Shown here: piece by piece, positions 1 through 64,000 of the stretch | Numbering within the stretch: position 1 is the first letter of the stretch | Layout of the letters: the number at the start of each line of letters is the position of its first letter | IMG/VR virus record: IMGVR_UViG_3300032053_000060 | Location: 1-64,000 of that record | Source of the DNA: a virus | Strand: one strand, 5' to 3' | DNA length: 64,000 nucleotides | The notes under the pieces: generated by a model | Databases searched by the model: none | Told to the model about the DNA's origin: nothing | What the model saw: the letters and a program-made list of their open reading frames with translations, nothing else | Made by a program: the position numbers and the translations under genes

Positions 1-13
1 ACCTAATGTATAT

Positions 14-1138
14 TTATATAGTATTTAATATGTTTAATTCTTTTATTATGTCTTCGTCTGACATATGATATGGGATTTCTAATAAAGTTATGTCATTTTG
101 TGAACAATATTCGCGTAATTCTTGATCTCGCTTCTGCTGTTTTAATAATTGGGTTTCGCCACCGAAATATTCAACGGCATAATAATGTTGTTGACCATTA
201 TATTCAATTATTATCTTTTTATTTTTTAAATTTTCAATATAAAAATCTACAATATATCTTCTATTATTGAATTTAAAACATTTATGTGTTAAAAACTGAT
301 TTGTTTGAATATGTTGTGGAATAAGTTCTTTTATTCTTTTTTCATTTTTATGTTTACAAATTGGGCAGCCTGATTTATTATTTAATACATTTCCTGGAGA
401 TACTGTCCATTTATGACCATCTATTAAACATTGCCATTCAATTGGAGCATCTTTATGTCCTAAATAATCACCTAAACGTATTATAGGTCTTTTAGTATCT
501 ATCAATATTTTATCTATTTTTTCATTTGTCAATTTTTTCTTTTGATTGCATGTAATATCACGGTATCTACATTCTGGACATCCAGTATATTTATTTGTTC
601 TATTTTTCATCATTATTGCATCAGGTTTTGCTTCCCATGTTTTTTTATCAATTAAACATTGCCATTCAATTTTAGTCTTATTATTTTTATAATCGCCAAT
701 TCTTTTAATTTGTCGTTTATTTTCTAATAAAAACTTATCTATTAAATCGTTTGATAATGGTATATTGCCAGCACATTTATGACATCCATGATTCATATGG
801 AATATTTTTGAAAATGATGTAACCCATTTATAACCATCTATCAAACATTCCCATTCCATTTTTTCACAACAATTTTTTGAAAAATTATTCAATCTTTTTA
901 TATTTCTATTATTTTTTATCAAATAATCGTCTATTTTTTCATTGGTCCATGGCTCATGTCCAGTACATCTAGGACACCCACAATTTTTACGAATCATGTT
1001 CGAAAGATTTATCCTCCAAATATATCCATCTTTTAAACATTTAATTAATAATAAAGTACTTACATTTTTAAATGGCTCTAATCTAACAAAATTTTTAATT
1101 TTTAATAATTTGTCAATTTTTTCTTCAGTGTATATCAT
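14..1138 (-). CDS. Free-standing Vsr-like (PD-D/ExK) homing endonuclease with zinc-ribbon repeats
   Basis: A 374-residue protein, probably a free-standing homing endonuclease. Its first 265 residues hold about four copies of a module of roughly 60 residues with the pattern E(K)ID..L......I.RL, then W.CLIDG..W, then CP.C; these look like small zinc-binding DNA-recognition modules. The C-terminal part (about 275-374) has IVDFYI followed by IIEYNGQQHY, the Asp and Glu spacing of a Vsr-like nuclease core. An AAGGA ribosome site lies 7 nt before the ATG, and a TATAAATA box lies 41 nt upstream. The genes at 17382-19145 and 19181-20611 are built on the same plan. Endonuclease class is well supported; the target site is unknown. 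Confidence 0.75.
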   Translation of the reverse strand: MIYTEEKIDKLLKIKNFVRLEPFKNVSTLLLIKCLKDGYIWRINLSNMIRKNCGCPRCTGHEPWTNEKIDDYLIKNNRNIKRLNNFSKNCCEKMEWECLIDGYKWVTSFSKIFHMNHGCHKCAGNIPLSNDLIDKFLLENKRQIKRIGDYKNNKTKIEWQCLIDKKTWEAKPDAIMMKNRTNKYTGCPECRYRDITCNQKKKLTNEKIDKILIDTKRPIIRLGDYLGHKDAPIEWQCLIDGHKWTVSPGNVLNNKSGCPICKHKNEKRIKELIPQHIQTNQFLTHKCFKFNNRRYIVDFYIENLKNKKIIIEYNGQQHYYAVEYFGGETQLLKQQKRDQELREYCSQNDITLLEIPYHMSDEDIIKELNILNTI

Positions 1139-1178
1139 ATAAGTATTCCTTTATAAATATTATAACATTATTTATTAA

Positions 1179-1186
1179 TATTTATA
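1179..1186 (-). promoter_or_regulatory. Possible T4-type late promoter box TATAAATA
   Basis: Exact TATAAATA on the minus strand, 41 nt before the start of the endonuclease gene and inside a short intergenic gap. In DNA this AT-rich the octamer also occurs by chance, so its position is the main support. Confidence 0.4.
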
Positions 1187-1217
1187 CGGAATACCTACCG
1201 ATTTTTATGAAAAATTT

Positions 1218-3026
1218 TCAGCCGACAAAGAACGAGGCTGGTTCAGAATATTGACCCTCATCCCACAATTGTTTTTCAAGACGATCTCTAAGAGCATCAC
1301 CACGATTTAAATACATTTCAAAGTTAACTGATGAACCTCCTGGCATAGTTAAATTATTATAACGACCAGAATTCATACCAACTTGAACCATAGCTAAGGC
1401 ATAAGCATATTCTCTTACCCATTGATGTTTATATAACGATTCTTCAGCAACTCTACGAGTACATGCTATTGCAATTACACCTCTATTAGTTGGAGGTGGG
1501 CTAATTATAATTTTGTTTTCGGTTTCTATAAATTGAACATTCATTTTTACAGTGAACATTTGTCTAAACATTTCTAGATATTGCATTCCCAGTTGCCATC
1601 CGATAACATCAACAGCTCCTGAACCACCACCCATCCAGAATCCCCATCGGTTATCTGTAGATGTTGAAGAATTCATCATACCCCAAGATCCACCACCTTG
1701 CATCATCATTCCTAATGGAGAGAACAATGCGCTATCTTCATTTGCCCCAGCAATACCAAACATTCCTAAATCTAAACGTCCACCTACTGCGATAATATCG
1801 GTTGGAACGTCATAAACAGTTTTGAATAAATACCCATTTTTTGAAGGTTTTCCAGATGTGTCACCTTCAGTCCAGAATGGACCAATTGCTGTAGGATCAC
1901 CAATAACGGAATCTGTGAAGCAATGTGGATCTTGGATATTATCACCACAAAATCCTGGACCTGGACCATCTACATCTTCTGGGCAACAATTTGGGTCAAT
2001 TGTAGTTGTTGCTGAAGTTTTCGGAGTTGTGTAGCATGATGAATTGTTATTTGTTCCCGTAGTTCCAGTAGTTCCAGTTGTTCCAGTAGTTCCAGTTGAA
2101 CTTACAGTTGCACATTGGCGGCTTAATTCTGCTAAATCATCAGGTGTTAATGCATTTAATTGTTCTACTGATAACCCTGAAAGATATTTAGGTAACGGAC
2201 TTCTCCATTTTCCTTTTGTTGGTCCTGGTTGAGAAACTTTCCCAGTACCATCATAATATAATAATTCTGGACTGATTAGAAGAATACTATCTTTGTTTCC
2301 AATTCCACCAGCATGTTCTGCAAATAAATCACAAGCTTGATCGATTGCATCATCAATTTGTGTGCTATCAATTGCGACACTTACGACAGGAGCACCCAAT
2401 TTACGTCTAATCCAATCTGCCAATTCGCGTTTTCGTCTGTATGGGCGCAAGCTCATTACTGAAGATGTGTCATCCATCGTAGTAGCTAAAGTTGTAGCTG
2501 TTGCAGTATTACTAAAATCTGAAGCATTATTTGAAGCATCTCTAGCTTTAATTCTATATGTATATGAAGTTTTAGTTGTGAGTCCTATGTCAGTATAATT
2601 TGGAACTAATGTTGTTGTTATTGGAGTTGTAAAATTATCACGATATATATCATATGCCACTACCCCAACATTATCCACAGCAGCTTTCCATGTGATATAC
2701 ACTGTACATGGTGATGTTGGGATTGCAGTTATAAATGGAGTACATGGAGGAAGTGTATCTAATGTAGTCACACATAATACATCAGTTAAAGGAGATAAAT
2801 TATTAGAAGTATCAACTGCTTGTATTTGATAACAATAAGTTGTCGCATTTTCTAATTGATCATCTGTAAACGTATAATAAATTATTGTTCCATACGTTGT
2901 AATATATATAGGATCGCTTAATGCTGATAAATTATCAGACGAATCTACAGATTGTATTTGATACGAATATGTTCTAGACGCATTGATTAAATCTGTATCA
3001 GTATATGTGTAAGTTACAACTGTCAT
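1218..3026 (-). CDS. gp13-like neck / head-completion protein with N-terminal FN3 segments
   Basis: A 602-residue protein. From about residue 188 it resembles T4 gp13-type neck proteins: RRKRELADWIRRKLGAP followed by a D..QIDDAIDQA helix, and a C-terminal block WVREYAYAL, LPGG-like MPGGSS, a helix, and the ending FFVG that is typical of the family. Inserted in the middle is a Gly-Thr-Thr repeat (about 310-325) and a Gly/Met-rich stretch. The N-terminus is odd: residues 1-45 and 46-90 are two C-terminal halves of FN3 domains, followed by one complete FN3 (about 91-182). The gene above it ends in the N-terminal half of an FN3. The start has an AAGGA site 5 nt upstream and lies 23 nt after the giant gene's stop. 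gp13 identity rests on motif recognition. Confidence 0.65.
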   Translation of the reverse strand: MTVVTYTYTDTDLINASRTYSYQIQSVDSSDNLSALSDPIYITTYGTIIYYTFTDDQLENATTYCYQIQAVDTSNNLSPLTDVLCVTTLDTLPPCTPFITAIPTSPCTVYITWKAAVDNVGVVAYDIYRDNFTTPITTTLVPNYTDIGLTTKTSYTYRIKARDASNNASDFSNTATATTLATTMDDTSSVMSLRPYRRKRELADWIRRKLGAPVVSVAIDSTQIDDAIDQACDLFAEHAGGIGNKDSILLISPELLYYDGTGKVSQPGPTKGKWRSPLPKYLSGLSVEQLNALTPDDLAELSRQCATVSSTGTTGTTGTTGTTGTNNNSSCYTTPKTSATTTIDPNCCPEDVDGPGPGFCGDNIQDPHCFTDSVIGDPTAIGPFWTEGDTSGKPSKNGYLFKTVYDVPTDIIAVGGRLDLGMFGIAGANEDSALFSPLGMMMQGGGSWGMMNSSTSTDNRWGFWMGGGSGAVDVIGWQLGMQYLEMFRQMFTVKMNVQFIETENKIIISPPPTNRGVIAIACTRRVAEESLYKHQWVREYAYALAMVQVGMNSGRYNNLTMPGGSSVNFEMYLNRGDALRDRLEKQLWDEGQYSEPASFFVG

Positions 3027-3049
3027 GTATGTCCTTGTATGTTGTAAAA

Positions 3050-6000
3050 TTATCTAGGTACAAATGCTATGAGAACGCCATTTCTATAAATGTTATATCC
3101 TTTTATTTCAGCGTTATCAGTTGAAGAATTCCATGATATAGTTGCAGCAAATCCAGAAACTGCAACAGAAGTTACGTTAATAGGAATTGATGGTGGCGTT
3201 ACATCTATAGTAGTAGTAATTATACTATTACTAAATTCTGAATAATTATTTGAAGCATCCTTAGCTTTAATTTTATAAGCATAAGAAGTAGCTTCATTTA
3301 ATCCACTATCATTATATGAAGTATTGGTAGTGAATGCGATTTGCGCACCATCACGATAAATGTCATAACCACTAACAGCTACATTATCAGTTGAAACTGT
3401 CCAATATATATGGGCAGATGATTGTGTAACATTACCACCTGATAAAATAGGAGTTGTTGGAGATTCTGTATCTATAGTTCGTAATGTTAAAATATTACTA
3501 AATGGAGAAATATTAATTGAAGAATCTATAGCAGTTATTTTATATGTGTGTAATTCCCCATTTCCTAAGTTATCATCTAAATACTCTTGAATTGGAGTAA
3601 ATCCACCAAAAGCACTAGCATTATTATTATTAAATATAAATCCTAATAACACATCGTTACGATAAACGTTATATCCAGACATAGAATTATTATCAGATGA
3701 TATTTCCCACATCAAATTAATGGATGACGGTGTTATCGTACCAGCGGATATTGCGGGTGTAGATGGAGGTTGATTGTCAAGGGTTGTCAAGACTAATTCA
3801 TTACTATTATTAGAAAAATTATTTGACATATCTTTAGCAATTATAAAATAATTATAAGTTGTAAAATTATCTAAATTAATATCAGTGTATGTTGTTAACG
3901 GACTTTGGACTGATGCGACATTAACCATATCACGATAAATATCATAACCACTAACTGCAACGTTATCAATTGAAACATCCCATGTTATTTGTATCGATGA
4001 TGGTGTAATACTTCCAGAATATATTGTTGGATCTGATGGATTTTCATTATCAAGAGTACGAACTATTAATATATTGCTAATATCTGAAGTATTTCCAAAT
4101 ATATCCATCGAAGAAACTTTATATGAATAATTTGTACCATTTGTTAATGCGACATCATTATAGAATGTGTCTGTTGTAAATGTTTGAAACTCATTATTTT
4201 TATACACTGTATAACCACTAACTCCAGCAGTATCAGTAGACGCATTCCACAATATTTGAATGTCGTATGGAGTTACAGTTCCAGCAGAAATTGACGGAAT
4301 TGAAGGAGGTACACCATCTAATGTAGTTTGTACTAAAGTATTACTAAAATCTGAGAAATTATTTGAAGTATCTTTAGCTTTTACTTTATATGTGTACGTA
4401 GTATAATTTGTTAATCCAAAATTTACAAAACTAGTTCCAGTGATAGAAGTTATTGGAGTTGTAAATGTATCACGATAAATATCATATCCACTAACTGCAA
4501 CGTTATCAGTAGACGCGTTCCATGATAAATATATAGACGATGTAGTAATAGTGTAAGCAGAAATCGACGGAACTGAAGGTGGCGTATTATCCAATGTAGT
4601 TAATGATATTTCATTATAGTTGGAGTTATTACCAGCAGCATCAATTGCTATTACTGAATATACATAAGTAGTTACATCTGCTAATGGAGAATCTGTAAAT
4701 GTCGTATCAGTCGTAAACCCTACAGGTGTTGGAAATAAATCAAGACGATAAACATAATATCCACTAACTCCAACATTATCGGTCGAAGCATTCCAATTTA
4801 TTGTAGCAGAAGATATTGTAGTAGTTCCAGCAAAAATTGTTGGAATTGTTGGAGCTTCGTTATCTAATGTAGTTAATGTTAATGTATTACTAAAATCTGA
4901 GAAATTATTTGAAGTGTCTTTAGCTTTAACTTTATACGTATATGATGTACCATTTGTTAATCCAAAATTTACAAAACTCGTTCCAGTGATAGAAGTTATT
5001 GGAGTTGTAAATGTATCACGATAAATATCATATCCACTAACTGCAACGTTATCAGTAGATGCTGTCCAATGTATAGAAATAACAGTAGCAGTTACCATTG
5101 CAGAAGATATTGATGGAGTTGAAGGTGCTATATTATCTAATGTAGTAGCTGTTATAGCATTACTAAACACTGAGAAGTTATTAGAAGTATCTTTAGATTT
5201 AACTTTATACACATATCGAGTCGTGCTTATTAATCCAGAATCTGCGTAACTTGTTCCAACGATAGATGTTATTGGAGTAGTAAATGTATCACGATAAATG
5301 TCATATCCGCTAACTGAAACGTTATCAGTTGATGCCGCCCAATTTACATAGATTGTGGTAGCTGATATAGTACCAAAAGAAATTGTTGGTGCTGTTGGAG
5401 CAGTAGTATCTAACGTGTTTATTATTAAAGTATTACTGAATCCAGAATCATTGAATGTTGTATCTTTTGCTTTAACTTTATACGTATATGCTGTACCATT
5501 TGTTAATGTGATATCATTATACGTTAAATTAGTCGTAAATGCGATTGGAGTTACGAAATCATCTCTATAGATAGAATATCCACTGACAGCAGTATTGTCA
5601 GTAGATGCATCCCATAATATTTGTGCAGATGTTGCTGATATAGTTCCAGCAGAAATTGTTGGAGTTGTTGGAGCATTAGTGTCTAATGTATTTAATGACA
5701 ACGTATTACTAAAATTTGAGAAATTATTTGAAGTATCTTTAGCTTTTACTTTATATGTGTACGAATTATTTGCAATTAAGCTATTATCAGTGTAACTTGT
5801 GCCAATAATTGATGTTACTGGAGTTGTAAATGTATCACGATAAATGTCATATCCACTAACTGAAACATTATCAGTTGATGCTGTCCATAATATATTTGCT
5901 GATGTTGGAGTTATTGTACCAGCAGAAATTGAAGGCGCAGTTGGAGCCACAGTATCTAAAGTAGTAGCCGTTATAGCGTTACTAAATACTGAGAAGTTAT

Positions 6001-9000
6001 TAGAAGTATCTTTAGATTTAATTTTATATATGTAAGTTATAGCAGATGTTAATCCGATATTATTATAACTGGTTCCAACAATAGATGTTATTGGCGTTGT
6101 AAAGGTATTGCGGTAAATATCATATCCACTAACTGCAACGTTATCAGTTGATGCGGTCCATAATAATTGAACTGATGTAGCAGATACTGTACCAGCAGAA
6201 ATAACTGGCGTTGAAGGAACTATATTGTCTAAAGTTGTAGAGCTTATAGCGTTACTAAATACTGAGAAGTTATTAGAAGTATCTTTAGATTTAATTTTAT
6301 ATACGTATTGTGTTGTACTTATTAATCCACTATCAGTATAACTCGTTCCGGTGATAGATGTTATTGGAGTTGTAAATGTATCACGATAAATATCATATCC
6401 ACTAACTGCAACGTTATCAGTTGAAGCATTCCAATGTATATTAATAGTTGCTGGAGTTATTGTTCCAGCGGAAATAACTGGAGTTGAAGGGACAACATTA
6501 TCTAAAGTAGTAGCAGTTATTGCATTACTAAATACTGAGAAGTTATTAGACGTATCTTTAGATTTAATTTTATATACGTAAGTTGTAGTAGTTATTAGAC
6601 TAGAATCAGTATAACTTGTACCAACAATAGATGTTATTGGCGTTGTAAAGGTATTGCGGTAAATATCATATCCACTAACTGCCGTGTTGTCTGTAGACGC
6701 ATTCCATAATATTTGTACAGAAGTTGCGTTAATAGTTCCAGCAGAAATAACTGGTGTTGAAGGTGCTACATTATCTAAAGTGTTTATGATTACAGTGTTA
6801 CTAAATGATGAGAAATTATTAGACGTATCTTTAGATTTAATTTTATATGTATAAGTTACAGATGGAACTAATGTCGTATCAGTATAACTTATGCCAGTAA
6901 TTGATGTTACTGGAGTTGTAAATGTATCACGATAAATATCATATCCGCTAACTGCAACGTTATCAGTAGAAGCAGTCCAACTTATTTGTGCAGATGTTGG
7001 AGTTACTGTGCCAGCAGAAATAACTGGTGTTGAAGGAACAACGTTATCTAAAGTACTAGCAGTTATAGCATTACTATAAACTGTAGCATTGCCTGATATG
7101 TCTTTCGCTTTAATTCTGTAAGTATATGACGTTCCAACCGATAATCCAGTATTTGTATAACTCGTATCAGTAGTAGACGCAATATAAACTATAGAACTAG
7201 TTCCACGATAAATATCGTAACCACTAATTGCAATATTATCAGTTGACGCATCCCATAATACTTGTATAGATGATGTAGTTATTGTACCAACGGATATTAC
7301 AGGAGTTGAAGGCGGCTCATTATCTAGAGTTGATATAGTTAATACGTTACTTAACACTGAATAATTTCCATTTATATCAAATACGTCAATCGCATATGTA
7401 TATTCAGTTCCGTTTGTTAATCCCACATCAGTATAACTATTGCCAGTGATTGTGGTTATTATAGAATTATCTCTATAAATGTCATATCCAGCAACTCCAA
7501 AATTATCTACTGAGGGATGCCACATTATTTGTACAGATGATGGAGTAATCGTTCCAGCGGATATTGATGGAAGTGTTGGTGCTAAGTCGTCTGGAGTTAT
7601 TGCAGTTGCTTCATTACTAAAATCAGAAATATTTCCAGATAAATCTGTTGCAAATATTTTATACGTATAAGAGTTTCCAATTACAAGTGACATTCTATCT
7701 ACATAATTTGTAACTGTGGAATTATCACCAGTTGATCGTCCTACTATATCAAAGGTTATATTATTAATACCATCAGCTCTAAACATCGTATATGTTAACA
7801 CTGCATATGCTGGTGCAGTCCAACTCAGGTCAATTTCTGAAGAATTTATTGGTTCTGCAATTAAATCAGTTGGAGGATCCAATATTATTGTAGGTAACGT
7901 TACGGTAGAACCTGAAGTTATTTGACTATATGACGAATAATTAAACGATTGATCTATTGCTTTTATTCTATATTCGTATGTTGTTCCTGGGGTCAATCCA
8001 ATATCTGTATATGCGCCAAAATTACTTCCAGTTATGGTTGATTCTATTAATGAAATATCATTTTTGATATTTTTAGCTATGACATATCCAATTACACCAG
8101 ATTCTCCATTAATATTATCAATAGATTTTGTCCATGTTAAATATGCAGAAGATATTGAAATTGCTTCTGCTGTTACATTTGTTGGAGTTGTTGGAGATTC
8201 TGTATCTAAATCTGATGTTGTAGTAATATTAACAGTATTACTAGGTGATGATATATTTCCATAAGTATCTGTTGTTATTATATAATAATCATATGTTGTT
8301 CCTGCGGTTAAATTAGTATCAATATACGAAGAGTCTCCGTAACTTGGAATAGAATTAACTAATATTCCATCTCTGTATATATAATATCCTAAAACATCAA
8401 CATTATCAGTAGAATCAGTAAACGATATTAAACTTCTTGTTTTTGATAATGCAGTTGCGGCAGTTATAACTGGAGCACTTGGAGCGGTAACATCTTTAAA
8501 CCATAAATATTCTGCACTACTTGGAGATTCGTCGAAATATTCATTAAATGATTTAACTGTATATGATGCTGATATTGGAGTTGTAATCATAACATCAAAA
8601 AATCTTGTAGTATTTTTTGCTCTAACAGTTCCAACTTTTATCAAATTTTTATATACATAATATCCTTCAACTTTTTCTTGTACTGGTGATGCTGTCCATT
8701 GTATATCAACGCCATAAGCACTAATACCTATGACTGAAGTTATAACTGGAGCGGTTGAAGGTGCTGCGGTTTCAGTTAATGTATAATCTTGTTCATATGC
8801 TCCCAAATCTGGAGGATTTAAACGTATATTACCCTCTTTGTCTAAAATTGGAGTTGATGGTGTAGTTAATCCTACGTTTAATACTGTAGCGCCAGCAGTT
8901 GACTTCAAATGTAAATTTTTAACCATACTCCAATTTCTATTGCCAGTAAACATAAATTTATTACGTTGTGAAGAACTGGTCATATCAATAGTATAATTGT

Positions 9001-12000
9001 TAGTAAATGGTCCTGCACCCATAGCCACACCACCATTACCAATTCCACCATCTACTGAAGTTCCAGTGCTTAATTCAAAATGTTCGGATATATTATTAAA
9101 TGCGCTACAATTTGTTGAGCCTGCTCCAGTATAAGAACCACCGCTATTTTTTTTACCAATTCTAATACCGGGAGGTCTAGATGAAGTACATAATGGACTA
9201 TATGCTCCAGCAATATGAGGGTCATAATATCCAGAAGTTGCTCTAATAACAGTATTATTAGCTATTAAACTTCTATCACTACCTTCAAGCCAAATACCAA
9301 TAGGATGATCGACCATAACAATGTTATTTGTTATAATATGTCTGTCACCACCATCAAATCCTCCAATTCCTTGAACGTCTGAAAATGGTGCGCCATATGG
9401 GAAATAATTACCAGTTATTGAAGTATTACCTGCCCATGCTGCATAATTTACAATGCCTGATGGAAGGTATGGATTAAAAGGATTTACTAATGATCTAAGT
9501 TCATTGTTTTGTACTTTAATATCAGAAACCGTTCCTCTAAATTGTATCATATCATTATGATTACTATCTGTGACTTTAAACATTTCTTGAATTTTATTAT
9601 TTACTATTACTGTACCATTTTGAGTAACGTGCATAGCATCAGATGTTGCACCTTCTATTATATTACCACTAATAGTAGTAGTATTACCCTTGAAATCTAA
9701 CATGAATCCAGCATAATTACGTAAGTGGTTTCCTATAAATTTTGCGTTAGTACATGCTTGAGTAGTAGATGCTGCTAATCCAACTTCAATACCGTTTCCA
9801 ATTCTTTCCATCCAATATGAACCATATTGAGATGGACTTGTTCCTCGCAATGTAGTCATTGTAGATTTTTGACTTGGGTAATATCCACTTCCACGTTCAA
9901 TTACGTTTTGTGCTCCGTATATTGTACAATTTTGTATAGTTATATTTGTAGATGCTTTACCCGAATTTGCTAATGCTCCTAAAATAATAGCTTGACTCAT
10001 TGCAGCATTACCATCACCAGCATTTTGTGATGTCCATGTTGGGATAAATGCATTTGCTGGCATAAGTTTAGATGTGATTGTAATACCATCAATCGTCCAA
10101 TTCCAAGCGCCAAAAGTTCTAAGTTTTCCAAAAATTGGAGTATGTCCTTGCATTGGAGTTACTAGAACTTTACCACCAGTAATTTGTTGTGTTATATCGG
10201 GACAGCCATGATATCCGCGAGCTAAATAAATAGTATCTTCAGCCTGAAATGATTGTGATGACACAACTTCAGCAAAGGTTTTCCAAGGCGAATTTATAGA
10301 ACCATCATTAGAATCTTTACCTATTAATGGGTCTATATAGTATTCTGTTAATCTAGGACTTGCAGATAACGGAGTGTTTACGGTTGACGAATTGCTAAAG
10401 TCAGATTTATTATTTATTACATCTACAGATTTAACTTTGTATGTATATGTAGAATCTGATAATAATCCAGTATCGAAATAATATATACCAGATGTATTTA
10501 CTATAGCTGTTGAAAAATTATTTCTATATAATTCATAAGAACTTACTAAACTTCCTCCAACATTTACAGTGGCAGCATTCCATGTTACAACAGTAGAATT
10601 AGATCCTGATAATGTTGCCAATAACCCTGTTGGAGCATTTGGAAATACTATTGGTGAAGGTGTTGTTACTGTTGCACTATTACTATAATTAGAATAATTA
10701 TTTGCAGCATCTCTTGCTCTAACTTTATAATTATATGTAGTTAATGGTAATAACAATCCGTCTAAATCATAATAACTTGTCGCTGATATATTTGAAACTG
10801 TAACAACATTACTTCCAGATATATCACGAACTAATTCATAATCAATAACTGCGACATTATCGCTTGAATTTGTCCAATTTAAATATACTGCTGTTGGCGA
10901 TATTGTAGTTGCAGATAATGAAGGTGTAGATGGAACTCCAATATCAGGAACAATTATAGTTACTAAATTACTAAATTCTGAAACGTTTCCAGAAATATCT
11001 TTTGATTTTACACCATATGTATATGCAGACGATCCAGATATTGGGGAATTGTCAGTATATTCAGTTATATTACTTGTAAGAGTTACTAAATAATCATATT
11101 GGGTATTATTTATATTTCTATAAACATCATAAAAATCAACTCCAGATGCTCCAACAGTAGGAGCGTCCCAATTCATATAAATTATATTGTTTAAAATACT
11201 TACTATTGAAACGTCTAAATTTTCTGGTGAGTTGACTAATTTATATGTTAATATGGTTGAAATATTACTAAAATCAGAAATATTACCAGCTTGATCTTTT
11301 GCTGTAGCCTTATATGTATAATGAGTTTCTGAACTTAATCCAGAATCATTATACGAAGTTGAACTACTAGGAATTGTCGAAATTAATGTATACTCTGGAC
11401 CACCAGAATCCATACGATATAAATCATATGCAGTAACACCAAATCCATAATTATCAGTTGATGCATTCCAAGAAATATATGAACCACTAATAGAAGTAGT
11501 AACTGCTGTTAAATTTTCAGGGACAGATGGAGCTACAGAATCAAAATCCGATATTGTTGTAACTATAGAATCTGAACTATAATTTGAATAATTATTTGAA
11601 GCATCAATGGCTCTTATATTATAAGTGTATTGAGTTCCTTGAAGTAATCCTGTATCAGAATATGATTCTGTTCCAGATATATTAGGAGTAACGTTGACAA
11701 AATTTACACCGTTTCTATATAATGCATATGCAATTACGCCACTACCACTACCATCAGATGATCCAGTCCAAGAAATAATAACTTTAGTTTGTGATAATGC
11801 TGAAGTTTGTAAATTAGTTGGTGACGCTGGGGGAGTAGTATCGGGAGTTACTACTACAGCATCACTTAACGTAGAAGTATTATAATATTTATCAAAGGCT
11901 TGAATTGTATATGTTCCTGCTACTGAAGAATTATATACTAAGAAATTAGTAACATTTTTTGTTCTAACATTACCAACTTTAACACTATCTTTAAATATAT

Positions 12001-15000
12001 AATATCCATCAACTTTGTCTGCTGAAACCGGAGAAGTCCAAGATAAATCTGCACCATAACCACTAATAGGTATTACTGTCAATCCTGTAGGTTGACTTGG
12101 AGAAGTGATATCTGGAACTCCATTAGAAACTGTATATTCATATGCACCAACATCTGGAGGAACATCTCGTAGAGTTCCATCAGCATCAGTATTTGGAAGA
12201 TTGCCAGAACTCTTACCAGTATTTAGTAATGTCAACGCACCAGAAGTTAAATGTGCATTTCTGCGGGCATAACTATAATCATTTGCATAAGAAAAGTTTG
12301 CAAAATTTGTTGTATAATCACCAGCATTGTAATTTAATGCTATGTTTCCACCACTAATCATATTACTTACTGGTATTACGAAGTTTTCAGCTACGTTATT
12401 AAATGCACTAGTTCCATACGTTGGAGAAAGTATTGTTATAATTGGAACTTGGACACCAGATTGACTTCCACTTGTAGCTCTAAGTATAGTATTAAAGTTT
12501 ATTCTACTCTTTGTACCAGCAGTTTTTAAGTATATTCCATAAGGGTGGTCAATTATTATAATATTATTTTCAATCGATACGTTATATGCAGAAGTACCAG
12601 TTGCTGATGGTATAATACCATAAATTCTACCTTCTGGACCACTAGCAGCATTCCAAGCTCTACTTAAATGTGCTTGTTTAGGATTTGTAAATGCTATAAA
12701 TTCATTATTTTTAATATATGAAATTGGATTAGTGCTAGAAGCTCCTAACAATAACATTCTACCTTCAGTATTATTTCCACTATTAACTGTTGCGAATTTA
12801 GTGTGAGCATTTAAAACTTTATTATATTCAAATGTAGCATAATCTGATTGTAATGTTACTGCCGCTGTTGAAGTTGTACCTATTGCGAAATCTTCAATTA
12901 TATTATGACCAATATAAGCACTAGTAGATCCCGAATACGATTCTATGCCGCCTATATTGTATAAATGATTTCCTCTAAAAGTATTTCCTAATCCATAATT
13001 TTTAATACCAGTACCTATACCAGCTTCTGTTATCCAATTCGTATCAGTCCAACTTGAAGTATCTTGTGCGCCATATATAGTACAATTTTCAATTGTTATA
13101 TAACTTGAATTATTACCAACTCCGGTATATGTGGTTACAGCTTTATTAGCATTAAATATACCAGTTATATCAGCATGTCCAGATGGGGTGTTTGCTCTAC
13201 TTATTGTTAAACCTTTGAAATTCCATCGATTAGCATTTCTTAAAGTTAAACTACGAATAACTGGAGTATGTCCAGGCATTGGTAATACATATACATCAGC
13301 ACTTGCTGCAATATTTCCAGAAGAAATATATGGAGTTCCGTGGTATCCACGATATAGATAAATTCTATCACCAGGATTAAACGTCTTAGCATTTACAACA
13401 TCGGCTAACGTATTCCATGGTTGACGTATAGTGCCAGGATTATTAATATTACCAATTAATGGATTTACATAAAATTCGGTTTGAGTAGTTGTGACTCCTG
13501 CTGATGTTGTTAATGTAATAATGTTACTAAATGATGATTCGTTATTTGATGTATCTTTTGATTTAACTTTATAAACATATTCAGTATTATCAATTAATCC
13601 AGTATCAGAATATGATAATCCTGTAGTAAATGCGATTGGATTAACGAAAGAATTTCTATATACATTATATCCACTAACAGCAACGTTATCAGTAGAGGCG
13701 TTCCAAGATAACGATATTGACGACGATGATGACACTTGACCAGATAATGAAGGAGTAGTTGGTCCTGTTATATCACTGGTAATTGGAACAGTTGTAGTTG
13801 CGGTAATAGAATTGCTGTAAACAGATTCATTATTTGAACTATCAACGGCTGCAACATTGTAAATATAAGGAGTATTTTGAGTTAATCCAATATTTAAATA
13901 AGACAATCCAGTTACAGAAGTTATGATTGACGAATTTCTATAAACATTATATGAAACTACAGCAACGTTATCGGTCGAAGATGTCCATATTAAATTAACT
14001 GAGGTTGGAGTAATTGTTCCTGTTGATAATACTGGAGAAGAAGGTAGCTCTGTATCAGTTGTGGTATCATAAGAAACATCGCTAAAATTTGATATATTTC
14101 CTAATCCGTCTAATGCTCTAATTTTATAATAATATGTTACACCAGAATTTAATCCAGTATCATTCACATCATTGCTATTGTACGCAATACCAGATAGCCT
14201 TAATGAAAATCCACTTGTATCAGAAGTTAAACTTGAATATATGTTATAACTACCATTACTATCAATATCTGTAGTTGCATCCCAAGATATTGATATACTG
14301 TTAGGTCCAGAATTTATAACTGCAAAGTTTTGTGGTATTTGTAAAGTTCTACCAGTTGTTATAGTTTGGGTGGTACTATATGCTGAAGTATTTCCAGATA
14401 AATCAAAAGATTTAACTTTATAAGTATAAACAATATTTTCAGATAATCCAGTATCAGTATAATAATTTTGAGTTGATCCAGTTATTTCTATTAAATTTCT
14501 TGCTAATATATAACCAGCTAATCCAACTCCACCAATATTATCAGTTGAAGCATTCCACGTTATATATGTGCTAGTTGAAGATAATGTTGATACTGATAAT
14601 CCAGTTGGAACAGAAGGGGCAACTAAATCTTCTGACGATGATGTTATTATATTTACAATATTACTAGCATCTGATAAATTATTATAAGCATCTTTTGCTT
14701 TTAATGTGTAATTATATGAAGAATTTGAAACTATGGTTGTATCAGTATAATTTAATACTCCGTCAACAACCGTGGCTAATAAATTTGAATCTCTATAAAC
14801 ATTATATGCAACTACTTCAAAATTATCCGTCGCCGCATCCCATAATAATTGTGCAGACGATGTAGTTAATGTTCCTGCTGATAATGTTGGAGTAGATGGC
14901 GCAATTAAATCTGGACCAGCAGTTATACCATTACTTAAAGTGGAAACATTGTAAAATTTATCAAAAGATTGAATAGTATATGTACCACTTGCTGCGGGAT

Positions 15001-16555
15001 CTAATACTAAGAAATTTGTAGTGCTTTTAGTTCTAACATTTCCGACTCTTGTTCCATTTCTAAAAATGTAATAACCGTCAACTTTTTCAGCAGATACTGG
15101 AGCAGTCCATGATAAGTCTACACCATAACCACTAATAGGTCTTGATATTAATCCAATTGGTTGGCTTGGAGATGTAATATCTGGAGCGTTGTTAGAAACA
15201 CTATATTCAAATGCGCCAACGTCTGGGTTGCCTGAACGAAGTGTGCCATCTAAGTCTATTGTTGGTATACTAGAACCACTTATACCAGCATTAATTAATG
15301 TTAAAGCGCCAGAAGTTAAATGTGCATCTCTATATGCTGCGGAAAAATCATTAGCAAAATTAAATTTTACTAAATTAGTTGCATAATTTCCATCATTATA
15401 ATTTAAAACATAATTTCCACCGCTGGTAATATTTGATACTGGAATTGCAAATCCTTCAGCAATATTATTATATACTGTGGTAACACCAGTATTTATAACA
15501 ACTGTTATTAACGGAATACTTACACTTCCACTTGCGGCACGAACTACAGTATTATTGATAATTTTACTATTACTAGGTTTTAAGTATATACCATAAGTAT
15601 GATCTACTGCAACTAAATTATTTTCAATTGTATAATTATAAACGGTTGTGGTAGTAGCTGAACCAAATATACCATAAATTCTACTTGTTGGTCCAGTAGC
15701 ACTAGTCCAATCTGTATTTAAATGTGCTTGTTTTGGATTTGTAAATGCTATAAGTTCATTATTTCTAATTATTGTGCGCGGATTAGTATTTGTAGAACCT
15801 ATTCTTAATATATTAGCTTCAATATTTACACCAACACCACTGCCACCATTTATAGTGGAAAATTTAGAATGCGCGTTCATAACTTTATTGTATTCAAATG
15901 TCGAATAATCTGAAGCTAATAATGCACCATAATCAACATATCTAGTGCTAAATGCAAAATCTTCAATTGTATTATAACCAACATATGCACTAGTAGAACC
16001 AGAATACGAATATATACCACTGTTGTTATATAAATGGTTTCCAATAAATCTATTTCCGAGTCCGTAATTTTTAATACCAGCAGTCACACCAGCTTCAGCA
16101 ACCCATGTTGCGTCAGACCATACAGAGGCGTCTTGCGCTCCATATACAGTACAATTTTCAATTGTAATATGATTTGAAGGACTTGAAGAATACATGGTTA
16201 CAGATTTATTTCCAGATAATGCTACTAATGCAAAATCAGAATGTCCAGCAGGAGTCGCAGAACGAGTTATTGTAAGACCTTTAAAATTCCAATGATTAGC
16301 ACCACTTAAAGTTAAACTACGAATAATTGGCGAATGTCCAGAGACTGGTAATACATATACATCAGCACTAGCATTTAAACTTCCACTATTAACTATAAAT
16401 GGCGTACCATGATAACCACGTTTTAAATATATTTTATCACCAGGATTAAATACTTTATTAGCAACAACTAATGCTAAAGTACTCCAAGGTTGACTGTTTG
16501 TACCAGGGTTGTTTATATTACCATTAAGTGGATCTACATAATAATCTATACCCAT
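3050..16555 (-). CDS. Giant fibre-like protein: three parallel beta-helix domains and about 32 FN3 domains
   Basis: A 4,501-residue protein, probably an adhesin, whisker or fibre of the virion. Order: beta-helix 1 (about 1-455), six FN3 domains, beta-helix 2 (about 1020-1475), six FN3 domains, beta-helix 3 (about 2065-2590), then about 20 FN3 domains and a last half domain. Each beta-helix starts with a similar Y(V/I)DPL.G motif, contains N-N-T/E-N-C rungs of the pectate-lyase fold, and ends in D(V/L)GA(Y/F)E. FN3 units are about 90 residues with S(T/V)DN...GY.(I/V)YR and YKVK(A/S)KD motifs. I chose the ATG at 16555 because GAGGGAG lies at the correct spacing; an in-frame TTG 18 nt upstream overlaps that ribosome site. 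A TATAAATA box sits about 43 nt upstream. No signal peptide or membrane segment is seen. The protein stops in the middle of its last FN3 domain, and the neck gene begins with the matching half. Confidence 0.8.
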   Translation of the reverse strand: MGIDYYVDPLNGNINNPGTNSQPWSTLALVVANKVFNPGDKIYLKRGYHGTPFIVNSGSLNASADVYVLPVSGHSPIIRSLTLSGANHWNFKGLTITRSATPAGHSDFALVALSGNKSVTMYSSSPSNHITIENCTVYGAQDASVWSDATWVAEAGVTAGIKNYGLGNRFIGNHLYNNSGIYSYSGSTSAYVGYNTIEDFAFSTRYVDYGALLASDYSTFEYNKVMNAHSKFSTINGGSGVGVNIEANILRIGSTNTNPRTIIRNNELIAFTNPKQAHLNTDWTSATGPTSRIYGIFGSATTTTVYNYTIENNLVAVDHTYGIYLKPSNSKIINNTVVRAASGSVSIPLITVVINTGVTTVYNNIAEGFAIPVSNITSGGNYVLNYNDGNYATNLVKFNFANDFSAAYRDAHLTSGALTLINAGISGSSIPTIDLDGTLRSGNPDVGAFEYSVSNNAPDITSPSQPIGLISRPISGYGVDLSWTAPVSAEKVDGYYIFRNGTRVGNVRTKSTTNFLVLDPAASGTYTIQSFDKFYNVSTLSNGITAGPDLIAPSTPTLSAGTLTTSSAQLLWDAATDNFEVVAYNVYRDSNLLATVVDGVLNYTDTTIVSNSSYNYTLKAKDAYNNLSDASNIVNIITSSSEDLVAPSVPTGLSVSTLSSTSTYITWNASTDNIGGVGLAGYILARNLIEITGSTQNYYTDTGLSENIVYTYKVKSFDLSGNTSAYSTTQTITTGRTLQIPQNFAVINSGPNSISISWDATTDIDSNGSYNIYSSLTSDTSGFSLRLSGIAYNSNDVNDTGLNSGVTYYYKIRALDGLGNISNFSDVSYDTTTDTELPSSPVLSTGTITPTSVNLIWTSSTDNVAVVSYNVYRNSSIITSVTGLSYLNIGLTQNTPYIYNVAAVDSSNNESVYSNSITATTTVPITSDITGPTTPSLSGQVSSSSSISLSWNASTDNVAVSGYNVYRNSFVNPIAFTTGLSYSDTGLIDNTEYVYKVKSKDTSNNESSFSNIITLTTSAGVTTTQTEFYVNPLIGNINNPGTIRQPWNTLADVVNAKTFNPGDRIYLYRGYHGTPYISSGNIAASADVYVLPMPGHTPVIRSLTLRNANRWNFKGLTISRANTPSGHADITGIFNANKAVTTYTGVGNNSSYITIENCTIYGAQDTSSWTDTNWITEAGIGTGIKNYGLGNTFRGNHLYNIGGIESYSGSTSAYIGHNIIEDFAIGTTSTAAVTLQSDYATFEYNKVLNAHTKFATVNSGNNTEGRMLLLGASSTNPISYIKNNEFIAFTNPKQAHLSRAWNAASGPEGRIYGIIPSATGTSAYNVSIENNIIIIDHPYGIYLKTAGTKSRINFNTILRATSGSQSGVQVPIITILSPTYGTSAFNNVAENFVIPVSNMISGGNIALNYNAGDYTTNFANFSYANDYSYARRNAHLTSGALTLLNTGKSSGNLPNTDADGTLRDVPPDVGAYEYTVSNGVPDITSPSQPTGLTVIPISGYGADLSWTSPVSADKVDGYYIFKDSVKVGNVRTKNVTNFLVYNSSVAGTYTIQAFDKYYNTSTLSDAVVVTPDTTPPASPTNLQTSALSQTKVIISWTGSSDGSGSGVIAYALYRNGVNFVNVTPNISGTESYSDTGLLQGTQYTYNIRAIDASNNYSNYSSDSIVTTISDFDSVAPSVPENLTAVTTSISGSYISWNASTDNYGFGVTAYDLYRMDSGGPEYTLISTIPSSSTSYNDSGLSSETHYTYKATAKDQAGNISDFSNISTILTYKLVNSPENLDVSIVSILNNIIYMNWDAPTVGASGVDFYDVYRNINNTQYDYLVTLTSNITEYTDNSPISGSSAYTYGVKSKDISGNVSEFSNLVTIIVPDIGVPSTPSLSATTISPTAVYLNWTNSSDNVAVIDYELVRDISGSNVVTVSNISATSYYDLDGLLLPLTTYNYKVRARDAANNYSNYSNSATVTTPSPIVFPNAPTGLLATLSGSNSTVVTWNAATVNVGGSLVSSYELYRNNFSTAIVNTSGIYYFDTGLLSDSTYTYKVKSVDVINNKSDFSNSSTVNTPLSASPRLTEYYIDPLIGKDSNDGSINSPWKTFAEVVSSQSFQAEDTIYLARGYHGCPDITQQITGGKVLVTPMQGHTPIFGKLRTFGAWNWTIDGITITSKLMPANAFIPTWTSQNAGDGNAAMSQAIILGALANSGKASTNITIQNCTIYGAQNVIERGSGYYPSQKSTMTTLRGTSPSQYGSYWMERIGNGIEVGLAASTTQACTNAKFIGNHLRNYAGFMLDFKGNTTTISGNIIEGATSDAMHVTQNGTVIVNNKIQEMFKVTDSNHNDMIQFRGTVSDIKVQNNELRSLVNPFNPYLPSGIVNYAAWAGNTSITGNYFPYGAPFSDVQGIGGFDGGDRHIITNNIVMVDHPIGIWLEGSDRSLIANNTVIRATSGYYDPHIAGAYSPLCTSSRPPGIRIGKKNSGGSYTGAGSTNCSAFNNISEHFELSTGTSVDGGIGNGGVAMGAGPFTNNYTIDMTSSSQRNKFMFTGNRNWSMVKNLHLKSTAGATVLNVGLTTPSTPILDKEGNIRLNPPDLGAYEQDYTLTETAAPSTAPVITSVIGISAYGVDIQWTASPVQEKVEGYYVYKNLIKVGTVRAKNTTRFFDVMITTPISASYTVKSFNEYFDESPSSAEYLWFKDVTAPSAPVITAATALSKTRSLISFTDSTDNVDVLGYYIYRDGILVNSIPSYGDSSYIDTNLTAGTTYDYYIITTDTYGNISSPSNTVNITTTSDLDTESPTTPTNVTAEAISISSAYLTWTKSIDNINGESGVIGYVIAKNIKNDISLIESTITGSNFGAYTDIGLTPGTTYEYRIKAIDQSFNYSSYSQITSGSTVTLPTIILDPPTDLIAEPINSSEIDLSWTAPAYAVLTYTMFRADGINNITFDIVGRSTGDNSTVTNYVDRMSLVIGNSYTYKIFATDLSGNISDFSNEATAITPDDLAPTLPSISAGTITPSSVQIMWHPSVDNFGVAGYDIYRDNSIITTITGNSYTDVGLTNGTEYTYAIDVFDINGNYSVLSNVLTISTLDNEPPSTPVISVGTITTSSIQVLWDASTDNIAISGYDIYRGTSSIVYIASTTDTSYTNTGLSVGTSYTYRIKAKDISGNATVYSNAITASTLDNVVPSTPVISAGTVTPTSAQISWTASTDNVAVSGYDIYRDTFTTPVTSITGISYTDTTLVPSVTYTYKIKSKDTSNNFSSFSNTVIINTLDNVAPSTPVISAGTINATSVQILWNASTDNTAVSGYDIYRNTFTTPITSIVGTSYTDSSLITTTTYVYKIKSKDTSNNFSVFSNAITATTLDNVVPSTPVISAGTITPATINIHWNASTDNVAVSGYDIYRDTFTTPITSITGTSYTDSGLISTTQYVYKIKSKDTSNNFSVFSNAISSTTLDNIVPSTPVISAGTVSATSVQLLWTASTDNVAVSGYDIYRNTFTTPITSIVGTSYNNIGLTSAITYIYKIKSKDTSNNFSVFSNAITATTLDTVAPTAPSISAGTITPTSANILWTASTDNVSVSGYDIYRDTFTTPVTSIIGTSYTDNSLIANNSYTYKVKAKDTSNNFSNFSNTLSLNTLDTNAPTTPTISAGTISATSAQILWDASTDNTAVSGYSIYRDDFVTPIAFTTNLTYNDITLTNGTAYTYKVKAKDTTFNDSGFSNTLIINTLDTTAPTAPTISFGTISATTIYVNWAASTDNVSVSGYDIYRDTFTTPITSIVGTSYADSGLISTTRYVYKVKSKDTSNNFSVFSNAITATTLDNIAPSTPSISSAMVTATVISIHWTASTDNVAVSGYDIYRDTFTTPITSITGTSFVNFGLTNGTSYTYKVKAKDTSNNFSDFSNTLTLTTLDNEAPTIPTIFAGTTTISSATINWNASTDNVGVSGYYVYRLDLFPTPVGFTTDTTFTDSPLADVTTYVYSVIAIDAAGNNSNYNEISLTTLDNTPPSVPSISAYTITTSSIYLSWNASTDNVAVSGYDIYRDTFTTPITSITGTSFVNFGLTNYTTYTYKVKAKDTSNNFSDFSNTLVQTTLDGVPPSIPSISAGTVTPYDIQILWNASTDTAGVSGYTVYKNNEFQTFTTDTFYNDVALTNGTNYSYKVSSMDIFGNTSDISNILIVRTLDNENPSDPTIYSGSITPSSIQITWDVSIDNVAVSGYDIYRDMVNVASVQSPLTTYTDINLDNFTTYNYFIIAKDMSNNFSNNSNELVLTTLDNQPPSTPAISAGTITPSSINLMWEISSDNNSMSGYNVYRNDVLLGFIFNNNNASAFGGFTPIQEYLDDNLGNGELHTYKITAIDSSINISPFSNILTLRTIDTESPTTPILSGGNVTQSSAHIYWTVSTDNVAVSGYDIYRDGAQIAFTTNTSYNDSGLNEATSYAYKIKAKDASNNYSEFSNSIITTTIDVTPPSIPINVTSVAVSGFAATISWNSSTDNAEIKGYNIYRNGVLIAFVPR
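4320..7330 (-). repeat. Tandem FN3-coding repeats, nearly identical in DNA
   Basis: About eleven consecutive FN3-coding units of roughly 270-280 nt lie here. They share long near-identical DNA blocks; for example the plus-strand string cgataaatatcatatccact recurs at this spacing. At the protein level the shared core is GYDIYRDTFTTPITSI followed by KSKDTSNNFS. Copy number could change by homologous recombination. Confidence 0.8.
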
Positions 16556-16597
16556 TTTTTCAATCTCCCTCAAAATTTAGTTTCTTATTGATATAGT

Positions 16598-16605
16598 TAT
16601 TTATA
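16598..16605 (-). promoter_or_regulatory. Possible late promoter box of the giant fibre gene
   Basis: Exact TATAAATA on the minus strand in the intergenic region, about 43 nt before the chosen ATG at 16555. This suits a late structural gene. Confidence 0.5.
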
Positions 16606-16684
16606 TTAAAATATGACATTTTTTATAATATAATAAATAAAAATTTAATACAAAAATATTTTTTAAAACGAAAATTTAATGAAT

Positions 16685-16707
16685 ATTTTAATAAATTTTA
16701 TTAAAAT
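16685..16707. repeat. AT-only perfect inverted repeat (11+1+11 nt)
   Basis: The arms ATTTTAATAAA and TTTATTAAAAT are perfect inverted copies around one T, just after the stop of the 195-residue gene and before the giant gene's promoter. It could be a weak terminator or a protein-binding site. The rest of the gap 16574-16740 holds only the promoter box. Confidence 0.35.
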
Positions 16708-16740
16708 GTCCCAATAAGTATTCAATATGCTATTTTAAAA

Positions 16741-17328
16741 TCAAATCTTATAATGAATTTTAATTAATTTGACCAATTCCCATTTTTTTTCTTTTGGCTT
16801 TTTATCATTTAAAAATGACATATCTATATTTAAAGCCTTACAAGCACGTTCCAATTGTTCAACTTTTATCGTTAACCAATTGACAACCCTTGGATCAAAA
16901 TCAACTATATCTATTTCTGGAGAATTTTTAACAATATCTTTTTCAATAATGTCAGTTTCTTTTTCATTTTGTTTTATAATAGGACTATGATTCTCTATAA
17001 CCGTCTCAGCAATCTGCTTATTGATTGGTTCTGGTTCATATTCTGCCGCAGGCTCATCTTTTTTAACATCCATTGGAATTCTATATCGTTCTGGAATCTG
17101 TATTTCTTCTACTTTGTTGTCAGTATACTCCATTTTATTATTTTGTGTCATAGAATCAATCATGCTAAAATCTGCCATTAGAGGTGATAAAAAAGGAAAT
17201 TGAGTAAGTATTTCATACGGACCTTGAATTACTTCACCAGTTTTTAAAGTTATTGCTGGTGAATCTTTTTCCCACACTTTTCTTAAATTTACAGGAAATT
17301 CCATTTTATTATAAAATCTTATTTGCAT
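16741..17328 (-). CDS. Unknown acidic protein with N-terminal GExIxGP module
   Basis: A 195-residue protein of unknown function. The N-terminal 50 residues (IRFYNK...LKTGEVIQGP) form a short beta-like module that is also seen, diverged, at the start of the glycosyltransferase at 32126. The middle (about 60-140) is low-complexity and rich in Glu, Pro and Ile, so probably disordered. The last 45 residues (VEQLERACKALNID... KWELVKLIK) resemble small SAP or Rho-N type helical modules, which often bind nucleic acid or proteins. GGAGAG lies 6 nt before the ATG. It is on the same strand as, and upstream of, the giant fibre gene, so a virion or assembly role is possible but unproven. Confidence 0.7.
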   Translation of the reverse strand: MQIRFYNKMEFPVNLRKVWEKDSPAITLKTGEVIQGPYEILTQFPFLSPLMADFSMIDSMTQNNKMEYTDNKVEEIQIPERYRIPMDVKKDEPAAEYEPEPINKQIAETVIENHSPIIKQNEKETDIIEKDIVKNSPEIDIVDFDPRVVNWLTIKVEQLERACKALNIDMSFLNDKKPKEKKWELVKLIKIHYKI

Positions 17329-17381
17329 ATTATCTCTCCATTATTAAATATTATATCATATTTAATTCATATTTAACGGAA

Positions 17382-19145
17382 TTAGCAATTTATCTTCCAT
17401 TTTTTATATCCACAATCCCATAATTTATATATTTCATTAGTTTTCGTTATTTCGCTTTCACTACCATTTTCAAGTTTAAATAACTTTTTAAGTCTATATT
17501 TATTAAAAGTAAATCTATGTTTTCGCTTCCATAATGTAATATTTCCAACATAAAAATATCTAATTGGTATACAACTGATCAAAGAAAACCCATTTTTTAA
17601 ATATACATCTCCACTACCCCACCTATTATCACTGTATGATATTAAAGTTTTCGTTCTATTAAATCTTCTAAAATGTGTTAATAATTTACTAAATGCACCG
17701 GGAATAGAACAATTTAACTTATTACAAAATCTATTTAGCTCAAAATCAGCTTTTCTAGTTTTTATAGCGTTATTAAAACACATTATAGATATTAGTTCAT
17801 TTTTATAATATAACCCATAAGATATAGTCGTTTGTTTACAATATCCTTGTAAATGATTAGTTTCACAAAATACATGGCTATCATATTTATTAACCATTTT
17901 AATTTCACATTTTCTAGCAAATACTTTATAATCACAAATTCCTAAAGAATTTTTTATTTTAGATTTACAAATTTCATTTTTATCATCCCATTCATCTTCA
18001 AAAATAGTCAATAACTTCACATTTTTTTCTAAACATTTGAGTAATTTATCATTATGATAATTTTTATCTGATATATATTTTTCACTATGCCAAATATTTC
18101 CACAAAATTCTATAGCAAGATTTTTATTAGGAATGAAAATATCTAATTCTTTTGGGGAAATAACAGTTTTATCATTTTGTATAACTATATCTAAATATAT
18201 ACTTTGTACAAAGTCGTATACTTCATTTTCTTTTCCTCTTTTTATACTTTTATAACATTTAGGACATACAAGTTTATAATACTTTCCAGTTATTTGCGAC
18301 CAAGAAAAATTAAAATCATGTCCACAATCATTACATTTAAAATTTATAAGGGATTCAGTGGTATTATAATATATATCAGTATCAGGAATAAATATTCTAT
18401 TTTCTTTACATATATTTTTTAATTTTTCACAAACTTGTTTTTTATTTTTTAGTTTACTACACCCTAAACACTTATTTAAATTATTTATTAAAGTTTCAAC
18501 TTCATAACCACAATCATTACACTTAAATTTAGATTTAACTCTTGTACCATTAAATTCTATAATTGACCAATTAAGTTTTTGTATTTTATTTAAACAACTT
18601 GGGGTTATAACTTTATTAATTGATGGGTGTGGTATGTTAAATGTTACACCATTTTCAATTTTAATCTTTTCTATTTTATTTAAATACTCAGCTTCAGTTA
18701 AAATGCCAATACTTCTTATTTTGCAAATTTGACATTCTATTTTTTGTTGAGTTTTTTCAAAATATCCTAAAGATTTAATAACTATCTTATTTAAATCATT
18801 TTTACAAATAAAAGTTAGAGAATCATCCCATCTATTATAAAACTCTTTTTTTGGTTCATAATCTAAATTAAATTTATCACAATAATCTATTATTAATTGT
18901 TTTGGTATGCCCATTTCTATATACTTTTGTTCTTTTTCACAATGAGGACAAATGGTAATATCTTTTTGATTTCTGCGTATTTGAGTTATAGAAACTTTAT
19001 AAATATGATTTAAATTATTTTTACACTTAATTTCTATTAAAGTATTACAATTGAATTCTGATTTACTAGGAATATTTATTTCAACATTTTTAAATAAAAA
19101 ATATTCATTTAATAAATCCGTCATGTTCGGCTTTGGACGAGGCAT
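17382..19145 (-). CDS. Free-standing Vsr-like homing endonuclease with zinc fingers (long form)
   Basis: A 587-residue probable homing endonuclease. CxxC pairs occur along the first 300 residues (for example CPHCEK, CQICK, CNDCGY, CLGCS, CNDCGH, CPKCYK), suggesting four or more zinc-bound DNA-reading modules. The nuclease core starts near residue 315: PKELDIFIP then LAIEFCGNIWHSE and FEDEWDDK, which gives the Asp, Glu, His and Asp positions expected in the EDxHD/Vsr-like group. A further C-terminal region (about 430-587, with NHLQGYC and SYSDNRWGSG) is shared with the next gene. AAGGA lies 8 nt before the ATG. It sits between the major capsid gene and the giant fibre gene, a typical place for an intron-less selfish gene. 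Confidence 0.75.
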   Translation of the reverse strand: MPRPKPNMTDLLNEYFLFKNVEINIPSKSEFNCNTLIEIKCKNNLNHIYKVSITQIRRNQKDITICPHCEKEQKYIEMGIPKQLIIDYCDKFNLDYEPKKEFYNRWDDSLTFICKNDLNKIVIKSLGYFEKTQQKIECQICKIRSIGILTEAEYLNKIEKIKIENGVTFNIPHPSINKVITPSCLNKIQKLNWSIIEFNGTRVKSKFKCNDCGYEVETLINNLNKCLGCSKLKNKKQVCEKLKNICKENRIFIPDTDIYYNTTESLINFKCNDCGHDFNFSWSQITGKYYKLVCPKCYKSIKRGKENEVYDFVQSIYLDIVIQNDKTVISPKELDIFIPNKNLAIEFCGNIWHSEKYISDKNYHNDKLLKCLEKNVKLLTIFEDEWDDKNEICKSKIKNSLGICDYKVFARKCEIKMVNKYDSHVFCETNHLQGYCKQTTISYGLYYKNELISIMCFNNAIKTRKADFELNRFCNKLNCSIPGAFSKLLTHFRRFNRTKTLISYSDNRWGSGDVYLKNGFSLISCIPIRYFYVGNITLWKRKHRFTFNKYRLKKLFKLENGSESEITKTNEIYKLWDCGYKKWKINC

Positions 19146-19180
19146 TATATTATCCTTATTTGGAGTATATATGTCATTTT

Positions 19181-20611
19181 TTAAATGTCAACAATTTTAT
19201 GCCACAAAAACTTAATAGATCCACATTTATAAACTTTAATAAATCCGTTTGATGTCATAATGTCGTTTTCGTTCTTAATTTGCGTCTGGTAACGACTTAA
19301 TACTTTATTTCCTTTTATCCATACATATCCAGGATCAGTTATTGATATTTGTTTAAAATTTAACTTTTTGTATAAATTGCCACAAGACCAATCCATATCT
19401 GCATATGATATTATATTTTTAGGGTTTATAATTTTTATAAAGTGAGATAATAATCTACTAGCGCCACCAACTATAGTATCCTTTGAAACATATCTTAATA
19501 GTTCATATTCGTGATCAGTAAATCTACTTTTACCAAATGTCATTAACGCAACTAATATGTTATCATTATATAATCCATAATTAAATGATGATATAGTCCA
19601 TCCTTGTAAATGATTTTCTAAACAAAACTTTTTAGCATCTTTATAAATGACTTCTTTTATTTGTAATTTTCTAGCAAATATAATAACATCTTTTTTTAAT
19701 ATAGATTTTATTCTATTTTTAATGATTTGATTTTTATTAATCCAATCATGTTCATAAATCATTATAATGTTTATATTTTTAGATAATCCAAGAAGTTTTT
19801 TGTCTTTGTGATAATATTGCCCCTTTTTACCGAAACTATGCCAATAATTTCCATTATACTCAAATGCGACATTTAATTTTGGAAAATAAAAATCTAATTC
19901 TTTTGGATTAATTGCTGATCTATCATTTCTAATATAGTCAATATTTTCTATTAATCCCAATGAATCGAAATATTTTTTTAATTCGTTTTCACCATTACTT
20001 ACAGAAGGCATTATTACACATTTTGGACATCCATTTGCCAAATATATATGATTATGTATATTTTGTGAAAATTCGCCATGTTTTTTACATATTATTGTTC
20101 TATTCAACCCAGTATCTTCCATTTTTGAATAATCATATTTATCGTTATGAATTTTATTAGCTTTTTCTATCCATATGTCTTTATTATATGTGTGATTTCT
20201 ATTATATATTTCATGTGAACATTTATTACAAATATGTTCAGATTTTTTATAAAATAATGATTCTATTTTTATAATTCTTGAATGATTATGTTTTAAACAA
20301 GTAATTTTTATTTTAGTTTTATTTCCATTAAATTCTTCCATCATTTCAATTTTAATGTTAATAGTATCAAATTTTTTTATTTTTTCGTTATATTTTTCAA
20401 TGGTTAATGGAGAATTATCATTACAACATTTAATTTTTCTGGCTTGAAATGTGTATTCTCTAGATTGCAGTTGAGAATACTTATGAATTGGACAAAAAAC
20501 TTTTATTTTATCTTTTTGTGTTTCTAATCCTGTAAAAGTGTATTCATATCCTGTTTTTTGTGAAGATTCATTCAATCTATTTGATATTTCATCTTTAGTC
20601 ATTTTTTTCAT
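19181..20611 (-). CDS. Free-standing Vsr-like homing endonuclease with zinc fingers
   Basis: A 476-residue probable homing endonuclease related to its downstream neighbour. The N-terminal 205 residues contain zinc-ribbon units, including CNKCSHEIY and the common phage pattern DKYDYS...C..HGEFSQ...H....GCPKC. The nuclease core (about 225-290) shows PKELDFYFP, VAFEYNGNYWHSF and YEHDW. The C-terminal region (about 320-476) contains NHLQGW and SYADMDWSCGN, matching NHLQGYC and SYSDNRWGSGD in the other protein. The start has AGGAG about 10 nt upstream. It lies just after the capsid protein terminator, so it is probably expressed separately from the capsid operon. Confidence 0.75.
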   Translation of the reverse strand: MKKMTKDEISNRLNESSQKTGYEYTFTGLETQKDKIKVFCPIHKYSQLQSREYTFQARKIKCCNDNSPLTIEKYNEKIKKFDTINIKIEMMEEFNGNKTKIKITCLKHNHSRIIKIESLFYKKSEHICNKCSHEIYNRNHTYNKDIWIEKANKIHNDKYDYSKMEDTGLNRTIICKKHGEFSQNIHNHIYLANGCPKCVIMPSVSNGENELKKYFDSLGLIENIDYIRNDRSAINPKELDFYFPKLNVAFEYNGNYWHSFGKKGQYYHKDKKLLGLSKNINIIMIYEHDWINKNQIIKNRIKSILKKDVIIFARKLQIKEVIYKDAKKFCLENHLQGWTISSFNYGLYNDNILVALMTFGKSRFTDHEYELLRYVSKDTIVGGASRLLSHFIKIINPKNIISYADMDWSCGNLYKKLNFKQISITDPGYVWIKGNKVLSRYQTQIKNENDIMTSNGFIKVYKCGSIKFLWHKIVDI

Positions 20612-20653
20612 AATATATAGCTCCTATATACTATTATATATACAAATAAATAA

Positions 20654-20687
20654 AAGTAAAGGGTGAAAATAATTCCACCCTTTACTT
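20654..20687 (-). terminator. Strong intrinsic terminator of the capsid operon
   Basis: A 12-bp perfect stem (AAGTAAAGGGTG with CACCCTTTACTT) with a 10-nt loop lies 27 nt after the major capsid protein stop. On the minus strand it is followed by TTTATTTATTT. It would end transcription coming from the gp20-gp23 operon. Confidence 0.85.
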
Positions 20688-20714
20688 AAACTATTTATTT
20701 AAAATAATTATAGA

Positions 20715-22073
20715 TTATCGGCTGCCTGCGAGAGCACTATTTTGAAGACCGATAACATTAATGAAGCGATAATAGTTTTCTGCACCAAAGAGGTTGTCGC
20801 AGATACCGTATCTAGTCATTATACCGATAACTGGTTGAAATGATTCAACTGAGGTTGTACGGCTAAACATAACTGGGACGTATGGGCAATAAATGATGCC
20901 TGCATCATTGTCTTTTGGACCTTTATAACCAACTACTGCATAGTCTTGTTTTGCAAAACTATCACGATAGACTGTAAAGCGACCAAGAGTACCAACTTTA
21001 GCAACTCCAGAAACTTCAGTATTTAAACTTGCAGCGATTGGAGACATTAAGAAATTGTCCAACGATTCGATTGCAGCAACGACACCTGGGGAGGCGACGA
21101 TGAAGTTACCAGCACCACGACGAGTGGCGATAGCGATTTCATTCGACGCTTTCAAGCAAATTGTATACAATGTACGGAATTTTTCTTGTTCCCAGCGACC
21201 ATCTGCTGTTCCGTTTGCATTACCAACTGAACCATAATTCCATGTTAATACGCCACCTTGGATAGCCTTGACGATGATACGATTCTTGATTTCAAGATCG
21301 ATTTCAGCGGCAATTTCATAAGCCAAGAGATCAGTCAATTCTTCTTCAACGTCAACATTATGCATGTTAGCTAAGTCTTGTTGAGCTTCAAGAGTCCAAC
21401 GAGCTTTCAATTTACGAGTTCCGGCAGTAATTTCTTTCTTTTCAATGGTTAAACCCATTTCGCGCATATTGCCAGATTCTGCATCACAAACCTTACCGCT
21501 AGTATCTAAACGTTCTGCCCATTGTGTTGTATAAGCATCAGCACCAGTTTGAATGCCTGTACCTGTGATATTAGCAATGCTGCCACCCGGCGTGTCAGCT
21601 TGATAACCATATTGCGCAATAGCTGCACCACCAGTAATGCCTGAGCCTGCAACTGAACCTGAATATTGTGGGTAAACTGCATTGTAGCCAGCTTCTTGAC
21701 CTGCAACTGAACCTGATTGATAACGATAACGTAAAGCATATGCTAAACCGACTGGGGTAAACATAGGTTGAACGCCAACGAGATCGTTGGTAATTAATTC
21801 TGGGAATACGCGAGCTACGAGAGGCATAGCGATACCCATATATTTAGCAACGCCTTGTAAACCTGTGTTTGCTGGATTTGAAGTACCATCAGCGCATCCT
21901 GAGCCAACTTCTGATGAAGTGCCTGCGCCAGATTCTTCAAGAATTTGTCTGTTGAACCAACGTTCCTCGTTTTCGAGTAATTGTGCAGTTAAGACTTGTT
22001 TCTTTTCGCTTTTGATATGCGAGATCATTGGATCCCATTTTTCTAAAAGTCGTTCGATGTTGTGATTAGCCAT
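20715..22073 (-). CDS. 23: Major capsid protein, gp23-like
   Basis: A 452-residue T4 gp23-type capsid protein that forms the hexamers of the head (T4 gp23 has about 520). Signatures include VGVQPM(F)TP.GL.YALRYRY, RKLKARWTLEAQQDL, FIVASP.VV, a YAVVGYKGP...DAGI.Y.PYVP block and FQPVIGIMTRYGI. A short N-terminal propeptide is likely: QILE/ESGAG near residue 46 fits the (L/I)xE rule of the T4 prohead protease, which is encoded two genes upstream. I start at 22073 because CAGGAGA precedes that ATG; a longer reading frame would begin inside the scaffold gene. It is the last gene of the head operon, followed by a strong terminator. A weaker TATAAACA box lies about 70 nt upstream. Confidence 0.93.
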   Translation of the reverse strand: MANHNIERLLEKWDPMISHIKSEKKQVLTAQLLENEERWFNRQILEESGAGTSSEVGSGCADGTSNPANTGLQGVAKYMGIAMPLVARVFPELITNDLVGVQPMFTPVGLAYALRYRYQSGSVAGQEAGYNAVYPQYSGSVAGSGITGGAAIAQYGYQADTPGGSIANITGTGIQTGADAYTTQWAERLDTSGKVCDAESGNMREMGLTIEKKEITAGTRKLKARWTLEAQQDLANMHNVDVEEELTDLLAYEIAAEIDLEIKNRIIVKAIQGGVLTWNYGSVGNANGTADGRWEQEKFRTLYTICLKASNEIAIATRRGAGNFIVASPGVVAAIESLDNFLMSPIAASLNTEVSGVAKVGTLGRFTVYRDSFAKQDYAVVGYKGPKDNDAGIIYCPYVPVMFSRTTSVESFQPVIGIMTRYGICDNLFGAENYYRFINVIGLQNSALAGSR

Positions 22074-22114
22074 GATAAAATTCTCCTGTAGAAGATTGTT
22101 TGTTGTTTGTTTGT

Positions 22115-23215
22115 TTACTTCGTGTTGACTTTTGATGCCCATTTGTTTATATCTGGGTTAGCACCATCTGGTACTTTAGTTACATCTTTTTTGCCAGTTA
22201 CGATTTCTTTTTGATCACTTTCAGAAAGTACTTTTCTTACTTGATGATCGATAATAGCCTTATCAGCTTCAGTTTGTGTTTTTACTTGAGCAACTGGAAT
22301 TAAAGGTTTTTTAACACTTTCATCAATTTTTTGAACAGGTTTTACAACTTGTACTTCAACTGATTTTACGTTTGATTCGATGATGATATCACGAATCTTT
22401 GAAAACCGAGCTTCCAATTCTTCAACTTCTACACCTTCTAGAAGTTTTACAGCTTTATCCTTTTGGGGTTTTGTTAAACCCTCAGTGAGAGCATTGAACT
22501 TCATATTTCGTTCAATGTCTCGTTTCTCTTTCTTGAGTTTTACTTCAACTTTAGATTTTTCTTCTACAGTAGATTCAAGAGATGAGATTCGTTCTTTTGC
22601 TTCTTTTAGCAATTTATAGCTAGTTGAATCCAACTTAACGTAATTTTTAGTAAATGCTTCCATAATACTAGTTACGAGTGGTTCAAGAACAGCCATTTTA
22701 GTTTCTGCTTCCATAATCGCAGCAGGAATATTTTCAATTAATTTTGCTTCCATATAATCGGAAGCCTTTTCAATTAAATCCGCTTTGAAATTTTTAACTT
22801 CTTCACTAAGAGCAGAGTCTTGTTTTTCTTTGAATTCTTTCGCTTCAGCAAGAAGTAGAGCTTCTGCTTCTTTTTGAAACGAATCAATTTCATTTTGTTT
22901 TTGGGTGTCAATAAGTTCTTTATATTTGACCGTTTCTTCAATTATCGTTTCTTCCAATTCTTTTTTATACCGTTCAGCCTGCTCAACTAATATTTTTTCA
23001 TTCTCTTCAGATTCTTTTAAAAGTTTAGATTTTTGTTCTTCTAAATCTTTCTTAATTATCTCAATTTCTTCTTGTAAGAGTTGTTCTTTCGCAGAAACTC
23101 TAGCAGCAACTGTTTCATTTATGAGTTGCATAACTTTTTGTTGAGTTTCTTCGTTTAAGATGCCTTTTTCCAACCCTTCAAAAAGCTTTTGAGTATCTAT
23201 TTTTTCGAGTGACAT
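22115..23215 (-). CDS. 22: Prohead core scaffolding protein, gp22-like
   Basis: A 366-residue scaffold protein expected to form the internal core of the prohead and to be degraded by the gp21 protease. It is Lys/Glu-rich and almost entirely alpha-helical, with long coiled-coil segments at about 40-150 and 200-240. Blocks typical of phage gp22 proteins are NALTEGLTKPQKDKAVKLLEGV (about 240-262), LEARFSKIRDIIIES and the ending INKWASKV. T4 gp22 has about 270 residues, so this version is longer. AAAGGAGA precedes the ATG, a TATAAATA box lies about 35 nt upstream, and the capsid gene starts 41 nt after it. Confidence 0.9.
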   Translation of the reverse strand: MSLEKIDTQKLFEGLEKGILNEETQQKVMQLINETVAARVSAKEQLLQEEIEIIKKDLEEQKSKLLKESEENEKILVEQAERYKKELEETIIEETVKYKELIDTQKQNEIDSFQKEAEALLLAEAKEFKEKQDSALSEEVKNFKADLIEKASDYMEAKLIENIPAAIMEAETKMAVLEPLVTSIMEAFTKNYVKLDSTSYKLLKEAKERISSLESTVEEKSKVEVKLKKEKRDIERNMKFNALTEGLTKPQKDKAVKLLEGVEVEELEARFSKIRDIIIESNVKSVEVQVVKPVQKIDESVKKPLIPVAQVKTQTEADKAIIDHQVRKVLSESDQKEIVTGKKDVTKVPDGANPDINKWASKVNTK

Positions 23216-23249
23216 TATGGAGTCTCCTTTAAATATTTTTATATATAGT

Positions 23250-23257
23250 TATTTATA
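23250..23257 (-). promoter_or_regulatory. Possible late promoter box before gp22
   Basis: Exact TATAAATA on the minus strand in the gp21-gp22 gap. It would give extra late transcripts of scaffold and capsid protein, which are needed in large amounts. Confidence 0.5.
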
Positions 23258-23263
23258 ATTCAT

Positions 23264-23971
23264 TTAACCTAAATCTTTTAAAAAGTTTTCTAATGCTTTT
23301 AGAAATACTTTATTTTTATCTTCAGATTTGGTTGGTAATGTACTTACAGTGGATTCTAATTGGTTGTAACATTCAACAATAATGCCACCATCTTTAATGA
23401 TGTATTCTTTATTTTCTAATATGCCATCTACGAAACCTTTTGGGGCAGAAGGATCAGAAACTATATCAATTGCAATCATTTCATAAGATTCTACATCTTT
23501 TGATCCATCTTGATTTGCATCCTCAGCTAGCGATCCTAACCCTCTTGTCGAAACTCCTAATCGCAATTTTTTCTTTAAAAATGTTTCTACTATTTTTCCA
23601 CAAGGATTATCAGTTAATATTTCAGCTTTTCCAATACAATCATTTCCTTGCCATTCTAACGATTTTGTATAATGTGATACTCTATCTAAATTTATTTCAA
23701 CTCCATTTGGATGCCCCAATTCTCCATATGATCTAAATCCAAAATTTGGATTCATGCGCTCATTTACATATTTTTGAACGCATTCTTGCATTTGACTCAA
23801 TATATATTTTCTACCATTTCTATTTTTAGTATTTGTTTGAATAAATGGACCTTCAATAAAATAAGACTTTTTTGATATGCCAGTTTCGTCATCTTTTGCA
23901 GATTCTATTAATACGTCTACTGGACGTAAATTGAAATCTTTTGCTTCAGTTATGAGTTTAAGTTGTCTCAT
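23264..23971 (-). CDS. 21: Prohead maturation protease, gp21-like
   Basis: A 235-residue serine protease of the T4 gp21 type (clan with herpesvirus assemblin). It removes scaffold and trims the capsid protein before DNA packaging. The catalytic His is H87 in SYGELGHP and the Ser is S141 in LGVSTRGLG; the conserved FIEGPF.Q.....NGR.Y and SDPSAP motifs are also present. The N-terminus overlaps the preceding core-protein gene by 14 nt, which suggests translational coupling. Order and strand match the T4 head cluster. Confidence 0.92.
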   Translation of the reverse strand: MRQLKLITEAKDFNLRPVDVLIESAKDDETGISKKSYFIEGPFIQTNTKNRNGRKYILSQMQECVQKYVNERMNPNFGFRSYGELGHPNGVEINLDRVSHYTKSLEWQGNDCIGKAEILTDNPCGKIVETFLKKKLRLGVSTRGLGSLAEDANQDGSKDVESYEMIAIDIVSDPSAPKGFVDGILENKEYIIKDGGIIVECYNQLESTVSTLPTKSEDKNKVFLKALENFLKDLG

Positions 23972-24200
23972 TTTTAATTTTATCCTTTGGTTCCATATTC
24001 ATTTTTTCTAATTCTAATGCTGATATAGCCGTTTTTTCAGCTTGTGCATTAATTTTAGTTAAAACGTTCAATTTATTATTATTTATAATATTTTTCAATG
24101 CAGAATTAACAACTTTTGGAAATACTTCATCAGCTTCTGTATATTTGTTATTAGCTAGGGCGTTTAAAAATTGTTTAATGTGTTCTCTGTTTTCAGTCAT
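23958..24200 (-). CDS. Small prohead core protein, gp67/gp68 type
   Basis: An 80-residue helical, charged protein between portal and protease, the place of the minor core genes 67 and 68 in T4. The opening EHIKQFLNALANNKYTEADEVF is like the short core proteins annotated in other T4-like phages. It overlaps the protease start by 14 nt. The assignment rests on position plus a short motif. Confidence 0.6.
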   Translation of the reverse strand: MTENREHIKQFLNALANNKYTEADEVFPKVVNSALKNIINNNKLNVLTKINAQAEKTAISALELEKMNMEPKDKIKNETT

Positions 24201-24220
24201 GTTGTATTCCTTGTTTGTTG

Positions 24221-27001
24221 TTATGCGAAACTTTCTAATGCTTCTCCACCAGTCGATTTCTCCGGTTTAGATGTGGTTTCTTTTGATTTTCCGGTAATAT
24301 CAGTACCACTTTCAGTTTCTGGCGCTGAAGGTTCTTCTGATGAACTGTCCATGTCTCCTAAAGATCCACCACTAGATCCACCACTAGATCCACCACTAGA
24401 TCCACCACTAGATCCTCCTGGAGCAATTTTATTTTTATTTAATTTTAACGCTTCTTCATTTTCTAATATTTCGTCAGGCTTAAATTTTAAGAATCTTCGC
24501 ATTAACCATGTTTTATCAAACATTGGAGTTTGTCCAGCATCTCCAGGTTCTGTATATGGCATAAATCTTTCGAAATTTTCGGCTCTTTGTGTTAATAATT
24601 CCGTTTCAATATAATCTTCAAATATATTATTACTATTAAACTTTATATGAAAATCTTTTTCTGTTATGCCATATTCATCAGCATATCCCTTTAATCTTAA
24701 ATGACTTAGATATATTTGTAAAAATACATTTGCAAATCTATTAACAAACTTTTGAACCATTTTATGAAAACGAACCTCTTCTCTAGTTATATCAGAAGTA
24801 TCTCCTAAGCTAAATCCAGAATCTTGCTCCATTCTAGACATTGGAATTCTTAGGGATCTAAATAGATTTTTTTGCATATAAACTATATCGTCAATTTGTC
24901 CAAGATTATCTCCACCTGGAAGAGTTTCAATTGATGACCCTTTACCATCTTGAGATGGAAACCAATAATCCTCAATCATTGCCATAGTATCAACAGTTTG
25001 TGATGCTTCACCCGTAGTTGGATCATACGTTTTTCTTTGGCGATATTTTTTCATTAATCCTTGAACGTAAGCTTCAGCTTTTTGTTTTGGTAATTTGCCT
25101 ACTTCAATTTTAAATATACGTCTCTCAGGAGCACGACAATTGTGTACCGGACAAGCATTTACAATGAAATTATGATGTTCAGATTCAACTTCAATATCAT
25201 AAACTTCACGCTTACCAACTGGGTCTATTGAAATAACATTTTCAAAATCTTCTAATGGGATTTTTGTTAAAGTTACTGTCCAAGAATCTTTACCAGAAAT
25301 GACTCTATTTTCAAATTTATGCGATCTTGAAGGTCTATGAGTTATTTTTCCAGATGATAATCCCAAAGAACACCATAATTCTTTTATATCTTCAATTAAT
25401 TTTTTATTTGCTAATTGAATAGTTGAAAACCATGTTCCATTATTTGTATATCGTTCACATCCATCAGCATCAGATAATCCTTCAATAAATGCCAATTTTA
25501 TAGAATTTGATGAATTAAAAACCCATTCTGGTATTCTTTTATTAGCAAATCCTTTTATATAACCTAAATCTTCAAATATTTTTACAGCTATAGTAGAATT
25601 AGTATAATAATTTGTATATTTTCTATTTTTGGATGTTGAACGATTACAAACGCCAAAATACTTAGACAATAAGCCACTATATTCTACATTAAGTTCTGGA
25701 TGTTCACCTTCAGCAAATACTACATTATTTTTTGAAATACTTCCATCACCTATCAAAAATCCAAATAATTTAGCAAAATCTTCATCTACATATTCTGGAA
25801 CATTTTTTATTTCTTGAGTTTTAAACGTTAATTCTTTTAATTTACAAACTTGTTCACCAAATTGTGTGTTTATTTTAGTTTTTTTAGTTTTTTCTTCAAA
25901 TTTAGCATTTATAAATTGATGTCGTTTAATTTCTAATTTTCCAGCTTCTACGTAATCAATTTTTTCAGTTGTAGTATCTTTAACTAATATTGGATGATCT
26001 GGAGTACATATCAATTCATTATGTCTAGTTCTTACTTTTATAGTTTCTTTTTCTCCACTATTCCACTTATTTGTAACTTTTGTAGGTATTAATATTCCAT
26101 TATTATAAGAATATACATTATCACCTATATTTAAATCTTTAATATATTTGTATCCATTTTCAGTTTTAACTCTAGATTCAGAATCTAAACAAAGTCTATA
26201 AATGACAAGAGAATCTTCTAATTGTTTAAGTTTTCTATAATCAACTTTCGCATAATCTAAGAATGATCTAACTATTTTAGTTTGTCTATCTGGATAATCA
26301 TATAATCCAGAATTGGCATAAGCCACCATTTGAGTAGGCATAACTAAAATATTTGAAGGACCTTTATGTACGAATTGGTATATATTATCAGATTCTATTT
26401 CTTCCCATATAGGATGAGTGAACTCCGGTCTTAATTTTTTTATCTTTAAAATTCCTCGATCTTTTGCAGTTTCTGGGTCAACAACCTTTTCAAAGGAAAT
26501 TTCACCATCAATCATATATTCCATCCACCATTCATTAATATACTTATCAGCTTCCAAAACTTCTTTATATATGTATTTCCATTCTTTATTTAAATTTTTT
26601 AATATATTCTCATTTTGCATGAATTTTGGATTTTTTATAAATAAATTCATAAAATTTCCATCATCATCAAAGTTTATAGCCTCATCTTCTATTTCGCCTA
26701 ATGCAAATGAGATTACAGGAAACATTGACATATCACGACGTGACGATAACATCGAATTTTTATTAGATTCTGTTTTATATATAAATGAATTTAATTGACC
26801 AGTCTGTTTTTGAAATTCTGCTGAAGATATAGTAGAAACGTCGTCCATTTCACTTGCTGCTGGGATATTCGGCTTTCCATACTTATCTTCTTGTCGGTCA
26901 AAAACATTAAAATTTCTTTTGTAATGTGTTGCTTGAGCCTGTTTAGACCAATTATTGCGCTTAACAAAACTATCTATTACTTTAGAAAACATATTTGCCA
27001 T
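24221..27001 (-). CDS. 20: Portal vertex protein gp20 carrying an intein
   Basis: A 926-residue precursor. Removing residues 271-621 leaves a 575-residue portal (T4 gp20 has about 524), the dodecameric ring through which DNA enters the head. Portal signatures are LEDSLVIYR joined to RAPERRIFKIEVG after splicing, KYRQRKTYDP, EDYWFPS, GS.IETLPGG.NLG and RIPMSRM.QDSGFS. The intein begins with Cys at residue 271 and ends in His-Asn before Cys, interrupting the conserved IYR..RAPERR. The C-terminus is an added Gly-Ser repeat linker followed by an acidic tail. The start has GGGGA about 8 nt upstream and a TATAAATA box 63 nt upstream. Confidence 0.93.
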   Translation of the reverse strand: MANMFSKVIDSFVKRNNWSKQAQATHYKRNFNVFDRQEDKYGKPNIPAASEMDDVSTISSAEFQKQTGQLNSFIYKTESNKNSMLSSRRDMSMFPVISFALGEIEDEAINFDDDGNFMNLFIKNPKFMQNENILKNLNKEWKYIYKEVLEADKYINEWWMEYMIDGEISFEKVVDPETAKDRGILKIKKLRPEFTHPIWEEIESDNIYQFVHKGPSNILVMPTQMVAYANSGLYDYPDRQTKIVRSFLDYAKVDYRKLKQLEDSLVIYRLCLDSESRVKTENGYKYIKDLNIGDNVYSYNNGILIPTKVTNKWNSGEKETIKVRTRHNELICTPDHPILVKDTTTEKIDYVEAGKLEIKRHQFINAKFEEKTKKTKINTQFGEQVCKLKELTFKTQEIKNVPEYVDEDFAKLFGFLIGDGSISKNNVVFAEGEHPELNVEYSGLLSKYFGVCNRSTSKNRKYTNYYTNSTIAVKIFEDLGYIKGFANKRIPEWVFNSSNSIKLAFIEGLSDADGCERYTNNGTWFSTIQLANKKLIEDIKELWCSLGLSSGKITHRPSRSHKFENRVISGKDSWTVTLTKIPLEDFENVISIDPVGKREVYDIEVESEHHNFIVNACPVHNCRAPERRIFKIEVGKLPKQKAEAYVQGLMKKYRQRKTYDPTTGEASQTVDTMAMIEDYWFPSQDGKGSSIETLPGGDNLGQIDDIVYMQKNLFRSLRIPMSRMEQDSGFSLGDTSDITREEVRFHKMVQKFVNRFANVFLQIYLSHLRLKGYADEYGITEKDFHIKFNSNNIFEDYIETELLTQRAENFERFMPYTEPGDAGQTPMFDKTWLMRRFLKFKPDEILENEEALKLNKNKIAPGGSSGGSSGGSSGGSSGGSLGDMDSSSEEPSAPETESGTDITGKSKETTSKPEKSTGGEALESFA
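24363..24410 (-). repeat. Four perfect 12-nt tandem repeats coding Gly-Ser linker
   Basis: The plus-strand unit gatccaccacta is repeated four times without change and then partially. It encodes Gly-Gly-Ser-Ser repeats near the portal C-terminus. Slippage would change linker length in steps of four residues without breaking the frame. Confidence 0.9.
25139..26191 (-). mobile_element. Intein with LAGLIDADG endonuclease in the portal gene
   Basis: A 351-residue bifunctional intein. It starts CLDSESRVKTENGYK, has the Hint block B motif CTPDHPILV, two LAGLIDADG motifs (LFGFLIGDG and FIEGLSDADG) and the end block VYDIEVESEHHNFIVNACPVHN shortened here to its ends VYDIEV and PVHN, followed by Cys+1. 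All splicing residues are present, so self-splicing and homing both look possible. The insertion lies in the most conserved part of the portal, as is usual for inteins. Confidence 0.92.
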
Positions 27002-27063
27002 TTTAAATTCCCCTTATTACTATTATAATAAATACTAAATATATCTACTATAACACCAAGTTA

Positions 27064-27071
27064 TATTTATA
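27064..27071 (-). promoter_or_regulatory. Possible late promoter box of the head operon
   Basis: Exact TATAAATA on the minus strand in the gap between the divergent gp20 and gp4 genes, 63 nt before the portal start. It is the likely late promoter for the 20-68-21-22-23 operon. Confidence 0.5.
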
Positions 27072-27077
27072 TATTTA

Positions 27078-27085
27078 GGGGGGGG
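27078..27085 (+). promoter_or_regulatory. 4: Eight-G run acting as ribosome binding site of gp4
   Basis: A run of eight G follows an A and ends three nt before the gp4 ATG. AGGGG at its 5' end would pair with 16S rRNA at about 7 nt from the start. Such a G run is very unusual in this AT-rich DNA, and a change of run length would alter the spacing to the start codon. Confidence 0.6.
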
Positions 27086-27088
27086 AAA

Positions 27089-27535
27089 ATGAACAAACTT
27101 TTTAAAAAATGTATTTTTACGCCTATTAATAGATCAAAATATAAGGGTAATGGTGCAATAGTAGCACGTTCTGGTTGGGAATTAAAATTTATGAATTTTT
27201 TAGATAAGACAGATACAGTATTAGAATGGAGATCAGAACCGTTTCCAATAGTATATTTTAATCCAATAAAACAAAAAATGTCCCGATATTATCCAGATTT
27301 TTTAATAATTTTTAAAGGAAAAGATGGTAATATACATACAGAATTAATAGAAATAAAACCTTATAAACAAACAATTCCTCCAGTAAATACGGGAAAGAAA
27401 CGTAAATCTACATTACTTGTAGAATCTCACATGTGGTTTATTAATTCCGCAAAATGGAAAGCTGCTAGAGATTATTGTGCAGTAAGAAATATAGTTTTTA
27501 GAATTATGACTGAAAAAGAATTAAATATTCGTTAG
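27089..27535 (+). CDS. 4: Head completion nuclease, gp4-like (TnsA/PD-D/ExK fold)
   Basis: A 148-residue protein of the T4 gp4 head-completion family, the nuclease thought to prepare the packaged DNA end before tail joining. The opening FTPINRSKY.G, ARSGWELKFMNFLD, RYYPDFLI and ELIEIKP blocks are typical; E31, D70, E88 and K90 are the likely metal-binding and catalytic residues. Length is close to T4 gp4 (about 150). It is transcribed away from the portal gene and its stop overlaps that of the convergent RNase H gene (TTAG shared). Confidence 0.85.
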   Translation: MNKLFKKCIFTPINRSKYKGNGAIVARSGWELKFMNFLDKTDTVLEWRSEPFPIVYFNPIKQKMSRYYPDFLIIFKGKDGNIHTELIEIKPYKQTIPPVNTGKKRKSTLLVESHMWFINSAKWKAARDYCAVRNIVFRIMTEKELNIR

Positions 27536-28464
27536 CCAAAAACTTCACTAAATTCTTCGTCTTTAGTTTGTGCGGTTTTAATTCGTTTAATTATTTGATC
27601 TATTTCTTCTAGTCTACGGGTTAAGTCTCTATATTTATTACTTATAAAATATGTAGCTATATCTTTTCCAGTTGGCAATTCATATTTGGTATACACTTCA
27701 AGTAATTTAGTACAAAATATTTCTGGTATTTTATTTAAATCTATTAAAGCTGTGTTTCTTTTTAATTTTAAAGAAATTTCATCGCCTATAGTTACAACAT
27801 CGCCGTTTTCTTTTGTATAACTTGGAGTAGAATCTAATAACATTTCATTTAGTAATTCTGGAGAATTTGCAATTTTTTCAGCAGTCTTTATACCAATCTT
27901 AGGTTTAATTGCAGGAACATTATCGCCTTTATCGCCCATTAAAATTTTAATTTGTAATTTTTTATCAGGATCATCACATTTTACAAATGACATTTTCATA
28001 GGATCATATATTTTTATGTTGTTATATTTTAATAATTGAACGTAATCAGAATCTGAGGTAATTATTATTTTATCTTCTTGTTGTAAATTTTTAGATAAAA
28101 TGGCTGCAATATCATCAGCTTCCATATATTTTATATTAAGTACGTAAAAAGGAAAATTCTTTTTAGTATCATCTACAAATTCTTGAAAAGCTTTAAAAAA
28201 TTCATCCCAATTGATATCATCATTTGCTTCTTTTTCTCTATTCTCTTTTCTATGTTGCTTATATTCAGGATAAATCTTTTTTCTCCAATTTTCTTTAGAA
28301 TCTACTGCTAAAACTACCTTAGTTGCATCAAATTTTTTACATAAGCTAAAAATATGATTATACATAACATGTTTGAAATATTGCCAACCTACATCAGCTA
28401 TATCTTTTCTTGCAGCAAATAAACATCTATACGCTACATGATTTAAATCAAATATTAATAACAT
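27532..28464 (-). CDS. rnh: RNase H / 5'-3' flap exonuclease (T4 Rnh-like)
   Basis: A 310-residue FEN-family nuclease, close to T4 RNase H in size (305), which removes RNA primers from lagging-strand fragments. Acidic metal-binding residues are visible: D6 in LLIFDLNH, D55 in LAVDSKENWRKK, E115/D117/D118 in YMEADDIA, and D138/D140 in TSDSDYVQL. A helix-hairpin-helix motif follows (GDKGDNVPAI...GIKTAEKI). The minus-strand promoter TTGCAT-N16-TATAAT lies just upstream. Confidence 0.92.
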   Translation of the reverse strand: MLLIFDLNHVAYRCLFAARKDIADVGWQYFKHVMYNHIFSLCKKFDATKVVLAVDSKENWRKKIYPEYKQHRKENREKEANDDINWDEFFKAFQEFVDDTKKNFPFYVLNIKYMEADDIAAILSKNLQQEDKIIITSDSDYVQLLKYNNIKIYDPMKMSFVKCDDPDKKLQIKILMGDKGDNVPAIKPKIGIKTAEKIANSPELLNEMLLDSTPSYTKENGDVVTIGDEISLKLKRNTALIDLNKIPEIFCTKLLEVYTKYELPTGKDIATYFISNKYRDLTRRLEEIDQIIKRIKTAQTKDEEFSEVFG

Positions 28465-28492
28465 GATATTCCTTTATAATATAATTAAATAT

Positions 28493-28520
28493 ATTATATA
28501 AGTATTTTTAATAAATGCAA
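28493..28520 (-). promoter_or_regulatory. sigma70-type promoter of rnh
   Basis: Minus strand TTGCAT, 16-nt spacer, TATAAT, ending 28 nt before the RNase H ATG. It has the same spacing as most promoters found on the plus strand of this window. Confidence 0.65.
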
Positions 28521-28536
28521 GCGTTTTATTTAAAGT

Positions 28537-28854
28537 TTAATCCGTTAAATCTTTTAAAATAATTTCCATTTTCTCTTTTAATTTTTTAATTGGATTTTTA
28601 ATATGTTCTCCAATTTCTAATCTCTGATTATTATATTTATGCATTATGTGGTCTGGTGGGTATATAGCTTCTTGTATTTCTTTTTCTATTTCTTCTTTAG
28701 TTGGGAATATATCGTTATATTTCTTAGGATGATCTACTATCTCATTACTTTCAGGCATTTCTTTGATTAGTTCAGATTCTTCTACTGTATTAACTAATGG
28801 ATTTTCGTTAGGTTCAGTTATTATAATATCATCTTTTAAAATTTGTTTAGACAT
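28537..28854 (-). CDS. Unknown acidic helical protein
   Basis: A 105-residue protein of unknown function, rich in Glu, Lys and Ile. The N-terminal half looks disordered; residues 50-105 are probably helical (TKEEIEKEIQEAIYPPDHI and a closing KKLKEKMEIILKDL). No domain is recognised. It starts 12 nt after the RuvC-like gene and has AAGGAATA at a suitable distance, so it is probably co-transcribed with that gene. Confidence 0.65.
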   Translation of the reverse strand: MSKQILKDDIIITEPNENPLVNTVEESELIKEMPESNEIVDHPKKYNDIFPTKEEIEKEIQEAIYPPDHIMHKYNNQRLEIGEHIKNPIKKLKEKMEIILKDLTD

Positions 28855-28866
28855 AATTATTATTCC

Positions 28867-29367
28867 TTATTCTTCGTTTAAAAATCCGTAATATGCGATG
28901 GCTGTAGCATCACAGATTCCATCGTGAAATACCCTACTTCTTTTAGTTGCTAAAAAATTAGTATTTGGAAATTTTTCTTTACAAAATTTCATTGTACCTT
29001 GCTTATCTTCGTGATTATAATCCTCACCTAATACACATTTTTTCCATCGTTGCGGTAAAACTAAAAATAATTCAAATTTATATACCAATAAAAATTTTAA
29101 TACTTCACATGTCGCCATTAACCCATAATACGATCCACCAAATTGAAACATACTAACTCGTCCCCCTAATAACCCAACACTAACTTGTTCTAAATAAATT
29201 TTATCAGGGTTGTGCTTTTTTATAAATTCTGCAACTAATTTAAAATCTATTATATCTTTCCCACTTTTTAATGTGCGAGTAGGCATTACACAAACTTCAA
29301 TTATTGTATTTTCATCCATACAACATAATCCACCAGTTTTACCAGGATCAATACCTACGATTTTCAT
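28867..29367 (-). CDS. RuvC-like Holliday junction endonuclease
   Basis: A 166-residue RuvC-family resolvase of normal size. The RNase H-like fold shows D7 in GIDPGKTGG, E60 in IYLEQV and H148/D149 and D153 in FHDGICDAT, the expected acidic active site. GRVSMFQFGGSYG is the typical RuvC helix. The likely role is cutting branched DNA before or during packaging, as T4 gp49 does with a different fold. Its ATG overlaps the end of the upstream zinc-ribbon gene by 4 nt. Confidence 0.9.
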   Translation of the reverse strand: MKIVGIDPGKTGGLCCMDENTIIEVCVMPTRTLKSGKDIIDFKLVAEFIKKHNPDKIYLEQVSVGLLGGRVSMFQFGGSYYGLMATCEVLKFLLVYKFELFLVLPQRWKKCVLGEDYNHEDKQGTMKFCKEKFPNTNFLATKRSRVFHDGICDATAIAYYGFLNEE

Positions 29368-29690
29368 TTTTTCTTTTTTCTTATAATTATAAAATTTTGG
29401 GGGCTGTCAGACCACGATTGTCCATCATTATTGCCTTCTTGGACTCTAACTTTTTTAGACCATTTATTTATATTTTCGGATAATGTGCTTATATGCATTA
29501 ATGCTGCTGGTATAAAATGACATTTACAAGATTTACAATTATATTTTTTTAAAATTGAATTTCCCATAGATGATACTATTTCATGTTCGTCGTCTTCTAT
29601 AAGTGTTATATCCTTACTACCACAGTCTGGACATAACATACCTTCAGTATTTTTATGTTCGTCGCCTGGAGGGTTAATTGGGTGTAGCAT
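29364..29690 (-). CDS. Small zinc-ribbon protein of unknown role
   Basis: A 108-residue protein with one clear zinc ribbon: CPDCGS at about 20-25 and CKSCKC at about 53-58. The tail is basic (RKKKK). It may bind nucleic acid or a transcription or recombination partner. It lies directly upstream of the resolvase gene with a 4-nt overlap, so the two are probably translated together. AAGGAA lies about 9 nt before the ATG. Confidence 0.65.
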   Translation of the reverse strand: MLHPINPPGDEHKNTEGMLCPDCGSKDITLIEDDEHEIVSSMGNSILKKYNCKSCKCHFIPAALMHISTLSENINKWSKKVRVQEGNNDGQSWSDSPQNFIIIRKKKK

Positions 29691-29702
29691 GTGTATAGTT
29701 CC

Positions 29703-30083
29703 TTATAATTTTTTATAAATATTTTGAATTTGAGTTTGAATATCTTTTTTATGTTCTTCTGTAAAATACTTGGTTTTTATTAATTTGCGTTGCTCTGAAA
29801 AAAAGTATTTATGCCTGCAAGAATTGAAATTAGAATTATCTAATAAATTATAATATTTTAATAATTCTATTATAGTTTTCTCTATTAGTAAATAATTGTC
29901 TTTATTGTTTAATAATAATTTTTCTATTAATATCAATAACGGTTTCACTTCTATATCTTTATCTTTTAATATTTTTATGAAAGATTTTATATCATTTTCA
30001 GTTAATACATTTCCAGAATTTAATTTTTGAGATATATGAATATTATCCAGTTCTTCTTGTATTTTGATTAATATAGAACTCAT
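29703..30083 (-). CDS. Unknown helical protein
   Basis: A 126-residue protein, mostly helical and rich in Ile, Leu, Lys and Asn. I do not recognise it. It is the first gene of a short minus-strand cluster with the zinc-ribbon and RuvC-like genes and is divergent from uvsY. Two overlapping TATAAATA boxes on the minus strand lie 49-62 nt upstream, which suggests late expression. Confidence 0.6.
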   Translation of the reverse strand: MSSILIKIQEELDNIHISQKLNSGNVLTENDIKSFIKILKDKDIEVKPLLILIEKLLLNNKDNYLLIEKTIIELLKYYNLLDNSNFNSCRHKYFFSEQRKLIKTKYFTEEHKKDIQTQIQNIYKKL

Positions 30084-30131
30084 TTCAAAATAATACCTCG
30101 TATAATAATTATAACAAGAATATGGTATAAT

Positions 30132-30145
30132 TATTTATATTTATA
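30132..30145 (-). promoter_or_regulatory. Two overlapping late-promoter-like boxes
   Basis: TATAAATA occurs at 30132-30139 and 30138-30145 on the minus strand, upstream of the cluster that includes the RuvC-like resolvase. The region is AT-only, so chance is possible. Confidence 0.35.
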
Positions 30146-30162
30146 TATTTTGAAAGGATATT

Positions 30163-30660
30163 ATGAAACTAAATACTAAAGAGCTTTTCGAGAATGAATC
30201 TAAAGTCAAGTCTTACTTGGAAAAATATGCAACATATAAGACTGCTTTAGAAAAAGAAATAGAGCTTATGAAAGCCAATTTAGAAAAGGATTGTATTAAT
30301 ATAGATGAAACTAATTTAGTAACTGAATGTAATAAATGTGTACAATTATACAATAAATATTCAATGATTTATGCAGATAAAAAACCATTTTTAAATAGAT
30401 TAAATAGAAATTTAGACGAAATTCAAAGTTACTTATTTGATTATTATATGTTTAATTATGATAAGAGTACAAAAATGACAGTTTCTTTAGCTGATAAGTA
30501 TATAAAGTCTCATTGTATGTATAAAGAAATAAGTGAAATTTACGAAAATTATTCAAATTATTTACAATTAATAGAAAGAACTTTAGAGTATTGTCGTAAC
30601 AGGGGTTATGCCGTTAAAAATATAATAGAAATACAAAAAATTAAGTTTGGAATGAATTAA
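30163..30660 (+). CDS. uvsY: UvsY-like recombination mediator
   Basis: A 165-residue protein similar to T4 UvsY (137 residues), which loads the recombinase UvsX onto gp32-coated single strands. The clearest matches are the T.SLADKYIKS segment (about 108-118; T4 has VLSADKDVLK) and the end NRGYAVKNIIEI (T4 KSRGFAIKHIQDM). It is otherwise helical. GAAAGGA lies 7 nt before the ATG. Its stop overlaps the start of the UvsW gene (TAATG), the same partnership as in T4. Confidence 0.85.
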   Translation: MKLNTKELFENESKVKSYLEKYATYKTALEKEIELMKANLEKDCINIDETNLVTECNKCVQLYNKYSMIYADKKPFLNRLNRNLDEIQSYLFDYYMFNYDKSTKMTVSLADKYIKSHCMYKEISEIYENYSNYLQLIERTLEYCRNRGYAVKNIIEIQKIKFGMN

Positions 30661-32114
30661 TGTTTGATACTAATTTAGTAAAAATAATAAAAATAGATAA
30701 CGTTTACGCAAAAATTGTAACAGAACACCCATCTCTACTTAATGATGTATCTAATTATTTTACAGTATATGTACAAGGATATAAATTCATGCCTAAATAT
30801 AAAATGGGCATATGGGATGGAAAATTGCGGTTTATAGAAAGAGATGGGACTTTTTTAATAGGGTTATTAAACTTGTTATATAAATTTATTAAAAATTATG
30901 ATATAAAAATAGATTTAGATTTAGATTTAGTAAATAATAATGTTGACTTTGAAGATGAATTTAATAATATAACTACTGAGTGGTTAGTGGAAAGTATAAC
31001 TCCTAGAGATTATCAATTAGAAGGTGCTATAAAAGCTATAAAATATAAACGAGGAATTTTGGAACATGCGACGGCTGCTGGAAAATCTTTAACTATCGCA
31101 ATGATATTAAAATATTTAGAATTGTCAAATAAATGTAAAAAAATGATGATTTTAGTTCCTACTGCTGGATTAGTTGAACAAATGTATTCTGATTTTTTAG
31201 AATACGGAATAGAAGAAAAATTATTGGGACGATTTTATGAAAAAGAGAAAAATATAGACCGATTAATAACTATATCCACATGGCAATCTATGCATGTACA
31301 TAAAGATTTAATAAATGAATTTGATTGTATTATTACAGATGAATGTCATACTCAGAGAGCAAATGTTGTAAGATCCGTATTATTAAATTCTGAAAATGCA
31401 ATCTATAGAATAGGGACTTCTGGAACTGTAGATTTACATAAATCGCAAAAATGGCTTATAGAAGGAGTTTTAGGTCCAGTTATACACAATATTCCACCAG
31501 CGTTTTTGATTGATAATGGTTATGCATCAGATGTTAAGGTTAATATTTTGTTTCTTCAACATAAAGAAGCTGATGTTAAAAAATTAAAAGGGATGCCATA
31601 CCAAGAAGAAAAAACTTGGATACAAACATGTAATATACGAAATAAAATTATTAGAAAACTTATTAAAAAACATCAAGAATTGGAGCATAACGTTTTAATT
31701 TTATTTGATCATATAGAGCATGGAAATTTTATTAAAGAAAGTCTAAAAGATTTAGAACAAGATGGGGCGCATATATTTATGGTTACTGGAGAAACCCCAG
31801 CTAAAGAGCGCGAACGTATTAGAAAATTTACAAATGAAAATAAAAAGGTGATTTTATTAGGTACTTATGGAGTATTATCTACAGGAGTAAATATAAATAG
31901 ATTAAATGCTCTAATATTTTCAGTTGCAGGAAAATCTATGATTAGAATATTACAAAGTATAGGTAGAGGTATGAGATTACATCATGAAAAAAATGGCGTA
32001 AGAGTATATGATATATGCGATAGTTTTAAATATTCAGAAAAACATTTAAGTGATCGTTTGACTATTTACGATAAGGCAGGTTATAAAGTTGACGTAAATG
32101 ATATAATACTCTAG
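30660..32114 (+). CDS. uvsW: UvsW-like superfamily 2 helicase
   Basis: A 484-residue DNA/RNA helicase of the T4 UvsW type (about 500 residues), which unwinds branched DNA and R-loops and helps the switch from origin to recombination-driven replication. Seen: an N-terminal UvsW domain with FMPKYKMGIWDGK, the Q-like RDYQLEGA, Walker A ATAAGKS (about 137-143), motif II DECH (about 226), motif III GTSGT, motif V GVLSTGVNI and motif VI QSIGRGMR (about 430). Translation is coupled to uvsY by a 1-nt overlap. Confidence 0.93.
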   Translation: MFDTNLVKIIKIDNVYAKIVTEHPSLLNDVSNYFTVYVQGYKFMPKYKMGIWDGKLRFIERDGTFLIGLLNLLYKFIKNYDIKIDLDLDLVNNNVDFEDEFNNITTEWLVESITPRDYQLEGAIKAIKYKRGILEHATAAGKSLTIAMILKYLELSNKCKKMMILVPTAGLVEQMYSDFLEYGIEEKLLGRFYEKEKNIDRLITISTWQSMHVHKDLINEFDCIITDECHTQRANVVRSVLLNSENAIYRIGTSGTVDLHKSQKWLIEGVLGPVIHNIPPAFLIDNGYASDVKVNILFLQHKEADVKKLKGMPYQEEKTWIQTCNIRNKIIRKLIKKHQELEHNVLILFDHIEHGNFIKESLKDLEQDGAHIFMVTGETPAKERERIRKFTNENKKVILLGTYGVLSTGVNINRLNALIFSVAGKSMIRILQSIGRGMRLHHEKNGVRVYDICDSFKYSEKHLSDRLTIYDKAGYKVDVNDIIL

Positions 32115-32125
32115 GAATAATTAAT

Positions 32126-33976
32126 ATGGCAGTATTTCAAAATAGTTCATTATATTCGTTATCCATTATGATAAATGGGGTTAGGAGAAATATACGTCCT
32201 GGAGAACAAATTTCTGGACCAGATTCTTTAGCAGCAGTTGTCGGATTAACTATTATAAACCCTTCAACTAAAACTATTATTCCTAAAGAAAATATAATAC
32301 AACCTCAAACTATAAATAATATAGCCTCTAAAAATAATTATAGACCAGAAATTATTCCAAAGTTTTTAATAAGTGAAAATAGTAAAAGTAATTTTAAATT
32401 TATAATAGATGAGGAAATAAAATATTTAGAAAATATAAAAAATAAAAATGAAATTCCATCAGTAACATTGGCAGTTTTGACAAAAAATCATTTAGACTTA
32501 ATAAAAACGTGTTGTGAATCTATTTTTAATAAAGTGCATTATAAAAATACAACATTATTAATAATAGATACTGGTTCTACAGATCAATCAGTTTTAGAGT
32601 ATTATAAATTGTTGAATGACAAATGTATATCTAAAAACTGGAAATATAAATTTGTACAATTAGATACTTTCCATTATAGTAAAAATTATAATTATGTTAT
32701 AAAAAACCATATTGATACTGATTACGTTTTATTACAAAATAATGATACGACAGCTATTAATGATTATGTTACAGAAATGATGCAAATTGGAATTATGAAT
32801 AAGGTTGGTTCAGTTGGTTGTAGAATGTTTTATCCAAATGGTACTATCCAACATGATGGTCAAACTTTTTATAATGGTAATAATAATATAATAAATAGTC
32901 CATCACATATAAATTTAAGCAAAACTAAAGAATCTGCCGATAAAGATGTTCCTGAAAAAATTTGTCTAGTTGATGGTAATACTGCCGCTGGCGCATTAAT
33001 GAGAACTAAAGATTATTTGCTTGTAGATGGGCTTGATGAAAATTATAAAGATATTTTTCAAGATGTAGATTTAATGGCAAAAATTCCTCATTTTTTAAAT
33101 AAGTTTAATTACTGCAATAAAAATGCAGAAATTTACCATATAGATAATGCTTCTAGAAAAGCCGTAGGTTTAAATAGAGTAAATATTGATTCTGATGTTA
33201 AGTATATTGATAGGAAATTTAAAGAAAATAATTTATTATATGCAAAATTACCTAAAAAAGTTGATTTTTCTATTATAACTTTAGTTAGGAATTTAGATGA
33301 CTATAAAGATTTTTTAAATAGTGTAAGAATTCAAAATGGACAACATACTATAGAATTAATAGCCATTCCAAATTTTCATAATACGTTTACATCTGCGGCT
33401 AAAGGATTAAATTATGCTAAGAGTATATCTTCGGGAGAAATACTAATTTATTGTCATGAAGATATTTTAGTCGGAGAAAACTGGCTAAATACTATTAAAA
33501 AACATATTGTAGAACTAACTCAAACCAATGAGCGAATTGGTGTATTGGGAATGGCTGGTGTTTCAGTGTCTCAAAAACCAATTTTCTTCTTAACTAATGA
33601 AAATGGTGATACTGTAAATAATTATGGCGCAAATACTAGGATTGAGTGTCCATATTTAGATGAATTATGTTTAATAACTTTAAAAAATTCAAATTTATCA
33701 TTTAATCATAATATATTTGACGGATTTCATTTTTATGGCGCAAACTTATGTTTAGATGCAAAATTAAAAAATTGTAAAAACTATTCAATAAATGCTAGTT
33801 GTTATCATAAGTCTGATGGTTCTAAAAATTTACGAACTACTGAAATGTATAATAAATATGCTGCTGATGCTAATAAATTTAATAATTACGCTAAATCTAA
33901 AGGGGTATTTAATTGGAGAACCACTACTGCAATGAGTGTTAATGGTAATATAACTCTATTTCCAAAGAAACATTAA
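32126..33976 (+). CDS. Tandem GT2 family glycosyltransferase with N-terminal GExIxGP module
   Basis: A 616-residue protein. Residues 1-50 are a small module (MAVFQNSSLYSLSI...IRPGEQISGP) resembling the N-terminus of the 195-residue gene at 16741. Residues about 110-360 form a GT-A family 2 domain: TLAVLTKN, LLIIDTGSTDQS, LLQNNDTTA, VGCRMFYPNGTIQHDGQ and FQDVDL. Residues about 370-600 look like a second, more diverged GT-A domain (FSIITLVRNLDDY, ILIYCHEDILVG). It should transfer sugars to a phage or host acceptor that cannot be named. It starts 11 nt after uvsW. Confidence 0.8.
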   Translation: MAVFQNSSLYSLSIMINGVRRNIRPGEQISGPDSLAAVVGLTIINPSTKTIIPKENIIQPQTINNIASKNNYRPEIIPKFLISENSKSNFKFIIDEEIKYLENIKNKNEIPSVTLAVLTKNHLDLIKTCCESIFNKVHYKNTTLLIIDTGSTDQSVLEYYKLLNDKCISKNWKYKFVQLDTFHYSKNYNYVIKNHIDTDYVLLQNNDTTAINDYVTEMMQIGIMNKVGSVGCRMFYPNGTIQHDGQTFYNGNNNIINSPSHINLSKTKESADKDVPEKICLVDGNTAAGALMRTKDYLLVDGLDENYKDIFQDVDLMAKIPHFLNKFNYCNKNAEIYHIDNASRKAVGLNRVNIDSDVKYIDRKFKENNLLYAKLPKKVDFSIITLVRNLDDYKDFLNSVRIQNGQHTIELIAIPNFHNTFTSAAKGLNYAKSISSGEILIYCHEDILVGENWLNTIKKHIVELTQTNERIGVLGMAGVSVSQKPIFFLTNENGDTVNNYGANTRIECPYLDELCLITLKNSNLSFNHNIFDGFHFYGANLCLDAKLKNCKNYSINASCYHKSDGSKNLRTTEMYNKYAADANKFNNYAKSKGVFNWRTTTAMSVNGNITLFPKKH

Positions 33977-33984
33977 AAAAGTAC

Positions 33985-34012
33985 TTGAAATTTTATTTTG
34001 ATCATATATAAT
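33985..34012 (+). promoter_or_regulatory. sigma70-type promoter of the 34-kb non-coding RNA
   Basis: TTGAAA, 16-nt spacer, TATAAT. It lies just after the glycosyltransferase stop and faces a gene-free region. Transcription should start near 34019. Confidence 0.75.
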
Positions 34013-34443
34013 ATAAATGTCACTATGACGTGTCGGTATTCTAAACAGTTTTTTTCCGACTATAAAAAAAAATAAAGAAGATTTGTTGATGTATATGTAA
34101 GTTGAATTTATTCTATAAACTTACATAGGTTCTTAAATAAACTGGAGTAGCCTGATTATAGACTATTTTTTCGTTTAGGTAAAGAACAAGGTATGCTAAA
34201 CATTAATATTTAATTATATTGATGTTGAATCGAGCACTTAACCCTTTAGTGTGGCCAAATTTGTCTGCGATGCACAAGAATACGGATTATCTTCTTATTC
34301 GTTAAGAGAAAATAACATAAAGAAGTGCTAGTAAGTTATATTATTAACTTAAAAAGCGTTATAAGGAAAAAAAATTACCTGATGTAAGGTTATTAAATTA
34401 TTGTTTATAATAATATTTTAAAATAAATAATAAAGTTAATGGT

Positions 34444-34480
34444 AAACGAAGTGAACCATTCTGTAATGAAACGAAGTGAA
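34444..34480 (+). repeat. Two 12-nt direct repeats in the RNA 3' region
   Basis: AAACGAAGTGAA occurs at 34444-34455 and 34469-34480, 25 nt apart. The first copy forms the loop and part of the arm of the hairpin at 34438-34460; the second is followed by ATGAAAG. Confidence 0.85.
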
Positions 34481-34495
34481 ATGAAAGATTTTAAT

Positions 34496-34520
34496 AAACA
34501 TATAAACTTAGTATGTTTTT
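34496..34520 (+). terminator. Possible terminator of the non-coding RNA
   Basis: AAACATA pairs with TATGTTT (7 bp, 9-nt loop), and the 3' arm runs into a short T tract. It overlaps the 3' end of the convergent gene at 34508. It is AT-rich and therefore only a moderate terminator. Confidence 0.4.
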
Positions 34521-35119
34521 AAAAAATTATTTTTAACTTTTGGTGCCCCTAAATTTCTTCTAGCTACACCACCAACAGCAATGCCTTTGTAAGTACTAGT
34601 ACTAACATTTCCTAATTTATATTTACCTAATAAAAATTTAGACCATTCTTCATCTAATTTTTCTAATTCGTTTATATCATTAAAATATATAGGAACTTCA
34701 AAGGATTTCAATTCTTTAAAATAATTATTTAAAGAAATTTTATCTTCATTTGTTAATAATCCATCTTTAGAAATTATAATTTTATGGTTTCCTGGTTTAT
34801 TTCCAATTTTTAATGGTAATTTGTCTGCATCTGGTTTTATTCTTACAATTCCACTAATTAATAAGTTTTTATCATTAATAGATGTTGACAATGGTAATAT
34901 ACAATCCCAATACATGTTATCAGCCATATTTGTATAACCTATAATTTCTCCATAATCGAAAGGATTAAGTTCACTACTACCCCATTTATAAATAGTCTTT
35001 TTTAAATATTCAAGTCTAATTGGTAAAGGGGTTTGTATTCCAAGTTTAACTATATCACTCAATGAATAATTTTTTTTAACAGATTCGTATAATAATGATA
35101 AAAATTTAGCTGGGTTCAT
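34508..35119 (-). CDS. Unknown protein, faint resemblance to phage inorganic pyrophosphatase-like domains
   Basis: A 203-residue protein not firmly recognised. I chose the ATG at 35119 because GGAAGA lies before it; an upstream in-frame TTG overlaps that site. The stretch DYGEIIGYTNMADNMYWDCILP recalls the YG.I..T..ADG...DVFV block of phage pyrophosphatase-like domains, but one of the three usual aspartates is missing. The C-terminal 40 residues (YKGIAVGGVARRNLG) are basic and glycine-rich. It is convergent with the non-coding RNA and divergent from nrdA. A phosphohydrolase role is only a suggestion. Confidence 0.6.
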   Translation of the reverse strand: MNPAKFLSLLYESVKKNYSLSDIVKLGIQTPLPIRLEYLKKTIYKWGSSELNPFDYGEIIGYTNMADNMYWDCILPLSTSINDKNLLISGIVRIKPDADKLPLKIGNKPGNHKIIISKDGLLTNEDKISLNNYFKELKSFEVPIYFNDINELEKLDEEWSKFLLGKYKLGNVSTSTYKGIAVGGVARRNLGAPKVKNNFLKTY

Positions 35120-35155
35120 AATATCTTCCAATAATAGTATTTATATTTTTATATC

Positions 35156-35183
35156 TTGATTATTATTATTATTAAGATATAAT
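35156..35183 (+). promoter_or_regulatory. sigma70-type promoter of nrdA
   Basis: TTGATT, 16-nt spacer, TATAAT, about 80 nt before the nrdA start. It probably drives nrdA-N, the GIY-YIG gene, nrdA-C and nrdB. Confidence 0.65.
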
Positions 35184-35262
35184 TTAAATATATAAACTTT
35201 AAAAATAATATTGTTATTGATAAATAACAATCCAGATAAAATAAAGATAAGAGGATGCCTAT

Positions 35263-36909
35263 ATGACGGATAATACTATTGATATAAAAATGCCTGTTTT
35301 AATAAAGAAACGTTCTGGTAAAAACGAAAAGTTGGATATTAATAAAATTCATAAAGTTCTATCATGGGCTACTGAAGGATTAAAGAATGTCTCAGTTTCA
35401 GATATTGAAGTAAACGCTAGTTTACAATTAAAGGATGGAATTAAAACTTCACAAATTCATAAAGTTTTAATTGAGTCTGCTGTAAGTTTAATATCTGCTA
35501 AAACTCCAAATTACCAATTTGTAGCTTCTAGACTTTTAAATTATTATATTAGAAAAGAAACTTTTGGGTTATACACTTCAAAAGAGTTACCACATTTAAA
35601 TAAAATTATAGAAAAAAATGTAAAACTTAAAATTTATGATAAAGTAATTCTTGAACAATATACTAAATTGGAAATTGATTCTATAAATGATTATATTCAT
35701 CATGATAGAGATTTTAATTTTGCTTATGCTGGTATACAACAAATGGTTGATAAATATTTATTAAAAGATCGAATAACTAATATTTTACATGAAACTCCAC
35801 AATATACTTTTATGGTCATAGCAATGACTGTATTTGGACATTACCCAAAAGATACAAGAATTGATTATATCCGAAGACTTTATAATCAAATTTCATTATT
35901 TAAAATTAATTTACCAACTCCTATATTATGTGGCATTAGAACACCATTGCGACAATATAGTAGTTGTACATTGATTGACATTGGTGATTCATTACCTAGT
36001 ATATTTTCATCTAACACTGCTGTTGGATATTATACTGCTAAAAGAGCAGGTATTGGTCTTAATATTGGTCGCGTTAGAGCAATTGGATCTTCAATACGAA
36101 ATGGTGAAGTTGTTCATACAGGATTAATACCATATTTAAAAATGTTAGAAGCTACAACTAAATGTACTACACAAAACGGAGTTCGTGGTGGATCATCGAC
36201 TACATATTATCCATTTTGGCATTATGAAGTAGAAGAATTATTAGTATTAAAAAATAATAAAGGTAATGACGAAAATAGAATTCGTAAAATGGATTATGGA
36301 ATACAATTATGTAGATTATTTTATAAAAGAGTAAAAAATAATGAAGATATTACTCTTTTTAGTCCGTCTGATGTAAATGGGTTATATGATAGCTTTGGAG
36401 ATAATACTAAATTTGAAGAATTATATTTAAAATATGAAAAAGATCCGCTTATAAGACATAAAAAAATAAATGCTAGAGATTTATTTTCAAAAATTGCACA
36501 AGAAAGAATTGAAACTGGAAGAATTTATATTATGAATATAGATCATACTAATGAACATAGTTCATTTAAAGATCATATAAGTATGTCTAACTTATGCGTT
36601 GTTGGTGATACTAAAATTGATATAAAAATTAATGAAATAACCCAAATTACTACCATTGAAGAATTATTTAAAACGTATAATAAAAATGATGATATAAAAA
36701 TAATGAGTATGGCATTAAATAATGAAAAACAATATTCAAATTTAGATAATGTATTTAAAACTGGTGAAACAGACGAATTAATAGAAATAACAGATGAAAA
36801 AACAGGTAAAAAATTAACATGTACATTAGAACATAAAATATATACTAAAAATAGAGGTTATGTTGAAGCTAAACATTTAAATGAAGATGATGAATTATGT
36901 ATTTTTTAA
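35263..36909 (+). CDS. nrdA: Ribonucleotide reductase large subunit NrdA, N-terminal part fused to split-intein N half
   Basis: A 548-residue protein: 444 residues of class Ia NrdA followed by 104 residues of intein N half. It begins with an ATP-cone (KKRSGKNEKLDINKIHKVL). QYSSCTLIDIGDSL holds the conserved redox Cys (C225 of E. coli), and RAGIGLNIGR and GVRGGSSTTYYPFW are typical. The extein ends at SNL, exactly where the catalytic thiyl Cys (C439 of E. coli) should follow. The rest (CVVGDTKIDI, TCTLEHKIYT) is the intein N half, ending at a stop. The enzyme therefore needs trans-splicing with the product at 37280-38326. RBS: AGAGG before the ATG. Confidence 0.93.
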   Translation: MTDNTIDIKMPVLIKKRSGKNEKLDINKIHKVLSWATEGLKNVSVSDIEVNASLQLKDGIKTSQIHKVLIESAVSLISAKTPNYQFVASRLLNYYIRKETFGLYTSKELPHLNKIIEKNVKLKIYDKVILEQYTKLEIDSINDYIHHDRDFNFAYAGIQQMVDKYLLKDRITNILHETPQYTFMVIAMTVFGHYPKDTRIDYIRRLYNQISLFKINLPTPILCGIRTPLRQYSSCTLIDIGDSLPSIFSSNTAVGYYTAKRAGIGLNIGRVRAIGSSIRNGEVVHTGLIPYLKMLEATTKCTTQNGVRGGSSTTYYPFWHYEVEELLVLKNNKGNDENRIRKMDYGIQLCRLFYKRVKNNEDITLFSPSDVNGLYDSFGDNTKFEELYLKYEKDPLIRHKKINARDLFSKIAQERIETGRIYIMNIDHTNEHSSFKDHISMSNLCVVGDTKIDIKINEITQITTIEELFKTYNKNDDIKIMSMALNNEKQYSNLDNVFKTGETDELIEITDEKTGKKLTCTLEHKIYTKNRGYVEAKHLNEDDELCIF

Positions 36910-37384
36910 ATAATAAATTAGGATAATATACTATTATGTACAGTGTTTATAAACATACTTTTAAAGAAACTAATAAATGTTATATTGGTTATACGAAATT
37001 TTTAATAATAGAACGATTAAAAAAACATCATACAAATGCAATGTCTAATATACAAACAAAGTTTTATAGAGCAATAAGAAAATATGGAATAGAAAGTATT
37101 TCTTCTGAGATTTTATTTACAACCGAAGATGAAATATTAGCAAAACAAAAAGAAATAGAATTTATAAAAATGTATGATTCATTTAAAAAAGGTTATAATA
37201 TGACATTAGGTGGTGATGGAAAAGCTAATTTTTTAATAAATTCAAAACTAAAAAAATCTAACTATATAGAAGGAAGATTATGATTAAAATTAAAAGAATA
37301 AAAAAAGATATTAATATACCAGTATATGATATTACAGTTAAAGAAACTTCAAATTTCTTTGCAAATAATATATTAATTCATAAT
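36595..37384 (+). mobile_element. Fractured split intein in nrdA with an embedded GIY-YIG gene
   Basis: The intein N half (36595-36906, 104 residues) carries Cys1 (CVVGDTK) and block B with TLEHK. The C half (37280-37384, 35 residues) carries VYDITV, the F/G blocks and LIHN before Cys+1. Between them lie a stop codon and a complete GIY-YIG endonuclease gene. All standard splicing residues are present on two separate polypeptides, so the product should trans-splice to a 757-residue NrdA, the usual length. Confidence 0.92.
36936..37283 (+). CDS. GIY-YIG homing endonuclease between the nrdA intein halves
   Basis: A 115-residue protein that is essentially one GIY-YIG nuclease domain: YSVYKH (GIY position), CYIGYT (YIG position), a conserved Arg in IIERLKKHH, a Glu in QKEIEFIKMY and a closing GYNMTLGGDG. 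It has no visible separate DNA-binding domain. It starts 26 nt after the nrdA-N stop with a weak AGGA site, and its TGA overlaps the ATG of nrdA-C. It probably makes the whole fractured intein mobile. Confidence 0.85.
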   Translation: MYSVYKHTFKETNKCYIGYTKFLIIERLKKHHTNAMSNIQTKFYRAIRKYGIESISSEILFTTEDEILAKQKEIEFIKMYDSFKKGYNMTLGGDGKANFLINSKLKKSNYIEGRL

Positions 37385-38326
37385 TGTACGGAAATAACCT
37401 TGCCAACAACTCCAATAAATACTATTGATGATTCTGAAGGCGAAATAGCGTTATGCGTTTTATCCGCTGTTAATTTAGGACAAATAAATGATTTAGATGA
37501 CTTAGAAGAGACTTGCGAATTAATAGTTCGTACATTAGATTTCGTAGTTGAACATCAAGAATACCCAGTTAAATCTGCTGAACATATGAAAAGTCGAAGA
37601 AGTATTGGAGTTGGATTTACAAATTTAGCTTATTATCTTGCTAAAAATAAAGTAGGATATGATAAAACTGGTTATGAATTAATAGATAAAACTGCTGAAG
37701 CATTTCAATATTATTTACTTAAAGCATCTGTTAAATTAGCAAAAGAATTTGGTCCTTGTGCATATTTTAATAAAACGAAATATTCTGATGGAATTCTTCC
37801 AATTGACACGTATAATAAAAATGTTGATAAATTTTATAAAAGAGAATTGACATACGATTGGGAATTATTACGAAAAGATATTATACAATATGGTATTAGA
37901 AATTCTACATTATCAACTCAAATGCCATGCGAATCTTCTTCAGTACTAAATAATTCTACAAATGGCATAGAACCACCAAGAGGTTTGGTATCTACTAAAA
38001 AATCTAAGCAAGGGCTTCTAAAACAAGTTGTACCAGAAGCTAATAAGATTGGGCATTTTTATACTACAGCTTATGAAATGTCTAATGATGGATACTTAGA
38101 AATAGTTTCATTAATACAAAAATATTTTGATCAGGCTATGTCTGTAAACAATTATTATGACTTTACAAAATATGAAGATGGAGAATTGCCATTATCTATT
38201 GTTTTAGACAATATTATGTATGCTTATTCGTTGGGAATAAAAACTTTATATTATGCAAATTCCAATGATGGTAAAACTGACTCAGATAAAGAATCTGATT
38301 GCTTAGGTGGCGCTTGTTCGGTATAA
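37280..38326 (+). CDS. nrdA: Split-intein C half fused to NrdA C-terminal part
   Basis: A 348-residue protein: 35 residues of intein C half (IPVYDITV, NFFANNILIHN) followed by 313 residues of NrdA. The extein opens with CTEITLPTTP; this first Cys is the thiyl-radical Cys, with the essential Glu two residues on. IALCVLSAVNLG holds the second redox Cys (C462 of E. coli), GIKTLYYANS holds the two radical-transfer tyrosines, and the C-terminal CLGGACSV supplies the shuttle cysteines. GAAGGAAG precedes the ATG, which overlaps the stop of the GIY-YIG gene. It is not active until spliced. Confidence 0.93.
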   Translation: MIKIKRIKKDINIPVYDITVKETSNFFANNILIHNCTEITLPTTPINTIDDSEGEIALCVLSAVNLGQINDLDDLEETCELIVRTLDFVVEHQEYPVKSAEHMKSRRSIGVGFTNLAYYLAKNKVGYDKTGYELIDKTAEAFQYYLLKASVKLAKEFGPCAYFNKTKYSDGILPIDTYNKNVDKFYKRELTYDWELLRKDIIQYGIRNSTLSTQMPCESSSVLNNSTNGIEPPRGLVSTKKSKQGLLKQVVPEANKIGHFYTTAYEMSNDGYLEIVSLIQKYFDQAMSVNNYYDFTKYEDGELPLSIVLDNIMYAYSLGIKTLYYANSNDGKTDSDKESDCLGGACSV

Positions 38327-38344
38327 TATCATTAAGGATAAATT

Positions 38345-39412
38345 ATGAAACAAATAATTAATTTAAAACAAATAGATTTTACAAAAGAACCTATGTTTTT
38401 TGGTGAAGGTTTAAACTTACAACGGTATGATTCTTTTAAATATAAAAAGTTTTTTGATTTATTTAAAGAACAGATGTCGTTTTTTTGGCGACCAGAAGAA
38501 ATATCTTTAATGAAAGATATTAACGATTATAAAAATTTAACAGATCATGAGCAAAAGATTTTCACTAGAAATCTTTTGTATCAAACATTATTAGATTCGG
38601 TACAAGCCAGAGCGATACCTTATATATCTGAACGTACATCTTTGCCAGAAATAGAAGCATCATGTTCTGCATGGCAATTTTTTGAACAAATACATTCATA
38701 TTCATATACTTATATAATAAAAAATATTTATGCGAACCCGTCAGAAGTATTTGATGAAGCATTAAAAAATGAAGAAATTAAAAAAAGAGCATTAAGTGTT
38801 ACAAAATATTATAACGATTTAATAAATTCTTATGGTGAATCCGATATAGATCAAAAGAAAAAATTATATTTAACGTTAATATCTGTAAATATTTTAGAAG
38901 GTATTAGGTTTTATGTGTCATTTGCATGTTCTTATTGTTTTGCGCAAAACAAAAGTATGGAAGGTAATGCTAAAATAATTTCTTTAATAAATAGAGATGA
39001 AAATTTACATTTAGCAATGACGCAAAATATCATAAAAATACTTAAAAATAATGAAAGTGAAGGATTTGTTGAAATTGCAAAAGAATTAGAAGATGAATGT
39101 ATAAAAATGTATCAAGATGCAGCAAATGAAGAAATTGCATGGGCGCAATATCTTTTTTCTGAAGGAAGTATGTTAGGATTAAATGCTGAAATATTAGAAC
39201 TATATATGAAATATTTAACAAATAAACGAATGACTTCCATTGGCATGAAACCAATATTTGGTAAAATTGATAATCCTATTAATTGGATTAAACAGTGGAC
39301 AGAAGGAAAAGACGTTCAAATCGCTCCACAAGAGACTGAAATAGAGTCATATAAAATTTCATCTATTAAAAATGATATAAATAAAATAAATTTTGATAAA
39401 TTCGTTTTATAA
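38345..39412 (+). CDS. nrdB: Ribonucleotide reductase small subunit NrdB (class Ia)
   Basis: A 355-residue di-iron subunit that makes the tyrosyl radical for NrdA. Metal ligands appear in LLDSVQ (Asp), FFEQIHSYSYTY (Glu and His), ILEGIRFY (Glu) and NRDENLHLAM (Glu and His); the radical Tyr is in HSYSYTYII, as in E. coli (HSRSYTHII). It starts 18 nt after nrdA-C with an AAGGA site and no terminator between, so the two are co-expressed. Confidence 0.95.
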   Translation: MKQIINLKQIDFTKEPMFFGEGLNLQRYDSFKYKKFFDLFKEQMSFFWRPEEISLMKDINDYKNLTDHEQKIFTRNLLYQTLLDSVQARAIPYISERTSLPEIEASCSAWQFFEQIHSYSYTYIIKNIYANPSEVFDEALKNEEIKKRALSVTKYYNDLINSYGESDIDQKKKLYLTLISVNILEGIRFYVSFACSYCFAQNKSMEGNAKIISLINRDENLHLAMTQNIIKILKNNESEGFVEIAKELEDECIKMYQDAANEEIAWAQYLFSEGSMLGLNAEILELYMKYLTNKRMTSIGMKPIFGKIDNPINWIKQWTEGKDVQIAPQETEIESYKISSIKNDINKINFDKFVL

Positions 39413-39419
39413 AAATATA

Positions 39420-39447
39420 TTGATTAATAGTAAAAAAGATGTATAAT
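39420..39447 (+). promoter_or_regulatory. sigma70-type promoter of the class II reductase
   Basis: TTGATT, 16-nt spacer, TATAAT, just after nrdB and about 98 nt before the reductase ATG. Separate control of the two reductases is therefore possible. Confidence 0.7.
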
Positions 39448-39544
39448 TTAATCATGATAAAAGTTAATATTAATTTTTATTTTAAGGGTGATAAATAACC
39501 TTACCATTATTAATTTTAAAATAAAAAGAAATAGGAGTTTAATT

Positions 39545-42500
39545 ATGTCGATTAAAGCTTTACAAGAATATACTCGTTATGCTAAATATGCAAAATTTTT
39601 ACCAGAAAAACAACGTAGAGAAACCTGGGATGAACAAGTTGATAGAGTTTTTGATATGCATGCTAAAAAATTAGGTGATAAATTAGAATTAATAAAGGAT
39701 GATTTTGAATTTGCTAAAAATATGATGCGTCGTAAACGTATATTAGGATCTCAAAGAGCCTTACAGTTTGGTGGTGAACCAATTTTAAAGAAAAATGTTA
39801 GAATTTATAATTGTTTTGATAAAAACACCAAATTTATTACAAATAAAGGAACGAAATCATTTAAAGAATTTAATGATGGCGATGATGTTACAGTTTTATC
39901 TGGTCTTGGTAATTGGAAACCAGCTAAAGTCAAATCATATGGTGAACAATCGTTAAATAAAATTATTATAAAAAGAGGATTAGCTGAATATACAATAAAC
40001 GCCACTAAAAATCATAGGTGGATATTAAAAGATGGCAGTGAAACAACAAATTTAAAAGTTGGAGACAGCTTACAATTTGCTCCAAATATAACAAATTCAG
40101 AATATGATGATTTTACACCGTTCCAAAAACTTTATTGGTGTTATGGGTATGTTTATGGTGATGGAACCAAATTAAAGAATAAAAAAGGAGAATATGTGTA
40201 TTCTATGGTTAGATTATGTAAAAAAGATTCAAAATATCAAAATAGATTTACTGAAATGGGATTTAAAACAAATACAAATTTATCATTAAACGGTGATTTT
40301 TTTGCATACACTGGATCTTATTTGAAAACTTGTCCAAATTTAGAAACGGATTCTAAAGAATTAATATACGCTTTTATAAAAGGATATTTAGCTGCTGACG
40401 GTAATAAAAACAGATCAAATGATGTGTTACGAACATATGAATCTATTCAATCATCAGAAAAATCTCACATAGAATTTTTAAGAAAAGCGTTACCAATGTG
40501 TGGATATTACATCGTATCTGAAAAAGATTTAACTGGTGAAGAAACTAATTTTGGTATTAGACCATATACTATACAATTTAGAATAATTAATACATATGGA
40601 AAAACTGCCGTATCCTTTAAAGTAGATGAAATAATAGAAAATATAAAAACGGAAATGGTATGGTGTCTTGAAGTAGAGGATGATAAATCGTTTGTTTTAC
40701 CACACGGGTTTGTTACTGGAAATTGCTGCGCTTCATATTGTGATCGTCCTAGATTTTTCCAAGAAGCATTATTTAATTTATTAGCTGGAACTGGTGTAGG
40801 GTTTAGCGTTCAATTAAAAGATATTGAAAAATTACCAACAATAAATAAATTAAATGATGAAAAAGTCATTTATAATATAGAAGACAGTATTGAAGGATGG
40901 TCTGATGCTTTAGGAATATTAGTATCATCATATTTTACTAACAATCAACCATTTGAAGAATATTTTGGAAAAACAATACAATTTAACTTTGATAAAATAA
41001 GACCATCAGGCTCCCCTTTAAGTTGGGGTGGTAAAGCTCCAGGACCAAATGCTTTGAAAAAAAGTTTAGAAAAAATTAAAAATATATTCGAAATTGCTTT
41101 AAATGATGGAAGAAATAAATTAAAACCTATTGAAGCATATGATATAGTTATGCATGCTTCAGATGGTGTTATTTCTGGAGGAGTTCGTAGATCAGCAACT
41201 ATTTGCTTATTTTCTCCATTCGATGAAGAAATGTGTAAAGCTAAAACTGGAGATTGGTTTATTAAAAATCCGCAAAGAGGAAGATCGAATAACTCCGCAA
41301 TTTTAGTAAGAAACAAAACTACAAAAGAAGAATTTAATAAATTATTTAAATCAACAAAAGAGTTTGGTGAACCTGGATTTGTATGGGCTGAAAATGATAG
41401 GGTTCTTTTTAACCCATGTTGTGAGATTTCACTTTATGGATATACAGAAGATAGTGAATCTGGATGGGAATTTTGTAATTTATGTACTATAAATATGAAA
41501 AAATGTAAGACAGAACAAGATTTTTTTGATGCATGTAAAGCATCTTCAATATTAGGAACTATTCAAGCTATGTATACAGATTTTCCATATTTAGGAAATG
41601 TGACTGAAAAAATAGTTCGTAGAGAAGCCTTATTAGGATGTTCTATTACTGGTTTTATGGATAATCCAGAAATAGCATTAAATCCAAAAATTCAAAAAAA
41701 TGGTGCCGAAATAATAGTAAAAGAGAATGAAAAAATTTCTAAAATATTAGGGATAAATGCGGCAGCAAGAGTTACGACAGTAAAACCTGAAGGCTCGGCA
41801 TCATGTTTATTAGGAAGTTCATCTGGCATTCATCCACATCATGCAAAAAGATATATTAGACGAGTACAAGCTAATAAATCTGAATTTCCTTTACAGTATT
41901 TTAAATTACATAATCCTAAAGCTATAGAAGAGTCTGTTTGGTCACAAAATAAAACAGACGATGTTATTTCATTTTTATGTGAAGTTCCAGAAGGAGCTAG
42001 AGTTAAAACCCAAATTGGAGCAATCGAATTATTAAAAAATGTAATGTCTACACAACAAAATTGGATAGAGTATGGCACTACAAAAAGAAGTGTACAACCA
42101 TGGTTGAGACATAATGTAAGTAATACAATAACTGTTAAAGATTCAGAATGGGATGAAGTTGAAAAATTTATTTATGACAATAAACAATGGTTTGCTGGAA
42201 TTTCGTTATTACCAGCTAGTGGTGATTTGGATTATCCACAAGCTCCATTTTCAACAATTTTAACAGAAAAAGAAATAATATTGGAATTTGGCGAAGGTGC
42301 TTTATTTGCGTCTGGATTAATTGTGGACGGACAACACGCATTTGATAATAATTTATGGAAAGCGTGTGATAGCGCATTGGGTATTGGAGAAAAATTAGAA
42401 TTACCAGTGTTATCATCGGAACCAACAATGCCTATAAAAAATGGGTATACCAACAAAGTATACACACAAAAATTAAAAATATACACTGAAGAATTGACCA

Positions 42501-42811
42501 AGTTTTTTAATGATAAAGAAAAATATGATAAAATTTTCATGAAATTAGATTGGAATAGAAGATTTCAACAATTTTCTGATAGATATGTTGAAGGCAATTT
42601 GCGTAAATGTTGTCATTTATTAAAATATGTATCATTATGGAAATTATGGTTAGATTTAAAACGTGAATATGTTGATGTAGATTGGTCATTAGCTGTTGAA
42701 GAAGAATATAGTATTGATATGAGTACTATAGCTGGCGCAGCATGTCAAGGTGGTGCGTGTGAAATAGGAGATTTAGGCGATTCTATAAAATCAGCAAAAG
42801 AAAATAAATGA
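39545..42811 (+). CDS. Class II (adenosylcobalamin-dependent) ribonucleotide reductase, RTPR-like, with intein
   Basis: A 1,088-residue precursor; without the intein it has 784 residues, similar to the monomeric class II reductases (Lactobacillus RTPR 739). Matches include FLPEKQRRETWDEQV, GTGVGFSVQ, FNFDKIRPSGSPL followed by a Gly-rich AP GP block, GVRRSAT, NPCCEISL (catalytic Cys), TTVKPEGSASCLLG and the C-terminal CQGGACEI pair of thiols. The enzyme would use vitamin B12 and need no oxygen or small subunit. I start at 39545 because TAGGAG precedes it; a GTG at 39488 has no ribosome site. The intein lies before the conserved Cys of YNC. Confidence 0.9.
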   Translation: MSIKALQEYTRYAKYAKFLPEKQRRETWDEQVDRVFDMHAKKLGDKLELIKDDFEFAKNMMRRKRILGSQRALQFGGEPILKKNVRIYNCFDKNTKFITNKGTKSFKEFNDGDDVTVLSGLGNWKPAKVKSYGEQSLNKIIIKRGLAEYTINATKNHRWILKDGSETTNLKVGDSLQFAPNITNSEYDDFTPFQKLYWCYGYVYGDGTKLKNKKGEYVYSMVRLCKKDSKYQNRFTEMGFKTNTNLSLNGDFFAYTGSYLKTCPNLETDSKELIYAFIKGYLAADGNKNRSNDVLRTYESIQSSEKSHIEFLRKALPMCGYYIVSEKDLTGEETNFGIRPYTIQFRIINTYGKTAVSFKVDEIIENIKTEMVWCLEVEDDKSFVLPHGFVTGNCCASYCDRPRFFQEALFNLLAGTGVGFSVQLKDIEKLPTINKLNDEKVIYNIEDSIEGWSDALGILVSSYFTNNQPFEEYFGKTIQFNFDKIRPSGSPLSWGGKAPGPNALKKSLEKIKNIFEIALNDGRNKLKPIEAYDIVMHASDGVISGGVRRSATICLFSPFDEEMCKAKTGDWFIKNPQRGRSNNSAILVRNKTTKEEFNKLFKSTKEFGEPGFVWAENDRVLFNPCCEISLYGYTEDSESGWEFCNLCTINMKKCKTEQDFFDACKASSILGTIQAMYTDFPYLGNVTEKIVRREALLGCSITGFMDNPEIALNPKIQKNGAEIIVKENEKISKILGINAAARVTTVKPEGSASCLLGSSSGIHPHHAKRYIRRVQANKSEFPLQYFKLHNPKAIEESVWSQNKTDDVISFLCEVPEGARVKTQIGAIELLKNVMSTQQNWIEYGTTKRSVQPWLRHNVSNTITVKDSEWDEVEKFIYDNKQWFAGISLLPASGDLDYPQAPFSTILTEKEIILEFGEGALFASGLIVDGQHAFDNNLWKACDSALGIGEKLELPVLSSEPTMPIKNGYTNKVYTQKLKIYTEELTKFFNDKEKYDKIFMKLDWNRRFQQFSDRYVEGNLRKCCHLLKYVSLWKLWLDLKREYVDVDWSLAVEEEYSIDMSTIAGAACQGGACEIGDLGDSIKSAKENK
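39812..40723 (+). mobile_element. Intein with LAGLIDADG endonuclease in the class II reductase
   Basis: A 304-residue intein. It starts CFDKNTKFIT, has a block B with ATKNHRW, two LAGLIDADG-type motifs (WCYGYVYGDG and FIKGYLAADG) and ends VWCLEVED...FVTGN before Cys+1. The residue before the final Asn is Gly and not the usual His, so splicing may be slower or depend on another residue. Otherwise it looks intact. Confidence 0.88.
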
Positions 42812-42868
42812 AATCGCAAACGTATAAAATAACCTCACGAACGAGTTTGGTATAAGTGGAAACGATTT
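42811..42868. other. Nested inverted repeats between convergent genes
   Basis: AAATCG (42811-42816) and CAAAC (42817-42821) can pair with CGATTT (42863-42868) and GTTTG (42845-42849). The element sits between the convergent class II reductase and metallopeptidase genes and may end transcription. There is no clear T run. Confidence 0.3.
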
Positions 42869-42876
42869 GGAAAACA

Positions 42877-43383
42877 TTAAACATCTTTAGACAATAGACT
42901 TATTGTATATATTTCTGGATTTTGTAATCCGAACATATATACAATATCTCCAGCTTTAGTGTTAGCTTCAGCTTCTAATTCTAGATTCCTACCATTTAAA
43001 TCTTTAGGAATTTTATTTAACGTATTTTGCCAGTAATGAGTTAATTCATGTGCAATAGTTCTTATAATATCTGCTAATCCTCTATTTTTACCATATACAT
43101 TAATAATATTACCATTTAAATCAAAAGAACCATAAGTCATACCTTCTTTTCTTGTAAATAAAATATTAATTTTTGGTATTTCTTCTAATTCTAATTGTTC
43201 TTTTATGAAATCCATAAATTTTTGAATTATCATTATATTATTATCATTAATATTAAATTCTGGTTCAAAAGATATATTTTGTTTATCAGATTCAGTTAAT
43301 GGTATATACGATTCTTCTAAAATTTGATCTATTTCAAGTTCTGACTCTGTAAATTTATTTATTAATTTAGTTTTAAATGACAT
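42877..43383 (-). CDS. HExxH zinc metallopeptidase
   Basis: A 168-residue probable zinc metallopeptidase. The active-site helix is AHELTHYWQ with H112, E113 and H116; a third ligand could be E137 or E139 in LELEAEAN. The first 45 residues look like a flexible leader. No signal peptide is seen. A TATAAATA box lies 19-26 nt before the ATG and AAGGA lies closer, so late expression is likely. It may cut a virion protein or a host envelope protein; the substrate is unknown. Confidence 0.75.
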   Translation of the reverse strand: MSFKTKLINKFTESELEIDQILEESYIPLTESDKQNISFEPEFNINDNNIMIIQKFMDFIKEQLELEEIPKINILFTRKEGMTYGSFDLNGNIINVYGKNRGLADIIRTIAHELTHYWQNTLNKIPKDLNGRNLELEAEANTKAGDIVYMFGLQNPEIYTISLLSKDV

Positions 43384-43401
43384 AATATATCCTTTTTACT
43401 A

Positions 43402-43409
43402 TATTTATA
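43402..43409 (-). promoter_or_regulatory. Possible late promoter box of the metallopeptidase
   Basis: Exact TATAAATA on the minus strand between the sulfotransferase stop and the metallopeptidase start. Confidence 0.45.
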
Positions 43410-43433
43410 TCTTTTATAATCGTATTTTATATA

Positions 43434-43997
43434 TTATAATTTTTCCCAAAGTAAAAAGTCTTCTTTAAAATAATCTTTAATCAATGAAATTTGTTTTAAT
43501 GATAAATCATTTATTATATATTTTTTATCAGATGTATTTATATTTGGAAATTCTGGTGGAATATTTATATTAAATTTTTCATTTATATCTTTTATAATGA
43601 TATTAAGACCATTTTCATATTTATAAATTTTATCATGTTTAAAAAATTTTACATGAGTTATTTGTTTTTTATATTCTAAATTATATTTTAAAAAATCTAC
43701 TTTTTCTATAAGTGATAAATCTATTTCTGAAGAATTTAAAATATTTTTGAAAAGATTTAGTACATTAATTTTTACAATAATATTAGTATTTATATAATTT
43801 ATTACACTAACATACCTATTTATCGGATTTCTGAGTATTGTAAATATAAAATTATTTTCATTTTCATATTTTTTAAATTGTGTATCTAATATATGTTCCG
43901 TAGATAAAAATTTAATATTTTTTAAATTTTCATTAAAATGTTTTATAATAGAACGACCGCCAGTTTTTGCAATATGATTAAATAAAATATGATTCAT
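43434..43997 (-). CDS. Sulfotransferase-like protein
   Basis: A 187-residue protein with the two co-factor motifs of PAPS-dependent sulfotransferases: HIAKTGGRSI (K11-S16, 5'-phosphosulfate loop) and FTILRNPINRYVSV (R56 and S64, 3'-phosphate binding). Bacterial and phage carbohydrate sulfotransferases share this pattern. It is shorter than most family members (about 220-280), so the acceptor-binding part may be reduced. It starts 7 nt after gp46 in the same operon. With the phage glycosyltransferases it may decorate a glycan; the acceptor is unknown. Confidence 0.75.
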   Translation of the reverse strand: MNHILFNHIAKTGGRSIIKHFNENLKNIKFLSTEHILDTQFKKYENENNFIFTILRNPINRYVSVINYINTNIIVKINVLNLFKNILNSSEIDLSLIEKVDFLKYNLEYKKQITHVKFFKHDKIYKYENGLNIIIKDINEKFNINIPPEFPNINTSDKKYIINDLSLKQISLIKDYFKEDFLLWEKL

Positions 43998-44004
43998 ATA
44001 TTTA

Positions 44005-45801
44005 TTATGAGAAAGTTTTTTGAATTTCTTCTATTTCTTCTAACTTTGTAAAATCATTCTCTTTTTTAAGTTTAATAATTCTATCAAAATGATTATTATC
44101 TATTTCTGATTTATGAGTTATTATATAGACGCAAAGCTCGGGATACATAGTTGTTAATTTTGTTTTCAAAAATGACATAAGATTTTCAATACCAGTTCTA
44201 CACATAGAACTATCTAAAATTTCGTCTAATATAAGTATATTACAATTTATACTATTTTGCATTTTTGTTATATCTAAAAATGAAAACATAAAAGCTAAAT
44301 CTATTCTTTTTTCTTCACCTGATGAAAAGTTATTATAAGAAAATTCATCTCTATTTCTAGATTTTAAAGTTTCTTTTAATTCTTTATCGAAAGAAATATT
44401 ATAATTAGCACCAAACATTGATAAGTAAGTATTCATATTTTTATTTAATAATGGTACTATTTTATTAACAATATAAGTTCTAATGCCTTCTTCACCTAAT
44501 ATATTTCGTAAATAATCTGAATAATTTAATAAATTTTCATATTCCGAATATTCATTTTCTTTTTTAGTTAATTTTGTTTTACATATTTGTATTTCTTCGT
44601 CTGTTACTACATTGGTTAATTGTAATGTTTTATTTTTAGTAGATTCTATTTTAGAATCAACTTCTCGTAAATTGTAATTAAGTTCTTCAATTTTTTTAGA
44701 AATATTTAAATCTTTTTTTATTAAAATATCTACTTTATTAAGTTTATCAACTATTTCAGTTAATTTTAAGTTACCATTTGAAATACTTAATTTATAGTTA
44801 TTAAAAGTTTCAATTTTGGAATTTATTTCAATTTCAATAGTATTAAGATGATTATGGTCTGAATCTGTATTTGTAGGTTTTTTACAAGTTGGACAAAATG
44901 GATTCAATTTATAAAATTCTTTTTCTTTATTTAATTTTTTTATTTCATTACTTAATGAATTGTAATTTGCTTCAATTTTGTATATTTTATTTTGAAAATC
45001 ATTTTTAGCAAAAGTTAACTTATCTTTAATTTCGTTATAATTTTTATTAGATAATTGAGTCGTATAATCAACATTCGCGTCTATTAATTGTTGTTTTTTG
45101 ATTGATAACTCTGTTAATTCATTTTGTTTAGTATTTTCAAATTCTTGTTGTAATTTATTTAGTTTATTTTGCGTTTCTGTTTTATCATTTAATAGGGTGT
45201 TTAAAGATTCTAAATCTCTTTCAACTATTTTTTTATTTTGTTTATGTTCATTATACTCTTTAGAAACTTTTTTAAACATTTTCCCATAAACTGATAAATT
45301 TAAACCATCTTCAAAAATTGTTCTTTTTTCAGAAGCTTCCAATTTAAAAAATGGTTTTGAATAACCTATATTCAAAGTTATAGAATTTATAAATGATAAT
45401 TTTGATATTTTAATTAAATCGTTTATTTTTTGTTGAGTTTCTTTTTTAGAAGTAGTTTTATTATCTACTTCATTTTCATTTATTAATCTACAATAATTAG
45501 GAGATAATCCACGTTCAATTTTATATGGAACGTCATTAATATCTAAGAATAATGTTATTTCACACTCTTTACCATTTAGCTTGTTTATCATTTGATCTAT
45601 ATTTAGATTGCGCATAGAACTACCAAATAATGCAAATATAATTGCATCGTTCAATATAGATTTACCTATACCGTTTGTAGTATCTTGAGTAGGATTTCTT
45701 CCGATTATAGCGTTAATACCTGAAGTGAATGTATATTCTAGTGGTATGGCACCAACAGAAAAGAAATTTTTTATTATAAGTTTTTTAAAGTGAAGTTTCA
45801 T
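44005..45801 (-). CDS. 46: Recombination nuclease ATPase subunit, gp46-like (SbcC/Rad50 family)
   Basis: A 598-residue ABC-type ATPase that works with gp47 to resect DNA ends (T4 gp46 has 560 residues). Walker A is GIGKS near residue 45, followed by long coiled coils, a zinc-hook CPTCKKPT near 305, then the signature FSSGEEKRIDLAFMF and Walker B ILILDEILD. Translation starts 3 nt after the gp47 stop. The GR.P..DTTNGIGKS loop has a short insert before Walker A. Confidence 0.93.
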   Translation of the reverse strand: MKLHFKKLIIKNFFSVGAIPLEYTFTSGINAIIGRNPTQDTTNGIGKSILNDAIIFALFGSSMRNLNIDQMINKLNGKECEITLFLDINDVPYKIERGLSPNYCRLINENEVDNKTTSKKETQQKINDLIKISKLSFINSITLNIGYSKPFFKLEASEKRTIFEDGLNLSVYGKMFKKVSKEYNEHKQNKKIVERDLESLNTLLNDKTETQNKLNKLQQEFENTKQNELTELSIKKQQLIDANVDYTTQLSNKNYNEIKDKLTFAKNDFQNKIYKIEANYNSLSNEIKKLNKEKEFYKLNPFCPTCKKPTNTDSDHNHLNTIEIEINSKIETFNNYKLSISNGNLKLTEIVDKLNKVDILIKKDLNISKKIEELNYNLREVDSKIESTKNKTLQLTNVVTDEEIQICKTKLTKKENEYSEYENLLNYSDYLRNILGEEGIRTYIVNKIVPLLNKNMNTYLSMFGANYNISFDKELKETLKSRNRDEFSYNNFSSGEEKRIDLAFMFSFLDITKMQNSINCNILILDEILDSSMCRTGIENLMSFLKTKLTTMYPELCVYIITHKSEIDNNHFDRIIKLKKENDFTKLEEIEEIQKTFS

Positions 45802-45804
45802 ATT

Positions 45805-46902
45805 TTATTCTTCATTTTCAACGAGGTTATATAATTTATTAACATATAGTTTAAAATCATCCTTAGATAAATGTTCTGGTAATGATAAATTATCAATATA
45901 TTCGTTTAAAAATAATAACGCATTACCTTGAATATTTTCAACCATATCTTCAGAATTTATTTCTTCTAACCCACCACTCGTTTCATCTATACTATCATAT
46001 TTCAATGAAAATTCTTTTATTTTATTTTCTATTTTTAATAATTCATTAGGATCTATAATTTTATCTATTTTCAATTTTATAAAATTATTACCCAATTCGT
46101 TTATTAAATCTGAATTTTCTAGTAATTCTGAGAGTTTTACTTGCTTATGTTTTGGTGATACTGTATTTTCGACAAATTCTCCAGTTTTTGAAATTGTATC
46201 AAAAATTGTAAAGCCTTTAATATCTCCATAATCATTCGAAGTTATTTCGTAAGGACATCCCAAATATTGAATATTACCGTATGTTCTTCTTAGATGAAAG
46301 TGACCAGAGTAAACTGAACCAAAAACATCAAATTCAGATTGATTTATACCTTTATCTTCAACTACTCCAGCAACCATTTCAAATCCATTAATTTCAAAGT
46401 GTCCTAAACATAAATCGAAATATTTCTTATTAGATTTTTTACATTTTTGAATAATTTCCGTGAATTTATTATAATTAAAAGATTCTTTAATTAACCATGG
46501 AACCAATAGTGTTTTACATCCATTTAAATCTATTTGGGTTATTTGCGTAATAACTTCAATTCTAGGGTCAAAATGTTTAAACATTGATAATGCATTTATT
46601 TCTAATGTATTTTTATAATATATTTCATGATTACCACTTAACATATGAATAGTTACATTTGGAAGTTCTTTCAATAGTTTTTCCATCAATTTTATTGTTG
46701 TATCTTTAACTAAAACATTAGTAGTATCAGGACAATCAAAAAAATCTCCCAAAATAAATATTTTTTCAACATTGCTAGATTGTAATTTTGGAATAAACGA
46801 TTTAGCAAAAAATTCTACTTGATGCTTTAAAAATTTTTCAAGCAATAAGGGTGAAGATTTTTTAACACCAAAATGTAAATCTGATATAAGGGCTATTTTC
46901 AT
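45805..46902 (-). CDS. 47: Recombination nuclease subunit, gp47-like (SbcD/Mre11 family)
   Basis: A 365-residue metallophosphoesterase, partner of gp46 (T4 gp47 has 339). Motifs: SDLHFGVKK, LGDFFDCPDT, LSGNHEIYYKN, LGHFE and SGHFHLRR, which bind two metal ions. I chose the ATG at 46902, where MKIALISDLH begins. No Shine-Dalgarno sequence precedes it, and a minus-strand TTGCTT-N16-TATAAT promoter ends only 7 nt before it, so the mRNA may be leaderless. A TTG at 46929 in the same frame also lacks a ribosome site. Confidence 0.92.
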   Translation of the reverse strand: MKIALISDLHFGVKKSSPLLLEKFLKHQVEFFAKSFIPKLQSSNVEKIFILGDFFDCPDTTNVLVKDTTIKLMEKLLKELPNVTIHMLSGNHEIYYKNTLEINALSMFKHFDPRIEVITQITQIDLNGCKTLLVPWLIKESFNYNKFTEIIQKCKKSNKKYFDLCLGHFEINGFEMVAGVVEDKGINQSEFDVFGSVYSGHFHLRRTYGNIQYLGCPYEITSNDYGDIKGFTIFDTISKTGEFVENTVSPKHKQVKLSELLENSDLINELGNNFIKLKIDKIIDPNELLKIENKIKEFSLKYDSIDETSGGLEEINSEDMVENIQGNALLFLNEYIDNLSLPEHLSKDDFKLYVNKLYNLVENEE

Positions 46903-46909
46903 AGCGAAT

Positions 46910-46937
46910 ATTATAACACAGTATTTCAATTAAGCAA
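46910..46937 (-). promoter_or_regulatory. sigma70-type promoter directly before gp47
   Basis: Minus strand TTGCTT (46932-46937), 16-nt spacer, TATAAT (46910-46915). The predicted start of transcription falls on or next to the gp47 ATG. Confidence 0.6.
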
Positions 46938-47444
46938 GATATCATCCTTTTTAAAGAAATTCTTTTCTCTAAAATATTTTTCTATATATCCCTTAACAGC
47001 TTCGTTATGTTTGGTTTCTTTTTTAATAACTTGAATAAAAGCATTAATTGCAATTTGTGTACAATATGCAAAAGATGACATAACTTTTTTATTAGTTCTT
47101 TTTGAAATAGAATCTGGATCGTAATTCTTACTATATTTTAATAAAAAGAAAATAGCTTTAGACTTCATTTCTTCTAGATAACTATAGCCAGAAAAACTAG
47201 ATTTTGTGGCAAGATTTTCAACCAAATCTAAAAATATCTCTCCCAACCGCTCTGATGCCATGCCACTTTTTTTAAATTTAATTAATTCATTTTTTAATTC
47301 TTCACTATTTACATGCTGTCTTTTTACAATTTTTATTTTTCCTTTGCCTCGTTTTCTATTTCTAATATCAATTTTAGAAGCATTTTCTGTGGGAGTTTTT
47401 ATTACCTCTTGCAACTTTATTTTAGTTTTTTTAGAAATAGCCAT
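46926..47444 (-). CDS. 55: Late transcription sigma factor, gp55-like
   Basis: A 171-residue protein like T4 gp55 (185), the small sigma factor that recognises TATAAATA late promoters together with gp33 and the sliding clamp. The matching block is FSGYSYLEEMKSKA, LLKYSKNYD, then FAYCTQIAINAFIQVIKKETK, which is close to T4 FSGYTQSWKQEM...[20 protein letters not shown]. The first 45 residues are basic and probably disordered. AGGAG lies 8 nt before the ATG at 47444. It sits upstream of genes 47 and 46. Confidence 0.85.
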   Translation of the reverse strand: MAISKKTKIKLQEVIKTPTENASKIDIRNRKRGKGKIKIVKRQHVNSEELKNELIKFKKSGMASERLGEIFLDLVENLATKSSFSGYSYLEEMKSKAIFFLLKYSKNYDPDSISKRTNKKVMSSFAYCTQIAINAFIQVIKKETKHNEAVKGYIEKYFREKNFFKKDDILLN

Positions 47445-47512
47445 TATAAATCTCCTATTAATTGATTTAATAACTAACAAATTATAACATATAAATGAAA
47501 TAAATATTATTA

Positions 47513-47541
47513 TTGTAAAAATAAAAGATATAAGGTATAAT
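47513..47541 (+). promoter_or_regulatory. sigma70-type promoter of the GT4 gene
   Basis: TTGTAA, 17-nt spacer, TATAAT, 29 nt before the glycosyltransferase ATG. Confidence 0.55.
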
Positions 47542-47570
47542 AATACATCAACAATATATTTGGAGTTAAT

Positions 47571-48644
47571 ATGGCAGAACGTATATGTAGTTACCCTAGC
47601 GATAAAAATGGATGTGGTATGTTAAGAACTATCGTACCATTACAATTTATGACTACAAAATTAGAATGGGATTCGACATTCGTATATCAATTTGTATTTG
47701 ACTTAAATTTAATATTAAGAACTACTTCATGGTTGAGATTTCAAAGACAATGCACTGAAAATCAATTCACATGTATTAGTGAATATAAAAAGTTCATTAA
47801 TCAACATAAATCGCCAACTAAGCTCATGTATGAATTAGACGATTTGGTTCATGGTATAGAACCTCATAATATTCTGGCATATCAATTTTATACTCCAATA
47901 CGTCGTCAAAATGTAGTTAATATAATGAAAATGTGTGACAAAGTTACATTTTCTACGCAATTTTTAAAAGATTTTTATCAGCAAAATTTTGGTATAAATC
48001 ATTCTCACGTTATTCCTAATTTTTTACCAAAGTTTTTATGGAATCCTGATTTTAGCAAAAGTAAACGACCTAACAAAACAAAACCTGTAGTGTGTTGGGG
48101 TGGGTCTAGCTCCCACGTCGGTCCAGGTGGCGATTTAGAATTCTTATTGCCAATGGTAGAAGCGACAATGGATGAATTTGAATGGTTGTTTATTGGCGTG
48201 TTACCTCCAATATTTGCGGAACAAGTTGGAAATAGACAAAAAATTGCATCAAAATATGAAGGTAAATTATCATTTATTCCTTGGGCACATTTTTGGGAAT
48301 ATGCTACTATGATGCAGACTGTTAAAGCTGATATTTGCATTGCGCCTATTACAGATAGTGTATTCAATTTAGCAAAATCTGATTTAAAATATTTAGAATA
48401 TTGCGCGATGAATATACCTGCAATTTGTTCAACAATAGGTAATAAAAAAGGTCCATACGATTTAGTTGGATGTACTAACTTGGTTGAAAATGATGCAGAT
48501 GCATGGTATCAAGCTATAAAAAATTTATTAGGTGATGAAAATAGAAAGGCTAAAACGCTAGAAATTCAACAGAAACATGTAAATGCGCGTTGGTTAGAAA
48601 ATGAAGAAAATGTCGAAGTGTATAGAAAAGTATATTCAGAATAA
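47571..48644 (+). CDS. GT4-like (GT-B fold) glycosyltransferase
   Basis: A 357-residue protein resembling phage family-4-like glycosyltransferases. The N-terminal domain has KLMYELDDLVHGI and VTFSTQFLKDFY; the C-terminal domain has PVVCWGGSSSHVGPGGDL, FIGVLPP, FIPWAHFWEY, ICIAPITDSVFNLAKSDLKYLEYCAMNIPAICS, the last being the nucleotide-sugar binding E-rich block. The acceptor may be DNA, virion or cell surface and cannot be told from sequence. It starts a new plus-strand unit opposite the gp55 gene. The start has TTTGGAG about 7 nt upstream. Confidence 0.85.
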   Translation: MAERICSYPSDKNGCGMLRTIVPLQFMTTKLEWDSTFVYQFVFDLNLILRTTSWLRFQRQCTENQFTCISEYKKFINQHKSPTKLMYELDDLVHGIEPHNILAYQFYTPIRRQNVVNIMKMCDKVTFSTQFLKDFYQQNFGINHSHVIPNFLPKFLWNPDFSKSKRPNKTKPVVCWGGSSSHVGPGGDLEFLLPMVEATMDEFEWLFIGVLPPIFAEQVGNRQKIASKYEGKLSFIPWAHFWEYATMMQTVKADICIAPITDSVFNLAKSDLKYLEYCAMNIPAICSTIGNKKGPYDLVGCTNLVENDADAWYQAIKNLLGDENRKAKTLEIQQKHVNARWLENEENVEVYRKVYSE

Positions 48645-48647
48645 AAC

Positions 48648-48675
48648 TTGCAATCTGTATTAATGGTGATATAAT
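48648..48675 (+). promoter_or_regulatory. sigma70-type promoter
   Basis: TTGCAA, 16-nt spacer, TATAAT, 25 nt before the 102-residue gene. Confidence 0.6.
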
Positions 48676-48699
48676 ATCTCTCCTAAAGAGGGGTAAATT

Positions 48700-49008
48700 A
48701 TGCAAGCAACACCAAGTTATGCGGAATCTATAACATTATTTAATTCATTATTATTTTCCTGTACTAAAGATATTGGTCAGAAAAATTTTAAAAATGCAGA
48801 AAAATCATTAGAAAAAGCTTTAAAATTGTTAAAATATCTTCCAAAAATCCAAAAAATTGACGAAAAAAGAAATAATTTGAATTCTCTAAAGCAAGAAAAT
48901 CAAAAATTAAATAAAGTTTTAATAGAATCTAAAAATCTTTTAAATAAACAAAAAAATATTATCGAAGAATTAAATAAAAACATTTTAAATCAGCCAATTA
49001 AAAAGTAA
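48700..49008 (+). CDS. Unknown small coiled-coil protein
   Basis: A 102-residue protein of unknown function. Residues about 5-45 look like a TPR-like helical pair (AESITLFNSLLF...NFKNAEKSLEKALKLL), and 52-98 form a probable coiled coil rich in Lys, Asn and Leu. GAGGGG lies before the ATG, and it has its own promoter. Confidence 0.65.
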   Translation: MQATPSYAESITLFNSLLFSCTKDIGQKNFKNAEKSLEKALKLLKYLPKIQKIDEKRNNLNSLKQENQKLNKVLIESKNLLNKQKNIIEELNKNILNQPIKK

Positions 49009-49036
49009 TTGACCTAGTTAATAAACTAAGTATACT
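49009..49036 (+). promoter_or_regulatory. sigma70-type promoter of the 145-residue gene
   Basis: TTGACC, 16-nt spacer, TATACT, starting at the stop of the previous gene and 41 nt before the next ATG. Confidence 0.65.
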
Positions 49037-49077
49037 TTAAATATACCCATTAATAAACAACCATTTAAGGAGAACCC

Positions 49078-49515
49078 ATGGGACTCAATACTGAAGAAAA
49101 AGAAGAAAAGCCAAAAAAACTTTTCACCATCACTATAGACGTATACGACACTGGCGACTCAGATTCGTCTATGGTAGAATATCGAAAAAGTGCTAGTGGA
49201 CTAGGACGACCGCGCAAGTGGGAACTTACTCCAGGAGACTTCGTTCGTCGAGTCGAAGAAACATTAGGAGATTACTCCAGTCTATTGTCGGATTGGAATA
49301 ATTTAATTGGAAAAAGTTCAAAAGAATTAGCAGGACTCACATTAGCGTCATTAGCTGCATCTTCTGCTATAGCATCTTCTAATACCATTAAAACCGTCCA
49401 AGTTAAGGATAATGTAGAAACTAAAAAGTCTAAAACTAAGCGAAATCAAAATGAATCTGAATCTGATATGACTGAAGATATGGACTTTGGTTCATTTGAT
49501 AAGCCTACTGAATGA
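49078..49515 (+). CDS. Unknown protein with AT-hook-like motif
   Basis: A 145-residue protein of unknown function. After a KKLFTITIDVYDTGDSDSS beta-strand region comes GLGRPRKWELTPGDF, whose GRPRK resembles an AT-hook, a minor-groove DNA-binding motif. Residues 75-95 are Ala/Ser-rich, and the C-terminus is charged and probably disordered. Its DNA is richer in G and C than the neighbouring genes, with codons such as CGT, GGA and CTC. AAGGAG precedes the ATG and the stop overlaps the next start (ATGA). Confidence 0.7.
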   Translation: MGLNTEEKEEKPKKLFTITIDVYDTGDSDSSMVEYRKSASGLGRPRKWELTPGDFVRRVEETLGDYSSLLSDWNNLIGKSSKELAGLTLASLAASSAIASSNTIKTVQVKDNVETKKSKTKRNQNESESDMTEDMDFGSFDKPTE

Positions 49516-49733
49516 CTGATATTTTTATAAATTATTTGCAATATGAAACATTGCCAAAATTATCATTTTGGAAAAAATTATTTTTATCAGATTTAAACAT
49601 TCTAGAAATAGAAAATAAAATAAACGATAAAAATTTTAAATTGTGGAAAAAACATGTTGCAAATTGTCTTCGTGAACATATAATACCACCAGAGAAACCT
49701 AAAAGGTTATCTTATACCAAGGAGTTAAAATGA
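49512..49733 (+). CDS. Unknown small protein
   Basis: A 73-residue protein, not recognised. It has aromatic-rich helices (LSFWKKLFLSDLNIL, FKLWKKHVANCLREHI). Its ATG overlaps the previous stop and its stop overlaps the next start, so three small genes are translated as a coupled set before DNA polymerase. Confidence 0.6.
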   Translation: MTDIFINYLQYETLPKLSFWKKLFLSDLNILEIENKINDKNFKLWKKHVANCLREHIIPPEKPKRLSYTKELK

Positions 49734-49933
49734 ACGGCAGAGTAGCAAAACGATTACGTAAACAAACAGAATTTAAAAAAACTAAACAAGTTGAAATTAT
49801 TGGAGACTATAATATAAACTTGGGATATAGAATTTTAAATGTACCAAAAACAACCTTAAAAAAGTTGACAGATTCTGAAAAATTAATTAAACAAAATTAT
49901 AAAAAAGCTAAAAAACAATATAATCAACATTAA
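49730..49933 (+). CDS. Unknown small basic protein
   Basis: A 67-residue, strongly basic protein (NGRVAKRLRKQTEF, LTDSEKLIKQNYKKAKKQY). Small proteins of this look occur next to phage replication genes and may bind nucleic acid. AAGGAG lies at a normal distance before the ATG. It lies 29 nt before DNA polymerase. Confidence 0.6.
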   Translation: MNGRVAKRLRKQTEFKKTKQVEIIGDYNINLGYRILNVPKTTLKKLTDSEKLIKQNYKKAKKQYNQH

Positions 49934-49962
49934 TTTTAAAGCTTTAATATAAAGGGGCTTAG

Positions 49963-52900
49963 ATGTATTCATCTGTTTATTTATCAAGACGAACGTCTAA
50001 GATTCATTACTGGGAATATAATGAAAAGGGTAAGAAGTGTTATAAAAGTTGCCCTGCCCCGATGTATTTTTATATGAAAAGTGAAGACGGCGAATATACG
50101 TCTATTTATGGTGATAAATTAAAAAAAGTAGAATTTGATTCGTATGAAAAATATAAAAGTTCTAAGGAAATGTTTAAAACTTCAGGTCATGAATTATTTG
50201 AATCTGATGTTTCTATAGAAAATAGGTTTATATTAGATAATTATTCTAAAGAAAAAGTTAATATCCCAAAATATGATATTTATTTTATCGATATTGAGGT
50301 GCATTCAGAAGAGGGATTTCCACTTCCAGAAAAAGCCGACCATCCAATTACAATCATAACAATTTATAGTACTGCGCAAAATAAATATTTTATATTTTCT
50401 GAAAAATTATTCGATACTAAATTTTTACCAGAAAATGCTGAAGTCAATTTTTATAATGGAGATGAACAAAAATTACTAATAGGGTTTATAGAATTTATAC
50501 GAAAATCTCATCCAGACGTACTTAGCGGCTGGAATTGTATGCCATTTGATATTCCATACATTATTAATCGTGGATATAAATTGCTAGGAGAAGAAATAAC
50601 CAATTCTTTGTCTCCTATTAAACAAATTAGAAAAGAAACCCGAAAAACCCGTTGGGGATTACCTTACGAAATTTATAAAATAATGGGTATTAATATTATC
50701 GATTATTTAGAATTGTATCGAAAATATGAAGCAGGCGAGCGTGAATCATATAAATTAGATTTTATTGCAGAACTAGAATTAGAAAAGGGAAAAATTAAAT
50801 ATGAAGGTTCGTTAAAAGAATTGTATCACAATGACTGGCAAAAATATTGCGAATACAATTTCGTTGACGTACAATTACTTGTGGAGTTAGATAGAGTTAA
50901 ACAATTTTTTAATATTTTATTTACAGTTTGTTGTAATTGTAGAGTCCCATTTGAACAATACGATAAAACAGTTAGAGTTTTAGACGGAGCATTTATAAGT
51001 AAATTGGGAAAAAATAAAATTATTTTGCCTGACGCGAAGGAAGTTGATGAAACTGCTGAAAAATTTGAAGGTGCATTCGTATTCGATACTATTAGTGGTG
51101 CATATGATTGGGTGGTATCCTTTGATGCCACATCACTATATCCAAGTGTTATGTTATTACATAATATTTCTCCAGAAACTAAAGTTTTAGTTATTAATCC
51201 TATATCAGTTTCTAAAGTGTGTGATATATTAGACGGAAAAGAATCATCTGAACAAGAACAAAATTCTATGGCATATGAAGATAAATCAGTAAAAGATATG
51301 GCGGAATTCATACTTAAAAATAATTATTCGATATCTTCAAATGGCGTAGTATATAGACATGATAAACAAGGTGTTGTATCGTCATTTATTGCTGAATGGT
51401 TTGAAAAACGTCAATATCATAAAAAATTAATGAAAAAAGCTAAAGAAGCGGGAAATCACGACGAAATGGTTAAACAAGATGGGTTACAATATAATTATAA
51501 AATTTTGTTGAATTCTACGTATGGTTATGTTGGTACTAGATATAGTAGAATGTTCGATTTACATAATGCAGAGGCTGTTACTAAAACTGGTCAAGAATGT
51601 ATTAAAAAATCTATGGATTCTGTAAATTATTTTTTCCAAAATAAATGGGAAAATAGTAAAGTTGGAATGAAAGTAAATGCTAAAAATACTGGAAATTTAG
51701 TAATTTGTGGAGATACTGACAGTATAAGTCATGACTCTATCATAACTTATGATAAAAATAAATATACAATACGAGATTTTTTTAATAAATTATACAAAGA
51801 ACAATTTAATAATTATAAAATTGGTACAAATTATAGAGAATTTATTTTTCCAGAAAATGTAAAATTACCATATTATGACGAAGAATTGAAAAAAATAAAA
51901 CTTGGTAAAGTTCAATATGTTGAAAAACATATTACTAATAAAAAAATGTATAAAATAAAAACAAAATCTGGAAAATATATTAAAGTTACAGAAGATCATT
52001 CTGTTATGGTTTTAAAAGATGGAAAATTAATTCAAAAAAAACCAACAGAATTAATTAAAACTGATAAAATAATCACAATAAAATTGCCAGATTATGAAAT
52101 TGATGAAATTGAATCCATTGAATTAATTTCTGATGGTACTGAAGAACAAGAAGTATATGATATTGGTATGATAAATACTCCGCATACATTTTTTGCTAAT
52201 GACATTTTAGTACATAATTCTTTATATTTAAATTGTGGTGATATATTAAAATCGTTTAAATATCCACATGAAAATGATATTCCAAAATGTAAAGAATTTT
52301 TAGATAAAAAAGTTATTACTTTAATAAATTCTATAATTGAGCCAGCAATTGAACAATTAACCACAAAGAGATTAAATTCTCCAAAAAATACTATATTTTT
52401 CAAACGTGAAATGATCGCACGTAGAGCTATATTTTTGAAAAAGAAAAATTATGTTGCTTGGGTTATGAATATGGAAGGTGTAGATGTAAAAGATATTGAA
52501 AATCCAAAAGATTCATTAAAAGCTAAAGGTATCGAATTAATAAAATCTACCTTTGGAAAAGATTTAAAAAATTTCATGAGAGATTATATTTTTGAATTAT
52601 TACATCATTTAGATAATTCTAAATCTAACGATAAAATGAAACAAATAAAATCCAAATTTAAAGAATTGAGTATAGAATCTATAGCTAAAATTGGTAATAT
52701 AAAAGAATTTTATAAGTATTTAGATTCAAATCAGTTACCAATCAAAGGTGCAACAAGTGCAGCTAAAGCCTCTGCTGGACATAACTTATTACTAAAACAG
52801 AAAAATTTACAATCAATATATCCTGAAATTCGTGAAGGTGATAAAATAAAAATAGTATCTTTAAAAGATTGTCCATTTTATAAATTTGATGTTATAGCAT

Positions 52901-53061
52901 TTAAAGATGTTTTGCCTAAAGAATTTAACTTGCATGAGTACATAGACTACGATATAATATACGAGAAGAATTTATTAACCCCATTAAAAAGGTTTTACGA
53001 TGCTTTAAATTGGCAAATACCAAACTTTAACCAAGATGACATATCAGACCTATTCAATTAA
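49963..53061 (+). CDS. 43: Family B DNA polymerase gp43 with a mini-intein
   Basis: A 1,032-residue precursor; splicing leaves 866 residues (T4 gp43 has 898). Proofreading exonuclease: FIDIEVHSEEG (about 107-117), GWNCMPFDIPY (about 188), YNFVDVQLL (about 297). Polymerase: motif A SFDATSLYPSVM (about 385), motif B LLNSTYGYVGTRY (about 520), motif C CGDTD|SLY, cut by the intein at residues 587-752. The lysine-rich KKKNYV and the C-terminal tail, which in T4 binds the clamp gp45, are present. AAGGGG precedes the ATG. It is the core of the replisome with gp41, gp32, gp45 and gp44, all in this window. Confidence 0.95.
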   Translation: MYSSVYLSRRTSKIHYWEYNEKGKKCYKSCPAPMYFYMKSEDGEYTSIYGDKLKKVEFDSYEKYKSSKEMFKTSGHELFESDVSIENRFILDNYSKEKVNIPKYDIYFIDIEVHSEEGFPLPEKADHPITIITIYSTAQNKYFIFSEKLFDTKFLPENAEVNFYNGDEQKLLIGFIEFIRKSHPDVLSGWNCMPFDIPYIINRGYKLLGEEITNSLSPIKQIRKETRKTRWGLPYEIYKIMGINIIDYLELYRKYEAGERESYKLDFIAELELEKGKIKYEGSLKELYHNDWQKYCEYNFVDVQLLVELDRVKQFFNILFTVCCNCRVPFEQYDKTVRVLDGAFISKLGKNKIILPDAKEVDETAEKFEGAFVFDTISGAYDWVVSFDATSLYPSVMLLHNISPETKVLVINPISVSKVCDILDGKESSEQEQNSMAYEDKSVKDMAEFILKNNYSISSNGVVYRHDKQGVVSSFIAEWFEKRQYHKKLMKKAKEAGNHDEMVKQDGLQYNYKILLNSTYGYVGTRYSRMFDLHNAEAVTKTGQECIKKSMDSVNYFFQNKWENSKVGMKVNAKNTGNLVICGDTDSISHDSIITYDKNKYTIRDFFNKLYKEQFNNYKIGTNYREFIFPENVKLPYYDEELKKIKLGKVQYVEKHITNKKMYKIKTKSGKYIKVTEDHSVMVLKDGKLIQKKPTELIKTDKIITIKLPDYEIDEIESIELISDGTEEQEVYDIGMINTPHTFFANDILVHNSLYLNCGDILKSFKYPHENDIPKCKEFLDKKVITLINSIIEPAIEQLTTKRLNSPKNTIFFKREMIARRAIFLKKKNYVAWVMNMEGVDVKDIENPKDSLKAKGIELIKSTFGKDLKNFMRDYIFELLHHLDNSKSNDKMKQIKSKFKELSIESIAKIGNIKEFYKYLDSNQLPIKGATSAAKASAGHNLLLKQKNLQSIYPEIREGDKIKIVSLKDCPFYKFDVIAFKDVLPKEFNLHEYIDYDIIYEKNLLTPLKRFYDALNWQIPNFNQDDISDLFN
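51721..52218 (+). mobile_element. Mini-intein at the catalytic motif C of DNA polymerase (pol-c site)
   Basis: A 166-residue intein inserted between Asp and Ser of the CGDTD|S(L)Y motif, the same site as inteins in several archaeal family B polymerases. It starts with Ser1 (SISHDSII), has block B with TEDHSV, and ends EVYDIGM...ANDILVHN before Ser+1. No LAGLIDADG or other nuclease motif is seen, so it can splice but not home alone. Confidence 0.9.
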
Positions 53062-53088
53062 AAATCACACCAAACAAAAGGACCACGC

Positions 53089-53325
53089 ATGGCAGATAAA
53101 CTTAAAGATGTGTATAAAAATAATCCAGAAATCATCTCGTACATAGCATTACGAGATGGAAAATTAATAATAGATATTAATGAAGATAAGACTACAACTA
53201 CGGATATTATGTTGGTCTATTCTAATGTTTTGACTGAATATATCAAATCTTCAGCATCATTGTTAGAAGAAGTATCAAAAAATATTACACCAACCAATGA
53301 GGAAGACTCCGATGGCAAAAACTAA
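53089..53325 (+). CDS. Unknown small acidic protein upstream of uvsX
   Basis: A 78-residue protein, not recognised. It has a beta-strand start (ISYIALRDGKLIIDI) and a helical middle, and ends in acidic residues. AAAGGA precedes the ATG. Its last 14 nt overlap the start of uvsX, so the two are probably translationally coupled. Confidence 0.6.
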   Translation: MADKLKDVYKNNPEIISYIALRDGKLIIDINEDKTTTTDIMLVYSNVLTEYIKSSASLLEEVSKNITPTNEEDSDGKN

Positions 53326-54463
53326 AGAGACAAAAATAAAGAAACTTGACGCTACAAATAAAGCTAGAGATTTTCTAAGTAAACATAAAATAAATGATTA
53401 CACGACAATCTTAGATGATTCCCCATATTCAAAAACTTCAAATTGGATAAGCTCTGGTAGTTATTCTTTAAATAGAGTTTTAAGTGGATCATATTTTAAA
53501 GGATTTGCAAGCAATAGATTATATGTGGTCGCTGGACCAAGTGGTGCTGGAAAAACGGTGGTAGCTGGAAACACTACCAGAAATGCTCAAGAAGATGATT
53601 ATACTGTTGCATATTTCGATTCTGAAAATGCTATTGACAAAGAATCAATGAATCGTATGGGTGTAGATACTGATAGTTTAATTTATATTCCAATTAGAAC
53701 TATTTCGGATTTAAAAAATCAAGCTATAGATTTAATTCGTAAATGGAGAGAAGAATATGGTCCAGATGCAAAGCTAATGATGATTTGCGATTCACTTGGC
53801 GGCATGGCGGGCACAAAAGAAATGAATGATATTGAAGAACAAAAGCATGCAAGTGATATGGGACAAAGAGCAAAAGAATTGCGCTCAACAGCTAGACTAT
53901 TGACAATTGAATGTGGTCAATATAATGTACCAATGATTTGCACAAATCATACATATGAGCAACCAGCAGCAAATCCTCAAGCTGCTCCTGTTACTAAAAT
54001 GGTTGGCGGTGAAGGATTTATGTATGCTGCATCTGGAGTAATTTATCTTAAAAAGCGTGCTGTTCGTGAGGCTGAAAAGAACGCAGCAGGAGACAATGTT
54101 AAAGTTAAAAAGGGTAATATTCTAATAGCAGTATCAGAAAAGAATAGATTCGTTCCAGAAGGCACTTCAGGAGAAATATACCTAGATTTTACAAGAGGAT
54201 TGAGTCAATATTACGGATTATTGAATGATGCATTAGAATTTGGATACTTTGAAAAGAAAGGTCCAAGAATTGAGGTAAAACATTTAAATAAATCATTGTT
54301 TGAAACTCAAATTTATAATAAGGAAGTATTTGGTCCAATTTTAAATGAATTAAATGAAAAAGTTGAAGCAAAATATAAATTTTCAAATATGAAGGAAGAC
54401 GATTTAGGATTAAAAGAAGAGCTAGGTGAAACTACAGAACCTCAAGATATAGATTCAAAATAA
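53312..54463 (+). CDS. uvsX: UvsX-like recombinase (RecA/RadA family)
   Basis: A 383-residue strand-exchange protein (T4 UvsX has 391). Walker A AGPSGAGKT is at about 73-81, Walker B LMMICDSLGG at about 153, and the L2-like region TNHTYEQPAA with GGEGFMYAASGVIYL follows. I start at 53312, where GAGGA lies 7 nt upstream. It acts with UvsY, UvsW, gp46/gp47 and gp32, all encoded here, in recombination-dependent replication. Confidence 0.93.
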   Translation: MAKTKETKIKKLDATNKARDFLSKHKINDYTTILDDSPYSKTSNWISSGSYSLNRVLSGSYFKGFASNRLYVVAGPSGAGKTVVAGNTTRNAQEDDYTVAYFDSENAIDKESMNRMGVDTDSLIYIPIRTISDLKNQAIDLIRKWREEYGPDAKLMMICDSLGGMAGTKEMNDIEEQKHASDMGQRAKELRSTARLLTIECGQYNVPMICTNHTYEQPAANPQAAPVTKMVGGEGFMYAASGVIYLKKRAVREAEKNAAGDNVKVKKGNILIAVSEKNRFVPEGTSGEIYLDFTRGLSQYYGLLNDALEFGYFEKKGPRIEVKHLNKSLFETQIYNKEVFGPILNELNEKVEAKYKFSNMKEDDLGLKEELGETTEPQDIDSK

Positions 54464-54482
54464 CCAAATATTCCATCCCTCC

Positions 54483-54508
54483 CTCCACACTTTATTACAA
54501 GTGTGGAG
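54483..54508 (+). promoter_or_regulatory. 10-bp hairpin in the gp41 leader
   Basis: CTCCACACTT pairs perfectly with AAGTGTGGAG around a 6-nt loop, between uvsX and the gp41 start at 54531. No T run follows, so it is more likely an mRNA stability or translation element than a simple terminator. Confidence 0.5.
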
Positions 54509-54530
54509 TTATAGAACTGGTGAAAACCAC

Positions 54531-55943
54531 ATGAACATTAAGCCTGAAAAAATCGAATATTATATCGTAAAAATGATGCTGGAATCTGATTTGTTTATTA
54601 GGACATATGCTAATAAAATGGCTCCAGAAATGTTTTCAAATGACTTAAAAACCATCATAATTGGTATTTTAGCATTTTATAAAAAGACTAATAAAACAGT
54701 TAAGGTGAATATTTTAGAAGATTTAATTATTCCAAAAATTTGCAAAGATAAAGATTATGAGGTAGAGATTGCAAAAGAACAATTACAAAAAGTTCTAGCA
54801 TTAGATTCTGATTCTAATGATTTATTTACAAGTTTAAAAGAAGATATTGAAAATTTTATAAAAACTCGAAAATTTATATTAGCTTGGGCGAAAGCTTCTC
54901 CATTATTAGACGAACAAAAACATGATGAAGCCAGGACTATAATTGAAGATGCGTTTAAAGTTACATTTGATGAGTCTATGGGATTAGATTACTGGGAGGA
55001 TTTAGAAAAGCGTTCTGCTCGTTCTAATGATATTAAAGAAACAATGGCAACATCTTTACCAACTCTTGATAAATATATTGGTGGAGGGTATAGACGAAAA
55101 GCATTGTTTGTATTTGCTGGACCTCCAAACGTGGGTAAGTCACTAGTGTTAAATGATGCTGCATCATCATTATCTTTAAACGGATTTAATGTTTTATATT
55201 TATCTTTAGAACTTTCAGAAGATTACATATCACAACGAACTGATGCTAAAATTGGTAATTGTTCTATGAATTCGATAAATTTAAGTCCTGAAGATGCTAT
55301 TAAAACGGTTATTGCAAAAAGAAATATATTAAAGAAAAATAATAAAAAGATAGGAAAATTAATCTATAAAGATTATTCTCCAAATTCAATTTCTTGTAAC
55401 GACATAAAATGTTTTATTAAGAATTGGGAATTAAAAAACGACTTAAAATTTGATTTTATCGTTGTCGATTATTTAAAATTAATAAAAGCAAATGGTAAAG
55501 TCTATGGGGATAATTTATATAATAAGTTGGGTACAGTGTGTGAAGAATTAAGAGATATTGCAAGAACATTTAACGTTTGTGTAATTTCCGCATCACAAAC
55601 TGATAGACAATCAATGAATTCCGATAGTATTAAAATGAGTAATATATCTGACTCTATAGCTATCGTACAGACTGCTGATGTATTGGTTACACTAGCTAGA
55701 GATGAAACGTTAAATGCTCAAAATTTAATGCTGGTTTCTGTTGTAAAATCTAGATTTAGTAAAAATAACTCTCAATTTACTGCAAGAATTGATTACGATT
55801 ACATGCGATTAATAGATATGGGTGATGGTACAAGCGTTGATAAAAATAAACATAGTACACCGTCTAATACGCAGTCTAATACCAATCGCGCTCAACCAGA
55901 TGATTTTGACGATGAGCCTAAAGATGATTTAAAATTATTCTAA
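54531..55943 (+). CDS. 41: Replicative DNA helicase gp41 (DnaB family)
   Basis: A 470-residue hexameric helicase (T4 gp41 has 475) that unwinds DNA ahead of the polymerase and works with primase. Walker A is FAGPPNVGKS (about 192-201); NVLYLSLELSEDYISQR, DFIVVDYLKLI and SASQTDRQS are the DnaB motifs H2, H3 and sensor region. The C-terminal 30 residues are acidic and end in DDLKLF. I start at the ATG at 54531 because MNIKPEKIEYYIV is the usual N-terminal helix; the ribosome site (GGTG) is weak. A strong promoter follows the gene. Confidence 0.93.
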   Translation: MNIKPEKIEYYIVKMMLESDLFIRTYANKMAPEMFSNDLKTIIIGILAFYKKTNKTVKVNILEDLIIPKICKDKDYEVEIAKEQLQKVLALDSDSNDLFTSLKEDIENFIKTRKFILAWAKASPLLDEQKHDEARTIIEDAFKVTFDESMGLDYWEDLEKRSARSNDIKETMATSLPTLDKYIGGGYRRKALFVFAGPPNVGKSLVLNDAASSLSLNGFNVLYLSLELSEDYISQRTDAKIGNCSMNSINLSPEDAIKTVIAKRNILKKNNKKIGKLIYKDYSPNSISCNDIKCFIKNWELKNDLKFDFIVVDYLKLIKANGKVYGDNLYNKLGTVCEELRDIARTFNVCVISASQTDRQSMNSDSIKMSNISDSIAIVQTADVLVTLARDETLNAQNLMLVSVVKSRFSKNNSQFTARIDYDYMRLIDMGDGTSVDKNKHSTPSNTQSNTNRAQPDDFDDEPKDDLKLF

Positions 55944-55952
55944 TAAATGTAT

Positions 55953-55981
55953 TTGACTTGTGTGGCAATACTGTATATAAT
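55953..55981 (+). promoter_or_regulatory. Strong sigma70-type promoter of the gp33-like/gp59/gp32 unit
   Basis: TTGACT, 17-nt spacer, TATAAT, the best consensus match in the window. It lies in the gap before the gp33-like gene and should also drive gp59 and gp32. Confidence 0.8.
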
Positions 55982-56053
55982 ATACATATATCAAATTACT
56001 ACAAAGTTAATTAATCTATGAAATAAACATAATTAATTTGATAAAAGGTTCAT

Positions 56054-56323
56054 ATGTCCAGCAAACAAAATCCATCAGGTAAAGAAATGACTTACGAGGC
56101 TATAGGAAAAAAATTAAATATTTCTCCTCAACAGGTCCATAAAATTGAAAAAGAAGCAAGTAACAAAGTAATCCGTAGAATAATGGAAGTGCATCAACTT
56201 GATATTTTTGATGCTATTGTAAAATATTCTAAATTATTTGGTATTGAAATGGACCAATGTTATAAAAAATTAGATAGCGGAAATTTAGAATTATTAGACA
56301 TTTATATAACGGAAAATCATTAA
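56054..56323 (+). CDS. gp33-like late coactivator with sigma region 4-like helix-turn-helix
   Basis: An 89-residue protein with two parts. Residues about 12-45 (MTYEAIGKKLNISPQQVHKIEKEA) match the helix-turn-helix of sigma70 region 4, which normally binds the beta flap and the -35 box. Residues about 43-89 (IRRIMEVHQLDIFDA....FGIEMDQCYKKLDSGNLELL) resemble the C-terminal half of T4 gp33, the late transcription coactivator that sits on the beta flap (IIEKMVEEFGMSYLEA...SIPETQ). Position next to genes 59 and 32 is as in T4. It is preceded by the best promoter in the window. The HTH is clear; the gp33 assignment is inference. Confidence 0.65.
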   Translation: MSSKQNPSGKEMTYEAIGKKLNISPQQVHKIEKEASNKVIRRIMEVHQLDIFDAIVKYSKLFGIEMDQCYKKLDSGNLELLDIYITENH

Positions 56324-56324
56324 A

Positions 56325-56954
56325 ATGACAGGTTATGAATTATATTCTTTTTATAGACAATTAGTGGGTTGGAAAGCAACTACATTGGATAATTATTTAG
56401 AAAGTAAAGAATTTAATTTTTATGAATCTTTAAAAGATTTTTTTGTTAAGATAAAAAAATTAAACGATGACGATATATACGATTATATTAAATTAATTTA
56501 CAATAAGAAATTAAATACATTTTCTCCATATGAATTAATGGATAATGATATATACGAATTATTTGAAAATTGGAAAAAAACTAAATCAACAAAATCGTTA
56601 TACCATGAAGAAGTTGTAAAAAGTTTTTTATTTATTCGTAATTTTTGTATAAATAAGTCTGTATCATTTGAAAATTATAAAATAAAATACGCAATAAAGC
56701 ATATAAGAGAAGAAAAAATTGATTTTTGTGTTGCGGCATATTTAAAATTAATAGATAAAAGGAAATTAAAAAAGATCGAAAAAATTATCTTGCAAAAATA
56801 TTTATCGCAGTATAATATATTAATGCAACGTATAGACAATAATCCAGAATTGAATACTTTACTAAAAAGTTCATTTGAAGATATGTCTATAATTCTAAAA
56901 GAAATTTCTCTCTTAGAATTAAATAAACCAAGTACATCAAGTACGCAAAAGTAA
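56325..56954 (+). CDS. 59: Probable helicase loader gp59
   Basis: A 209-residue, all-helical, basic protein directly upstream of gp32, the same neighbourhood as T4 gene 59 (217 residues), which loads gp41 on gp32-coated forks. The pattern matches in order and spacing: an opening YELYSFYRQLVG (T4 KSVYKLYLMIKQ), YESLKDFFVKIKKL, FLFIRNFCINK and AAYLKLIDKRKLKKIEKIIL (T4 ...FILLDSFLNIIDK). Sequence identity is low, so the call depends partly on position. It starts 1 nt after the gp33-like gene. Confidence 0.6.
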   Translation: MTGYELYSFYRQLVGWKATTLDNYLESKEFNFYESLKDFFVKIKKLNDDDIYDYIKLIYNKKLNTFSPYELMDNDIYELFENWKKTKSTKSLYHEEVVKSFLFIRNFCINKSVSFENYKIKYAIKHIREEKIDFCVAAYLKLIDKRKLKKIEKIILQKYLSQYNILMQRIDNNPELNTLLKSSFEDMSIILKEISLLELNKPSTSSTQK

Positions 56955-56964
56955 GGAGTATATC

Positions 56965-57933
56965 ATGTCAAAATTTAAACCAGTAACCAACTTTCAAAAG
57001 TTAAAGGAAACTTTAGCTGAGGAAAAAATAAAGCCAAAGGCTAATAGTTACAATAATCCTGTAATTTTTAAACCTACACTTATTGAAGGTCAAACAGAAC
57101 CAACAGAATTCAGAATTCGTTTTTTACCAATGGAAGAGTCGTCAACTGGTAAACCTTGGATGCAGCTAAATTATCACATGTTTGAACGTTCTGGTGATGG
57201 TAAATTTATTAAAGTTATAGATCCGAGAACATTTGATAAAAACGCAGCAAATCCTATAGCAGATTTAGCATATAAATTATGGAAGTCTGAAAATCCATAT
57301 GATAAAGAACGCGCCAAAAAGTTATTCAAAAAGCAAAGGTTTTTTTTCTTAGTATACGTTAAAGAAGCTCCAGCTAATCAGCAAGAATTTGTCGGTAAAG
57401 TGTTAATTTTCGAAGGTGGTCAAAAAATTTACGAAAAACTTGAAAACTCTATCAAACATGGTAAATGTTTTTGGGATCCGTATAAGGGACAAGATTTCCT
57501 CTTGAGCATTAAAAAGCGTGACAAATGGCCAGATTATTCTGGATCTGAGTGGATTGGCGATTCCGGTCCAATAGTAGATGATGAAAAGTTAATGGATAAA
57601 GTTTGTGATGATTTAAGCAAGTTAAACATTAAACAGCAGATAATAGACAAAGAAGGCGTTAAATCTGGCGCTGAATTATCAGAATTGCTTAATGGTGGAA
57701 GCAACAGCACTCCCGTAGCAAAAGACAAATCTGAGCCTACAAAAGATTTGATTCAGGAAGTTAAGCGTGAGAAATCAGTATCTAACGTTGTTCCTGATTT
57801 TGGAACTGATAGCGTCGCCACTCCAACTAAAAAGGTTGAACCTACCGCTTCTAAAAAGGCAACGCCAGTTGCAGCATCGACAGAAGAGGACTTCAACATT
57901 GATGATTTGGACTTAGGCACAGACATCGAATAA
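56965..57933 (+). CDS. 32: Single-stranded DNA-binding protein gp32, without the usual zinc motif
   Basis: A 322-residue protein of the gp32 family (T4 301). It has a basic N-terminal segment for cooperative binding, the core FRIRFLPMEE...PWMQLNYHMF, and LVYVKEAPANQQEFVGKVLIFEGGQKIYEKL, followed by an acidic tail (EEDFNIDDLDLGTDIE) that in T4 recruits partner proteins. The CPVC-type zinc ligands of T4 gp32 are missing; the equivalent region reads NPIADLAYKLWKS. AAGGAG precedes the ATG, and a strong terminator follows. Confidence 0.88.
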   Translation: MSKFKPVTNFQKLKETLAEEKIKPKANSYNNPVIFKPTLIEGQTEPTEFRIRFLPMEESSTGKPWMQLNYHMFERSGDGKFIKVIDPRTFDKNAANPIADLAYKLWKSENPYDKERAKKLFKKQRFFFLVYVKEAPANQQEFVGKVLIFEGGQKIYEKLENSIKHGKCFWDPYKGQDFLLSIKKRDKWPDYSGSEWIGDSGPIVDDEKLMDKVCDDLSKLNIKQQIIDKEGVKSGAELSELLNGGSNSTPVAKDKSEPTKDLIQEVKREKSVSNVVPDFGTDSVATPTKKVEPTASKKATPVAASTEEDFNIDDLDLGTDIE

Positions 57934-57947
57934 TAAAAATATAATTG

Positions 57948-57975
57948 TTGAAATGGCGAATCCCCGTGGTATAAT
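57948..57975 (+). promoter_or_regulatory. sigma70-type promoter nested in the gp32 terminator
   Basis: TTGAAA, 16-nt spacer, TATAAT. The spacer contains the 5' arm of the gp32 terminator and the -10 box lies mainly in its loop, so RNA from this promoter begins inside the hairpin and lacks most of the 5' arm. Confidence 0.6.
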
Positions 57976-57997
57976 TGTAAACCACGGGGATTTTTTT
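57961..57997 (+). terminator. Strong intrinsic terminator after gp32
   Basis: A perfect 10-bp stem (TCCCCGTGGT with ACCACGGGGA), 10-nt loop and seven T. It is the strongest terminator on the plus strand of this window. Confidence 0.9.
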
Positions 57998-58010
57998 ATA
58001 AAGGAATAAT

Positions 58011-59318
58011 ATGGAAAAAACTATTGACTATAAAGAATTATATAATTTTTGGAATGGCGCTGTTATTGTTAGGGAAATAAAAAAATATTTAGATCCGAGA
58101 GGTATGGTAGGAGAGATTTTTAGAATAGATTCCGATATAAATCATGATGCTACCATGTGTTACATTAGTGAAACTGAACCATTTGTATTGCGAGGACCTC
58201 ATGAACATCACGACCAAAGCGACGTTTTTATAACGTGGGGTGATGATAATAGAATGATATATCAGTTGTATAATAAGAAAACAAATGAAATGAAGTATTT
58301 TATAACAGAACCTAATAAAATATATTCGGTCACGGTACGTCCAGGAATAGTTCACAGTTATAGAAACGTCTCAACAAATAAAATAAAAACATTAAATTTT
58401 CCTGATAAATTGTATAAGGGATTTAATAAAAAGGAAATAATTGATGAAATTAGACATGAGGATATAGTCATACCAACTCGTAATATTTGGGTTTTTGGAG
58501 CTAATGGTAGGTTAGGATCAGAGCTAACTAAGCAATTATTTGATAATATGGGATATCATACTTATAATGTTATACCAATACTTGATAAATTTAGTAATGA
58601 TAAAGATGGAATGACACAATTATCAATAGTATTAAAAAATGTTTTAGAAAATAAAAAACCTGATGATATTATAATAAATTGCATGGCTAAAACTAATGTT
58701 CAAGAAATAGAATCAAATTTTACTTTTGTAAATTTTCATTTGCCAAAATATTTAACTGAATTTTGTGTAAAAAATAAAATATATTTAATCAATTTTTCAA
58801 CAGATTATGTATTTCAAACAGGCGAATTGAGTAATTATACTAAATCCAAAATGTTGTATGAAAATTGGTTAAGTAATATAGCTGATGATGATGGCGTATT
58901 ACAAGGCTATCGTTTAGCTGATATAAAAAAATATATAAAAGTTATTAGAACTGCGAATTTATTTTCATTAAAAAATACAGATACTCATAATATTATAAAT
59001 AAAATATTAGCAAAAAAAGAAGAACGTAAAATAACTATACCTTATGGGTTATTAATAATGCCGACATCTGTAGAAAGTTTAAGTAAATTTTTAAATGAAA
59101 AATATATTACTAATTTAGACAAATATAATCAATATATAGGAATATCTGGTAAAGCTTATACATTTCAAGAATTTAAAGACAATTTTTTAAATTGTGATAT
59201 TACAGTAGTAGAATTTGAAAATAATAAAATGCAAAATAATTCAAATTTATTTTTAAATGGTGAATTTTATTATGAAATAAATTGTGATGCCGACATAACC
59301 AAAAAATGTGAAGGATAA
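58011..59318 (+). CDS. RmlC-like cupin fused to RmlD-like reductase (deoxysugar nucleotide synthesis)
   Basis: A 435-residue fusion. Residues about 1-145 are cupin-like, as in dTDP-4-dehydrorhamnose 3,5-epimerase: DPRGMVGEIFRID, RGPHEHHDQSDVF, KIYSVTVRPGIVHSYRN. Residues about 155-415 are an extended SDR like dTDP-4-dehydrorhamnose reductase: NIWVFGANGRLGSELTKQL (NAD(P) loop), IINCMAKTNVQEIE and NFSTDYVFQTG. The usual YxxxK seems to be Y...K in YTKSKMLYEN. Substrates may differ from dTDP-rhamnose. It is a candidate supplier of sugar for the phage glycosyltransferases. AAGGA precedes the ATG. Confidence 0.8.
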   Translation: MEKTIDYKELYNFWNGAVIVREIKKYLDPRGMVGEIFRIDSDINHDATMCYISETEPFVLRGPHEHHDQSDVFITWGDDNRMIYQLYNKKTNEMKYFITEPNKIYSVTVRPGIVHSYRNVSTNKIKTLNFPDKLYKGFNKKEIIDEIRHEDIVIPTRNIWVFGANGRLGSELTKQLFDNMGYHTYNVIPILDKFSNDKDGMTQLSIVLKNVLENKKPDDIIINCMAKTNVQEIESNFTFVNFHLPKYLTEFCVKNKIYLINFSTDYVFQTGELSNYTKSKMLYENWLSNIADDDGVLQGYRLADIKKYIKVIRTANLFSLKNTDTHNIINKILAKKEERKITIPYGLLIMPTSVESLSKFLNEKYITNLDKYNQYIGISGKAYTFQEFKDNFLNCDITVVEFENNKMQNNSNLFLNGEFYYEINCDADITKKCEG

Positions 59319-59319
59319 T

Positions 59320-60291
59320 TCAATTATTATTGTATGCAGTCCAACCCCTGTGATATTTTCTAATTCCTTTTATAACCGAAAACATATTTCCACTATTTAA
59401 ATTGTTTTCTCTACAAAATTTATTCATATTTTTTATCTTAATTATTTCACCTTTTGGATTTATCATAATATATTCTTTTGACTTTATTTCTGATATTTTA
59501 TCACCCCAAGTTATTTTTCTTCCTTTCATAATTTTACTCATTCTTTCTTTATGTTCTTGAGTATGTTTATATCCTTTGTGGTTTCCAAAGGTTCCATTTA
59601 TTCTTTTAGTATTTAAAATTTTTTGTATGCTTTCTGGTGTTAATTTTCTCCCTTTAGAAGCTTTACTTATTTTTAATTTAGTTTCATCTGTCATTGGCTT
59701 TCTATTTTTATTACTATTCATAGTTCCGTTTATTCTTTTTGTATTTAAAATTTTTTCAATAGTTTCTTTTGAATGTTTATAATTTTTTCTTGATTTTACA
59801 ATCTTATCAATCCAAGTTATTTTTCGTCCTTTCATTTTTGCACTTTTCTTTTTTCTAGTTTCTTCAGAAACTATCACGCCAGAAGATCCTTCTCCACCAG
59901 ATGTCATATTTACTAGAGGTCCACTTTCATTAAACCTTTTTATATTTTTTATATAATTTATTTCTTCGATAAATGCGTCTTGTTCGGTCATATTTTCTTT
60001 TATTTTTATAATTAATGGATAATTTTTAGTTTCTTTTATAATTTTATTTATCTTTTTAATTTTATACGGGTTATAATTTTCGGATTTTAAAAAATGATTT
60101 TTATATCTTCTATCTTTTCCTTTACCTATATAAAATGGTTCATAATTAAATATAAAATTACAATTTTCATATTTATATATTCCAGGTTTTCTAGTATCTA
60201 ACAATGCGTATATATAATAATCTTTAGAATATAGTTTTAAATAAGATAATAAAAAATAATTTAAAAATAAATATTCTGAATAGTTTAACAT
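59320..60291 (-). CDS. GIY-YIG homing endonuclease with NUMOD repeats
   Basis: A 323-residue free-standing homing endonuclease. The N-terminal nuclease shows YYIYALLD and FYIGKGKDRRYKNH with Glu in FIEEINYIK, and LVNMTSGGEG. It is followed by about five NUMOD3-like units (ETRKKKSAKMKGRK, ETKLKISKASKGRK, EHKERMSKIMKGRK) separated by KILNTKRINGT repeats, and a C-terminal NUMOD1/HTH (NMNKFCRENNLNSGNMFSVIKG). It follows the small HTH gene by 1 nt and is convergent with the RmlC-RmlD gene, whose stop is 1 nt away. The opening 20 hydrophobic residues are unusual. Confidence 0.85.
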   Translation of the reverse strand: MLNYSEYLFLNYFLLSYLKLYSKDYYIYALLDTRKPGIYKYENCNFIFNYEPFYIGKGKDRRYKNHFLKSENYNPYKIKKINKIIKETKNYPLIIKIKENMTEQDAFIEEINYIKNIKRFNESGPLVNMTSGGEGSSGVIVSEETRKKKSAKMKGRKITWIDKIVKSRKNYKHSKETIEKILNTKRINGTMNSNKNRKPMTDETKLKISKASKGRKLTPESIQKILNTKRINGTFGNHKGYKHTQEHKERMSKIMKGRKITWGDKISEIKSKEYIMINPKGEIIKIKNMNKFCRENNLNSGNMFSVIKGIRKYHRGWTAYNNN

Positions 60292-60292
60292 A

Positions 60293-60457
60293 TTAAAATT
60301 CTTTTAATAATTTTTTAATATCTTTTTCTGCATATAAATTTCTACGACCTATTTTTTTAGAATTTAATATTTTTATTTTTTTCCATCTCCATATAGTTTG
60401 TCTACTAACTTTAAATTTAATTGATAATTCTTCAGTTGTATAATAAATATCTATCAT
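60293..60457 (-). CDS. Small MerR/excisionase-type HTH protein
   Basis: A 54-residue protein: MIDIYYTTEELSIKFKVSRQ starts it, followed by TIWRWKKIKIL, KKIGRRNLYAEKDIKKLLKEF. This is the HTH_17-type winged helix of excisionases and DNA-binding regulators (Y.T.EELA..F.VS..TI.RW...G..P....GRR..Y...DI). AAAGGA lies 6 nt before the ATG. Its stop is followed after 1 nt by the ATG of the GIY-YIG endonuclease, so the two form a coupled pair. It may repress the endonuclease or guide DNA binding. Confidence 0.8.
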   Translation of the reverse strand: MIDIYYTTEELSIKFKVSRQTIWRWKKIKILNSKKIGRRNLYAEKDIKKLLKEF

Positions 60458-60509
60458 AATAGGTCCTTTATATTAATGTTACATATGTATTTATAAATAA
60501 ATAAATAAC

Positions 60510-60537
60510 TTGATATAATACAAATATTTGTTATAAT
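60510..60537 (+). promoter_or_regulatory. sigma70-type promoter of the topoisomerase gene
   Basis: TTGATA, 16-nt spacer, TATAAT, 34 nt before the ATG at 60572. Confidence 0.65.
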
Positions 60538-60571
60538 TTGAAAGAATAATACATTTAAGAGGTATAATAAT

Positions 60572-62488
60572 ATGGTTTCTAAAGATCAAGATATAAAAAT
60601 TTTATCTGATATTTCTCATTGTATGTTAAGACCAAATATGTATATTGGATCGGTATTAACTCAAAAGCAATTATTTTGGATTCCTGAAGATAAAAAAATT
60701 GTAATAAAAGAAATAGAATATATTCCTGGATTATATAAGATATTTGAAGAAATTTTAGATAATGGATATGATGAAATTTCATCTAGAGGTTATGGTGATA
60801 CTTTAAATATAGAATATAATTATACTGAAGGATCTTTTAAAGTCTCTGATAATGGTCGCGGAATTCCATTAGAAAAACATAAAGATTCTGGCAAATATTT
60901 TCCAGAATTGGTTTATACTCAACTTAGAGCTGGATCAAATTTCAATGATGATGCTAGAACTTCTATTGGTATGAATGGTGTCGGTGCAACGTTGACTACA
61001 ATATTTTCGGAATTTTTAATAGTTAGAGTTAAAAGAGATGGGAAAATATACGAACAACAATTCAAAAATAACTTATCTAAAATATCACAGCCATCTATTG
61101 AAAAGAATTTAAAACAAAAAGGGACTGGGACATTAGTATATTTTAAACCTGATTATAAAATATTTAGTAAAAAATTACCAATAGAGTTAATAAAGAAACG
61201 ATGTTTGGAATTATCTGTAGCATGTCAAAAAATAACTATAAACTTAAAAATAATCGATAAAACAGAAGAAATATTTGTATATAAAAATAAAAAATTTGAA
61301 GATTTTATTGAGTTATTTTCTAGTCAGTATTCTATTTTTGAAGATGCAAAATCACAAATGAAATTGGCAATAATACACAACAAACATAGTGACTCGTTTG
61401 AACATTTTTCTAATATCAATGGAATAGATACTTTTCGCGGTGGTAGTCATGTTGAAGCTGTTAAAGAATTATTTTGTGATGAAATTAAAGAAAAATTAAC
61501 AAAAGAATTAAAAATAGAGGTTTCAAATTTGGATGTTTCCAAAAATATGATATTAATATTATTTCAGGTCTGGAACGCGCCCCAATTTGAAGGTCAAACA
61601 AAAGAAAAATTTGTAAACGATAAAGTTACAGTCAAAGAATTTTTTAATAGTAAAATATCTACTCGTAGAATAACCTCTATTTTTTCGGAGTTGCCAGATT
61701 TAAAGCAATCAATAATAGATACTGTAACTGAAAAAAATGAAAGAAAAAATAATCAAGAATTGAAAAAATTACAAAAAAATATAGATAGAAAAAGAATTCC
61801 AAAATTGCTTGAGGCTTCTAATAGAGATAGATCAAAGTGTAGTATTTATATAACCGAAGGTGATTCGGCAATATCTACTCTGGCATCAATTAGAGATCCT
61901 AAATTTATGGCTGGATTGCCGTTACGTGGTAAAGTTATGAATGTTTTAGAATGTTCTGAAAAGGATGTTATAGGAAATAAAGAAATTCAAGCCATAATGT
62001 CGTCAATAGGTCTTAAAATAGGCGAATCACCACTTGAAATTGTATTAGGAAAAGTTCAAAAGAGTTATTTAAATTATGGAAAAATTATAATAGCAACTGA
62101 TCAGGATATGGATGGATATTGTATACGTTGTCTATTAATAAATTTTATATATAAATTTTGGCCAGAATTGATTGAAAATGGATATGTTTATATTTTAGAA
62201 ACTCCATTATATGAAATTATAGATTCTAAAAATGATAAAATAGAATATTTTTATAATAAAGAAGATTTTGAATCTTATATGGATGGTAAACACTCTCAAT
62301 CTTCTAGATATGAAATTTCATATTTTAAAGGGTTAGGCTCATGTGGTATAACTGCTTGGGATTACATGGTTAATAAAAATCCAAATTTAATTCAAGTTTC
62401 ATCAAAAAGTAAATCAGAATCAAATAAGAAATTAAAAATAGTGTTTGGAAACGACTCTTTGTTAAGAAAAGAGTGGTTATCCGAATAA
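60572..62488 (+). CDS. 39: Type II DNA topoisomerase large subunit (gp39 and gp60 in one chain)
   Basis: A 638-residue topoisomerase subunit. In T4 this is split into gp39 (516) and gp60 (160); here both parts are one chain. GHKL ATPase motifs are FEEILDNGYDE, KVSDNGRGIP and SIGMNGVGATLT. A transducer domain follows, then the Toprim domain: SIYITEGDSA (about 425), PLRGKVMNV and IIATDQDMDG (about 510). It relieves supercoils and decatenates with the gp52 subunit, which is not in this window. AAGAGG precedes the ATG. Confidence 0.93.
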   Translation: MVSKDQDIKILSDISHCMLRPNMYIGSVLTQKQLFWIPEDKKIVIKEIEYIPGLYKIFEEILDNGYDEISSRGYGDTLNIEYNYTEGSFKVSDNGRGIPLEKHKDSGKYFPELVYTQLRAGSNFNDDARTSIGMNGVGATLTTIFSEFLIVRVKRDGKIYEQQFKNNLSKISQPSIEKNLKQKGTGTLVYFKPDYKIFSKKLPIELIKKRCLELSVACQKITINLKIIDKTEEIFVYKNKKFEDFIELFSSQYSIFEDAKSQMKLAIIHNKHSDSFEHFSNINGIDTFRGGSHVEAVKELFCDEIKEKLTKELKIEVSNLDVSKNMILILFQVWNAPQFEGQTKEKFVNDKVTVKEFFNSKISTRRITSIFSELPDLKQSIIDTVTEKNERKNNQELKKLQKNIDRKRIPKLLEASNRDRSKCSIYITEGDSAISTLASIRDPKFMAGLPLRGKVMNVLECSEKDVIGNKEIQAIMSSIGLKIGESPLEIVLGKVQKSYLNYGKIIIATDQDMDGYCIRCLLINFIYKFWPELIENGYVYILETPLYEIIDSKNDKIEYFYNKEDFESYMDGKHSQSSRYEISYFKGLGSCGITAWDYMVNKNPNLIQVSSKSKSESNKKLKIVFGNDSLLRKEWLSE

Positions 62489-62494
62489 ATTTGT

Positions 62495-62522
62495 TTGACT
62501 CTGAACTTTATATTGTTATAAT
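62495..62522 (+). promoter_or_regulatory. sigma70-type promoter of the clamp/clamp loader unit
   Basis: TTGACT, 16-nt spacer, TATAAT, about 31 nt before the gp45 ATG. Confidence 0.7.
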
Positions 62523-62553
62523 TCACTCGAAACAATAACAGGATAACCGCCTT

Positions 62554-63300
62554 ATGATAAAAGGTTTATTTAATAAAATACAAATAAAAGAATTTTTATA
62601 TCCATTACAAGTAATTTCTAATATATTAGATCCAAAAGATGATGGTGGTATAATTTTAAATATAAATAAAGAAACTAAAGAAATAAACATTTTTACTAAA
62701 AAAATGTCCATAGGTACGATATTGTTTGTAAAATTTAAAGATTTATTAAATACATTTGAAATAACTGATGAATCTATAGGGATTATAAATATTTCTGAAT
62801 TTACTAAATATTTTTCAGTTATCGACGATGATAATACTGAAATAGAGTATACAGATTCAAAATTTACAATAAAAGGGGTCGATACTGAAATTTGCTTTAA
62901 CACATCTGATATTTCGTTAATAACTGAATCTAAAAAAGAATTTAAATTTTCAGATTGGTTATGCGAATTTGTTTATGATGAAAAATTTTCAAAATTGGAA
63001 AAGGCTATTAAATCTTTCATAAATGAGGATTTTGTATATATCAAGGGTGATTCTATTAATAATAAATTATCATTTACTGTTAGAAAATCTGATTTGGATA
63101 TGAATAAATTTAAATTTTCTATAGATTGTCCTATAAAAAAAGATTTTCAAATAATAGCAAAAAAAGATATTTTTAACGTTTTAACTTCTGTAAATTGTAA
63201 TAACATGACGATAAAGATAGCTGAAAGATTATTTAGCTTAGAATGTGAGCGTGAAAATAGCGTTATGACATTTTTTGTAGCAAATTATAATATAGCATAA
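62554..63300 (+). CDS. 45: Sliding clamp gp45
   Basis: A 248-residue trimeric clamp of the T4 gp45 type (228). It holds the polymerase on DNA and in T4 also activates late transcription through gp55 and gp33. Matching features are KEFLYPLQVISNIL near the start, FTKKMSIGTILFVKF, the loop VIDDDNTEIEYTDSKFTIKGVDTEI and the end SLECERENSVMTFFVA. It lies directly before the clamp loader gene, as in T4 (45-44). Confidence 0.8.
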   Translation: MIKGLFNKIQIKEFLYPLQVISNILDPKDDGGIILNINKETKEINIFTKKMSIGTILFVKFKDLLNTFEITDESIGIINISEFTKYFSVIDDDNTEIEYTDSKFTIKGVDTEICFNTSDISLITESKKEFKFSDWLCEFVYDEKFSKLEKAIKSFINEDFVYIKGDSINNKLSFTVRKSDLDMNKFKFSIDCPIKKDFQIIAKKDIFNVLTSVNCNNMTIKIAERLFSLECERENSVMTFFVANYNIA

Positions 63301-63309
63301 GGTAAATAT

Positions 63310-64000
63310 ATGTCAAATATTGATTTAGAATATCCTTGGACGGAAGAATTTAGACCTTCAAAAATTGAAGAAGTTATAGGAAATGAACATCTAATTAATA
63401 AGCTTAATGAATATTTAAGTTCTAAATCTATACCAAATTTATTGTTGGTTGGTCACGCAGGCACTGGAAAAACTACAATTGCTAAAATACTAGCAGATAC
63501 GATATGTGGAAAAAAACAATATCTATCAATTAATGCGTCAGAACGTAATAACATAGAGACTATTAGAAGTGATGTAATTCAATATTGTTCCACCAGTGGA
63601 TTTGGTACAGAAATTAAAATAATTTTATTGGATGAATTTGACGGAATGACCATCCAAGCGCAAAGATCGCTAAAAGCTATAATGGAAGATTATGCAAAAA
63701 CTACTAGATTTATATTGACTGCAAATACCGAAAATAAAATAATTGACCCAATTCAATCTAGATGTCAAAAATATGAATTTTTTTCAGCAAGTAAAAATAG
63801 TATAATTAAAAAATGTTTTGAAATTTTAAAGTCTAAAAAAATAAAAATAAAAAACAGTAAAGAAGAAGTTGTAGACGCTGTTAAAAGTATTGTTAATAAG
63901 TGTTATCCAGATATAAGACTAACTATAAATAATTTACAAAAAAATTGCGTCAATGGTGAATTTGTTTATGATAAAACTTCTATAAATAATAAAGACACTT
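63310..64000 (+). CDS. 44: Clamp loader large subunit gp44 (cut by the window end)
   Basis: The first 230 residues of a AAA+ ATPase like T4 gp44 (319), which opens and loads gp45. Seen: WTEEFRPSKIEEVIG, Walker A GHAGTGKTT (about 46-54), Walker B LLDEFDG, and the SRC motif QSRCQKYEF. The frame is open to the last base, so the 3' part lies beyond the window. AAGG precedes the ATG, 9 nt after the clamp gene. Confidence 0.93.
   Translation, partial: MSNIDLEYPWTEEFRPSKIEEVIGNEHLINKLNEYLSSKSIPNLLLVGHAGTGKTTIAKILADTICGKKQYLSINASERNNIETIRSDVIQYCSTSGFGTEIKIILLDEFDGMTIQAQRSLKAIMEDYAKTTRFILTANTENKIIDPIQSRCQKYEFFSASKNSIIKKCFEILKSKKIKIKNSKEEVVDAVKSIVNKCYPDIRLTINNLQKNCVNGEFVYDKTSINNKDT

Follow-up and report, generated by a model that had tools for sequence, protein, structure and literature searches.

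In T4, the neck protein gp13 forms a dodecamer that holds twelve fibritin (gpwac) neck fibres through its domain III (residues 193–238; PMC12270204). The gene described here, from an uncultured T4-like phage, resembles this system in two ways: by profile it is a gp13 homologue, and several relatives have fibre-like genes close to gp13 or immediately upstream of it. It departs from T4 in that (i) the protein carries an N-terminal FN3 extension, whereas T4 holds fibritin through the internal domain III, and (ii) the upstream protein is a giant of FN3 and beta-helix domains that was not recognised as fibritin in family searches of its FN3 end and beta-helices. The initial annotation had likened the junction to the docking of T4 whiskers. 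That analogy has some footing in the gene, whose product binds fibritin in T4, and in the fibre-like genes upstream of it in relatives; the part of gp13 that T4 uses, against the analogy, is domain III and not the N-terminus (PMC12270204).

Mobile Ig-like and FN3 domains are appended to phage structural proteins, according to the account of Fraser et al. (2006) given in PMC5009743. The arrangement reported here is a new form of this decoration, located on a neck protein, and its gene boundary is unusual and real. As in that account, Ig/FN3-type domains are joined to a virion protein. With respect to the decorated proteins as they are presented there, the domains differ in being N-terminal rather than C-terminal, in residing on the neck adaptor, in belonging to repeats shared with the adjacent fibre gene, and in combining half-domains with separate translation instead of a frameshift.

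Results

Gene layout and the giant fibre protein

We analysed a window of 64,000 nt lying within a 67.8-kb IMG/VR contig. The minus strand encodes the portal (with an intein), prohead protease, scaffold, major capsid protein and two homing endonucleases, together with a 195-aa protein, the giant FN3/beta-helix protein, the gp13-type neck protein and, at the contig end, a further endonuclease (Table 1). No gp14-like protein was found in the contig, which ends after the neck gene and this one endonuclease gene.

Table 1 Features of the giant/neck region (window coordinates)
Feature	Position	Strand	Description
Neck protein gene	1218..3026	minus	gp13/head-tail adaptor Ad2-like, 602 aa
gp13 core	1221..2456	minus	residues 191-602; gp13 genes of relatives start at the equivalent of RPYRRK
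Complete FN3 of neck protein	2487..2759	minus	residues 90-180; nearest to giant repeats 17-32
Half FN3 'B'	2760..2894	minus	neck residues 45-89; profile 45-89; strands E,F,G; duplicate of A
Half FN3 'A'	2895..3023	minus	neck residues 2-44; profile 47-88; strands E,F,G
Inverted repeat, 7 bp	3041..3047 and 3014-3020	minus	left arm TTACAAC, right arm GTTGTAA; around Shine-Dalgarno and ATG
Intergenic gap	3027..3049	minus	23 nt, from giant stop TAA (3050-3052) to neck ATG (3024-3026)
Shine-Dalgarno	3032..3036	minus	AAGGA, 5 nt before neck ATG
Last FN3 of giant, first half only	3053..3205	minus	residues 4457-4507; profile 1-48 of 89; strands A,B,C,C'
Giant fibre/adhesin gene	3050..16555	minus	three right-handed beta-helix (choice-of-anchor-Q-like) domains and 33 FN3 hits
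195-aa gene	16741..17328	minus	counterparts upstream of gp13 in L009, L011, L012/L013, L016

The giant ORF runs for 13.5 kb without a stop. Its start is likelier to be ATG 16555, which has GGGAG upstream, than the mechanically listed TTG 16573, giving a protein of about 4,501 residues. We built a profile of 89 positions from 20 of the giant's complete FN3 repeats and searched both the giant and the neck protein with it, obtaining 33 matches in the giant. The complete repeats match Pfam fn3 and fn3_2 and have the seven-strand FN3 fold, with Z of 12–15 against solved FN3 structures. Of the three beta-helix domains (window 8789–16546), the first and second are 62% identical and the third and first 36%.

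The searches run found no relatives of the giant in IMG/VR. Its beta-helix had no match among phage records, and its C-terminal 316 aa gave only generic FN3-type matches there, below 60% identity. No fibritin family was among the matches of the family searches, which covered the FN3 end and the beta-helices; the structural searches showed FN3 for complete repeats only, and a missing fibritin match there carries no evidential weight.

One FN3 domain is divided between two genes

The giant ends at position 48 of the 89-position profile and the neck protein begins at position 47, so that the final giant match (1–48) and the first neck match (47–88) form a break that is complementary within two positions. 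This agrees with the initial annotation, which had proposed a single FN3 domain divided between the two proteins and had also given the 23-nt gap (3027–3049), the change of frame, the coordinates and the sequences correctly. What it had overlooked is that another half-domain adjoins the first, and that a complete FN3 separates this pair from the conserved gp13 core. The neck frame is indeed open upstream through IILQHTRTY, as had been claimed, but a TAG at 3054–3056 confines any −1 shift: because this neck-frame stop overlaps the sense codon immediately preceding the giant's TAA, a shift is possible at one codon boundary only. The pattern AAGGA-N4–9-ATG occurs twice, in any frame, in 15.3 kb of the minus strand, and one of the two matches lies inside the 23-nt gap. 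The predicted fold of the inverted-repeat region is no more stable than that of shuffled sequences.

FN3 pieces on the neck protein

Halves A and B are 57% identical, and the next best relative in the array reaches 45% at most; they are thus each other's nearest relatives and constitute a duplicated half-unit. Their divergence (dS about 1.2, dN about 0.31 and dN/dS about 0.26, approximate values from 42 codons) argues that the neck halves are probably not debris. The complete FN3 that follows them scores a mean of 47% to giant repeats 17–32 versus 37% to repeats 1–16, which points to the end of the fibre array as the origin of the FN3 pieces on the neck.

By profile, the neck protein is gp13/head-tail adaptor Ad2 (phrog_211, E 1.8e-20) and matches the solved gp13 chains 9mkb and 9lu4 at E about 1e-9. 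Seven close gp13 relatives (L009, L011–L016) share 50–55% identity in the best segment. In all seven, gp13 starts with M(R/V)PY(R/K/Q)KK, without FN3, and a Shine-Dalgarno precedes this start in the six of six that were inspected. In the window, none was found at the corresponding starts 2477, 2456 or 2450. Since AAGGA precedes the upstream ATG and the site equivalent to that of the relatives has no start signal, the FN3 extension is, as judged from the sequence, most likely the real gp13 N-terminus in this phage; the relatives without FN3 mark it as an addition, and this phage is the only one in which it was seen. Neither FN3 nor the giant's end had a match in the contigs of those seven relatives, and no gp13 was found in bacterial genomes.

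The stretch upstream of gp13 is variable among the relatives. In L012 and L013, gp13 directly follows a 182-aa gene (the 'empty' arrangement), in L009, L011 and L015 fibre-like genes lie before the 182-aa-type gene or between it and gp13, and in L016 the stretch contains an inverted gene. The T4-like order of gp13 followed by gp14, gp15, terminase and sheath is present in L009, L011 and L013. The gp13 of L016 itself appears as two ORFs (206 and 151 aa; 10007–11245 of that contig), which may reflect a sequencing indel or inactivation of this copy.

Structure models

AF2 models were computed for single chains from alignments built from the repeats themselves, which biases them toward FN3. AF2 is mostly confident about the two full repeats nearest the giant end, at about 95 for the final one, and models the terminal half of repeat 33 with strands A, B, C and C' at a confidence of about 70. 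In each neck half, strands F and G are formed but strand E is not, its segment being unpaired, as expected of open sandwiches. Confidence is low in the gp13 core, for which we therefore make no claim of fold.

Discussion

We consider it probable that the 3' end of the fibre array was joined to gp13 with a stop–RBS–start boundary inside repeat 33, and that two proteins are made. In this scheme, the variable stretch upstream of gp13 would be occupied by the giant FN3/beta-helix fibre gene, with its repeats continuing into gp13; gp13 would have lost its own RBS and start, and translation of the fusion would begin at ATG 3026, within FN3 repeat 33. One operon would then yield two separate proteins, a fibre ending in a half FN3 (A,B,C,C') and a gp13 that begins with two copies of the E,F,G half and a complete FN3 and continues into the normal neck core. 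By analogy with T4, FN3 material would be displayed on the virion by every neck subunit, of which a T4-type ring would have twelve.

The domain boundaries, the relatives without the extension, the loss of the native RBS, the new RBS and a half-unit duplication with fewer amino-acid-changing than silent changes all support this account. That fibre-array DNA became part of gp13 follows from the similarity of the complete neck FN3 to the last 16 repeats of the giant, together with the relatives that lack FN3. The earlier suggestion that an old single protein was split survives in modified form: the boundary lies inside one repeat of a fibre array whose DNA was joined to gp13. Against the account stand the occurrence of the arrangement in one genome only and a dN/dS based on 42 codons. 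Moreover, half B shares the left boundary of half A, so that a half-domain beginning at position 45–47 can arise without a gene split, and the 48/47 match is weaker as proof of one cut domain. The locus would represent the movement of a gene boundary caught inside a repeat array: an essential neck protein gained fibre repeats, and its start codon now lies within a former fibre domain.

The half-domains might alternatively be functionless scars, in which deletion or duplication in the array shifted the frames, a fortuitous RBS rescued gp13 and the stubs were tolerated. We regard this as the less likely course, although a serious contender. Rearrangement is easy in tandem repeats, and the neck halves score lower per profile position than the full neck repeat. 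The gap DNA also looks weakly FN3-derived: its best local score of 36 was attained in 13 of 1000 shuffles and in 16 of 600 segments from elsewhere in the genome, a marginal likeness on which we did not accept that the gap derives from the array. Scores of 70 for the gap were discarded because that comparison had included the gap itself. A neutral scar, in contrast, would be expected to gather stops or disappear, whereas the two halves have diverged at the low dN/dS given above and keep the FN3 pattern of F and G strands.

The two-protein arrangement that we favour leaves room for a physical link between its products. Complementation of FN3 fragments in vitro has reportedly been described by Dutta et al. 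in 2005. Our locus resembles that system in that an FN3 could be rebuilt from two polypeptides, here as a candidate only; unlike the phage, the complementation system was engineered. The strand inventory, with A, B, C and C' on the fibre and E, F and G on the neck, makes docking by domain completion stereochemically reasonable, although the half-domain is present twice on the neck. Completion of the fibre's terminal half-FN3 in trans by a neck half-FN3, attaching the fibre to the neck, is nevertheless a tentative proposal that we hold to be somewhat improbable, and a shade more doubtful is the fuller version in which a natural split FN3 acts as a fibre–neck lock on the gp13 ring and every neck subunit keeps its duplicated half as a spare. 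Pairing of the half-domains, if it occurs, would make the locus a clear natural case of domain-splitting put to use as an interface for assembly, and would give phages a simple means of putting new fibres on an old neck.

The neck halves could instead pair with each other, or across neighbouring subunits of the gp13 ring, in a composite sandwich unrelated to the fibre. They are adjacent, duplicated and similar, and two E-F-G units amount to six strands, but the AF2 monomer has separate short F and G strands in each half with low confidence between them (residues 47–50), and we judge such pairing unlikely.

Sequencing error is an unlikely source of the boundary, and the specific proposal that an assembly or sequencing indel interrupts what is truly one continuous ORF appears very improbable. 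A one-base change could unite the frames, and the sequence is a single metagenome contig; however, the 13.5-kb array is open elsewhere, one of only two AAGGA-N4–9-ATG matches falls exactly within the 23-nt gap, and a fused gp13 would be left without a separate start.

Hardly credible is a programmed −1 frameshift, which the initial annotation had considered, or a ribosomal bypass, with part of the product fused to about 5,100 residues: the neck frame has no stop until 3053 is reached and Ig-like domains are known to be added by frameshifting in phages (PMC5009743), but neither the slippery heptamer nor the stimulatory structure of a programmed −1 cassette was found at the junction (RNA fold z-score 0.01 against shuffles), the overlap of the neck-frame stop with the giant's last sense codon restricts a shift to a single-codon window, the second ORF has a good, dedicated Shine-Dalgarno, and fusion would add about ten residues inside the C'-E loop. 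Bypass of the T4 gene 60 type was rejected on reading the sequence, as the next neck-frame AGA lies 78 nt on and its use would remove the E strand.

Endonucleases and inteins

Freestanding endonuclease-like genes at 14–1138, 17382–19145 and 19181–20611 border the fibre/neck and capsid genes, and could have helped exchange at the fibre/neck site. Elsewhere in the window, the portal (gp20) gene (24221–27001) contains an intein bearing a LAGLIDADG endonuclease domain, and a family B DNA polymerase gene (49963–53061) contains a probable intein at about residues 634–752, slightly under the Pfam cut-off. Among the relatives, the large terminase gene is broken by endonuclease ORFs in L011 (9068–12372), L009 (10382–13684) and L014 (11095–14212); in L009 and L011, the pieces flanking these ORFs resemble parts of inteins.

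Follow-up and report, generated by a model that had tools for sequence, protein, structure and literature searches.

What does the longest gene-free gap of a T4-like phage encode? The gap lies in the 64,000-nt stretch of DNA analysed here (the window), which comprises positions 1-64,000 of the 67,841-base record IMGVR_UViG_3300032053_000060. The source phage has a G+C content of 28%, and UvsY, UvsW, portal, scaffold, major head protein, DNA polymerase, UvsX, helicase and topoisomerase were all recognised in the window. At 531 nt (33977-34507), with the next largest gap measuring 280 nt, the region is out of place among its neighbours, as a first-pass annotation made from the sequence had remarked. 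That annotation had interpreted the gap as a large structured RNA, and the analysis reported here supports it. We consider it likely that the gap gives rise to a structured phage RNA that stands alone and acts in trans, is probably early and has a sigma-70-like promoter of its own. Comparison with related phages establishes a predicted pseudoknotted fold that is conserved, a fixed locus and a conserved promoter class, from which we infer transcription, early timing and action in trans.

The gap and its surroundings

The observation of a gene-free, structured region in the window was confirmed. The promoter right behind the upstream gene, the hairpins with stems of 10 and 11 bp, the nested long-range helix, the 7-bp helix closing 83 nt and the pair of 12-nt direct repeats near the 3' end, all remarked on in the first pass, were found in place (Table 1). 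The possible terminator fared less well, since an A/U-only hairpin does exist but is a weak candidate and was not detected by a terminator scan; it overlaps the end of the convergent reading frame (34508-35131).

Table 1. Positions of the putative RNA, its predicted elements and the flanking genes in the window
Feature	Position	Strand	Remarks
GT2, two-domain glycosyltransferase	32126..33976	+	Pfam; constant upstream neighbour, syntenic with uvsW in kin
Sigma-70-like promoter, TTGAAA-N16-TATAAT	33985..34012	+	11/12 matches; 8 nt after the GT2 stop codon
Inferred conserved structured core	34018..34389	+	ends approximate; 67% identity to G001; alifold z -4.4
P1 hairpin, GTCGG/CCGAC	34032..34060	+	4 shared pairs, 1 double-changed vs G001
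P2 hairpin, 10 bp	34094..34127	+	34094-34103/34118-34127; 9 shared pairs, 4 double-changed vs G001
Pseudoknot 5' strand, TATTCT	34109..34114	+	in the P2 loop; pairs with 34277-34282
P3 helix, GTTCTT/AAGAAC	34129..34187	+	6 shared pairs, 2 double-changed vs G001
P3b hairpin, 11 bp in the fold	34200..34225	+	variable; hairpin in G001 shorter and different
P4 long-range helix, AGCACTT/AAGTGCT	34233-34239 with 34323-34329	+	7 bp, closes 83 nt; probable
Pseudoknot 3' strand, AGAATA	34277..34282	+	directly before P5; zero gap in 9/9 drawn copies
P5 hairpin, CGGAT/ATTCG	34283..34301	+	5 shared pairs: 2 double-changed, 1 changed on a single side
P8 hairpin, AAGTTA/TAACTT	34333..34350	+	6 shared pairs, 5 double-changed vs G001
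Direct repeats AAACGAAGTGAA, two copies	34444..34480	+	34444-34455 and 34469-34480; first copy in a hairpin loop (AATGGT/ACCATT)
Possible 3' terminator hairpin, A/U only	34489..34525	+	34489-34502/34512-34525; weak
orf207, convergent	34508..35131	-	without known family; homologues downstream of the RNA in six kin

Folded on its own, the gap scored mildly better than chance on both strands (z of -2.15 on the plus strand and -3.65 on the minus strand). With fold scores as mild as these a single sequence could not settle the matter, and comparison was needed.

Some homologues of the convergent orf207 are longer (L250 3484-5184 and L254 3951-5096) and carry a second part with a sub-threshold match to NT5C (5'-nucleotidase). 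Elsewhere in the window, a single 4507-aa reading frame, unannotated here, occupies 3050-16573 of the minus strand.

Homologous gaps and covarying helices

Isolated phages are distant from the window phage, with best matches of 33-35% identity for UvsW and 34-37% for the capsid protein and partial matches only for GT2, and a direct DNA search of 50,697 phage records with the region gave no match. IMG/VR protein scans with orf207, GT2 and DnaB found no kin, and those with NrdB and a general UvsW alignment returned distant, non-syntenic phages only. The IMG/VR scan with the major head protein yielded 38 loci, and at nine of these the protein was 77-89% identical along almost its full length; UvsW was detected in 19 of 34 head-protein records, and GT2 comes after it in most. 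Scans with a GT2 alignment added one further viral locus, L273, which has no gap, and none in genomes, and a scan of genome contigs with the capsid protein returned nothing closer than relatives of 31-35%.

Sixteen stretches downstream of uvsW-GT2 were examined. A gene-poor gap of at least 340 nt follows the gene pair in 12 kin records, each counted once (G002 has the gene coordinates of G003, G031 has those of G020, and G021 is a cut copy of G013), and the gap is absent at five loci on the kin side (G026, G028, G033, G034 and L273). Together with the window, 13 gaps were compared: G001, G003, G004, G006, G007, G008, G009, G013, G015, G020, G024, G029 and the window itself. In a UvsW tree rooted at its midpoint only, the window groups with G001, G003, G004, G006, G007, G008 and G009 (support 91/88), and G015, G020, G024 and G029 form a second group (support 99/99); the fork joining the two is weak. 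The locus had been described at first as running from uvsW and GT2 to nrdA, of which the upstream half holds, uvsW and GT2 being constant there, but nrdA is not constant downstream.

The closest copy is that of G001, with 67% identity over 427 nt (E 1e-25). The folded conserved core spans ~34018 to ~34351-34389, and the A/T-rich 3' tail and the repeats are not conserved in G001. With helices chosen by eye, and with P5 guided by the pseudoknot in the window, G001 and G004, all 36 pairs of P1, P2, P3, the pseudoknot, P5 and P8 are standard in both the window and G001, although 16 of them have changed on both sides and one on one side. The pseudoknot, which reads TATCTT/AAGATA in G001, accounts for two double changes in its six pairs. 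When the 3' strands were slid by 1-3 positions as a control, at most 4 of 9 pairs remained, and no helix showed more than one double change. P8 is present with at least six pairs in seven copies (G006, G008, G007, G003, G004, the window and G001), and a hairpin equivalent to P2, whose loop (34104-34117) carries one pseudoknot strand, occurs in 9 of the 13 gaps. The counterpart of P4 in G001, CACTTAA/TTAAGTG, is shifted in register and its support is weaker, and because of this shift we keep P4 as a probable helix. A second TATTCT, at 34037-34042, was considered as partner of AGAATA and rejected, as the pairing fails in G001.

RNAalifold gave the alignment of the window and G001 a z score of -4.39, and none of 100 column shuffles scored as low. 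The reverse strand did as well or better (z of -5.82), so the assignment of the strand rests on the promoter and on the covariance models described below. Shuffles scored as low in 0 of 100 cases for G006/G008 and in 1 of 100 for G006/G007, and the larger sets were weak (8 of 100 for G006/G008/G007 and 19 of 100 for four sequences with G013).

The first-pass annotation had named covariation among homologues and a decayed gene in them among the observations on which its reading would turn. Helices covary, and no decayed gene came to light in the homologues, where the gaps after uvsW-GT2 share no gene; the gap is thus long, free of a conserved reading frame and furnished with covarying helices. 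That the structure is more than chance is argued by the covariation with G001 and by the recurrence in kin of its locus, its promoter and its pseudoknot core. Chance hairpins are frequent in A/T-rich DNA, and homing endonucleases and intein-like inserts abound in this phage, both of which would suit a decayed gene or intron, or mere chance structure in a spacer. We regard that explanation as hardly credible in view of the 16 double-changed pairs between two copies, the retention of promoter and locus, and the lack of a shared reading frame or of an Rfam intron match. The intergenic location likewise does not fit a group I or group II intron, for which Rfam gave no match.

The pseudoknot core in diverged copies

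Among the kin, the sequence of the core has changed almost completely and the locus and fold have been kept. In 9 of the 13 gaps the P2 loop pairs, through 6-8 Watson-Crick pairs, with the bases directly before P5, and P3 lies between the two. The sequence of the pseudoknot is different in every copy and its distance to P5 is always zero; shuffling the loop and the strand before P5 gave p values of 0.001-0.043 per copy. A descriptor scan found no matching core in the other four gaps (G009, G015, G024 and G029). The spacing from P2 to P5 is 38-48 nt in six copies and grows to 77 nt in G004, 128 nt in G001 and 155 nt in the window.

P5 can be identified by its loop motif, independently of the pseudoknot, in G006, G008, G007, G003 and G013 but not in the window, G001 or G004, and the P5 of G020 contains one mismatch. 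The loop is close to AUAAGRCA in six kin copies. The strand GUCACAUA is exact in G006, G007, G008 and G013, with variants seen by eye in G020 and G003. A search with a DNA pattern combining the P5 loop with GTCACATA returned two known copies and two matches inside coding sequence; the P5-loop/GTCACATA motif was therefore not found outside this phage group. Used as a BLAST query, the G006 copy matched phage and plasmid sequences in short stretches at chance level or not at all. The P5 loop motif is present in both UvsW groups, in G020 on one side and in the set of G003, G006, G007 and G008 on the other. With copies and motif in two UvsW clades, the RNA appears to be ancestral to the phage group and the window subtype to be derived.

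A descriptor written post hoc placed the core element as the top match in 7 of the 13 gaps. Among 300 shuffles, the score was reached by none for G006 and G007, by 1 for G003, 3 for G013 and 4 for G004, and by 39 for G008 and 44 for G001. The window element ranked fourth, and in G020, G009, G015, G024 and G029 the element was not the top match. An earlier, looser descriptor was mostly insignificant, with 0 to 86 of 100 shuffles as good.

Covariance models gave a more selective view of the same copies. Model R1, built from G006, G008 and G007, recovered G003 (E 6e-4 in 170 kb), and R2, rebuilt with G003, recovered G020 at the same locus as the best match in 58 kb (E 0.004); these two are the only copies recovered by models not built from them. 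The window, G001, G004 and G013 were missed by the models, the window by R2 even with filters off, and the window subtype therefore owes its link to the others to place, promoter and fold and not to a model score. The wider structure was drawn by hand because automatic multiple alignments misplace P2 in diverged copies. The mean fold z of 11 cores was ~-2.0, against -0.26 in 40 background windows.

Promoter, relation to known RNAs and possible role

Among 62 promoter-like sites in 32000-37000, the promoter of the window gap ranks first, but since 45 such sites are expected by chance it means little by itself. Across the homologous gaps, a sigma-70-like promoter was found within the first 70 nt in 8 of 13 cases against 0.49 expected from shuffles, counting TTG-class sites with at least 9 of 12 matches and a spacing of 15-18, a motif picked after it had been noticed. 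Several head genes on the minus strand of the window have the T4-type late motif TATAAATA a short distance upstream. As late motifs mark the head genes, the promoter of the RNA is of another type and probably early, and early expression of the RNA is suggested by promoter type alone. Altogether TATAAATA was noted upstream of minus-strand genes at 27071, 23257, 16605, 1186, 35145 and 43409, and it occurs on both strands at ~60492-60495 in the second longest gap of the window (60292-60571, 280 nt).

The promoter also bears on whether the fold could be a structured 3' UTR of the uvsW-GT2 operon, which would stabilise or terminate the transcript or be processed from it. Hairpins are common at 3' ends and G007 is the one gap of the 13 without GT2 directly upstream, yet a strong promoter separates GT2 from the RNA in 8 of the 13, and a pseudoknotted fold of 330 nt far exceeds what termination needs. 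In G007 (L254 2080-2607) GT2 and the RNA are separated by an inserted 175-aa reading frame, which is followed by a promoter-like TTGAAA-N16-TAGAAT found by eye. On this evidence we consider a 3' UTR unlikely.

Downstream of the RNA, the next gene differs among kin in identity and strand. An orf207 homologue faces the RNA in the window and in six kin (in G007 after other reading frames), and kin without it have other genes there on either strand. Such variation favours a stand-alone RNA over a leader, and action in trans is suggested by the RNA's own promoter together with the absence of a constant downstream gene. A riboswitch-like cis-regulatory leader of the next gene would accord with G001, G013, G020 and G024, where the next large gene is on the same strand, but no same-strand gene is constant downstream and nrdA, the next such gene in the window, starts ~750 nt beyond the gap, which makes this account highly improbable.

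For the stand-alone RNA that we favour, host-type RNA polymerase would start a transcript of ~330-510 nt at the sigma-70-like promoter just after GT2, and the transcript would stop close to the end of the convergent gene or ahead of it. Within it, the P2 loop would form a pseudoknot with the strand abutting P5, presumably stacking on P5; P3 would sit between P2 and P5, where the window subtype would have an extra domain. Towards the 3' end, the 12-nt repeats of the window are absent from G001, and similar strings were seen by eye in the gaps of G004 and G009, the latter (L256 2035-2733) holding a tandem array of the unit ATTATTGAAATTATTATTA.

Searches of Rfam 15 with the window gap gave no match at the gathering score or at an E value of 5, and those with the kin gave none at the gathering score and chance-level matches only up to an E value of 10. 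No tRNA genes were found in the window or in the 13 kin loci. The first pass had left it between a new and a diverged large RNA; as far as Rfam 15 tells, the RNA is new, and no match to a diverged ROOL or GOLLD was obtained. Few RNAs are less well understood than large phage RNAs such as ROOL and GOLLD, and RNA-only cages have been revealed by recent structures of some of them; ROOL measures ~600 nt, and ROOL and GOLLD often, though not always, lie near tRNA islands. They are described as large, structured and pseudoknotted phage-encoded RNAs of unknown role, GOLLD often exceeding 800 nt (PMC12286853), traits that apart from this length also fit the window RNA. A distant member of these or another known large RNA family, perhaps a self-assembling cage, is nevertheless very unlikely, given the lack of an Rfam match and of tRNA genes beside the RNA, the smaller size of the drawn core and a helix order that differs as drawn.

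Phage ICP1, which is virulent and carries no tRNAs, likewise has a gene-free gap, between gp139 and gp140, from which it produces a ~800-nt noncoding transcript, its most abundant phage transcript (PMC7567579); the window RNA differs in neighbours and size, its sequence having been compared by phage BLAST only. In phage K, lnc001 and lnc002 are long intergenic RNAs adjoining tRNA genes, and lnc001, like the window RNA, has its own promoter, an early one (PMC9241854), but phage K is unrelated, its RNAs are tRNA-adjacent and the phage search detected no sequence shared with the window RNA. The manA and wcaG elements, structured RNAs of T4-like cyanophages, are 5' leaders (PMC2864571), whereas the window RNA has its own promoter and lacks a constant downstream gene and an Rfam match. 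A literature search whose coverage was largely without subscription papers and preprint servers found no description of this RNA.

The helices have drifted freely and the P5 loop and GUCACAUA recur in several kin copies, which would suit a scaffold-like RNA and not a base-pairing antisense RNA. The binding surface presented by such a scaffold might then consist of the P5 loop, conserved as it is, and of the strand GUCACAUA. One possible role, a guess and the least certain step of our proposal, is that of an RNA which serves early host takeover by holding or decoying a protein or ribonucleoprotein of the host. More speculative still, the RNA could represent a class of its own in this wholly uncultured group, tied to one locus, its sequence replaced completely around a pseudoknotted scaffold that is retained, and could work in infection as an RNA machine without known counterpart, for example as an RNA assembly or as a decoy for a host ribonucleoprotein. 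A further and apparently unrelated family of large RNAs suggests that phages make recurrent use of big structured RNAs. The family is tied to one locus in T4-like phages of a deep group, one record of which measures 331 kb, and its modelled core is short (~115 nt with the pseudoknot) and open to probing and searching.

Several mobile elements were noted in the window. Four homing endonuclease genes lie at 14-1138, 17382-19145, 19181-20611 and 59320-60291; three belong to the HNH class (phrog_559/phrog_3339 type) and are situated around the head and tail genes. The portal gene (24221-27001) contains an insert matching helicase and RNR families, probably an intein. In addition, nrdA (35263-38326) is split by an intein-like insert with a separate GIY-YIG endonuclease reading frame in its middle (36936-37283), and a similar layout of nrdA and GIY-YIG genes was seen in three loci of other phages (L011, L070 and L081).

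What the first reader, a model, noticed from the sequence alone, without database searches (positions are those of the whole stretch)
35263..38326. NrdA is made in two pieces that should be joined by a split intein, with a GIY-YIG endonuclease gene between the halves
Seen: nrdA-N ends SNL then an intein N half with Cys1 and a stop; a complete GIY-YIG gene follows; nrdA-C begins with an intein C half ending HN before Cys. The exteins add up to 757 residues, a normal NrdA. Known: fractured genes with split inteins were described from marine metagenomes, mostly with Vsr-like endonucleases, and a phage nrdA split by an HNH gene without an intein is known. Inference: this is a hybrid of the two ideas with a GIY-YIG enzyme. 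The cut lies directly before the thiyl-radical Cys, so no active enzyme exists before splicing.
Basis: partly seen in the sequence, partly recalled or inferred. Interest (0 to 1): 0.92.

Follow-up and report, generated by a model that had tools for sequence, protein, structure and literature searches.

The report
Phage nrdA split by trans-splicing intein
A T4-like phage makes its DNA-building-block enzyme in two pieces that a split self-splicing protein should join, with a shortened gene-homing enzyme gene left between the pieces; this is a clear new example of a known and, we find, widespread kind.

Summary
nrdA of a T4-like phage is in two genes: 444-residue N-extein (..MSNL) + 104-residue IntN, then a GIY-YIG gene, then 35-residue IntC (..ILIHN) + 313-residue C-extein (CTEI..). 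All class 1 splicing residues are intact, and the joined 757-residue protein aligns end to end with solved NrdA structures. The record holds no second nrdA. Trans-splicing is very likely (inferred, not measured).

It is not a new hybrid. A fractured RNR gene with a split intein and a GIY-YIG gene between the halves was published in 2020 (AceL NrdHF, PMC7891396), and NrdA split inteins date from 2009. IMG/VR scans gave about 90 such RNR loci, mostly cut at SNL|C or SNLC|C; 44 carry GIY-YIG genes, 20 HNH, about 20 none. Cultured Klebsiella phage KP13-7 (GIY-YIG) and Yersinia phage TG1 (HNH) have it, unannotated as such.

One correction: the GIY-YIG gene is not complete. It keeps the I-TevI-like catalytic domain (residues 1-94) but lacks the C-terminal domain of nearly all relatives, including its sister locus (260 aa). 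It sits mid-way in a decay series in which the nuclease erodes while the split intein, and often the nuclease's 3' end carrying the ribosome site for nrdA-C, stay.

The parts
35263..36594 (+). nrdA N-extein (444 aa, ATP cone + all-alpha domain + first part of barrel, ends MSNL)
36595..36909 (+). IntN, 104 aa, Cys1 (CVVGDT), block B CTLEH, ends DDELCIF + stop
   Evidence: NCBIfam intein_Nterm E 1.8e-8 at residues 445-528; alignment with other split inteins
36936..37283 (+). GIY-YIG endonuclease gene, 115 aa, truncated: catalytic domain residues 1-94, then a 21-residue unstructured tail
37271..37276 (+). Shine-Dalgarno-like AGGAAG for nrdA-C, inside the last codons of the GIY-YIG gene; stop and start overlap (ATGA)
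37280..37384 (+). IntC, 35 aa, MIKIKRIKK...VYDITV...FFANNILIHN (blocks F and G, penultimate His and final Asn)
   Evidence: NCBIfam intein_Cterm E 4e-7
37385..38326 (+). nrdA C-extein (313 aa) starting with Cys+1, the thiyl-radical Cys (CTEITLPT); ends with CLGGAC tail
38345..39412 (+). nrdB, class Ia RNR small subunit (355 aa), partner of NrdA
   Evidence: PRK09101 409 bits, cut-off 346

Best explanation
This is a fractured nrdA gene of a T4-like phage: a naturally split class 1 intein sits between residue L444 and the thiyl-radical Cys, with a free-standing GIY-YIG gene at the usual endonuclease position of the intein. The two halves are translated from separate ribosome sites; IntN and IntC fold together; Cys1 makes the thioester, Cys+1 (the future catalytic Cys) takes the N-extein, Asn35 of IntC cyclises, and a 757-residue NrdA is released that pairs with NrdB. 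The GIY-YIG gene was the homing nuclease that carried the segment into the conserved SNL-Cys codons of nrdA. In this genome it has lost its C-terminal, probably DNA-binding, domain and is most likely decaying; its 3' end is kept because it holds the ribosome site of nrdA-C. Shown by sequence: anatomy, intact splicing residues, truncation, recurrence. Inferred: trans-splicing, homing history, loss of homing, reason the 3' end is kept.
For: Intein models hit exactly at both junctions and the exteins rebuild a full NrdA. The nearest solved intein is NrdJ-1, a split intein of the fractured-gene class (E 1.4e-14). About 90 fractured RNR loci in public contigs, 75 or more of them cut at SNL|C or SNLC|C, with GIY-YIG (44), HNH (20), other or no nuclease. 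Contiguous cis inteins occur at the same site (L105, L138, L154, L192). On the extein tree the labels GIY-YIG, HNH and none need 11, 12 and 13 changes, and distant hosts share close nucleases (L066/L132: exteins 29%, nuclease 63%), as expected of mobile nucleases. The sister locus L077 (NrdA 69% identical, support 100/99) keeps a 260-aa nuclease with a well-modelled helical domain at 103-240; the window's protein stops after the catalytic fold. Other stages of decay: L064 (94 aa), L194 (catalytic half lost), HNH remnants L026/L168/L169, nuclease-free L189, L143, L087, L161 that still carry the nuclease's last codons with the ribosome site.
Against: No splicing was measured. The role of the lost domain as DNA-binding is inferred (no Pfam family on most relatives; no PDB match). 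All catalytic residues of the GIY-YIG domain are still intact, so it may retain some function. The window is one metagenomic contig, so an assembly error at the deletion cannot be fully excluded.
Confidence: 0.88

Rival explanations
1. The GIY-YIG protein is a working minimal homing endonuclease (or nickase) that needs no separate DNA-binding domain or borrows one from another protein.
For: Catalytic fold modelled at pLDDT above 90 and conserved residues (Y16, G18, R27, H31, E73, N88) all kept; intact start and its own upstream AGGA.
Against: Full-length relatives at the same site are mostly 220-260 aa with a conserved C-terminal region; only decayed L064 is shorter; tail 95-115 has pLDDT under 50; several other loci show parallel decay.
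Confidence: 0.15
2. The halves work without splicing, as a non-covalent two-piece NrdA like phage Aeh1, and the intein halves are dead.
For: Aeh1's split NrdA is fully active without a joining step (PMC2988022).
Against: All class 1 splicing residues are intact here and across dozens of loci, with both halves conserved; the unspliced halves would carry 104- and 35-residue appendages beside the catalytic Cys.
Confidence: 0.04
3. A broken nrdA pseudogene or an assembly artefact.
For: Single metagenomic contig; truncated nuclease gene.
Against: Both exteins align end to end with functional NrdA and keep the active-site Cys residues; intact nrdB follows; a 69% identical sister locus has the same organisation.
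Confidence: 0.03
4. The split arrangement is kept because it is useful, for example as a post-translational switch on RNR, rather than as the remnant of a selfish element.
For: The split persists in about 20 loci without a nuclease, some with halves separated by only -1 to 8 bases (L162, L158, L165, L091).
Against: No sign of regulation was tested; simple irreversibility explains persistence as well.
Confidence: 0.1

Closest known systems
AceL NrdHF fractured gene (PMC7891396)
   Same: RNR gene split by a natural split intein with an intervening GIY-YIG putative homing endonuclease in a probable phage contig
   Different: RNR beta (NrdHF) not NrdA; class 3 intein not class 1
Fractured genes of Dassa et al. 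2009 (NAR gkp095; known here only through citing papers), incl. NrdA-2 and NrdJ-1 split inteins
   Same: Conserved enzyme gene broken by a split intein with an endonuclease gene between the halves; NrdA is one of the hosts; NrdJ-1 is the nearest intein of known structure
   Different: First reported mostly from marine metagenomes; here a T4-like phage contig with a truncated GIY-YIG gene
Klebsiella phage KP13-7 nrdA (OP617745, L059)
   Same: IntN / GIY-YIG / IntC order in nrdA in a cultured phage; GIY-YIG 55% identical
   Different: Cut one residue later (SNLC|C); 237-aa nuclease; nrdA further interrupted elsewhere; annotated as hypothetical proteins
Yersinia phage TG1 nrdA (KP202158, L063)
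   Same: nrdA cut at SNL|C by a split intein in a cultured phage
   Different: HNH nuclease between the halves
Phage Aeh1 nrdA with mobE (PMC2988022)
   Same: nrdA in two genes with a homing endonuclease gene between
   Different: HNH, no intein, works as a non-covalent two-piece enzyme

Membership tests
Fractured gene with split intein | Conserved enzyme gene broken in two at an intein with halves on separate ORFs | tested here: met
Fractured gene with split intein | Free-standing endonuclease gene between the halves | tested here: met
   GIY-YIG gene 36936-37283, though truncated
Fractured gene with split intein | Halves join by protein trans-splicing | not testable with these tools
   needs co-expression
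Class 1 split intein | Cys1, TxxH block B, penultimate His, terminal Asn, Cys/Ser/Thr +1 | tested here: met
   C1, CTLEH, H34-N35, C+1 seen; conserved across the set
Class 1 split intein | Split at the canonical endonuclease position (about 100 + 35-40 aa) | tested here: met
   104 + 35 aa
GIY-YIG homing endonuclease | GIY-YIG catalytic fold with conserved Y, R, E, N residues | tested here: met
   (I-TevI catalytic domain, TM 0.71)
GIY-YIG homing endonuclease | C-terminal DNA-binding region | tested here: not met
   C-terminal domain present in full-length relatives, absent from the 115-aa protein
GIY-YIG homing endonuclease | Cuts the intein-free allele and drives homing | not testable with these tools
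   needs cleavage and cross experiments
Class Ia NrdA | ATP cone, all-alpha and barrel domains, catalytic Cys set, C-terminal CxxxxC, NrdB partner | tested here: met
Aeh1-type genes-in-pieces nrdA | Split without intein sequences | tested here: not met
   intact IntN and IntC

The most novel reading that the evidence does not exclude
Fractured nrdA follows a one-way course in phages: a homing nuclease invades, then erodes in many lineages, while the split intein persists and the nuclease's 3' end is kept as the translation-start element of the second half; the window is a mid-decay stage. Trans-splicing then becomes a fixed step in making the phage's RNR long after the selfish element is dead.
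Probability: 0.4. Interest if true: 0.6.

Novelty: new member of a known kind. Interest (0 to 1): 0.42.

Why it matters
It adds a clean, testable natural split intein (104 + 35 aa) whose +1 nucleophile is the enzyme's own catalytic Cys, and shows that fractured nrdA genes are common in uncultured phages rather than curiosities. The graded series (full, truncated, remnant, absent nuclease at one site) makes it possible to ask how split inteins arise and why they are not re-joined once the nuclease is gone.

Tried and rejected
Group I intron in place of an intein: Rfam at E up to 1 found none in 34500-43000. Apparent intein matches in Pelagibacter phages HTVC008M and Mosig (tblastn starting 13 residues before Cys+1) were chance extensions; their nrdA is contiguous and of normal length. 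The GIY-YIG search alone found free-standing relatives without a nearby intein of this type, except a differently split terminase (L042). PDB sequence search with the GIY-YIG protein found nothing; only the fold search did. Bacterial and archaeal genomes gave only weak intein matches, so the group looks phage-bound. Full text of Dassa 2009 is not held.

Full report
The observation. nrdA-N runs 35263-36909: 444 extein residues ending MSNL, then 104 residues beginning CVVGDT. A 115-codon GIY-YIG gene runs 36936-37283. nrdA-C runs 37280-38326: 35 residues ending ILIHN, then 313 residues beginning CTEITLPT. NCBIfam's N-terminal and C-terminal intein models match exactly at the two junctions and above their cut-offs, and NrdA models cover both exteins. 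The joined 757-residue sequence aligns from residue 12 to its end with the solved NrdA 7mdi (E 3e-256) and with the E. coli enzyme structures; in the 7mdi alignment the cut falls in the SNL-C motif, directly before the Cys that family knowledge names as the thiyl-radical Cys (C439 in E. coli). nrdB follows. The 67,841-base record holds no second nrdA, but the record may be incomplete.

The intein. Cys1, the block B T-x-x-H (CTLEH), the penultimate His, the terminal Asn and Cys+1 are all present. The split is at the canonical endonuclease position. The best solved relative by sequence is NrdJ-1, a split intein (E 1.4e-14). Against the four other fractured nrdA loci first aligned, IntN is 34-43% identical, with 25 invariant columns, and IntC with the start of the C-extein 51-57%.

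It is common. Most are RNR large subunits cut at SNL|C (56) or one residue later at SNLC|C (19). Between the halves lie 44 GIY-YIG genes, 20 HNH genes, a few Vsr-like or other genes, and in about 20 cases no gene. Two cultured phages have it: Klebsiella phage KP13-7 with a GIY-YIG gene and Yersinia phage TG1 with an HNH gene. Contiguous inteins also occur at the same site. Bacterial and archaeal genomes gave only weak matches.

The nuclease gene is truncated. In an alignment of 16 nuclease proteins from such loci, the full-length ones share about 130 further C-terminal residues; the window's protein ends about 20 residues after the GGDG motif. The predicted structure confirms a confident catalytic fold for residues 1-94 and a disordered tail; it matches the I-TevI catalytic domain. 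The nearest relative, locus L077 (exteins 69% and 65% identical; sister on the extein tree with support 100/99), has a 260-residue nuclease with an extra, well-modelled helical domain at 103-240. That domain matches no Pfam family or solved structure here; that it binds DNA is inference from how I-TevI and Seg enzymes are built.

A decay series. Other loci show the same erosion: L064 with 94 residues, L194 with only the C-terminal part left, HNH remnants in L026, L168 and L169, and spacers with no gene. Several, including nuclease-free L189, L143, L087 and L161, still hold the last codons of the nuclease (W-x-KGRK or GRIK-like), which contain the purine-rich site in front of the nrdA-C start; 76 of 93 loci have such a site. 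The window keeps ..EGRL-stop with AGGAAG, overlapping the nrdA-C start as ATGA. So the part of the nuclease gene needed to translate the second half seems to be what is spared. On the extein tree the nuclease labels change many times (GIY-YIG 11, HNH 12, none 13), and distant RNRs share close nucleases (exteins 29%, nucleases 63%), which fits mobile nucleases that come and go.

Comparison with what is known. Fractured genes with split inteins and intervening endonuclease genes were described by Dassa et al. in 2009 (cited in PMC7090010, PMC3653736 and others; the paper itself is not held). NrdA split inteins are among them (NrdA-2, PMC7090010; '7 nrdA and 2 nrdJ' interrupted by inteins in ocean data, PMC3653736). 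A fractured RNR gene with a GIY-YIG gene between the halves is described explicitly for AceL NrdHF (PMC7891396). Phage MIJ3 has a split DNA polymerase with an HNH gene (PMC6892783). The window is therefore a new member of a known kind. What is added here is the abundance at the NrdA catalytic-Cys site, the truncation of this nuclease, and the decay series.

Limits. Splicing and cleavage are inferred; the contig is metagenomic; counts depend on searches seeded with five known examples and on motif rules for nuclease type.

Noticed in passing
39488-42811 (+), intein 39812-40723: Next to nrdA/nrdB lies a class II RNR (NrdJ, RTPR-like) with a contiguous 304-residue intein inserted at RIYN|CCASY, before a Cys pair that is probably its active-site Cys; the phage carries both class Ia and class II RNR, each interrupted by an intein.
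   Followed up: partly
24221-27001 (-): The portal protein (gp20-like) gene holds a roughly 350-residue intein (residues about 271-621) between VIYRL and CRAPERRIF.
   Followed up: partly
49963-53061 (+), about 51721-52218: DNA polymerase B has a contiguous Ser1 mini-intein (about 166 residues) inside the catalytic DTD|S motif; with NrdA, NrdJ and portal this phage has four inteins.
   Followed up: partly
L059 1569-7171: Klebsiella phage KP13-7 nrdA is in several pieces: an HNH-type gene after ..KSCSQG, the GIY-YIG split intein, and a second split intein with another endonuclease-like gene near the C-terminus.
   Followed up: no
L061 1483-4825; L042 1926-5660: Terminase large subunit genes split near the intein N-terminus with a GIY-YIG sequence between; in Vibrio phage VP-1 the short IntN runs directly into the GIY-YIG frame.
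   Followed up: no
3050-16573 (-): A 4507-residue repetitive ORF next to the structural genes with many matches to an exoglucanase model.
   Followed up: no
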